Of a DNA stretch of 34,026 nt, positions 1-34,026 are shown in pieces. Positions within the stretch are counted from its first letter, which is position 1. Every line of letters starts with the position of its first letter. Below the pieces are notes generated by a model that was not told the DNA's origin, searched no databases, and saw nothing but the letters and a program-made list of their open reading frames with translations. This DNA comes from Bacillota bacterium. Lineage in GTDB: Bacteria; Bacillota; Clostridia; Christensenellales; DTU072. The DNA lies in contig WQYD01000014.1 in NCBI GenBank assembly GCA_009781445.1, positions 1 through 34,026 on the forward strand, written 5' to 3'. The position numbers were made by a program, and so were the translations under genes.

Positions 1-17
1 AGTTGTACGGTTTTTAG

Positions 18-147
18 AGGTGGTTGGTGGCTGGTAGCTCTGTCGCCTGTGCCGTGGGTTGCACCCACGGTTATGCAAATCCTGCCCGCATCGGGGCAGT
101 TACGGATTTATCCATAATTCTGCATTCTGAATTCTGAATTCTTAATT
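18..147 (-). repeat. Hairpin module plus ATTCTGA cassette, copy 1 (inverted relative to 8714-8838)
   Basis: Read on the minus strand, this is an ATTCTGA-type cassette (117-144, four 7-bp units: ATTCTGC, ATTCTGA, ATTCTGA, ATTCTTA), a joint TTATGGATAAATCC, a CTGCCC/GGGCAG stem, a TGCATAA linker, and the stem CCGTGGGTGCAACCCACGG. It then runs into G/T-rich 7-mers (GGTTGGT, GGCTGGT). The same order recurs in opposite orientation at 8714-8838, with the second stem identical and the first-stem loop changed. No ORF is supported here. I infer a dispersed intergenic repeat of unknown function. Confidence 0.75.
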
Positions 148-270
148 ATTCTGTTGCTATGGCAACGGAATCACCGCCACTTGCCCCAAACGGGGCAAAT
201 ATCACTGCCTGTAGCAAACAGGCAATATCATTCTGAAAGAATCTCACTTTTCCGAAGGAAAAATTTCATT
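148..270. repeat. Tandem array of short hairpins separated by ATATCATT-like spacers
   Basis: Five small inverted repeats follow one another: GTTGC/GCAAC, TTGCCCC/GGGGCAA (181-198), TGCCTGT/ACAGGCA (206-224), ATTCT/AGAAT, and TTTTCC/GGAAAA (248-262). The larger terminator hairpin at 271-309 follows. The stems differ in sequence, but the spacers between them are alike: ATATCACT, ATATCATT, ATCTCACT, ATTTCATT. No coding frame is supported. This could be a structured leader or trailer RNA or a mosaic repeat. The spacers resemble the centre of the 20-bp core found elsewhere in the window. Confidence 0.7.
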
Positions 271-309
271 GCAAAAGGGCTAAATTTCTCAGAAATTTAG
301 CCCTTTTGC
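271..309 (-). terminator. Perfect 19-bp-arm hairpin after tRNA-Leu
   Basis: Arms GCAAAAGGGCTAAATTTCT and AGAAATTTAGCCCTTTTGC are perfect complements around one central base. The hairpin starts directly at the CCA end of the minus-strand tRNA and is followed on that strand by a broken T-rich run (AAATTTTTCC). This fits an intrinsic terminator for the tRNA transcript, although the T-run is displaced by about 6 nt. Confidence 0.65.
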
Positions 310-396
310 TGGTGCCGTTGATCGGGGTCGAACCGATATGAAGTTGCCTTCGAGGGATTTTAAGTCCCTTGCGTCTGCCTGTTCCGCCACAACGGC
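310..396 (-). tRNA. tRNA-Leu (anticodon UAA)
   Basis: The minus strand folds as an 87-nt tRNA including an encoded CCA. The acceptor stem GCCGTTG pairs with CAACGGC and the discriminator is A. The anticodon stem AGGGA/TCCCT encloses CTTAAAA, giving anticodon TAA. The long variable arm (CGAAGGCAACTTCA region) is the leucine class II type. The T loop GGTTCGACC is intact. It reads UUA and UUG codons. Confidence 0.97.
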
Positions 397-419
397 ATAA
401 TTATTTGATATATTTAATG

Positions 420-449
420 ATTATATTGATTTGACAACATTATACTCAA
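420..449 (-). promoter_or_regulatory. Promoter of tRNA-Leu
   Basis: On the minus strand, TTGAGT and TATAAT are separated by 18 nt and lie about 25 nt upstream of the tRNA 5' end. Two further TATAAT boxes occur upstream at 439-444 and 461-466, so tandem promoters are possible. Confidence 0.55.
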
Positions 450-639
450 TGTATTTTATGATTATACTGATTTTTTGAACTCTTTGCAAGTAAATGAAGC
501 ACATTTAGGTGCATTTGTTAGTACAATTTTTGGATTAACTTCCGTAATGTAAAGTAAAAAACTTTTTAAACTTTCCATGCACCCGCTACGATTATATTTT
601 TGCAAAGCATTTTATATGTGCCGTTTGATTGTGGCTAAT

Positions 640-664
640 ATTCTGTAGCTATAGCAACAGAATT
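640..664. repeat. Small palindrome, ATTCTGTAGCTATAGCAACAGAAT type
   Basis: An imperfect palindrome of about 24 bp. Related copies lie at 148-171 (ATTCTGTTGCTATGGC...) and 31026-31049 (GTAGCCATAGCTAC). All three are intergenic. The function is unknown. Confidence 0.55.
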
Positions 665-747
665 TGAGATATTTCAAGCCAAAAATCAAAACTGCACACT
701 TTGGCTTTAAGTTCTAAAAACTATGCCACCAAATCGCAAATATCATG

Positions 748-776
748 TTGACAATCTATTACGGGTTTAATATAAT
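748..776 (+). promoter_or_regulatory. Consensus sigma-70-type promoter for mgtC
   Basis: A perfect TTGACA (748-753) and a perfect TATAAT (771-776) are separated by 17 nt. This is the best promoter match in the window. The predicted start near 783 gives a 5' leader of about 38 nt before the mgtC ATG. Confidence 0.85.
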
Positions 777-793
777 TGAGGTAACTACTAAAA

Positions 794-808
794 GCGCGCA
801 TAGCGCGC
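794..808 (+). promoter_or_regulatory. GC-rich hairpin abutting the mgtC ribosome binding site
   Basis: GCGCGC-ATA-GCGCGC forms a 6-bp all-GC stem with a 3-nt loop. It is followed directly by GGGGGA (809-814), the likely ribosome binding site 6 nt before the ATG. The stem could influence access to that site, but no alternative pairing is seen, so a switch is not supported. Confidence 0.45.
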
Positions 809-820
809 GGGGGAAAAAAT

Positions 821-1495
821 ATGTGGGAAAATTTTTTAACTGAATTAACTTATCTTGGGCAGGTTTTGCTGGCTTTTGTGCTTGGGTTCATTGTGGGCTT
901 GGAACGCAAAATGAGGTATAAGGAAGCGGGCCCAAGGACGCACGCGATTGTGGCAGGCGGTGCGGCGTTAATGCTTCTTGTGGGAAAATTCGGCTTTGAG
1001 GGCGCGAACGAAGGCGCAAGGGTTGCGGGGCAAATAGTAACGGGTATCGGCTTTTTGGGCGCAGGTTTAATCATGTTTAGGCGCGATTCGTTGCGCGGCG
1101 TTACCACGGCAGCGGGAATTTGGGCTACGGCAGGCATAGGCATGGCTTCGGGCGCAGGAATGTATGTCCTTGCTGTGGGCGGAACGGTGTTTATTATCGG
1201 CGTGCAGTTCGTTTTACATTTAAAAATTCCGCTTTTCAGAACAAAACGCTACTATTTTTACAAAATTAAATTTATAGCACACAAGGACGAAAATGAAAAT
1301 GAAAAGATTAAAACCTTGTTCGGCGTATCAAATTTTAGCAGGATAAACTATTTTAATGTGGGCGAAGAGATTAACGCGATAGCGGAAATCAGCACAAACC
1401 ACCTGATTTCGGACGATGAATTCAGGACGATAATGTTTAGCAATGATTTTATCATTTCGCTTGAAAGAATATATCAAAGCGATGGCAAAGATTAG
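821..1495 (+). CDS. mgtC: MgtC/SapB family membrane protein
   Basis: A 224-aa inner-membrane protein. The N-terminal half is a hydrophobic bundle of about four to five helices with the family signatures FIVGLERK near residue 23, GPRTHAI near 37 and GIGFLGAGLI near 75. The C-terminal part from about 145 is soluble and fits the ACT-like domain of longer MgtC proteins. The family is known for roles in Mg2+ limitation and acid or intramacrophage adaptation, where MgtC affects F-type ATP synthase; it is not itself a proven Mg2+ transporter. The ATG follows a strong GGGGGA site and a consensus promoter. It lies 85 nt before the flavoprotein genes, which have their own possible promoter. No mgtA/B pump gene or Mg2+ riboswitch is evident. 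The family call is secure; the physiological role here is not. Confidence 0.92.
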   Translation: MWENFLTELTYLGQVLLAFVLGFIVGLERKMRYKEAGPRTHAIVAGGAALMLLVGKFGFEGANEGARVAGQIVTGIGFLGAGLIMFRRDSLRGVTTAAGIWATAGIGMASGAGMYVLAVGGTVFIIGVQFVLHLKIPLFRTKRYYFYKIKFIAHKDENENEKIKTLFGVSNFSRINYFNVGEEINAIAEISTNHLISDDEFRTIMFSNDFIISLERIYQSDGKD

Positions 1496-1506
1496 ATAGA
1501 AAAGGA

Positions 1507-1535
1507 TAGATTATACGCGGTTTATGTAGTATAAT
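1507..1535 (+). promoter_or_regulatory. Possible promoter for the flavoprotein operon
   Basis: A TATAAT at 1530-1535 has a weak -35 match (TAGATT, 1507-1512) 17 nt upstream. It lies in the mgtC to oxidoreductase gap. The operon may also be read through from mgtC. Confidence 0.5.
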
Positions 1536-1580
1536 GTTCTTATAAAGAAATAATTAAAGAAAATAAGGTGGGTGGCAATA

Positions 1581-3008
1581 ATGTACGATATAGCAATTAT
1601 CGGCGCAGGTGTTATTGGTTCGGCGGTGGCAAGGGAATTATCGCGCTACAAGCTAAAAATTTTGGTGCTTGAAAAGGAACTTGACGCTTGCGTGGGAACA
1701 TCTAAGGCGAATTCGGGAATTGTTCACGCTGGATACGATCCTGAAAAGCATACCCTTATGGCGAAACTTAATGCGGACGGCAATAAAGCGTACGATAAAC
1801 TGGCAAAGGAATTAAGCGTTCCTTTTAAAAGAAACGGTTCGCTTGTGGTTGCGTTTGATGACGAACAGCTTGCGCATATCATGAAACTTTACGAACGCGG
1901 AATTGAAAACGGCATACCAAAATTAAGAATTATAGGACACGCCGAACTTTTAAAACTTGAACCCAACATTAATCCCGAAGCAAAAGGCGCGCTTTTGGCG
2001 GAAACCGCAGGCGTGGTTGATCCTATGCTTTTAACGATTTCATTGCTTGAAAACGCGGTTATGAACGGCGCGGAATGTAAATTTGATTTTGAAGTGAAGT
2101 CCATTACCCCCGAAAACGGCGGTTATACCTTAAAATCTGACACCGAATCCGTTTCTGCAAAATTTGTGGTGAATGCGGGCGGTGTTTATTCGGATAAAAT
2201 TAACGATATGGTTGCACCCCCGCGCTTTAAGGTTAACCCGAGAAGGGGGCATTACTTCTTGCTTGATAAAAGCGAGGAAGGAATTGTAAAGCACACTGTT
2301 TTCCCCTGCCCTACCAAAATCGGTAAGGGAATTTTGGTTGCGCCCACAGCACACGGAAATATAATTTTAGGCCCTGCGTCTGACGATATTGACGATAGGG
2401 AAAACCTTGGAACTTCTGAGGATTGCTTGAACCTTGTGCGCAAAGGTGCGCGCCTTTTGGTAGCCAAGGCTACAACAAGGAACGCAATCAGGGTTTTTGC
2501 AGGCATGAGGGCTGAACCAGATACAGACGATTTCATAATTGAAGAAGCAAAAGGCGCGAAGAACTTTTTGAATATTGCAGGCATAAAATCCCCTGGATTA
2601 ACAGCTATGCCCGCTATTGCAGAATATGCGGTAAATCTTCTTAAAGATATGGGGCTTTCTTTAGAAAAAAATAAGAAGTTTAACCCTATTGTGGAAAGAT
2701 CTTTATTTATTGATTTAAGCGAAAAAGAACAAGCAAAGTTAATTAAAAAGAATCCGCTTTACGGCAGGATTATTTGCAGATGCGAAAATATCACTGAGGG
2801 CGATATTGTGGACGCGGTTAACCGCCCAATGGGTGCGACAACGGTAGACGGCGTGAAAAGGCGTTGCCGTGCAGGTATGGGCAGATGCCAAGGCGGTTTC
2901 TGTGGCCCGAAAGTTCAAGAGATTTTATCAAGGGAACTAAACAAACCTCTTGATTCGGTGGTTCTTGAAAAGAAATCCTCTTTTATCCTCACAGGAAAAA
3001 CTAAGTAA
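1581..3008 (+). CDS. FAD-dependent oxidoreductase with C-terminal BFD-like [2Fe-2S] domain (GlpA-like)
   Basis: A 475-aa cytoplasmic flavoprotein of the DAO / glycerol-3-phosphate dehydrogenase type. The FAD-binding GAGVIG is at residues 8-13, followed by the ELSRY and LEKE context typical of the fold. The C-terminal BFD-like domain starts near 397, with CRC and CRAGMGRCQGGFC motifs that would hold a [2Fe-2S] cluster. The ORF track starts at a GTG 9 nt upstream, but AAGGTGGGTGG sits before the ATG at 1581, so I choose that ATG. The next two genes complete a three-gene set common in Firmicutes and Thermotogae, often annotated as anaerobic glycerol-3-phosphate dehydrogenase-like. The exact substrate cannot be read from sequence; L-2-hydroxyglutarate oxidase-like activity is an alternative. 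No glycerol kinase or facilitator gene is in the window. Confidence 0.88.
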   Translation: MYDIAIIGAGVIGSAVARELSRYKLKILVLEKELDACVGTSKANSGIVHAGYDPEKHTLMAKLNADGNKAYDKLAKELSVPFKRNGSLVVAFDDEQLAHIMKLYERGIENGIPKLRIIGHAELLKLEPNINPEAKGALLAETAGVVDPMLLTISLLENAVMNGAECKFDFEVKSITPENGGYTLKSDTESVSAKFVVNAGGVYSDKINDMVAPPRFKVNPRRGHYFLLDKSEEGIVKHTVFPCPTKIGKGILVAPTAHGNIILGPASDDIDDRENLGTSEDCLNLVRKGARLLVAKATTRNAIRVFAGMRAEPDTDDFIIEEAKGAKNFLNIAGIKSPGLTAMPAIAEYAVNLLKDMGLSLEKNKKFNPIVERSLFIDLSEKEQAKLIKKNPLYGRIICRCENITEGDIVDAVNRPMGATTVDGVKRRCRAGMGRCQGGFCGPKVQEILSRELNKPLDSVVLEKKSSFILTGKTK

Positions 3009-3020
3009 GGAAGGGTGAAT

Positions 3021-4286
3021 ATGAAAAATTACGATATTGTGGTAATAGGCGGTGGCCCTGCGGGGTTGGCGGCGGCGATTGAAGCCAAAAAGCAAGGAAT
3101 TAAAAAAGTTCTTGTGATTGAACGCGATATAGAACTCGGCGGAATTTTGCAACAGTGCATACATAACGGTTTCGGGGTGCATATCTTTAAGGAAGAACTT
3201 ACTGGCCCTGAATATGCGCAAAGATATATCAATATGGCGCGTGAGGAAAATATTGAATTGCTTATGGATACCATAGTAACTTCAATTACTAAAGATAAAC
3301 GCGTGCGCGCCACGAATTGTGGTGGAATTTTGGATATTCAAGCCAAAGCTATTGTTCTAACCATGGGTTGCCGTGAAAGAACAAGGGGTGCTTGCGCCAT
3401 TCCGGGGGATAGGCCTTCGGGGGTGCTAACCGCAGGCGCGGCGCAGAGATTCATTAACATTGAGGGCTATAATGTGGGCAAAAAGGTTATTATCCTTGGC
3501 GCAGGCGATATAGGCATGATTATGGCAAGGCGCATTGTGCTTGAGGGCGGTGAGGTTATCGCCGTGCTTGCACGCGGAAATATTGTGAAGGGGCTAACAA
3601 GGAATATCGTGCAATGCCTTGATCATTACAATATTCCCCTGCTTATGAATCATAATATAATAGAGATTAAGGGCAAAGAACGCATGACAAGCGTGGTTGT
3701 GGCACAGACGGACGAAAGAAAAGATGTTATCCCCGGTACGGAAAAAGAATATGAATGCGATACCCTGCTTTTATCTGTGGGGCTGATACCCGAAAACGAA
3801 CTTTCAAGGCAAGCAGGCATTATTATTGATAGAAAAACAAGCGGGCCTGTGGTGAATGAAAGCATGGAAACTTCGGTTGAAGGCATTTTTGCTTCGGGCA
3901 ATGTGGTTCATGTGCATGATGTGGTGGATTTCGTTACCGAAGAAAGTTGCAGGGCTGGCAGGAATGCGGCGCGGTATGTGAAAGGCGAAATTTCTGCCGA
4001 ATCGGAAGCTATGAATGTGGTGGTTTCGGGCGGACTTAGCTATTGCGTTCCTCACAAAATCCGCCTTTCGGCAATGCCCGATAAAATGGATTTATTTTTG
4101 AGGGTGGAAGATATTTACCCCGAAGCCAAAATTGTAATCAAAAACCAAGGCAAAGAACTTGCACGCTTTAAGAAAACGCACTTAACCCCCGGGGAAATGA
4201 TTAAGCAAACGGTGGTAAAGGCACTATTTAAGGATTGCAAAGGCGATTTGGAAATCACTCTTGAAGTAGAAGGCGGTAAGAAATAA
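3021..4286 (+). CDS. NAD(P)/FAD-dependent oxidoreductase (GlpB/HcnA-like subunit)
   Basis: A 421-aa protein with two Rossmann folds. The FAD site GGGPAG is at residues 10-15, and a second dinucleotide site, ILGAGDIG, is near 160. GILQQCIHNGFG near 43 and CRERTRG near 117 are typical of the pyridine nucleotide-disulfide-type oxidoreductases paired with GlpA-like proteins. No redox-active CxxxxC disulfide is seen at the usual place. The track start is a GTG at 3015, but AAGGAAGG precedes the ATG at 3021, which I use. It begins 12 nt after its upstream partner and ends 2 nt before the DUF1667 gene, so the three are almost certainly co-transcribed and probably form one complex passing electrons from substrate to an acceptor. 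Confidence 0.88.
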   Translation: MKNYDIVVIGGGPAGLAAAIEAKKQGIKKVLVIERDIELGGILQQCIHNGFGVHIFKEELTGPEYAQRYINMAREENIELLMDTIVTSITKDKRVRATNCGGILDIQAKAIVLTMGCRERTRGACAIPGDRPSGVLTAGAAQRFINIEGYNVGKKVIILGAGDIGMIMARRIVLEGGEVIAVLARGNIVKGLTRNIVQCLDHYNIPLLMNHNIIEIKGKERMTSVVVAQTDERKDVIPGTEKEYECDTLLLSVGLIPENELSRQAGIIIDRKTSGPVVNESMETSVEGIFASGNVVHVHDVVDFVTEESCRAGRNAARYVKGEISAESEAMNVVVSGGLSYCVPHKIRLSAMPDKMDLFLRVEDIYPEAKIVIKNQGKELARFKKTHLTPGEMIKQTVVKALFKDCKGDLEITLEVEGGKK

Positions 4287-4288
4287 TT

Positions 4289-4639
4289 ATGGAAAAAGAT
4301 CTTGTTTGCATTGTTTGCCCTATCGGGTGCAGGCTAAAAATTACAGGTAGCATTGAAAAAATGGTTGTGAGTGGCGGAAAATGCACCAAAGCCATAGGCT
4401 ACGCGCATGACGAATTAACCAACCCCACCCGTATGATTTGCACCACCGCAAGAATTAAAGGCGGAATTCATAAGGTGATTCCTGTGAAAACGGATAAGCC
4501 GATTAGAGATGAATTTAAATTTGATGTGGTGGAAGAAGTAAATAAACTTAACCTTGTGTCCCCTGTTAAAATGGGCGATATCGTGATAGCGAATGTTTGC
4601 GGAACAGATGTGAACATTGTGGCAGAGAGGGATATGTAA
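4289..4639 (+). CDS. DUF1667 protein, small cysteine-rich partner of the flavoproteins
   Basis: A 116-aa soluble protein. Cys7, Cys10 and Cys14 (CIVCPIGC) with Cys32 (GGKC) form a likely metal or Fe-S site. The ARIKGG and PVKTDKPI segments are conserved features of DUF1667. The family is found almost exclusively beside GlpA-like and GlpB-like oxidoreductases, so a role as a third, electron-transferring or structural subunit is a reasonable inference, not a demonstrated one. The ATG lies 2 nt after the preceding stop. Dispersed repeats begin about 20 nt after its stop codon. Confidence 0.88.
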   Translation: MEKDLVCIVCPIGCRLKITGSIEKMVVSGGKCTKAIGYAHDELTNPTRMICTTARIKGGIHKVIPVKTDKPIRDEFKFDVVEEVNKLNLVSPVKMGDIVIANVCGTDVNIVAERDM

Positions 4640-4662
4640 GGAAACAAAAAAGTAAAAACGGC

Positions 4663-4682
4663 GGAATCTAATTATCATTATA
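4663..4682 (+). repeat. 20-bp core repeat, copy 1
   Basis: GGAATCTAATTATCATTATA, one of ten intergenic copies of the core (consensus GGAATCTAAATATCATTATT). It lies between the DUF1667 gene and the inverted-end element that follows. The upstream flank is A-rich and does not show a clear 7-bp cassette. Confidence 0.75.
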
Positions 4683-4684
4683 TA

Positions 4685-4826
4685 TCAGCGCACAGCGCAC
4701 AGCGCACAATGAAGGATTCTAAATATCATTATTAACTAATCCGCAATTCGTGCTTTGTACTTCGTACTTCGTACTTAAATTAATTATTCCACCATTGTGC
4801 GCTGTGCATTGTGCGCTGTGCGCTGA
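4685..4826. repeat. 142-bp composite element with inverted GCGCACA-type ends, copy A
   Basis: The left end TCAGCGCACAGCGCACA... and the right end ...TGTGCGCTGTGCGCTGA are inverted copies made of 7-bp GCGCACA-like units (three units left, four right). Inside are the core (4714-4733, GGATTCT...), a joint, and a four-unit CGTACTT cassette at 4749-4776. A 154-bp relative with the same order lies at 20707-20860. It has the shape of a miniature inverted-repeat element, but I see no clear target-site duplication and no transposase. The right end stops 13 nt before the next gene's ATG. Confidence 0.8.
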
Positions 4827-4839
4827 AAAAATATTAAGA

Positions 4840-6633
4840 ATGAACAAACTTAAGGCTTACATATCCAAATTCATGTCCTCATTCACGGTTAAAATGAGTG
4901 AAAAACCCATTTTAATGACTGTGGTTTTGCTTTTGTTTGCCAACCTTATAATTTTAGCGGTTGCTTCGGTGGTTGCGATTGCGTTGCAGGCGGATTTGTA
5001 CGCAAATTATTTTACCGCTTTCGCGTCTGCCTTCCGCTGGCTGATTTTGCCTAACTCAATTTCACAGATAGATCAATCAGAACATTTTAGCACCCTTGTG
5101 CTTGCCATTGTGGTGGTTGTGTGCGGTATGATTTTATTCACAGGCACAATTATTGCGGTTGTTACCGCTTCACTCAGAGATTATATTGCAAAAATCGGCG
5201 GTGCTAAGGGAAAATTAAACTTATCAGATCATATTGTTATTTTAAATTATAACCGTGAGGTTACCACGATTCTTTCGGATTTAATGCACAGCGGCACGGA
5301 TACCACGGTGCTTATTTTATCGGATAAAACTAAGGAATTTGTGAAGGAAGATTTGGCTTCGGAAACTGCCTCAATGGAAGATCCTGCAAATTGCAAGCTA
5401 AGGCTTGTGGTTAGGCAAGGCAACCCGAATAACCTGCAAGATTTAAAAGAAATCGCGCTTGAAAAGGCGCGTGGCATTATCGTGATGAGTGCTGAAAATA
5501 ATAATTCGGATTTTAGCGCAATTAAACTTGCAATTAAATTATCCTCACTTGATATTCCCAAGACTTGCCCTATCGGAATTGAAACTGATTGCTACGGTTC
5601 GGCGAAAACAATCCGCCAATTACAGCAAGAAATTTCGGGGCTTAAGGATAAAAGCATTCAGCCATTTTCAAGCAGAAGAAAACTTGGGCAGTTTCTTGCT
5701 TTAACCATTATTAACCCCGATTTTTCGGGCGTGCTGAATGAACTTCTTTCATTTAAAGGTTGCGAATTTTACCCTGCCGAAGGAAAGGACATTGAACACT
5801 ATCTTGAAAATTACAGCAGGGTTGTGCCTGTGTTTGCTTCGGATAAAACTTATCTTCTTGCCGAAAGCCCTGAGTGCATTACGCAGAAAAGAATTGCGCC
5901 GTACAAAACTGACAGGATTTTACCCTTAAGCAAAAAAGCAACTGCACCGAAAGAAATTAAACTTTATCTAATAGGCGAAAATAATAAAATTGAATATATG
6001 CTTGAGGCTTTAAAAACTCAAAAAGCAAATGTTAAACTTTATAGCTACGATATAAATAATATTGAAAAATTTGCAAAAGATGTTTCCGAACAAGGGGACG
6101 AAAACAGCGTTGCCGTGATTTTAAGTGATGACACCGCCCCGCCCGAAAACCATGATTTAAATGTGTTCTTAACGCTTATTGAACTTGCAAAGCGCAAGAA
6201 TTATAACGAAAGATTATTTAAGGTGATTGCGGAAATTCTTGAACCCGAAAACCAATCAGGGATTAGCGAATTTCATGTGGAAAACATTATTGATTCCACA
6301 AAAATTGTAAGTTTTTTTGCCACAAAGCTAATTAGTGATCCGAGTGCAGGCTTGTTTTATGAGGATATTTTCTCACATACTTCAGATTTTTCGGATTTTT
6401 GGATTGATAAAGCCGAAAATTTATTTGATTTAACAGATTTAAAGCCCTTTAACTCTTATGCGGAATTTGTGCGCGCGGTTTATAACGGTTCGGGGAAAAC
6501 TCTGATACCTATCGGCATTCTTATTAACGGTAAAAATGAATTTTTCTGCGAAGAACTTGACACGCAAAGAAATTTTACAATAACCAACAACGATAAAATT
6601 ATTTATATGGCACTCAATGAAAAAACTATTTAA
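4840..6633 (+). CDS. CASTOR/POLLUX-like ion channel with RCK-type NAD-binding domains
   Basis: A 597-aa membrane protein. The first 30 residues of the ORF track version (start 4750) are translated from the repeat element, so I place the start at the ATG at 4840. Two transmembrane segments (about 24-48 and 85-110) precede a Rossmann-like RCK/TrkA-N domain starting HIVILNYNRE near 131; a second such domain starts near 375 (IKLYLIGENN). This matches bacterial relatives of the plant CASTOR/POLLUX cation channels. No TVGYG-type selectivity filter is present between the helices, so ion specificity is unknown. There is no clear Shine-Dalgarno, and the region upstream of the ATG is AAAAAATATTAAG. The 3' end overlaps the next gene by 17 nt. 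Confidence 0.8.
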   Translation: MNKLKAYISKFMSSFTVKMSEKPILMTVVLLLFANLIILAVASVVAIALQADLYANYFTAFASAFRWLILPNSISQIDQSEHFSTLVLAIVVVVCGMILFTGTIIAVVTASLRDYIAKIGGAKGKLNLSDHIVILNYNREVTTILSDLMHSGTDTTVLILSDKTKEFVKEDLASETASMEDPANCKLRLVVRQGNPNNLQDLKEIALEKARGIIVMSAENNNSDFSAIKLAIKLSSLDIPKTCPIGIETDCYGSAKTIRQLQQEISGLKDKSIQPFSSRRKLGQFLALTIINPDFSGVLNELLSFKGCEFYPAEGKDIEHYLENYSRVVPVFASDKTYLLAESPECITQKRIAPYKTDRILPLSKKATAPKEIKLYLIGENNKIEYMLEALKTQKANVKLYSYDINNIEKFAKDVSEQGDENSVAVILSDDTAPPENHDLNVFLTLIELAKRKNYNERLFKVIAEILEPENQSGISEFHVENIIDSTKIVSFFATKLISDPSAGLFYEDIFSHTSDFSDFWIDKAENLFDLTDLKPFNSYAEFVRAVYNGSGKTLIPIGILINGKNEFFCEELDTQRNFTITNNDKIIYMALNEKTI

Positions 6634-7075
6634 AGCACTTTTACTAATATTATTTTACATAATTAACTTTACTTGGGGGATACTGCAAAACCTTTTGGGT
6701 TTGGTGTTTTTAATTAAATACAGAAAATGCAGAAAGGAAAGGTATTACAATACTTTGCTAACCTATCATGAGGAAGGTTGGGGCGGAATTTCGCTTGGCA
6801 TTTTCCTATTTATAGGCGCAAAGCACAATGAGGCATGGCAAACAAAGGCACGCCCGCATGAATTGGGACACACAATTCAATCCTTAATTCTTGGGCCTTT
6901 ATTCTTAATTATTATCGGCTTGCCCTCTGTGATATGGTGCAACTTTTGCGTGAAGGTTTGGCGCAATCCTGAAAACAATAACGCAAAGTATGACGACTTT
7001 TATCCCGAAAGAAACGCTAACTGGATAGGCGAAAAAATTACGGGGATTCCGCTTGCGCGGGGAAATGATAGATAG
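6617..7075 (+). CDS. Small membrane protein with HELGH metalloprotease-like motif
   Basis: A 152-aa protein. A hydrophobic helix at about 5-33 is followed by a basic loop, then HELGH at 81-85, directly ahead of a second hydrophobic stretch (about 88-112). A C-terminal YDDFYPERNAN segment could give the third metal ligand (Glu131). HExxH followed by a downstream Glu is the gluzincin-type zinc site, so a membrane-embedded or membrane-bound peptidase is possible. Similar short proteins are common as hypotheticals, and I know of no demonstrated activity. The ATG lies inside the end of the channel gene in another frame, implying translational coupling and a possible functional link. No substrate can be inferred. 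Confidence 0.7.
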   Translation: MKKLFKALLLILFYIINFTWGILQNLLGLVFLIKYRKCRKERYYNTLLTYHEEGWGGISLGIFLFIGAKHNEAWQTKARPHELGHTIQSLILGPLFLIIIGLPSVIWCNFCVKVWRNPENNNAKYDDFYPERNANWIGEKITGIPLARGNDR

Positions 7076-7083
7076 ATCATTGA

Positions 7084-7170
7084 GGGCATAGGGCATAGGG
7101 TTTAGGGCATAGGGGTGGAATTAGTTTTTTCAGCGCACAGCGCACAATGGTGGAATCTAAATCTCATTAT
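7084..7170 (+). repeat. GGGCATA cassette, GCGCACA half-element and core copy 3
   Basis: A GGGCATA cassette (7084-7111, four units: GGGCATA, GGGCATA, GGGTTTA, GGGCATA) is followed by a solo GCGCACA end (TCAGCGCACAGCGCACAATGG from 7130) and the core variant GGAATCTAAATCTCATTATG at 7152-7171. The core ends about 14 nt before the ATG of the following symporter gene, which lacks a clear Shine-Dalgarno. Confidence 0.75.
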
Positions 7171-7184
7171 GGAATTTTGAACAT

Positions 7185-8699
7185 ATGGATAAAGCAAAGG
7201 TAAGCAGGTTTTTAAAAATGAATAGCTACAGCGCGGGTGATGCGCTGGGCGGTGCTATACCTCAGCTTACCTCGCTTTACTATTTATCCTTTTTACTGCT
7301 TGTGGTGGAAATGAACCCTTTTCTTGCAGGGCTTGTGGTGGCAATAGGCAGGATTTGGGACGGAATTACTGATCCCGTAATGGGTGTGATTGTGGATAGA
7401 ACGCGCACGCGCTTTGGCAGTTGCCGTCCTTTCTTTCTTTTGGCTACCGTCCCTATTTTCGCAGGAAATGTGCTTTTATGGAGTGCGTTCGGGATACAGG
7501 GGCAGGCTTCGCAATTTGCTTACTTCACATTTGCTTATATGTTTTACACCTCTGCGCTTACCATAGGAATTGTGCCTTATGAAGCACTTTTGCCCAAAAT
7601 TGTGGATAGCTATAAAGAACGCATAAGCTATTCAAGCCTAAGAATGATTTATTCGGGCATTATGTGCGTGCTTGTGGTTTATATTTATGAACTCATGATC
7701 CCTGTAAGCGGAACTAACCCCCTTTCACCTGCCTTTCAAGATAAATTTACCGTAATGGGGATAGTGATAGGCGTGATTTTTGCCCTGCCCCTTGTGATTA
7801 CTTTTTTTGGAACAAAAGAGAAAAACCTGCCCCCTCTTGATTTGAATAAGAAAAGTTTTAAAGAAACGCTTAAGGAAATCTTAGTTAGCTACAAGCAGGT
7901 GCTTTCAAGCAAAACTTTTAGGAAATATTTTTATTTAACACTGCTTGCCGTGTTTATATCCGCTTCGGTGCTTGCCACGCTTGCGATATTCGTTTATGTT
8001 CTTTACGGAAACATTGAAAATTTTGTGCTTACATTTACATTGCTTTTTGTGGTGATTAACTTAAAAGGCGCGGTGGAAATTGCATTTTTTGTGCCGAATG
8101 TGATAATGATGAAAAAGAAAAGCAAGCATATGCCATATCTTGTGGATTTACCGCTTTTGGCAGTGGCTTGCGTGATTGTGCTGTTCGTTTCACCCACCAC
8201 CCCTATTTGGCTTTTCCTTTTGGCAATGTGCTTTTTGGGTGCGGGGTTTTCTTGCCTTGGCTTTGTGCCGATGTCCTTACTGCCCGATCTTACAGATGTG
8301 TACGAATTGATGTACGGCAAGCGCGCGGAAGGAATTAACGCAGGGTTAAACACGCTTGGCAAAAAACTTGTGAGTGGCATAACGGTTGCCCTGTTCGGCT
8401 TTATTCTTGGCGCGTTCGGGCTTAACAGCGGTGATTTAACTTATGACGGCGGTGAGGTTTCAAGCGGGACACTTACCGCTTTAAAAATTATGTTCTGCGC
8501 CCTGCCGATTGTTGCTTCCGTAATTATGGTGGCAATAAGCCGAACTTATCGCCTTGACGAAAAACGGCACAATATGATTAAAGCCCTAATCCTCAAAATG
8601 AACGAAACAGGCGAAAGCGAAGCCACCGCAGAAGAAATTTTAGAAGTTGAAAAGATTACCGGGAAGAAGTGGGAAGAGATGTGGATTGGTGAAAAATAA
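7185..8699 (+). CDS. GPH-family (MelB-like) sugar:cation symporter
   Basis: A 504-aa polytopic membrane protein with about 12 predicted helices. The family signature DGITDPVMGVIVDRTRTRFG lies near residues 61-80, followed by CRPFFLL. The second-half signature is reduced to LLPDLTDVYELMYGKR near 365-380, also typical of the GPH group. The family imports glycosides, pentosides and hexuronides with Na+ or H+; the substrate here is unknown. It shares family, but no close sequence identity that I can see, with the minus-strand symporter at 20868-22361. The pair flank the giant lipoprotein gene. The gene is convergent with that gene across a hairpin-rich region. No good ribosome binding site is visible before the ATG. 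Confidence 0.88.
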   Translation: MDKAKVSRFLKMNSYSAGDALGGAIPQLTSLYYLSFLLLVVEMNPFLAGLVVAIGRIWDGITDPVMGVIVDRTRTRFGSCRPFFLLATVPIFAGNVLLWSAFGIQGQASQFAYFTFAYMFYTSALTIGIVPYEALLPKIVDSYKERISYSSLRMIYSGIMCVLVVYIYELMIPVSGTNPLSPAFQDKFTVMGIVIGVIFALPLVITFFGTKEKNLPPLDLNKKSFKETLKEILVSYKQVLSSKTFRKYFYLTLLAVFISASVLATLAIFVYVLYGNIENFVLTFTLLFVVINLKGAVEIAFFVPNVIMMKKKSKHMPYLVDLPLLAVACVIVLFVSPTTPIWLFLLAMCFLGAGFSCLGFVPMSLLPDLTDVYELMYGKRAEGINAGLNTLGKKLVSGITVALFGFILGAFGLNSGDLTYDGGEVSSGTLTALKIMFCALPIVASVIMVAISRTYRLDEKRHNMIKALILKMNETGESEATAEEILEVEKITGKKWEEMWIGEK

Positions 8700-8713
8700 T
8701 TGAAAATTATTTT

Positions 8714-8838
8714 TCAATTCAGAATTAAGAATTCAGAATTAAGAATTGTGGATTAATCCGTAACTGCCCCGAAGTGGGCAGGATATGCATAACCGTGGGT
8801 GCAACCCACGGCACAAGCGACAAGGGCGAAACAGCCAC
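8714..8838 (+). repeat. Hairpin module plus ATTCTGA-type cassette, copy 2
   Basis: Inverted counterpart of 18-147. TTCAGAA/TTAAGAA 7-mers are followed by TGGATTAATCCG, the stem CTGCCC...GGGCAG, GGATATGCATAA, and the stem CCGTGGGTGCAACCCACGG. After that comes GCACAAGCGACA, with CAGCCACC further on. Two short plus-strand ORFs in the track (8774-8974 and 8785-8982) only translate this repeat. Confidence 0.75.
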
Positions 8839-8849
8839 CCCAAACAAAA

Positions 8850-8886
8850 CCCCGCCCCTACCTGCCTTTGGCAGGAAGGGGCGGGG
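8850..8886 (-). terminator. Strong GC-rich hairpin terminator between convergent genes
   Basis: CCCCGCCCCT pairs with AGGGGCGGGG and the inner CCTGCC pairs with GGCAGG, leaving a 3-nt loop and one A-A mismatch. On the minus strand it is followed by TTTTGTTTGG, a T-rich tail suited to ending the giant lipoprotein transcript. It may also slow plus-strand transcription from the symporter gene. Confidence 0.65.
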
Positions 8887-8899
8887 TATATTTATATAC

Positions 8900-9004
8900 G
8901 CTCACTCTCTCATGCCCCGCGCTACGCTAACGCTTGCACAGGGTTATGCACATTGCGCCCCTCTGGGGCTTTAGCGGACTAATTAATAATGAGATTTAGA
9001 TTCC
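8900..9004 (-). repeat. Diverged hairpin module (copy 3) with core copy 4
   Basis: On the minus strand the core GGAATCTAAATCTCATTATT (8985-9004) is followed by the joint TAATTAGTCCGC, a GCCCC/GGGGC hairpin, a TGTGCATAACC linker and CAAGCG. This is the same order of parts as the hairpin modules at 18-147 and 8714-8838, but with different stem sequences. Confidence 0.6.
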
Positions 9005-9010
9005 ATAATT

Positions 9011-9092
9011 CGTACTTCGTACCTTGTACTTCGTACTTCTCAATAATGATATTTAGATTCCGCCATTCTGAATTCTGAATTCTGAATTCTTA
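9011..9092 (-). repeat. CGTACTT cassette, core copy 5, ATTCTGA cassette
   Basis: Four CGTACTT-type units (9011-9038), then a minus-oriented core (9042-9061), a 3-nt spacer GCC, then four ATTCTGA-type units (9065-9092). The last unit contains the TAA stop codon of the minus-strand giant gene (9090-9092). Confidence 0.8.
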
Positions 9093-12000
9093 ATTAATTC
9101 TCAAATCCCCCACACCCAATCCATTAGCATTTGTATGAATTAAATATGTGTATCCAAACGGCGTAACGAAGTTTGTGTCGTTTTCTATTTCTTCTGTGTG
9201 TATTGAATTGTTTTGCCCGAAAATCCAACCTGAGGGGACGCTTGTGGTGGGGAATTTTCCGCTTACGCTAAGCGGTGTGCCGTTAAACGAAACGAATACT
9301 TCTGAATAAGCAGGCGCAACGCTAAAGCCTGCAATATCACCGAATACCGCTAACCTTGAGATTGAAACGCTTATGGTTTGTTCGCTACCGTTAAATAGAT
9401 TTACATTTGTGGCTAAAGGTTGCAAGCGGAACTCTGTACCGTTATACACGAAAGCAAAGTAAAGGGTTCGTAAGTCATGATCATAAATAAGTGAGAGGCT
9501 TCGTGCAGTTGGGCTTTCGACATTCTTTTCGGTTGAGGCAATAACGAACCTAAGGTTTGAACCGCTATTTTCTTCCGCGGTAAAGGTTAAAGACGCTTGG
9601 GTTACGGCGCGCAGTGCCATTTCACCGAATGAGTTTGCCACTGCAAATTTTTGGTTTTGTGGAACAATGAATCCCGCTTCGCTTACGCGCTGAACATAAT
9701 TTCCGCCAAGTGTGAAATCGTAATTAAATCTGTGGTGTTCGGTGTTAAACAACGCGCGCGACAAGTTCAAAATCATATTGGACGCCGAAATTCCTGCTGT
9801 GCGCCCTATTTTATTAAGGCAAAGATCAAAGAAATCACTTGCGGTAAAGGCTTCGGCATAACCCGTGGGGACGACATAGCCCGTAAATTCAAAGCGTGAA
9901 TCAAATATATAAGAATATAAAAGCACGCCGTTTTCATAAAGCTCAAACACCACTCTTGCGCCCGAATTTTCCCTGCTAAAGGCGTCATAATATAAATCAG
10001 CCGTGTAAATTGCACCGCTGTTCCAATCAATAGAGGGCAAATCAAAGTAAGCGGTTTTTCTATTTACGCTTAAATATATTGTGGCTTCGTAATTATCTAT
10101 TGCCTCATTGTAAACCAAAGCAAGCACCGAATTATAGTAGCTTTCAAGCCCCACAGGGATTTGCCAAATTTTACCGATATAAGCGTTGTTCGTGAGTTGC
10201 GCTTCGTTTGTGCCGAACTTGGCATAGAACACTGATTCGGAATCCGAATCAGGCGCGGTATTATTAACAGAGAAGGAAAGGGAAACACTGCTGTAAGTGC
10301 CTGAACTGCTTGGCGTAATCCCAATATTTCTTATCTGGTTAGGCGCGGGGATTTCCACAGGGTTGTGTTCGGTAATTACTTCCCCTGCAAGAATGGTGGC
10401 TGATTTATAAGAGTGGGTTACGATAAGCGTAAGCACATAGTGCGAAATCAAGTTGCCGTTAAGATAAACCCTTAATTCCGCAGTGTGAACACCAAGAGAG
10501 GGATTAACCATAGTGTCTGCAAAGGGATTGGCGTAAGTTAATAAAGCAATCGGATTATTATTAAATAGGTAAGACAGCGTATAGCCCTCTGCTTTGGGGG
10601 TTTTAATGTTAAAGAGATTTTCAAGCGGAAGATACACACTATCAAAGCCTTCGGCAACATAAACGAACGATTGAGAACCGTGAGGTAGCACAAGCGTGCC
10701 ATAGTCGTCCTTATATCCTTGGCGCATTGTGTTAAAGTGGCGAACCCACACTCTAAGCCCCGAAATATCAAAAGCAGTTTCAGAATTATCGGTGGCGGTG
10801 TACGCGTCAAACGGAACGGATACAAGCAGGCTTTCGTCATTGATCACAATTAAGATTGTGTTAGTGAATTTGTTATAATAAATCTTTATTGTGTGCGTGA
10901 AGCCGTTAAATAGGTTAATACCGCTTAAGTTAATGGGAATAAATGTGGGAACACTATCCTTAATTGCCACGATATTCGCGCCTATTCCGCCGATAACAAG
11001 CATAAGCGAATCCGCATTCATGCTTCCGTTAATTAAAAGCGTGAATGAGAAATTGTGAACGGAATTAGGAATGAATTTGAACGCGGAATCAATAACATCG
11101 TAATTTCCTGTGCCTGCGGTTACCGAAACGAACTGCGCATAGGTATCCTCAGGGACATTTATTTCTTTTCCGTACACAAGGCTTTCCGAACCGCTACCAA
11201 GAACAAAGTCATGCGTGAAATGCTGTGAACTTTGAGAGAACACACGCAATATGAAATCATACTGATCCGAAAGGTTTGTAAGGGTTCGCCTCAGGTTAAA
11301 CAAATCGCCCACGGTTTGCAGGGCAAAACCAGCTGTGTAAAAGTCGTTTAGTTCAATAAAGGTGCCATTTTCCCATTCTGAACCGATAGGCATTTTATCA
11401 AAGCGCGGAATATTCAGTATGTTTAGCGCAAACTGATCTTGAAACCAAAGCACAACGCTTTCGTTGCTGTCGTTTGCCATATTGCTCGGCAAACCGCCGT
11501 CCATTCGTATTTCGCTTGCGGTGATTGAACGCCTGTAAATAAGCCCGCTTTCGGTTAAGAACTCAACCACGATTTTGCCAAAATCAACCGAACCGCCCTC
11601 ACCTCTTAATAAGATAAACTCTTGCTCTGCGTGTGCCATTTCGGTGATTTGTGAGTACACATTTGCTTTTACGGGTTTGGTTTCTTTAACTGTGTAATTA
11701 GTGTGCGCGCAGTTATTTGTTCCGCATGGGATTTCCCTCTTGCAGGCAAGTGAGAAACCGCCAAGCGAAAGGTTAACCTTGCCAAGCGCGGTGGGCGAAT
11801 CTATAGTGTGGGTGGGGGTAAATTCGCGCCCAAGAATATGGTGCGCACCGCCCTGCCCTGATTCGGTTCTAAAAATATTAAAATACTGTTCACCGTACGG
11901 AAGCAGAGTGGAAGCACCTGAATCGCGAAGCCAAGTAAATATAAAATCACGGTGCCAATAGTAACCGCTGTGAACCTCGTAAAAATCAATAGGTACTATA

Positions 12001-15000
12001 TCTGTTTCGCCTGTTTCGGGGTCTTCAACCTCTTCATATCTGATTTCGTTGCTAACCATGTACGGCGTTATAGCCCATGTACTTGTGTTTGAGGAAGTTA
12101 GCCTTATATTTAACTCTTTATCAAGTTCAACCGATAGTTCAGCACGCGTAACCGTGAAAGGCGTACTTATAACATTAAATTCATAGTTTTCATGAGTTGC
12201 GAAATCATTTTCGCCAAATGTAAACCTGCCTGCGCCCAAATCAAACTCTAAACCTGTGTCAAACACATTCTTTTTAAAATTGATAAGGGGGTTAAGGCTG
12301 TTTAGCTTGCTGTTATCAGCGTTATCATTATTCCTGTAACCGTTTGTGCCTATGAAAAGCGCAAATTCGGTGCTTTTTACAGGCATGATTCCGTTAGTTT
12401 CCGCGAACATTCCGTACGCAAACTCAATATGCTTAATTCCGCCTGCCGTTCTGATTTCAATATCAAGCCTTGCGCGCACAATTTCAAAATCGTATTCGCC
12501 CTCAAACACAAAGATATAATCCGTGATTCCGTAATCGGAAGCAATGGGGGTATTAAAGCCCACAGAGTGTATTCCGCTGTTAACGCCTGTTCTTACATTG
12601 CCACCGCCACCTTCGTCTTCGCTATTCCAAAACGCCACAAATTCATTTATAGGCACGCTGTTAAGAAGTGCCAAAAACCCTAAGTTTTCAGCGTCATTAT
12701 ATCTAAAGCCCTTATATGTAATGCTGAAGTTAAGATCGCCATACTCACGGGACAAAAGGTTGCTAAAGCCTGCGTCTATCTCAAGCACGGCAGGTTTAAC
12801 CACAAGCGTGCCTTCAAGAACCATAATCTCATAATTATTTGCTAAGAAACCTGTGGCGGTAAGCGTGTACTGCCCTGCACGCGGTTGTGCAGACACGGTA
12901 TCCATATTAAGAATGATATTCTCGCCCTGCCACAAAATATATCTTGCGCCTGCGCCCATTATAACGCTTTGCCAAATATCGCCTGCAAGAATACCGCCCT
13001 CAACCGTTCCGCCGTTCACGACATAACTTGGCAAATAAGTCCAACGGTTCATAAGCAACATATATTCAAGATCTGTGCCGTACGAAATAAGCGGATTATC
13101 TTCACCCAAACCGCTTCCGATATTTTGAGTAAGCTGAATGTATGCTACCTTTCTTGTGATATGAAGCCTGCCGGGGCTTGTGATAAAGATATCCAAATTA
13201 TGCTTATCTTTATTGGCAAAAGAGGACATATCAATTCCGTAGCCACCTTGAATAACGCGCAATTTGCCTGCGTCTGTTTTGTCATTCAGCGTGTACGCCG
13301 AGGGGGATAGCACAGGTTTGCCCACTATCTCACTGTCAAAAGCGTTTGTTACCACGCCGTTAACCATAACGCGGTAAGTAAAGCCAAGATCTTGAAACCT
13401 GTCTTCGTCTTCGCCGTCTTTCCAATCCACAGTGCCGTATTCCATGTAAAGATTATCCACATAAATATCTACTCTTAATGCGGTAATCGTTACCACATTG
13501 TTGCTTTGAAGATTATAAATGCGGTTAGGATCTCTTGAACCGCGCAACACCACATTATATGTTCCTGCGTCTTTAAGGGAAGAATCAGCACCGCCGTCCC
13601 TTGGGGTTACGATAAACGCAATATAATTAAGTTCTTTAAGAATAAGGGCATTAAGTGAGGACATAAGCCCGTTAAGTACAGTAATCAACGCGGTAGCTTG
13701 GGCTAAAGAGGTACTGCCTTCGCTAAAATCGGTGGCGGTGTTTAGCACATGAAGAAGTTCGGTAAGCCTGCCGAAAAGTGTGTTCGTTCCTGCCCCTGCT
13801 ATCAGGCTGATAATTTCATTATAATTTGAATTATCTGTGCCGTTATCATTCTTCTTTAAATGTTCTATTCCGCCCTCTGAAATTATCTTATCATAAAGCC
13901 TTGTTAATTCTGACTGCGCGGTATTTGCGCGATCTATCACAAGCGAAAGGGGTGAAGGCACAATCACGCGGTTAAACGCGCCCCTTGAATCGTTAAGAAG
14001 CCCCATGAGTTCCGTGAGGAAAGAATCCATTATATCAAATTCGGATTCTAAGCGGTAATTCCTTATTCTTGGGGGTGTGCCTGCCGTTTGGGGCAATGCA
14101 AGGGTGGAAAGTTCAAACAGCCAAGGCATACCGCTATAGGGGCGGACATGCTGTTCTATACGCACATTAACAGTGGCTTTTGTGATTTCAAATTGATAGA
14201 AATCAGCAAGCAACCTAACGGTGTGGTTTAAATTTTGCGTGGAAACGCTGATTGCGTACCGCCCTGCATCGCCGAGGACTTGCCCGTCTGTGGGGGTGAA
14301 CACAAAATCAATCATATCAGAGGTGAATCCGCTATCTGAACCGATTTGCAGGTTTCTTATTGCGGGGGGTTGCCCGTTATACGGTTGAATTAAAGAACCC
14401 GCGGGAATATCAATCAGAACAAGGCGCGGAAGGATTTTAACATAATATTCCTTATCAAGCTGAATGAGGTAATTTGTGTTAAAGTGTTGGAAGGTGTACA
14501 CAAGGTAGCTATCAATTTCGCCGTTGAGGTATTTAACATCTGAGGGTTGCCAATCGTCCCTGCCTTCGGTAAGCCTTACCGCCACATTGAAGCTAATATC
14601 CCAAGGTGTGCCGTTAGTTTCGTACACCCCGAAGTCCCCTGCGTTTCTTTCCATGCGGATATTTTGAGAACTGTACACCGTGGTGAAAACTGCTGTGTTT
14701 CCATTATCCGATTCAAGGGTTAAAAGCAAACTTTCGTAAAGCCTTACTTCAAGAACTTTTTGAAGAATTTCAAAGCTAACTTCCACCGTTCTTAAATCCA
14801 CGAAAACACCTTGGGAAATTTCGTAATCTTCAAGAGTATAGTTATTTGCACCGCCACCTGTGATAGATAGAATTCTCACGCTGTAACCGCCTGCGTTAAG
14901 CACCGTGGAAGCACCCACAAGCTGAAGCACCACACTCACAGAATCGCTACCGATTTCCTGCCCGAATTCGTTATAAACCAAGCGAACCACGGCGGGGTTT

Positions 15001-18000
15001 ATTCTTGCGGAATAACCAAACGCATTGCCACTGTACTCTTCGCCGTCAGGCAGTTCAAAGATAATATCGTTAAATGAAATAGGCGCGCCAAGAATTTCAA
15101 AGCTATGCGCCATGCCGTCTGCGGAACTAACATTGTAATTGCGATCCAAATTCGTGATAACCACAGGATAATTTCCCCGCCCTCTTAATGGGTTATCAAG
15201 CGAAACTCTAACCACGCTGTCCCTGTTGAAACCTTGGGGCGCAAACGGAACTTCGCTTAAAGGATTATCCACAAGCATAAAGCCTTTAACTTCGGCGACT
15301 TTACCGTCATAAACCTTTTCAAGATCACTTGGGGCAAATTTCACATAAAGCTGTTTCACAATTATTTGGAATATACCCCTGTCACCGTCATTTAAAACAG
15401 AGAAGCTGTAATTGGTGTTTTTACTTATAATATCGTCTATATCAATATAATAATCACCCATTTCTTCGCCTGCGGTGCGCTTTAGAATCCCGATAAGTTC
15501 GGTTAGGTGTCCGTTAAATACGGCAGTGAAACCGCCGATAGGATCATTGTCCCCGAATTCTTTGAAAGCATTATGGATAAGCACGCTTACTTCTTTTTGC
15601 AAAATTGTGAGGTTTGCGCTTGCGTAGTGGATTATGTAATTATTATAAGCATTCCAAACGCCTTCCGCATTTACCTCTGTGAACTCAGCGGAAATTTGGT
15701 AAACACCTGCGTCTGAAAGCGTTTCGGCTAAGCAGGTAAAGTTTAATCTGCCAAGCGCGCCCACGGTTAAGCCAACCATGTTTTCAAACGGATAAGCGAA
15801 TGCATACGAACCACCGCCGTTAGGCGCGCCGTCTATAAACCTGTTATATGTAACGCTGAATGAGGGGTTTTCTTCACCGAAAATCTTGCTTGCGCCTGAC
15901 ACGGTAACATAGAGATTTCTTGGCACGACTTCAACCGTGAAGCCCTTATCAAGAATCACATTGTAGTTTATATCCATTAAGCCAAGAGTTCCGCGCAAAA
16001 TGTCATAAAGCCCCACATTATGAACCCACATATTCGCCCCCGGCACAAGAACCATGCCTTCGGTTTCGGTTCCGTCATCTAAAATCCGCCCGAATGTCAG
16101 GCTTCCGTTAGGGTTCAAAAATTCGTCTGCAAACAGCCCTGTGTTGGGGATATTATTGCCCTGCCCGTCCTTAACTGCTGAGGCTTGCCACGGTATTGAA
16201 ACGCCCTGCACAGGCCCGTACTCAATCACGATATTTTCAGGGGTAACGAAAACATCTCTTGTAAAGATTTCCATTAAACAGCCGTCTTCGTAAATTATAT
16301 TGTAATTATTGCTGATTGCCGAAGACAGCCTTAATTCATAAATGCCTGCATTGGTTGTGTTAGATAAATTGTGGTTTACCAAATTCCTCAAGGCAACCAA
16401 ATTAAAGAGGCTAACTGAATATTCCGAACCGCTAATCATGAAGTAAAGCGCGTAACCGCCCGAAGTTTGTTCTGCAAACTGAACGGAATTAAAACTTTCG
16501 TTGAACGCAAAGGGCTTCGCGTTTTCGTCCTTTGTGCCTGAGGGCGAAGAACCCACCGCATAAAGATAAAGTTTTGGCATATCTTGCCCGTAAATTTTAG
16601 AACTGTCCTCAAGCCCGATATATATATTGCGCGGTTTGATTTCAAGGCGTTTTGAATTTATGCTTGTGGTTTTAAACGAATTGTGAACCAAATCAATGCC
16701 ACCTGTGGGCGCACCAAAGCCGTCTATTCCGCCTATCAGCGAATTGTACGAAACAATTATGTAATATAGCCCTGCTTCGGTGGGAATTTGCAAGAATTGC
16801 CCGTGCATTGAGGGGGTGCTTTCGTAAAGGTTATAAAGCGCATGGGGGACATATTCCACAGTGAACCGCCAATCCGCAAATGCGTTAGCTGTGCTTTGAT
16901 CGTACGAAGTGAAACCGCTAACCCCGATTTTGGGCATTCTATCCTGCATATCCTGCCCGATTTCGCCGTAAATAAATTCATACACAGGTGAGGAATCTTC
17001 ATAATCGGGTGAAGCGTTTCTTCTATCACGCATGATAATATCGTAATGCGTTTCGTACCGCCTGCCTTCATTCCAATAAATGAATATCCTTTGGGAAACA
17101 GGGGGTGCGCCTGTGTCCAGTTCGCTATTATTAAACCTTTCAATATTTATATAAAAATCGCTGTTAGAATTTGAGTTTGTGCCTATGGACGCATTGAAGA
17201 AGTCGGCAACGCGGATTGTTCCGTTATTATAATAAAGGGTTATTGAACCAAGTTCGCCGTTATCGTCCCTTATTGAGAAAGCCTCATGTTCCACATACAT
17301 ATATTTGGGCATATTGCGGATAGCGATATTTATAAGCTGTTTTTCGGCAATATTCAGCACAACCGTATCCCAAGCTACCAAACCGTCTAATTCGTAGCGG
17401 ATATCAAGGCGGATATTATTGCCTGTTATTCCGCTGTCCTTATCGTAGCCGAAAGGATTATTGGCTGAACGCTGAATATGTTCGCGCATTAAAGGCACAT
17501 TATATTCATCGCCGTTATTGAACACGATTCTTAGCCTTGCCGTTAAAAGATTAAGATCCATGCCCTCAATAACATTAAATACCGCCTGTGTGGAATGCAC
17601 GGAATGAAGCTGGCGGGGCGTAACATTAACTTCAATAGGAAGCCAGCAATCACCGCTTAAATCTTGATAATAGAGTTGCGGATTCTGTGTGCCTGTGTTT
17701 GCCTTATTGTATCCCACCACTCTGAGGCTTGTGCCGTCCCCTGCAAGTTCGCCGAGAGGAACGGTTGTCCGCGTGGTATTGTCGCTATAAGTTATGATTA
17801 CATCAAGCGTCCAAAGATTTAAGCCGTTTGCTGTGGGATAGGCAATAAGCTGTCCTAAAACGGTGCTAAAAAGCACAAAATCAATGTTTTGAATGAGTTC
17901 TATGCGCGGTGTTCCGCTTGCCCATTCCAATCTGATAGGCACAAGAGAGGCTATTTCCACGGTAAACGAACCGGTGAAAAACAAGCTATCCCCTGCGGAA

Positions 18001-20651
18001 TAACGCACGGTGATAAGGTTTTCTTTGGTTACGGTGCGTGAATCAAATCCTGTGATTTCAATATTAGGATTATCATGAAAAAGTGCGCCTGTGCGCGTAC
18101 CGCTTGCGTTAAGCAAAAACACTTCAAGCCCTGCCCAATTAGGGGAATCGTTAAGCACATATTTAGTTTTATGGGGCGCGTACACCTCAATGCCGATTAC
18201 AGGGTTAGCAATAACCGTGATTTGCGCTTCGTAATAATTATTGGGGTAAGTGTTATGATCCAAGGTTGCGCCTGCGTATCTCACTCTTATTGCATAGTTG
18301 ATATTGGGCGAAGTGTGCTGAGAGGGGTTATACCCTTCCACAATTATATTGGGATCAGATAGCGGAACGGTAAGCGAAGTGCGGTTTTCAAAGCGCAAAG
18401 TTAGCCCGCTTGCAAGAAGTTCCGTGCCAAGCCCGCCTGCCAAATCAAGCACCGAACCCGAATAAATTCTGCCAAGGCTTCCATTGGGAAGTTCAATATG
18501 CGTGATAAAATTGCGGACGGTAACGCTAAATTCAAGGTAGCCCACATTGATATCTTGAAGCCCTGTGTGCGCGATTTTCACCGTGCGTTGTTCGGAATAG
18601 ATTCCGCTTGCAAAAGGCTTCGTAAAGAACCAAGTTGAAAAGTCATTCGTCCACGCTTCGCCGTTTGTGCTAAAAATCCAAGATTGAGAATCTAACGAAT
18701 AAAACTCTTCCGCTTCTTGCCCGTTGTCCCCGCCGAAGAAAACTCTAATCTCAATTCCGCTTGGATTAAAGAGATAATTATGCAAATTATCGGGATCGCT
18801 TGGGTTATATAAGAGGAAATTTTTGCTTATAGGTTCATTGATAAATTCCATTCCAAGCACGCGCTTTACAACCCTTGCAGGAACAGAAGCATTATGAGAA
18901 TAAATTTGGTATTCGGCTATGTTTATAACGATAGGAATATCGGTAAGCACTAAATTGGAATTATCAAAACTTCCCACCATAGCAGGTGTAAGCGGGAAAA
19001 GCACTTCTTTGCCGTTATTTAAAAACGCTTTAATGAAGAAGCCGTTTGTGTTAATGCTTTCGTAGCGGAAAATCCTTATCGGTTCGCTTGCACTGCCGTT
19101 TGCGTCCGAAAGCAAAATTGAAGTTACTGCCACAGGAAGAACATCCAGTTCGTATTCAATGGTTAAATCATTGCGGATTCCGTCATGATATCTTATAAAG
19201 AAGCGCGCCTTGCCCACAAAATCAAGCACGAATTCAGTTTTGCCCTCATGTTCCGCGCCGAACATTCCTTGGGTAAGGGGCAAAATTCCGCTGTTAGTGC
19301 CGTTGCTGTACGATACCCTGAAAGCCCAGCCTTCTGTGGCATGGAAAGGTGTAAACGGTGTGTTAACATAAATGGGCTTATCTTGAAGCGGATTGCCGTT
19401 TGAATCCACGCTTCTTGTGCGGAAAATTTCAAGGCTTTCCACATTTTTATCCGTTAAAAATAATTCTAATTTAAAAGTTGTGCTTAAGCGTTTTGTTCCC
19501 GAATAAACGCCGATTTCCACTTCTTGGAAGCCCACCTTATCGGGATTAAAACCTTTTACAAAAATATCGTAATTGCCGATTGGGATTTCGCCGTTAACAC
19601 CGTCTACACAAACGCGTACGGTGCTACCCTGCCCGAATGTGTAAATTGCGCCCTGCCTGCCGTTAGAATAAACAGGTTGAAATCTTAGCCACGAAATATC
19701 AAGCGGTGTGCCTACGGATTGTGAGGGCGGTGGTTGCGGTGCTTGAATCAATATGTACTGCGCCACATCTTCTTCCACAACCCTAATGCTGAAAGTATCG
19801 TGAAATCCGCCGTAACTCACAATAACAGGGGTGGAAGCATTATTAGGCGGAATCACATTCATATTTGCCGAAAACGAAAGCCCAAGCGCACCACCGTTCA
19901 TAAAGATAACTTCGGGGATTCCGTTATTATAGTTTAAGGTTATTTCTCCCCCTGCCAAATCAAGTTCTTCGCCTTGATAATAAATTTCTTTGGCGGGAAG
20001 TTTGCTTACAATAATGCTTGTGAGAACCTTTTCGGCAACGGTGATTATAAAAGGTTCGCCGTTCGCTTTTTCGTCTACCGTGTGCGTAATGCCGTCATAC
20101 ACAAATGTGGCGGTTATCCTCTGCAAACCGTGCTTGGTTCTATCGTACCCCGAAACCATTTCGGCGGTTAAAGGGATTTTTAAATCGTAATGCCCTTCTG
20201 GGATTTCGCTAAAGTCGCCGTCCTCATTGCCAAAAAGGACATACACAAAAAGCCCGTCCTCTAAAAACAACTGCCCTTGAATATAGTTATCCTTAAAGCC
20301 CTCACCGCCAAGCCACGCTTTGCCCACCTTATTGGGCGCAACATTCACGAAAACAAAGCAGTTCTTGCCCTCATAAGAAATTGTGATAACTTGCGCTGTT
20401 TCCGTGTACCAAGGATCAAAGGAAGAATGCATATAAGGCGTAACATCCTTTAAATGCGTGGAACCGTCTGATCGTTTAACGCGGATTTGCGCACCGTTTA
20501 AATCAAATTCTTCGCCTTGAAGATATCTTAATTTGGGGGAAGTGTAAATTTCAATACCCGTTACGGTAACTTCTTGAGCGCAAGAAACAAGCGCGATAAC
20601 CGCAAAAAGTGCAATTAAAATTAAAATTAATATAAGCGCGCGTTTCTTCAC
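9090..20651 (-). CDS. Giant 3853-aa surface lipoprotein with Ig-like, MBG/YDG and LamG-like repeats
   Basis: An N-terminal lipoprotein signal, a hydrophobic run ending LVSC with Cys24, predicts lipid anchoring outside the membrane. Residues of about 28-1340 contain repeated bacterial Ig-like (Big_3-type) modules (YLQGEEFDL, YYQGEELDL and relatives). About 1340-2900 holds MBG and YDG modules (KIYGQDMPK, KIFGEENPSF, KVYDGK, REYGDLNF), each ending in DAGTY/DAGVY-like strands. About 2900-3853 has at least two concanavalin/LamG-like folds marked by NLFNGF and NLFNGS. A helical stretch of about 140 residues (about 2205-2350) interrupts one MBG module. There is no LPXTG or C-terminal membrane segment. 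The start is a GTG without a Shine-Dalgarno but with a -10 box 6 nt upstream. The likely role is adhesion or glycan binding, downstream of the sugar-use genes. No catalytic domain is evident. Confidence 0.88.
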   Translation of the reverse strand: MKKRALILILILIALFAVIALVSCAQEVTVTGIEIYTSPKLRYLQGEEFDLNGAQIRVKRSDGSTHLKDVTPYMHSSFDPWYTETAQVITISYEGKNCFVFVNVAPNKVGKAWLGGEGFKDNYIQGQLFLEDGLFVYVLFGNEDGDFSEIPEGHYDLKIPLTAEMVSGYDRTKHGLQRITATFVYDGITHTVDEKANGEPFIITVAEKVLTSIIVSKLPAKEIYYQGEELDLAGGEITLNYNNGIPEVIFMNGGALGLSFSANMNVIPPNNASTPVIVSYGGFHDTFSIRVVEEDVAQYILIQAPQPPPSQSVGTPLDISWLRFQPVYSNGRQGAIYTFGQGSTVRVCVDGVNGEIPIGNYDIFVKGFNPDKVGFQEVEIGVYSGTKRLSTTFKLELFLTDKNVESLEIFRTRSVDSNGNPLQDKPIYVNTPFTPFHATEGWAFRVSYSNGTNSGILPLTQGMFGAEHEGKTEFVLDFVGKARFFIRYHDGIRNDLTIEYELDVLPVAVTSILLSDANGSASEPIRIFRYESINTNGFFIKAFLNNGKEVLFPLTPAMVGSFDNSNLVLTDIPIVINIAEYQIYSHNASVPARVVKRVLGMEFINEPISKNFLLYNPSDPDNLHNYLFNPSGIEIRVFFGGDNGQEAEEFYSLDSQSWIFSTNGEAWTNDFSTWFFTKPFASGIYSEQRTVKIAHTGLQDINVGYLEFSVTVRNFITHIELPNGSLGRIYSGSVLDLAGGLGTELLASGLTLRFENRTSLTVPLSDPNIIVEGYNPSQHTSPNINYAIRVRYAGATLDHNTYPNNYYEAQITVIANPVIGIEVYAPHKTKYVLNDSPNWAGLEVFLLNASGTRTGALFHDNPNIEITGFDSRTVTKENLITVRYSAGDSLFFTGSFTVEIASLVPIRLEWASGTPRIELIQNIDFVLFSTVLGQLIAYPTANGLNLWTLDVIITYSDNTTRTTVPLGELAGDGTSLRVVGYNKANTGTQNPQLYYQDLSGDCWLPIEVNVTPRQLHSVHSTQAVFNVIEGMDLNLLTARLRIVFNNGDEYNVPLMREHIQRSANNPFGYDKDSGITGNNIRLDIRYELDGLVAWDTVVLNIAEKQLINIAIRNMPKYMYVEHEAFSIRDDNGELGSITLYYNNGTIRVADFFNASIGTNSNSNSDFYINIERFNNSELDTGAPPVSQRIFIYWNEGRRYETHYDIIMRDRRNASPDYEDSSPVYEFIYGEIGQDMQDRMPKIGVSGFTSYDQSTANAFADWRFTVEYVPHALYNLYESTPSMHGQFLQIPTEAGLYYIIVSYNSLIGGIDGFGAPTGGIDLVHNSFKTTSINSKRLEIKPRNIYIGLEDSSKIYGQDMPKLYLYAVGSSPSGTKDENAKPFAFNESFNSVQFAEQTSGGYALYFMISGSEYSVSLFNLVALRNLVNHNLSNTTNAGIYELRLSSAISNNYNIIYEDGCLMEIFTRDVFVTPENIVIEYGPVQGVSIPWQASAVKDGQGNNIPNTGLFADEFLNPNGSLTFGRILDDGTETEGMVLVPGANMWVHNVGLYDILRGTLGLMDINYNVILDKGFTVEVVPRNLYVTVSGASKIFGEENPSFSVTYNRFIDGAPNGGGSYAFAYPFENMVGLTVGALGRLNFTCLAETLSDAGVYQISAEFTEVNAEGVWNAYNNYIIHYASANLTILQKEVSVLIHNAFKEFGDNDPIGGFTAVFNGHLTELIGILKRTAGEEMGDYYIDIDDIISKNTNYSFSVLNDGDRGIFQIIVKQLYVKFAPSDLEKVYDGKVAEVKGFMLVDNPLSEVPFAPQGFNRDSVVRVSLDNPLRGRGNYPVVITNLDRNYNVSSADGMAHSFEILGAPISFNDIIFELPDGEEYSGNAFGYSARINPAVVRLVYNEFGQEIGSDSVSVVLQLVGASTVLNAGGYSVRILSITGGGANNYTLEDYEISQGVFVDLRTVEVSFEILQKVLEVRLYESLLLTLESDNGNTAVFTTVYSSQNIRMERNAGDFGVYETNGTPWDISFNVAVRLTEGRDDWQPSDVKYLNGEIDSYLVYTFQHFNTNYLIQLDKEYYVKILPRLVLIDIPAGSLIQPYNGQPPAIRNLQIGSDSGFTSDMIDFVFTPTDGQVLGDAGRYAISVSTQNLNHTVRLLADFYQFEITKATVNVRIEQHVRPYSGMPWLFELSTLALPQTAGTPPRIRNYRLESEFDIMDSFLTELMGLLNDSRGAFNRVIVPSPLSLVIDRANTAQSELTRLYDKIISEGGIEHLKKNDNGTDNSNYNEIISLIAGAGTNTLFGRLTELLHVLNTATDFSEGSTSLAQATALITVLNGLMSSLNALILKELNYIAFIVTPRDGGADSSLKDAGTYNVVLRGSRDPNRIYNLQSNNVVTITALRVDIYVDNLYMEYGTVDWKDGEDEDRFQDLGFTYRVMVNGVVTNAFDSEIVGKPVLSPSAYTLNDKTDAGKLRVIQGGYGIDMSSFANKDKHNLDIFITSPGRLHITRKVAYIQLTQNIGSGLGEDNPLISYGTDLEYMLLMNRWTYLPSYVVNGGTVEGGILAGDIWQSVIMGAGARYILWQGENIILNMDTVSAQPRAGQYTLTATGFLANNYEIMVLEGTLVVKPAVLEIDAGFSNLLSREYGDLNFSITYKGFRYNDAENLGFLALLNSVPINEFVAFWNSEDEGGGGNVRTGVNSGIHSVGFNTPIASDYGITDYIFVFEGEYDFEIVRARLDIEIRTAGGIKHIEFAYGMFAETNGIMPVKSTEFALFIGTNGYRNNDNADNSKLNSLNPLINFKKNVFDTGLEFDLGAGRFTFGENDFATHENYEFNVISTPFTVTRAELSVELDKELNIRLTSSNTSTWAITPYMVSNEIRYEEVEDPETGETDIVPIDFYEVHSGYYWHRDFIFTWLRDSGASTLLPYGEQYFNIFRTESGQGGAHHILGREFTPTHTIDSPTALGKVNLSLGGFSLACKREIPCGTNNCAHTNYTVKETKPVKANVYSQITEMAHAEQEFILLRGEGGSVDFGKIVVEFLTESGLIYRRSITASEIRMDGGLPSNMANDSNESVVLWFQDQFALNILNIPRFDKMPIGSEWENGTFIELNDFYTAGFALQTVGDLFNLRRTLTNLSDQYDFILRVFSQSSQHFTHDFVLGSGSESLVYGKEINVPEDTYAQFVSVTAGTGNYDVIDSAFKFIPNSVHNFSFTLLINGSMNADSLMLVIGGIGANIVAIKDSVPTFIPINLSGINLFNGFTHTIKIYYNKFTNTILIVINDESLLVSVPFDAYTATDNSETAFDISGLRVWVRHFNTMRQGYKDDYGTLVLPHGSQSFVYVAEGFDSVYLPLENLFNIKTPKAEGYTLSYLFNNNPIALLTYANPFADTMVNPSLGVHTAELRVYLNGNLISHYVLTLIVTHSYKSATILAGEVITEHNPVEIPAPNQIRNIGITPSSSGTYSSVSLSFSVNNTAPDSDSESVFYAKFGTNEAQLTNNAYIGKIWQIPVGLESYYNSVLALVYNEAIDNYEATIYLSVNRKTAYFDLPSIDWNSGAIYTADLYYDAFSRENSGARVVFELYENGVLLYSYIFDSRFEFTGYVVPTGYAEAFTASDFFDLCLNKIGRTAGISASNMILNLSRALFNTEHHRFNYDFTLGGNYVQRVSEAGFIVPQNQKFAVANSFGEMALRAVTQASLTFTAEENSGSNLRFVIASTEKNVESPTARSLSLIYDHDLRTLYFAFVYNGTEFRLQPLATNVNLFNGSEQTISVSISRLAVFGDIAGFSVAPAYSEVFVSFNGTPLSVSGKFPTTSVPSGWIFGQNNSIHTEEIENDTNFVTPFGYTYLIHTNANGLGVGDLRIN

Positions 20652-20657
20652 CTATAC

Positions 20658-20666
20658 ATTATATCA
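20658..20666 (-). promoter_or_regulatory. Extended -10 promoter predicting a leaderless mRNA for the giant lipoprotein
   Basis: The minus strand reads TGATATAAT (extended -10), then GTATAG, then the GTG start codon. With normal spacing, transcription would start at or next to the G of GTG. No good -35 and no Shine-Dalgarno are visible. Confidence 0.6.
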
Positions 20667-20706
20667 TATATATTTAAATATAACTATGAAAATTCGGTGA
20701 ATTTTA

Positions 20707-20860
20707 TCAGCGCACAGCGCACAACGCACAACGCGCAATGATTGATTCTAAATATCATTATTAGTTAAATAATCCATAATTCGTACTTTGTACTTCGTAC
20801 TTCGTACCTAAACTAAATAATTCCTTCACTGTGCGCTGTGCGCTGTGCATTGTGCGCTGA
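20707..20860. repeat. 154-bp composite element with inverted GCGCACA-type ends, copy B
   Basis: The left end (20707-20741) and right end (20826-20860) are 35-nt imperfect inverted repeats starting TCAGCGCACA, each built of four 7-mers. Inside are the core (20744-20763), a joint AGTTAAATAATCCATAATT, and a four-unit CGTACTT cassette (20782-20809). The order is identical to 4685-4826. It separates the symporter gene from the giant lipoprotein gene on the minus strand. No transposase or clear target duplication is visible. Confidence 0.82.
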
Positions 20861-20867
20861 ATAATGC

Positions 20868-22361
20868 TTAAGCATTACTTGCCTTTCTTGCATTCACCTC
20901 TTCCACCGCTTCCCTCTGCTTTTGTTCGGTAAATTTGTAAAAGAACAGCGGAACAGCGGATAATGCCATGGAAATTGCGGGAATCAGCACTGAAATCAGC
21001 CATAAAGTGTTAATTGCCTGCGTGGTTACGGTTTCGCGGTTAGTTGCCACAATTCCTGCCCAAGCAAGCCCGAAGCAGGTTACCGCCGCATTAACCGCCA
21101 TGCTTACTTTGTTAATAAATGTTTGCATTGCAAAGCAAATGCCCTCACCGCGTTCCCCTGTTTTGAGTTCTAAATAATCAATGCTGTCTGCAATCATAGC
21201 ATAGCTAAGCACATTCCAAAAGCCCATGGGTATTGCCACGAAAATCAAGCCTGTGAGTGCCACAAATAGCTTCCAAGGTGCGTCCCAGCCTATAAAAAAC
21301 ATTATAAACAGCACCGCACCGCCAAAAAGGTGCGAAGCTATGTAAGTTGCCTTTTTGCCGAATTTGCGCGTACACCAAGGTGTTAGCACAGAGGCAAGCA
21401 AGCCCCCCGGGACGGCTGTAAAGGTGATAAGCGTGAAAAGCGCAGGCCCACTCATGCCCATAAAGCTGGTGGTTCTTAATGCGTAATCGCAAAAGAAAAT
21501 CGCGCTGGACATATAAAGCATTTTAGCAGAACCCAAAACCCCCACGGCAACCACAAGAAGAAGCGGTTTGTTTTTAAGCACAAGCCCAAGGTTGTGCCTT
21601 AAACTTTTGGGCTTTTCAGCACTGTAAAAGCGTTCTTTTGTGTTCTTAAATCCAATCCAAAATGTGGGTATTGCAAGCACGCAAATCACAAGTGCTATCC
21701 AAATATAGCCCGAACGCACGGCTTCCGCCGCCGAAGCCTCAAGCCCCACTATTATTTCACCCGAAGAATCGGTAAAATCCCTTGTAAGCCATGAAGTTAA
21801 TTGAGGCACAACAAGCGCGATAATGCCACCGCCTACCGTGCAAAATATCCTTGCCACCATAAGCATATTACCGCGTTTATGCGTATCCGAAGTCATGCTT
21901 GAAGCTAAACCCCAATAAGGAACATCCACGATTGTGTAAAAAACACTCCAAATAACATAGATTCCTGTAGCCGTGGCTACAGTTCCTACCTCACCAATGG
22001 TTTTTATGTCAAGAGGCAAGAATAACAAAACGGTAAACAAAGCTATCGGAATAGGCGCAACCAAAAGGTACGGACGGCACTTGCCCCACTTGCTTCTCGT
22101 CCTATCCACAATGCTTCCCATGATAGGATCGGTAAACGCGTCAAACAGTCGACAAAAAAGCATCATTAGCCCCACGGTGTACGCGCTGATAAGCAACCCG
22201 TTTATGAAAAAATAGGTTAAATACGCGCCCCCCACAAAGCCCACAATAAGGTTCTGCCCAAAGCCTGCTATGCTGTAGCTAAATGCTTCCTTGGGCTTAA
22301 GTTCGTCATCCTGCTTAAGCCCGAATAATCCGTAAGATATTTTATTTAAAAATGCTTTCAT
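20868..22361 (-). CDS. GPH-family (MelB-like) sugar:cation symporter
   Basis: A 497-aa polytopic membrane protein with about 12 helices. The signature FDAFTDPIMGSIVDRTRSKW followed by GKCRPYLL (near 71-98) is diagnostic, and YAMIADSIDYLELKTGER in the second half matches the paired motif. The track start is a TTG at 22373; GGCGGA lies 6 nt before an in-frame ATG at 22361, which I prefer. The gene sits between the aldolase gene and the giant lipoprotein gene, in a minus-strand run with GH20. It probably imports the glycoside or oligosaccharide that the hexosaminidase cuts. The stop codon lies within the perfect palindrome AATGCTTAAGCATT (20863-20876), next to a dispersed repeat. Confidence 0.9.
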   Translation of the reverse strand: MKAFLNKISYGLFGLKQDDELKPKEAFSYSIAGFGQNLIVGFVGGAYLTYFFINGLLISAYTVGLMMLFCRLFDAFTDPIMGSIVDRTRSKWGKCRPYLLVAPIPIALFTVLLFLPLDIKTIGEVGTVATATGIYVIWSVFYTIVDVPYWGLASSMTSDTHKRGNMLMVARIFCTVGGGIIALVVPQLTSWLTRDFTDSSGEIIVGLEASAAEAVRSGYIWIALVICVLAIPTFWIGFKNTKERFYSAEKPKSLRHNLGLVLKNKPLLLVVAVGVLGSAKMLYMSSAIFFCDYALRTTSFMGMSGPALFTLITFTAVPGGLLASVLTPWCTRKFGKKATYIASHLFGGAVLFIMFFIGWDAPWKLFVALTGLIFVAIPMGFWNVLSYAMIADSIDYLELKTGERGEGICFAMQTFINKVSMAVNAAVTCFGLAWAGIVATNRETVTTQAINTLWLISVLIPAISMALSAVPLFFYKFTEQKQREAVEEVNARKASNA

Positions 22362-22378
22362 GTTGTCCGCCAATATGT

Positions 22379-22472
22379 TTTCAATTCAGAATTCAGAATT
22401 CAGAATTATGGATTTACTAATAATGAGATTTAGAATCCTTCCCTGAATCCTGCAACCTGCAACCTGCAACCT
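22379..22472 (-). repeat. ATTCTGA cassette, core copy 7, CCTGCAA cassette
   Basis: Four ATTCTGA-type units on the minus strand (22379-22406, the outermost degenerate), the joint TTATGGATTTA, the core in minus orientation (22419-22438), a 3-nt spacer, and four CCTGCAA-type units (22442-22469: CCTGAAT, CCTGCAA, CCTGCAA, CCTGCAA). The aldolase stop codon lies 14 nt further on, in a TTAGTGC-AAA-GCACTAA hairpin. Confidence 0.8.
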
Positions 22473-22485
22473 TTAGTGCAAAGCA

Positions 22486-23130
22486 CTAATTGTTCTTCCT
22501 TTCCGCAAATAAAGCAAAAACATCTCTCACGGATATTTCGCTTTTTCCTGAAAAGTACATTATTTCTTTCTTTATGTATTCCGCGCTTGCATCTTCCATA
22601 ACTTTGCAGGCTTTAAATGCGTCTGCAATGTTTGCGCCGAACACAACCGTTCCGTGAGAACTTAAAAAGCAACCGTTTCTATCGGTAAGCGCGCGCAAAG
22701 CGTTTCGGTTTTGCTTTTTTGTGCCTTGGATAGCGTAATCCGCCACGCGGGAAGCACCGCCCAAATATTTGCGCACATCGTCACTAACAAAAGGTAAATT
22801 CCTGCCCGAAGCCGCAAGCACGCTTGCATTTGGCGAATGAGTGTGAATAATCGCATTTGCCTCAGGCCTTGCCCTATAAATTGACGCGTGCAAACCGCAT
22901 TCAGAGGACGGCTTTGCCGAAAGGCGGTAAGTTAGGTGATAATAATTAACAATAACTATATTTTGGGGCAAAAGTTCGGTAAAAACCGAACCAAGAGGCG
23001 TAATAAGCATATGCTTTTCGTCCAGCCTTACGGAAATGTTTCCAAGCCTGCCAAAAACCAGCCCCCCGCCTTGAAGCTTTAAGCCGTAATCAACCATACT
23101 TTTTCTTAGTTGTTCTTCTCTTGTTTCCAT
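22486..23130 (-). CDS. Class II aldolase/adducin family protein, fuculose-phosphate aldolase-like
   Basis: A 214-aa cytoplasmic enzyme. Zn2+ ligands are visible as HTH (His96, His98) and SSHG (His159). Glu78 in SSECGLH matches the catalytic acid of L-fuculose-1-phosphate aldolase, and GNISVR near 30 is the phosphate-binding region. Length matches FucA and ribulose-phosphate 4-epimerase relatives, so substrate is not settled. An aldolase step would split a phosphorylated deoxy-sugar or pentulose to a triose phosphate and an aldehyde. The matching isomerase and kinase are not in the window. The ATG is 10 nt from a GCGCACA half-element with an A-rich gap and no Shine-Dalgarno. Neighbours (GH20 and GPH symporter) suggest use of glycan-derived sugars. 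Confidence 0.87.
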   Translation of the reverse strand: METREEQLRKSMVDYGLKLQGGGLVFGRLGNISVRLDEKHMLITPLGSVFTELLPQNIVIVNYYHLTYRLSAKPSSECGLHASIYRARPEANAIIHTHSPNASVLAASGRNLPFVSDDVRKYLGGASRVADYAIQGTKKQNRNALRALTDRNGCFLSSHGTVVFGANIADAFKACKVMEDASAEYIKKEIMYFSGKSEISVRDVFALFAERKNN

Positions 23131-23140
23131 ATTATTTTTT

Positions 23141-23319
23141 TCAGCGCACAGCGCACAATGGCGGTTTTATAATTCAGAATTCAGAATTATGAATGCAGAA
23201 TTATGGATTTATTTATAATGAGATTTAGATTCCAACCCTGCATCCTGCATCCTGCAACCTGCCCCCTCAATAATGATATTTAGTTTCCTTCATGTTTCTC
23301 GTTTCTCGTTTCTCGTTTT
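23141..23319 (-). repeat. GCGCACA half-element, ATTCTGA cassette, cores 8 and 9 with CCTGCAW and TTTCTCG cassettes
   Basis: The most complete mosaic in the window. A solo TCAGCGCACAGCGCACAATGG end (23141) is followed by four ATTCTGA-type units (about 23176-23203) and core 8 in minus orientation (23214-23233). A 3-nt spacer then leads to four CCTGCAT/CCTGCAA units (23237-23264), core 9 (23269-23288), another 3-nt spacer, and four TCGTTTC-type units (23292-23319). The last cassette and part of core 9 are translated as the C-terminus of the GH20 gene. Confidence 0.8.
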
Positions 23320-24890
23320 ATTTTGTTATATTCGTAGTGCGCATCCGCTTTTAAGAACTTCGCCATTCCTTTTAAATCCCTCTTATCCCAAATCTCTTTT
23401 GGCGCAAAGGTTACCAAATCGCCTTTTAAAACTGATAAGTGGTAAGGCAATCTTTTTAGGAATGATTTATAATCCTTTTGTTTGGGGCAAGTCCACCCTG
23501 TTTCGGCAAGCGCGAAAAGGCGGGGGAAAAGCTGAAAGTTAAGCCTGTCTTCGTCTTTTACCCACTCAGTCCATAACGCGCCTGTGATTCCTAAAATACC
23601 GCCTTCGTCATTTGTTAGGTTAATATCCTCTACTTTAAAATTATAAGTGCGGTTTAACCCCACATAAGCGTGGGGCATATCAAAATAAAACGAACTGTGC
23701 TTGGATACGATAATTTTTCTGCCTGCGTTAAGCGCGGTTTCTGCGTGTTTATCCCTAAGAGGCGTCCAATACTGCGCAACAATATCTTTTAAAATGCCAC
23801 CGCACTTTAAAACTTCGTTCCAACAAATCATTCTCTTGCCGTTTTTCTTTAAATGCGTGGCAACGCGGTTATTAAAAAATCCGTGAAGCCCGAGTTCGCC
23901 GTCAAGCCCGTGCGCTTTAATGGTTTCTTGACAATGCGGGCAATTTTTCCAATTCCTTTTAAAAACCTCATCACCGCCGATATGGAAATAAGGGGCGGGG
24001 AAAAGTTTAACAAGTTCGTCTATCACGGCGTAAGTAAATTCATAAATCTTTTCACTGCCGAGGCAGGCAACGCCGTTTAAATTTCCCTCAAGATAGCTAA
24101 GCGGAATTTCGCTAAAGCCTTTGCCGTCACAAGAAAGTTCGGGATAAGCCGTGAGTGCGGAAGCAAAATGCCCCGGCATATCAATTTCGGGGATAACCAT
24201 AATGTTTAAATCCTTTGCGTAAGCCACGATTTCGGTAATATCTTTTTGGGTGTAAAAACCTGCACGCGGAATATCGTCCTTTGCGTTAGGCTTTCCCCAT
24301 GCAAGCCATTGCGAACCGCTTCTTTCTGCACCTGCCTTGGTGAGTTCGGGATATTTTTTGATTTCAACACGCCAACCTTGGTTATCCGTTAAGTGCCAAT
24401 GAAAGGTGTTCAGCTTGTAATCCGCCATGCGGTTTAGTAGCCTTTTAACTTCGTCTTTAGTGAAGAAATGGCGCGAAACATCAAGCAGTAAACCCCTCAT
24501 TTCATAAAAAGGTTTATCGTGGATAAACACCGCAGGGGCAGAAAGGTAGCTTGCGCTTTTAATCAGCCCCATGGAAAAAAGTTGCTTAAGCGTGGAAACG
24601 GCGTTAACCGCGCCCCCCTGTCCGCTAACCCAAACCGTGGCGGATTCTGAGGTGATTTCAATTTTATATTCCTCTTCCTTTAAATCTTCCGCTATTAAAA
24701 ATTTAAGCTGTGCTTCGCTTTCCTTGGCAGTCGCAATTTGAAACCCAAGGATTTTTGCCACTTCGTCATAAAATAGCTTTGAAATAGTTGGTAGGATTTT
24801 TTTGTCACAAAATGCTTTAACGGTGCTGTTTATAAAAAACGCGCCGTACCCCTCTTTTAATATTAACGGTTTTGGAATTAAATCAATCAT
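23280..24890 (-). CDS. Family GH20 beta-N-acetylhexosaminidase, cytoplasmic
   Basis: A 536-aa enzyme that removes terminal beta-linked GlcNAc or GalNAc. Residues of about 1-125 form the GH20b domain. The catalytic barrel starts near 128 (MRGLLLDVSRHF, HWHLTDNQGWR). The catalytic Asp-Glu pair is in HIGGDE (Asp307, Glu308), and ALWTEW near the C-terminus lines the substrate pocket. There is no signal peptide, so it acts on imported substrate. The track start is a TTG at 24899; I prefer the ATG at 24890, 1 nt after the upstream gene's stop, with AAGG about 10 nt before it. The last 12 residues (KRETRNEKHEGN) are encoded by a 7-bp repeat cassette, and the stop codon lies inside the core repeat. 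Confidence 0.93.
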   Translation of the reverse strand: MIDLIPKPLILKEGYGAFFINSTVKAFCDKKILPTISKLFYDEVAKILGFQIATAKESEAQLKFLIAEDLKEEEYKIEITSESATVWVSGQGGAVNAVSTLKQLFSMGLIKSASYLSAPAVFIHDKPFYEMRGLLLDVSRHFFTKDEVKRLLNRMADYKLNTFHWHLTDNQGWRVEIKKYPELTKAGAERSGSQWLAWGKPNAKDDIPRAGFYTQKDITEIVAYAKDLNIMVIPEIDMPGHFASALTAYPELSCDGKGFSEIPLSYLEGNLNGVACLGSEKIYEFTYAVIDELVKLFPAPYFHIGGDEVFKRNWKNCPHCQETIKAHGLDGELGLHGFFNNRVATHLKKNGKRMICWNEVLKCGGILKDIVAQYWTPLRDKHAETALNAGRKIIVSKHSSFYFDMPHAYVGLNRTYNFKVEDINLTNDEGGILGITGALWTEWVKDEDRLNFQLFPRLFALAETGWTCPKQKDYKSFLKRLPYHLSVLKGDLVTFAPKEIWDKRDLKGMAKFLKADAHYEYNKIKRETRNEKHEGN

Positions 24891-24891
24891 A

Positions 24892-27800
24892 CTAATCAAA
24901 CCTTGAATTCACCTTTTGTTTTTTACCGCTTTCTATAGCTTTTTTATTGCGAAGCGCAAAGCCCACCGCCACAAGAACCGCAATAACCGCAATTCCGCCA
25001 CCGCTTACCGCAAGCGCGATAATAAGTGTGGTGCTAATTGGTTCTTGGGCGTCAAGCGCAACGATTGCGAAGAAATCTGCATCGGTGTAATTAAAGCTGA
25101 TAACCTCGCCGTCTGTCCGCGTTTGGGTTGCACGGGAAATCTTGCCGTCCTTAACGGTAACCACATTCACCGAAAGCCCTCTGATATTTTGCGGAATCAC
25201 GAATTCTGCCCTACCGCCCTCAGGCTTGGTTGCGCCTGAAAAATCAACCTTGTAAAGCACCTCTATGCGCGTGCCGATAAGCCCTAAAATATTTCTTTCG
25301 TTAGCGAAATCCGCCCTCACTTTATCAAGTGCTTCACCGCCCACGCTATTCACGCTTACAGCAGTATTTCCTGCAAATCCGCTATCATTTTCATATGCAA
25401 AGCCTGCATTTCCGCCACCTGTTAGGCGTGATTTTAAAATGTGGTGCGTGCCAGACAAATATTCAATGCTGTAGTTAGGCGCGGTTGCCCCTTGGGGGGT
25501 AACGGTGTGAATTCCCGCCATTTGAGGCACGCTTACAATAGAGGGCTTTTGCACTAATACCATAGGCATATTTTCATTTTGCCCTGCGATAAATCCGCTG
25601 TATGTAAACACATAATCGGGGGGGGTTGTTACCGTGTCCACATGTTCTAAATCTTCCACACCTATAAAAAGTTTCTTTGGTGTAATGGCAAACGCAAACA
25701 CCGCATTGCCGTCCACAACCGTGTAACCTAAGTCCGCCACTATTTCATAATTAGGATTATTTATAGAAACTTCATATCGGTAATTCCCGACATCGGAAGC
25801 AAGGCTTAAGGGTGCATTTCCGCTTCCGCTAAAGCATCGCATTTGCGCATTAAGCGCGTCTGCGGGCAAATTATTGCTAAAAACATATGTTGCGGTGTGG
25901 TGCGAAAGCCCGTTATATTCCCGAACTGCTTCCGCCACAAATTCAACCCTAATTTGCCTTTTAATAATTTCAAGTTCAACCTCACCAAAAGTTAACACAA
26001 AATTCCTTTGGCTTGCATTAGGCGTAAACCTAAAACCAAAGTTTAATGAATCGTCCCCGATAGCTAAACTTGGCACATGGCTTGGGTTATCCCATGCAAA
26101 AATTCCAGTAACATTCACCCCTGCCGTGCGGGTGGAAATAACGGAAGCAAGGTTTACCCTTGAGAGTTCGTCACCGTATTGGATTCCGATAGGTTCGTCT
26201 GAAACCTTAGTAAACTTAACTTCCGCGGGGAATATATGCAGGAAGATTTCATTAAGCGTAACCTTATAATTGGGTAACGGCACTAAATCCTGCGGGCTGA
26301 TTTGGTAGCGGTAAAAGCCGTAAGGCAGACTTGAATCATTAGTGGAAAATGCGTTTTCACCGCTGATTCTGCTGTTCATAACCGCCACTGGGAAACTTTC
26401 GCCGTTCTTACCTTTCACGGTATCCACTAATGAATTTCCGCACGGCAAGCTGTTATTAAACACAAAATTGCCCCAAGAAAGTTCGGGATCGTCTTCACCG
26501 AAATCTTTGCGCATATTAGGGTAGGAAGGATCACCGCTTACCATATTGATAATTATTTCATAAGGTAAAATAAAGTACATTGCGCCGTAAATTTCGCTAA
26601 TACTATAATTGGGATTTTCCGCACGGATAGCTTGAATATCTTTAAACGAAATTTGATAATCGTTCACATTGCCTAAGCCTAAATTAACAAAAAATTCAAT
26701 GTTGATTGAGTAGTCGGCTTCATTCATTAGGGTGCTTACATTTCCGTTTAAAAGATAAACCTTATATGTAAGGCTTAAGGAAGAATCGCCGTAAACCGCA
26801 CTCTTTTCGTCTGCACGGATTTCAATTTGAGGCTTTAATATCGTGAGTGTTAAGGGTGAATTAAAGAATGAATAATCAAAATCATATTCGTTTGAAATTG
26901 CGTCCTGAACTATAGTAAAAGCATATGTTTGCGCGTTCCAATCAAATTTTGATTTTGCTTCGTAGCTTTCGCCGTTAAGCATAAATTTGGGTGGCAAGAA
27001 ACCGCTTGGGGTTTCGCCACCGCCAAATATCATGAGGTTTAATATTGAGATTTCTTCGCCGTAATAAAAGCTAAGTTTGCTTGCGTCAAGGCTTAATGAT
27101 ATAAGGGATTTGGATACATTTATAGTTAGTGTGGTTTCGGCTAAGTTATAATTATCACTCTCTGCTTTAACCGCTTTAATAATAACTTCGCCACCGCCTG
27201 TGAACAGAACGGAAGAACCGTTTACTATTTCGGCAAAGCCTTTAACAATGCTGAATGTAACCGCACCACCGCTTGCGTCATTAAGCGAAAGAAGATAAGC
27301 GGTATCGCCGTAAGCATAGTTAATGCCGTTTTGCGGTTCGCCTATTTCTATGTTAAACGCAGGTTGATTTGCTTTATTAACCGTGATAACCGCGCTTTTG
27401 GTGCTGGCGCTTGCCATGTAATTACCGCTTAAACTTGCGTGCGCTTCATATGTTCCTGCGTCCTTAACATATGAAACTGCTTGCCCGCCCTGCTTATATG
27501 AAAATGAATTAAGGGTTATTACATTGCCGAAAACATTAGTGTAAGTCGCCACTGCTTGCTTTTCATTGCCGTCATAATCAAACACCGTGTTAATATATTG
27601 TAAATCCACAGGGCGGGGGGCAACGATAAGTTCATAGTATCCGCAATCCGCGCATTCGGAAAAAGATAGCTTACATTCGCTACTGCATTTAACGGCAAAC
27701 ACCGCTTCGTAAAAACTGCTTGCCTGCGCCACTACCTCAATCCTATAAGTGCCTGCGTTTACGCAAGGTGTGCTATAATCCCATTCGCTTCCGTTCCAAA

Positions 27801-30798
27801 ATGAAACAACCGCCCTTGGTGAAGGTTCAACCGAACCCACAGGCCCTTTGCCTGTAACATATTCAAAATTTGTAAAGTTTTCAAATGGGCGCACCGCACT
27901 GCCGTCCGCAGTAAGCTGAGGATTGCCGAAAGAATCGCTGTTTCCATATGTTCTGAACAGCCTTTCCGCCTGCGCGCCTTCGCTGTAATAAAGTTCTACC
28001 ACGCGCCTTGTGATAACGCCCTCTTCCCCCAGCACGATTCCGCCACTGTAATTTGTTAAAGCGTAATTATTTGCAGACGCACCCGAAAGCGAAAACCGAT
28101 ACACAAGATTATAGCCTTCCCCCGGATTATTTCTGAGAGGATTAGACGGATCTGTGAAAAGTACATCTGCTTCCACAATCACTTTGGGCGGATTGTTTCC
28201 CTCAGCCCTATCCGCCAAAGCAACACCGCCGATTTCGGCTTGAATCACAGGCAAAGGAACACCTGCGTCCTGCGAGAGGCTATCCCACTGCTTGGTTTTT
28301 GCGCCGGCTAATGCGGAAGTGGGAATTGTGAGTTCTGCCTTTTCAATTTCAAACGGCAAAACTTGCCTGCCACATACCACCAAATCCACACCGTTCAGCC
28401 TGCTTCGTACGGCAACGAAAAGTGAATATTCCCCCGCGTTAACAGGCGCAACGGAAGTTCCGCCGAAATCGGTTGCCGAAAAAATAAAGCCTTCGGGTTT
28501 TGGCAAAGTATCCTCATCGTACGCATAAGGCAAAGCATCGTAAACCTTGGCAGGCGCAACCGCAGGAACGCCCATTTCTGCCACGGTATAAATAACCCCC
28601 GTGAGATCATTGTGCATATTAAATTGAATGCTTAAGCGCACATGATCCAGCCCTGCCGTGCTACTTGGCGTAACCGAAAGGTTTAAAAGTTCTCTTCCTG
28701 CCGCACCGCCCACAAAAGTAAGGTACCGCCCGTAATAAATCCTTGCCGTGATAGTTACGGTTTGATTCTCATAGAATGAGGCTTCGTCTGCCGTGCTTGT
28801 CAGTGTGCCGAACACAAATTCACACGCAAGCAATCCGCCTATATTTGTGAATCTTTCCACGGAAAGCCTTTTAACAAACCTTAAATAAACCGTTTCGTTT
28901 TCAAGGCGCGAATCGGGAACATACACGCTTCTATCGGTAATTGTGGTTTCGTCCCTAAACCTAAATTCTTGCGAAAATCCGCCGTCAAGGTTCGGTAGCG
29001 CAGTAAAGCGCACAACGCCGTTAGTTAACGAAGGTTCGCAACCGCCGTTAGCGTCCACCACAAGTTTGTTCCCCCCTGCGTTTAGCGGATTTGCAGGATA
29101 GCCCTCATTTGAGCCAACCTTTTCCGCCACATACCATGAGTTAATTATTTGGTTTCCGCTGTTCTGCCAAAGAATTCCGTAAGCAATTTGATTTCTTGTG
29201 GAAATCGTTACATTGCTTAGGCAGTTTCTAATCGTGCTTGCCTGCGCAATAGCCACGATTCCGCCCACTTCGTTTCCGGATAAAACCGCACTTGTGCTTA
29301 CATTTTCAATAACTGCGCCCACCGCGTAAGAAGCCACTGTAGCCACTTGATCAAGCCCCGTGATTCTGCAAGTTTCGTCAAAATTAAGGTTCTTAACCGT
29401 CCCCGAAAGGTTTTGGAAAAATCCTTGCCAATATTCTGCGGGGTTATCTATCACGAGGTGCGAAATTGTGTGTCCGTCCCCGTCAAGCGTGCCACGGAAA
29501 GGAATTCCGCTTCCTGTTCCCGCGCCTGCCCCTATCGGTGCAAACGAAGTAACGCCAAGCATTGAAATATCCTGAGATAGCTTGAAATGTAAGCCCGAAT
29601 AAGCAAAACCGTTTCGGTTTACCGCATTTGAGAGGTTTATTAAATGCAAGGGGGCTGAAATGATAAAGGGATTTTGTTCACTTCCCCAGCTATCAAAATC
29701 TTGAGTTTCATGCCCATACCTTCTTATAGTTACGCTTTCGCGCGCTATACTTAAAGTGGAAGGATTATCCGCAAAGGTTATAAGCGCAGGGGCAAAATCC
29801 GCCGAAAAATTTGCCGAAGCAAACGCACGGCGCCAAACCGCACTGCCCAGTTCGCTTGCCTGCAAGGTGGAAATTTGAGAGTTTTGAAGCCCCACGAACC
29901 TTTCGCCGTCATCACCCATTCCGAAAACTGCCGTTTTGCCTGATTGCCCCAAAGTATCGGTGCTATAAAAAAGGCGCGAACACACAAGGTTGATAATTTG
30001 CACTGTTTCGGGTTGATTTTGTGAATTAAGCACGGTTTTCGTGCCAAGCAAGTTCCGCCCAATCAATCCGCCGATATCGCCGTTTCCGTTAATCTTTGCA
30101 AGGCTGAATCCGAATGAGATATTTCCAATCTTTTCCTCATCCGAAACGCCAAGCGTTTTTCCAAAATCCGCAATGCCTGCGATTCCGCCTGCGATTCCGC
30201 CGTTTAGCACAGAAATTTCACCGCTAAAGTAAGAATTTTCAATAGTTCCGCCTGCGTTCACCGCCACAATTCCGCCGATTACCTTCGCACCGCCCACAAA
30301 AGCGGTAGAAAAGCAGGATCTTATTGTTCCCCTGTTAATTCCCGCAATAGACGCACCGTATTCCGTAACACCTGCCAGTGAACCGCTTACCGTTCCACCG
30401 AAAACACTCAAGTTTTCCACCACCGCGCCTTCTTCCACAGTTAAAAACAAAGCCACTGTATCCATTACAGACGCACTGATTGCAGGATTTATAACCGCGA
30501 AAGAACCGCCGTCAAACTTGCCTCTAAATGTTCTGATAGGAATAAGGAAAGAAGAAAAAGAAATGTTTTGGCTTAGCCTAACGCTAACAGCACCCAAATT
30601 TTCTGCATTATGAAAAACTGCAAATTGATTCCAAGCCCCAGCCGAACCAATCACATAAGGATCATATTCCGTACCGCTTCCGCTAAAATCAGAATCTGCA
30701 AGCGTATAATTCCCTGCAAAAACCCCAAAAACCGCCACAAAGACGGCAAGCAAAAGCAACACAGCAAACGAAGCTATATTAAGCGCGCGCGATTTCAT
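24892..30798 (-). CDS. 1968-aa membrane-anchored surface protein with GLUG and MBG repeats
   Basis: A signal peptide (hydrophobic run about 9-30) is followed by about 500 residues of GLUG-type, probably right-handed beta-helix sequence (GGIVAVNAGGTIENSYFSG and relatives). A long series of MBG/YDG modules follows from about 760 to 1860 (VYDALPYAYDE, VYGDSSLSLTY, DFGEDDPELSW, EYNGLSHH, each with DAGTY/NAGEY-like strands). The C-terminus has one transmembrane helix (about 1925-1948) and a basic tail, with no LPXTG, so it is a type I membrane protein. A C-x3-C-x6-C-x2-C cluster lies near residue 1066. The start ATG lacks a Shine-Dalgarno but has a promoter immediately upstream. Its stop is 1 nt before the GH20 start, so the two are co-transcribed. 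Adhesion or substrate capture is the likely role. Confidence 0.88.
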   Translation of the reverse strand: MKSRALNIASFAVLLLLAVFVAVFGVFAGNYTLADSDFSGSGTEYDPYVIGSAGAWNQFAVFHNAENLGAVSVRLSQNISFSSFLIPIRTFRGKFDGGSFAVINPAISASVMDTVALFLTVEEGAVVENLSVFGGTVSGSLAGVTEYGASIAGINRGTIRSCFSTAFVGGAKVIGGIVAVNAGGTIENSYFSGEISVLNGGIAGGIAGIADFGKTLGVSDEEKIGNISFGFSLAKINGNGDIGGLIGRNLLGTKTVLNSQNQPETVQIINLVCSRLFYSTDTLGQSGKTAVFGMGDDGERFVGLQNSQISTLQASELGSAVWRRAFASANFSADFAPALITFADNPSTLSIARESVTIRRYGHETQDFDSWGSEQNPFIISAPLHLINLSNAVNRNGFAYSGLHFKLSQDISMLGVTSFAPIGAGAGTGSGIPFRGTLDGDGHTISHLVIDNPAEYWQGFFQNLSGTVKNLNFDETCRITGLDQVATVASYAVGAVIENVSTSAVLSGNEVGGIVAIAQASTIRNCLSNVTISTRNQIAYGILWQNSGNQIINSWYVAEKVGSNEGYPANPLNAGGNKLVVDANGGCEPSLTNGVVRFTALPNLDGGFSQEFRFRDETTITDRSVYVPDSRLENETVYLRFVKRLSVERFTNIGGLLACEFVFGTLTSTADEASFYENQTVTITARIYYGRYLTFVGGAAGRELLNLSVTPSSTAGLDHVRLSIQFNMHNDLTGVIYTVAEMGVPAVAPAKVYDALPYAYDEDTLPKPEGFIFSATDFGGTSVAPVNAGEYSLFVAVRSRLNGVDLVVCGRQVLPFEIEKAELTIPTSALAGAKTKQWDSLSQDAGVPLPVIQAEIGGVALADRAEGNNPPKVIVEADVLFTDPSNPLRNNPGEGYNLVYRFSLSGASANNYALTNYSGGIVLGEEGVITRRVVELYYSEGAQAERLFRTYGNSDSFGNPQLTADGSAVRPFENFTNFEYVTGKGPVGSVEPSPRAVVSFWNGSEWDYSTPCVNAGTYRIEVVAQASSFYEAVFAVKCSSECKLSFSECADCGYYELIVAPRPVDLQYINTVFDYDGNEKQAVATYTNVFGNVITLNSFSYKQGGQAVSYVKDAGTYEAHASLSGNYMASASTKSAVITVNKANQPAFNIEIGEPQNGINYAYGDTAYLLSLNDASGGAVTFSIVKGFAEIVNGSSVLFTGGGEVIIKAVKAESDNYNLAETTLTINVSKSLISLSLDASKLSFYYGEEISILNLMIFGGGETPSGFLPPKFMLNGESYEAKSKFDWNAQTYAFTIVQDAISNEYDFDYSFFNSPLTLTILKPQIEIRADEKSAVYGDSSLSLTYKVYLLNGNVSTLMNEADYSINIEFFVNLGLGNVNDYQISFKDIQAIRAENPNYSISEIYGAMYFILPYEIIINMVSGDPSYPNMRKDFGEDDPELSWGNFVFNNSLPCGNSLVDTVKGKNGESFPVAVMNSRISGENAFSTNDSSLPYGFYRYQISPQDLVPLPNYKVTLNEIFLHIFPAEVKFTKVSDEPIGIQYGDELSRVNLASVISTRTAGVNVTGIFAWDNPSHVPSLAIGDDSLNFGFRFTPNASQRNFVLTFGEVELEIIKRQIRVEFVAEAVREYNGLSHHTATYVFSNNLPADALNAQMRCFSGSGNAPLSLASDVGNYRYEVSINNPNYEIVADLGYTVVDGNAVFAFAITPKKLFIGVEDLEHVDTVTTPPDYVFTYSGFIAGQNENMPMVLVQKPSIVSVPQMAGIHTVTPQGATAPNYSIEYLSGTHHILKSRLTGGGNAGFAYENDSGFAGNTAVSVNSVGGEALDKVRADFANERNILGLIGTRIEVLYKVDFSGATKPEGGRAEFVIPQNIRGLSVNVVTVKDGKISRATQTRTDGEVISFNYTDADFFAIVALDAQEPISTTLIIALAVSGGGIAVIAVLVAVGFALRNKKAIESGKKQKVNSRFD

Positions 30799-30805
30799 CT
30801 TATTT

Positions 30806-30834
30806 ATTATATATTATATAAAGCGAACTTGCAA
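30806..30834 (-). promoter_or_regulatory. Promoter predicting a leaderless mRNA for the GLUG/MBG protein operon
   Basis: On the minus strand TTGCAA (-35) and TATAAT (-10) are 17 nt apart, and the ATG begins 7 nt after the -10 box. The start of transcription would be at or one base from the A of ATG. No Shine-Dalgarno precedes the gene. Confidence 0.65.
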
Positions 30835-30894
30835 TAACAAAATCTTTAAATTTATGTAAAAAATAAGCAAGCAGTGCGGAAAGCTACTGCTTTA

Positions 30895-31049
30895 GGGTTT
30901 AGGGGATAGGCAATAGGCATAGCGTTTAAATATGAAATATGAAATGTGAAATGTGAATTGTGGAATCTAAATATCATTATTAGTTAACCCACAATTTTGC
31001 ATTCTGAATTCTGAATTCTGCATTATTTAGTAGCCATAGCTACGGAATA
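30895..31049 (+). repeat. GGGTTTA and ATGAAAT cassettes, core copy 10, ATTCTGA cassette, small palindrome
   Basis: Four GGGNATA/GGCATAG-type units (30895-30922), four TATGAAA/TGTGAAA units (30931-30958), a 3-nt spacer, the core in plus orientation (30962-30981), the joint AGTTAACCCACA, four ATTCTGA-type units (30994-31021), then the GTAGCCATAGCTAC palindrome (31026-31049 region). This fills most of the gap between the divergent giant protein and restriction genes. The remaining 31050-31180 shows nothing I can identify. Confidence 0.78.
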
Positions 31050-31180
31050 GCATATATTTTTGGATTGAGAACTGGATAAACTTAAGTCTAAAACGAAACG
31101 CAGAATATAGTTTTGCTAATTGGCATGGAAACACGGATATTTAGCACCGATTGAGAGCGGACTCAGCCATGCGCGCTTTG

Positions 31181-31209
31181 TTGATTTTTTTGCCATAATA
31201 TGGTAGACT
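31181..31209 (+). promoter_or_regulatory. Probable promoter of the restriction-modification gene
   Basis: TTGATT (31181-31186) and TAGACT (31204-31209) are 17 nt apart, each four of six to consensus. AGAGG at 31227-31231 is a suitable ribosome binding site 9 nt before the ATG at 31241. Confidence 0.5.
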
Positions 31210-31240
31210 TTTGGTGATTTACTTTTAGAGGTTTAAAGCA

Positions 31241-33889
31241 ATGTCATTGTCGTGGGATAAAATTCAAGATAACGCAGTAAGTTTTAGTAAGCGTTGGGAA
31301 AAAGCTTTCAATGAGGAGGCGCAATCTCAAACATTTTTGGTTAGTTTTCTGCAAGTTTTTGGAGTCACCGACCCCGAAAATGTCGGAAATTTTGAATTCA
31401 AAATTCCGCTTTCAAGTGGCAAAACAGGCTATGTTGATTACCTTTGGAAAGGAAAAATTGCTATTGAAATGAAATCTAAGGGCAAAGACCTTAAAACCGC
31501 GTTTGAGCAACTGAAAAACTATTTAATGAATCTGCCCATTGAGCAAATACCCGATTTGTGGCTTGTAAGTGATTTTGAAAATATGCGCTTATATCGCCGT
31601 TCTGCCAATTTAATTTATGATTTTAAAACAAAAGACTTAAAAAAGCATATTAGAAAATTTGCCGAAATCGCAGGCTACGATTTGGAGCATATCCGCGATA
31701 ACTTGGTTGAGGTTAACAAGAATGCCGCCGAAAAAATGGCTAAACTTTATGACGAATTAAAAAGCTACGGTTATACGGGGCATAATTTAGAGGTTTATTT
31801 AGTCCGCTTGTTGTTTTGTCTATTTGCAGACGACACGGGCATTTTCCCTCAAGATACTTTTTATCATTATATTAACAATTCAAAAATTGACGGATCAGAT
31901 TTGTCGGAACGAATAGGCAAATTGTTTGAAGTTCTTAATATGGACGAGCAGACGCGCAGTGAGCGCAAATTACTGTCTGACGAATTAAGAAAGTTTCGCT
32001 ACATTAACGGAAGTTTATTCGCCGAACTCTTGCCTACCGCAGAGTTTAACAGAAAAATGCGACAAATTTTACTTGATTGTATAGATTTTGATTGGAGCAA
32101 AATTTCCCCCGCTATTTTTGGCGCAATGTTTCAAGGCGTTATGAACAAAGAAAAACGCCGTGAATTAGGCGCGCATTACACAAGCGAAGAAAATATTTTG
32201 AAGCTTATAAACCCCCTTTTCATGGATGGCTTGTGGCAGGAGTTTGAAAAGTTAAAGGCAGATAAGCGCGCACTTGATTTATTTCACACAAAAATTAGTA
32301 AGCTTAAATTCCTTGACCCTGCTTGCGGTTGCGGAAACTTTTTGATCATTACTTATAGGGAATTGCGCTTGTTAGAGTTTGAAATATTAAAAATGAAGGT
32401 GGACACAAATCAACTTGTTTTTGACATTTCGCCAATGCTAAAGGTTAATGTGGAGCAATTTTACGGCATTGAGTACGAAGAGTTCCCCTGCCAAATAGCA
32501 ACTGTCGGAATGTGGTTAATCGACCACCAAATGAATCTTTTATTTGCAGAGCAGTTTGGCACTTATTACGCAAGACTTCCATTAACTCAAAGTGCGAAAA
32601 TCGTGCATGGCAATGCTTTGCGATTGGATTGGCAGAATGTTGTGCCAAAACAAGAGTTGAGTTATATTTTGGGCAATCCGCCGTTTAGGGGGGCAAGAAG
32701 AATGGAAGAGTACCAAAAGGCAGATATGCTAGTTGTGTTTGGAGCTAAATATAAAAATGTCGGGAATCTTGATTATGTTTCTGCATGGTATAAAAGAGCA
32801 AGCGATTACATTCAAAATACTATGATAAGATGTGCTTTTGTTTCAACAAACTCCATTACACAAGGTGGACAAGTTGCAATTTTGTGGGAGCCACTAACTA
32901 AAAGCGGAATTTATATTAATTTTGGCGTTCCTACATTTGTGTGGAATAATGAGGCAAAGGGCAAAGCGGCTGTGCATTGTGTCATTATAGGATTCAGCCA
33001 AATTAAGACCGAGCCAAGGATAAGTCCATACCTGACGGAAACGCCAATGGTTTTTATTGATAGGCGAAAAAAGCCGATTTGTCCAGTTCCTGAATTAGTT
33101 GAAGGCAATCACCCAGGCAGCGGAATGGCGTTGTATTTAACAGAAGAGGAACGCAGTTTCTTTATATTAAGTGAGCCGCTTTCCGAAAAATATATCCGCC
33201 CAATTATTGGGGCTTATGAATTTCTAAATAATAAAAAACGCTATTGCTTATGGTTATTAAATGCAAATCCGACCGATTTGAAAAAAATGCCTTTGGTTGT
33301 GAAACGCATTGAAATAGTACGCCAAACAAGATTAGCTAATTCTGATAAATCAGTACGGCGTCTTGCAGAAACTCCTACTTTATTTAGAGAAATGATTAAC
33401 CCTAAAACTGCAATAGTGGTGCCGATTAACTCAACTGAAAGAAGAAAGTACATTCCTTTGGGTTTCATTGACGATTCTGTAATTACTAGTAACAAATTGA
33501 ATATTATACCAAATGCCACTCTTTATCATTTTGGTATATTGACCTCAAATGTTCACATGGCTTGGATGAGAGCAGTTGGCGGAAAACTGAAAAGCGACTA
33601 TAATTATTCGAAAGAGCTGGTTTATAATTGTTTCCCGTGGGCTGGGGCAACCGACACGCAAAAAGTCGAAATTGAAAAACTTGCTCAAGTCATTTTAGAC
33701 ACTCGTGCAAATTATCCGACAAGTTCACTTGCCGACCTTTACGACCCTTTAACTATGCCACCCGAATTGCTAAAAGCGCATCAAAATCTTGATAAAGCGG
33801 TTATGAAGCTTTATGGTTTCCTCTCAACCATGTCCGAATCCGACTGCGTTGCAGAACTAATGAAACTTTACCAACAAAAAACAAAATAA
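31241..33889 (+). CDS. Single-chain MmeI-type (type IIG/IIL) restriction enzyme and DNA adenine methyltransferase
   Basis: An 882-aa cytoplasmic protein. An N-terminal PD-(D/E)xK nuclease is visible as Asp66 ... Glu76-Met-Lys78 (YVDYLWKGKIAIEMK). A helical linker (about 160-300) leads to the N6-adenine methyltransferase: motif X-like ELGAHYTSEENIL (308-320), SAM-binding DPACGCGNF (359-367) and catalytic NPPF (479-482). A target-recognition region follows, with a RRKKPI...VPELVEGN segment typical of the MmeI family, and a C-terminal part near 790-882. Length fits MmeI relatives (about 900 aa). Such enzymes recognise a short asymmetric site, methylate one strand and cut about 20 nt away; the site here cannot be read. 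Intact nuclease residues suggest it is active, not a lone methylase. It has its own promoter and terminator and no partner gene in the window. Confidence 0.9.
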   Translation: MSLSWDKIQDNAVSFSKRWEKAFNEEAQSQTFLVSFLQVFGVTDPENVGNFEFKIPLSSGKTGYVDYLWKGKIAIEMKSKGKDLKTAFEQLKNYLMNLPIEQIPDLWLVSDFENMRLYRRSANLIYDFKTKDLKKHIRKFAEIAGYDLEHIRDNLVEVNKNAAEKMAKLYDELKSYGYTGHNLEVYLVRLLFCLFADDTGIFPQDTFYHYINNSKIDGSDLSERIGKLFEVLNMDEQTRSERKLLSDELRKFRYINGSLFAELLPTAEFNRKMRQILLDCIDFDWSKISPAIFGAMFQGVMNKEKRRELGAHYTSEENILKLINPLFMDGLWQEFEKLKADKRALDLFHTKISKLKFLDPACGCGNFLIITYRELRLLEFEILKMKVDTNQLVFDISPMLKVNVEQFYGIEYEEFPCQIATVGMWLIDHQMNLLFAEQFGTYYARLPLTQSAKIVHGNALRLDWQNVVPKQELSYILGNPPFRGARRMEEYQKADMLVVFGAKYKNVGNLDYVSAWYKRASDYIQNTMIRCAFVSTNSITQGGQVAILWEPLTKSGIYINFGVPTFVWNNEAKGKAAVHCVIIGFSQIKTEPRISPYLTETPMVFIDRRKKPICPVPELVEGNHPGSGMALYLTEEERSFFILSEPLSEKYIRPIIGAYEFLNNKKRYCLWLLNANPTDLKKMPLVVKRIEIVRQTRLANSDKSVRRLAETPTLFREMINPKTAIVVPINSTERRKYIPLGFIDDSVITSNKLNIIPNATLYHFGILTSNVHMAWMRAVGGKLKSDYNYSKELVYNCFPWAGATDTQKVEIEKLAQVILDTRANYPTSSLADLYDPLTMPPELLKAHQNLDKAVMKLYGFLSTMSESDCVAELMKLYQQKTK

Positions 33890-33902
33890 CTATGGAGCAT
33901 TT

Positions 33903-33939
33903 AAAAAAACACCTCTCAAATAACTGAGAGGTGTTTTTT
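33903..33939 (+). terminator. Intrinsic terminator of the restriction-modification gene
   Basis: AAAAAACACCTCTCA pairs perfectly with TGAGAGGTGTTTTTT around a 6-nt loop, beginning about 14 nt after the stop codon. The A-run/T-run flanks make it usable in both directions. Confidence 0.9.
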
Positions 33940-33950
33940 GTGTTGTTGTT

Positions 33951-34006
33951 GATTGGTGCTTGTTGGTTGGTGTTTGGTGGTTAGTGTTTGGTGTTTGTTG
34001 GTTAGC
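33951..34006 (+). repeat. Eight-unit GT-rich heptamer array
   Basis: Eight consecutive 7-mers of the type GGTTGGT / GTTTGGT / GTTTGTT (56 bp, twice the usual 28-bp cassette). They follow the terminator directly. Related 7-mers occur at the left edge of the window (about 22-38). No core is seen next to it, but the window ends shortly after. Confidence 0.7.
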
Positions 34007-34026
34007 GGGCTATTGATGTTCCCTTG

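Follow-up and report, generated by a model that had tools for sequence, protein, structure and literature searches.

Mosaics in the window

The window, by which we mean the whole 34,026-nt stretch of DNA that was analysed, encodes two giant predicted repetitive proteins whose N-termini are signal-like (3853 aa at 9090-20651 and 1968 aa at 24892-30798) and, at 31241-33889, an 882-aa protein that by eye may resemble a fused DNA methyltransferase/restriction enzyme. When up to three mismatches are allowed, it also contains ten copies of a core sequence, AATAATGAKATTTAGAWTCC, which lie on the plus strand at 8985, 9042, 22419, 23214 and 23269 and on the minus strand at 4663, 4714, 7152, 20743 and 30962, as the initial annotation had placed them. 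The cores are parts of mosaics in which cassettes of tandem heptads form arms. Around the core at 22419, a left arm with an AATTCAG cassette (22383..22409, minus strand, the ATTCTGA family when read outward) is followed by the inner linker GGATTTACT (22410..22418), the core AATAATGAGATTTAGAATCC (22419..22438, plus strand), the 3-nt spacer TTC (22439..22441, plus strand) and a right arm with a CCTGCAA cassette (22442..22472, plus strand).

The mosaic at 23142 is larger. Its outermost left arm is a short CAGCGCA cassette of the TGTGCGC family (23142..23160, minus strand), then come an AATTCAG left arm (23171..23204, minus strand), the inner linker GGATTTATT (23205..23213) and two units on the plus strand, namely core TATAATGAGATTTAGATTCC (23214..23233), spacer AAC (23234..23236) and a CCTGCAT/CCTGCAA cassette (23237..23267), and core AATAATGATATTTAGTTTCC (23269..23288), spacer TTC (23289..23291) and a GTTTCTC cassette (23292..23318). 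Two units of the same build lie on the plus strand at 8985..9095, one with core, ATA and a TTCGTAC cassette and one with core, GCC and an ATTCTGA cassette; the first of these recurs as a 63-nt exact repeat on contig C6. The gap of 3 nt between core and cassette, which had been described as constant, is seen at 22419, 23214, 23269, 8985 and 9042.

The remaining mosaics are on the minus strand. That at 4662..4825, in minus-strand reading, combines a CAGCGCA arm, a GTACGAA arm, the core, a TGTGCGC arm and a second core; at 7083..7171 a core with a TGTGCGC cassette is followed by an AGGGCAT array; the mosaic at 20706..20862 has TGTGCGC outer arms on both sides and a GTACGAA inner arm with the core; and at 30928..31024 an AATTCAG arm, linker, core and TATTTCA/CACATTT cassette follow one another. 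Cassettes without a core occur at 116..147 (ATTCTGA, plus strand) and 8716..8747 (AATTCAG/AATTAAG, minus strand). Heptad mosaics are adjoined at 41-110 and 8750-8822 by another dispersed repeat, which contains hairpins (CCGTGGGTTGCACCCACGGTTATGC... and CTGCCC...GGGCAG), gives a 107-nt inverted match of 91% and has more copies in contigs C20, C6, C13 and C15.

The core and the heptad families across the genome

All results come from one fragmented draft assembly of 1.89 Mb in 98 contigs, of which 787 kb were examined in stretches, window included, together with some extra contigs. The core is present in 317 copies in the genome. It appeared in none of 100 dinucleotide shuffles of the window, its reversed pattern had no match across the genome, and a search at two mismatches found no core in 33 genomes of the same family. 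Matches in a Marinagarivorans MAG and in the genome G036 are chance-like, with no heptads around either. The consensus of the core reads TAATGA[GT]ATTTAGA[AT]TCC, and it belongs to a set of linkers ending in WTCC that includes others such as TAGTTAATTAATCC and AAATAATTCC. Within this set, the core is the commonest intergenic linker.

Arrays with a period of 7 number 457 in the 787 kb, or 5.8 per 10 kb, while each of the other periods from 5 to 15 reaches at most 0.84 arrays per 10 kb and no more than one period-7 array (0 or 1) arises in Markov shuffles of the window. Extrapolated to the whole genome, this amounts to roughly a thousand arrays. Few families account for most of them, with about ten being dominant: TGTGCGC, ATTCTGA, TTCGTAC, CTATGCC, CCTGCAA, GTTTCTC, TATTTCA, TCTCGTC, CGTAAGT, TATTGCC and TTTTTAC. 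A cassette usually comprises 4-5 heptads and most measure 29-37 nt, so that the length of 28 bp assigned to them initially has to be revised. Read outward, the families are pyrimidine-rich (purine fraction 0.14-0.42) except for CGTAAGT (0.52). Among the consensus heptads inspected, only the AGGGCAT strand carries a G-tract of three in every unit, and the formation of G-quadruplexes therefore fails as a general feature.

The mosaics sit mostly between genes and are rarer where these diverge: among gaps of at least 80 nt they occupy 16 of 52 between divergent genes, as compared with 141 of 244 other gaps (p = 0.0004). Contigs C23 and C33 both start within mosaics, which suggests that the repeats may break the assembly.

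Spacing and composition of the units

The constancy of the spacing across the genome, chosen beforehand as the point on which the fixed gap could fail, holds: the terminal TCC of the linker stands at a single offset from the heptad register for each family in 350 of 465 cassettes (97/130 for TGTGCGC, 81/98 for ATTCTGA and 35/40 for GTTTCTC). Many of the off-register cases are displaced by 7 or 14 nt, which fits the expectation for degenerate first heptads. The triplet itself varies with the cassette, being ACC or TTC for TGTGCGC, ATA or ACA for ATTCTGA and TTCGTAC, and AAC for CCTGCAA. Since successive units differ in their triplets, the spacer is not a duplication. The distance from core to core is also set by the cassette, with steps of 7: 55 for CCTGCAA, 57 (50) for GTTTCTC, 58 (51) for TGTGCGC and 48 (41) for TATTGCC.

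On the other side of the core, where a single conserved joint had been proposed, there are in fact several linkers, of which GGATTAATTAACT adjoins ATTCTGA and TTCGTAC arms and GGAATTATTT adjoins TGTGCGC arms. The idea that a cassette type might be tied to one side is partly borne out. The GGATT side is dominated by ATTCTGA and TTCGTAC arms and the TCC side holds CCTGCAA, CTATGCC and GTTTCTC arms; TGTGCGC arms are mostly, and only mostly, on the TCC side. A search for arrays of more than two units yielded, besides 48 runs of two cores, nine runs of three cores, and none longer in the sample. The likeness to a repeat-spacer array that had been remarked upon is thus superficial, as the presumed spacers are dispersed cassette families and not unique sequences, and with at most three units in the sample a CRISPR-like reading is rejected.

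The suggestion that core and cassette travel or function as one unit is supported by exact maximal repeats of 55-63 nt at unrelated distant loci, whose ends coincide with the edges of core and cassette, and by tandem units with cassette-specific spacing. It is limited by two observations: the same cassettes are also found behind non-core linkers ending in WTCC, and the copies in genes are without the core. Longer composites of 84-115 nt are common to different genes. We regard the unit structure, its fixed register and the dispersal of exact units as established.

Outward polarity of the mosaics

The larger unit, which the initial annotation did not describe, is a centred mosaic with strict polarity. 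Among 257 adjacent cassette pairs in tokenised mosaics, 66 are of the type '<<', 68 of the type '>>' and 123 of the type '<>', with no '><' pair at all, so that 123 mosaics radiate outward from one centre. The orientations of the families were taken from the data, but this amounts to about one binary choice per family and cannot explain 257 concordant pairs. Neighbouring cores within 150 nt behave alike (66 on the same strand, 3 divergent, 0 convergent). Outward polarity is absolute in the sampled mosaics.

The outermost arms are of the same family in 43 of the 123 mosaics, as against 25.0 expected, with none of 5000 shuffles as high, and the innermost arms match less often than expected (10 versus 18.3). 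No target-site duplication was recognisable around the matched-arm mosaics. The purity of the repeats does not differ between outer and inner arms (p = 0.76), and growth at the centre is accordingly not demonstrated by this comparison. The mosaic at 4662..4825, the only one with matched arms that was tested for folding, folds strongly (z = -7.0), whereas those around 22419 and 23214, whose arms are mismatched, show no stronger folding than shuffled sequences (z = -1.1 and -0.3). A hairpin is therefore not a general feature, and a general hairpin function is unsupported.

In-frame mosaics in conserved genes

In the 787-kb sample, arrays or mosaics lie in frame within the genes for AddA (four), an AddB-like nuclease, PflA, PyrC, FeoB, several EcfA-type ECF ATPases and others, and that for PcrA has one in-frame array only. 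Further contigs add a YbeY-Era ORF, an RqcH-like protein (two), AsnB and DnaX. The gene calls are simple longest ORFs, which biases this collection to mosaics that preserve the frame and gives no gauge of insertions that break genes. At C41:8151-9638 the mosaic joins YbeY and Era into one ORF, and at C2:9977-12310 two ECF ATPases are joined in the same manner. The mosaics in genes use stop-free linkers such as GGAAATATTATAAATAATTCC, none of them has the intergenic core, and the peptides SAHSAQRTAHNEG, IQNSEFRIQNEG and PMPYALCPMPS are recurrent in the inserts. As 7 equals 1 modulo 3, every heptad array is translated in all three frames, so that a strand can persist only if it has no stop triplet; judged from their letters, the arms in genes appear to comply with this rule.

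PDB homologues align to both flanks and skip the insert, resuming at query position 126 after 46 in PflA and at 290/291 after 246 in PyrC. The orthologues in relatives, compared for these two genes only, are without the insert. In PyrC the mosaic occupies the position of a native loop, about 8-10 residues long, that is missing here: a relative has LNERFAPREGNFKMNPP, as against LS-insert-SNYKMNPP in the present genome. In PflA a native loop of this length has apparently likewise given way to a mosaic. The in-frame residence, and the absence of the inserts from PflA and PyrC of relatives, are firm observations.

Occurrence in relatives and other bacteria

Forty stretches of DNA from relatives, 603 kb altogether, contain one period-7 array, and among the sampled relatives the expansion is confined to the present lineage. 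Farther away, among 399 genomes drawn from the phylum, 8 besides the present one have an AATTCAG array (at one mismatch). Stretches of four of these 8, namely G157, G337, G358 and G422, of which the latter two belong to one family, have 0.5-1.7 period-7 arrays per 10 kb, densities that are biased upward as the stretches were mostly chosen around matches. The eight inverted neighbouring pairs examined in these four genomes have a polarity identical to that of the present genome. Period-7 arrays are also borne by contigs of a viral collection: one (L147) has dense (AATTGAC)n arrays in the purine-left, pyrimidine-right layout seen here, and another (L148) has several heptad types in a row.

The genome encodes two Y1 transposases, one of which is RAYT-like. 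No heptad arrays are present in 15 kb around the RAYT-like gene, which does not link this enzyme to the mosaics as their mobiliser. A different palindrome is found there, the long and near-perfect CCACGGGGACGGAGGAAATGGTGCGCACCATTTCCTCCGTCCCCGTGG near the 3' end of the ORF (contig C35, about 7130-7200).

Origin of the mosaics

We think that the mosaics are a dispersed family of palindromic repeats and most likely small non-autonomous mobile DNA, a reading to which we assign a probability of roughly 0.6. Each basic piece consists of a linker that ends in (W)TCC, a spacer of 3 nt and a cassette with some 4-5 heptads in tandem. Such pieces are chained into arms whose reading direction is always away from an AT-rich centre with GGAWW...WWTCC at its bounds. 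Pieces would be copied to new places, to which the dispersed exact units, the lineage-specific expansion and the in-frame copies lacking in the relatives' genes point. New pieces would be added to existing mosaics at the centre alone or in one fixed orientation, and this would account for the absence of inward pairs. Within genes, copies would persist where they are stop-free and in frame, as only these are tolerated.

The lack of a recognised target-site duplication, of a linked transposase and of an age gradient, together with the apparent replacement of loops in two genes, leaves enzyme-free recombination as a serious rival, if in our opinion an unlikely one. Here, dispersed palindromes would exchange pieces through ordinary recombination or through template switching (gene conversion), without a dedicated transposition enzyme, and the polarity would be kept by exchange within aligned arms. 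The way in which few cassette types are reassorted combinatorially behind shared linkers fits such shuffling, as does the apparent replacement, and not simple interruption, of native loops in PyrC and PflA, but shuffling leaves unexplained how pieces arrive at new sites, for example in different loops of genes that are unrelated and without homology. Local replication slippage, which would create the heptad arrays independently at each place with the core as a mere common landing sequence, is already disfavoured and in our view highly improbable, because arrays at distant loci share the same internal variants in the form of exact repeats, few families make up most arrays, and polarity and TCC register are fixed. 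The steps of 7 in copy number, seen in the core spacing (51/58, 50/57 and 41/48), do speak for slippage, which probably edits the arrays.

The mosaics could instead be selected regulatory or structural sites, such as bidirectional terminators, RNA stability hairpins or arrays for the binding of nucleoid proteins. Their mostly intergenic location, the depletion between divergent genes and the strong folding of the mosaic with matched outer arms are in line with this, but mosaics with mismatched arms fold like shuffles, the sampled relatives lack them and many copies lie within coding sequence, and we consider selection for such sites to be improbable. More speculatively, in many bacteria that are not related to one another an undescribed and widespread mechanism might write arrays with a period of 7 bases as palindromes facing outward, and in the present lineage it might have turned into a modular mobile element by which surface loops of essential proteins are replaced in frame; we offer this only as a tentative idea.

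Relation to known repeats and significance

The STRR sequences of cyanobacteria are heptamer arrays that occur alongside small dispersed repeats and are known inside rnpB. Unlike there, no insertion of this kind was seen in the RNase P RNA match of the present genome, which covers 324 nt for 367 model positions and leaves no room for a mosaic.

Heptameric inverted repeats have been described in Xanthomonas (GGGAATC) and Nostoc (GGGGAYT) (Rehm et al. 2015, PMC4692102). Those of Xanthomonas mostly have four units and form about 180 sets per genome, mostly intergenic, and close pairs are reported to be always convergent with the purine-rich unit pointing inward (PMC4692102). Over-represented heptamer repeats had been noted in bacteria in 2007, with little detailed study by 2015 (PMC4692102). 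Period, number of units (about four) and dispersal are shared with the repeats described here, and the convergent pairing in Xanthomonas corresponds to the polarity observed here. However, one heptad type was studied per genome there, whereas the present genome has about ten types, shared linkers, a fixed spacer, arms of several units and many in-frame copies in genes.

The intergenic mosaic elements of neisseriae combine dRS3, an inverted repeat ATTCCC(N8)GGGAAT, with RS repeats of 30-160 bp (PMC3898611, in the passages cited). As here, a repeat of roughly 20 bp alternates with longer repeat families in intergenic arrays of hundreds of copies, but those passages describe neither heptads nor an absolute polarity (PMC3898611), and the present core, which alternates with cassettes as well, is no ATTCCC/GGGAAT inverted repeat. 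The palindromic elements of Rickettsia, units of about 150 bp in ten families (Ogata et al. 2000, as reviewed in PMC10969869), are likewise short palindromes that lie in frame in unrelated conserved genes and are tolerated by the host protein. The present mosaics differ in being built modularly, as chains of heptad cassettes, and in apparently taking the place of native loops. In Bacillus, tandem repeats whose size is constant while their sequence varies (PMC8161180) resemble the cassettes in their fixed length, but measure 20-21 or 52 nt, compared with 7 nt plus linkers and polarity here. The closest kin of the mosaics are the heptameric inverted repeats, to which features of the neisserial mosaics and of the in-frame elements of Rickettsia are added, and they are a clear member of neither of the latter two.

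The grammar of linker, 3-nt spacer, heptad cassette and outward polarity, together with insertions in conserved genes that can be checked for their absence from relatives, brings the origin of the seven-base period, of the polarity and of the spread within reach of direct tests. The mosaics would also provide a second, modular example of selfish-looking DNA that is tolerated in frame by essential proteins.
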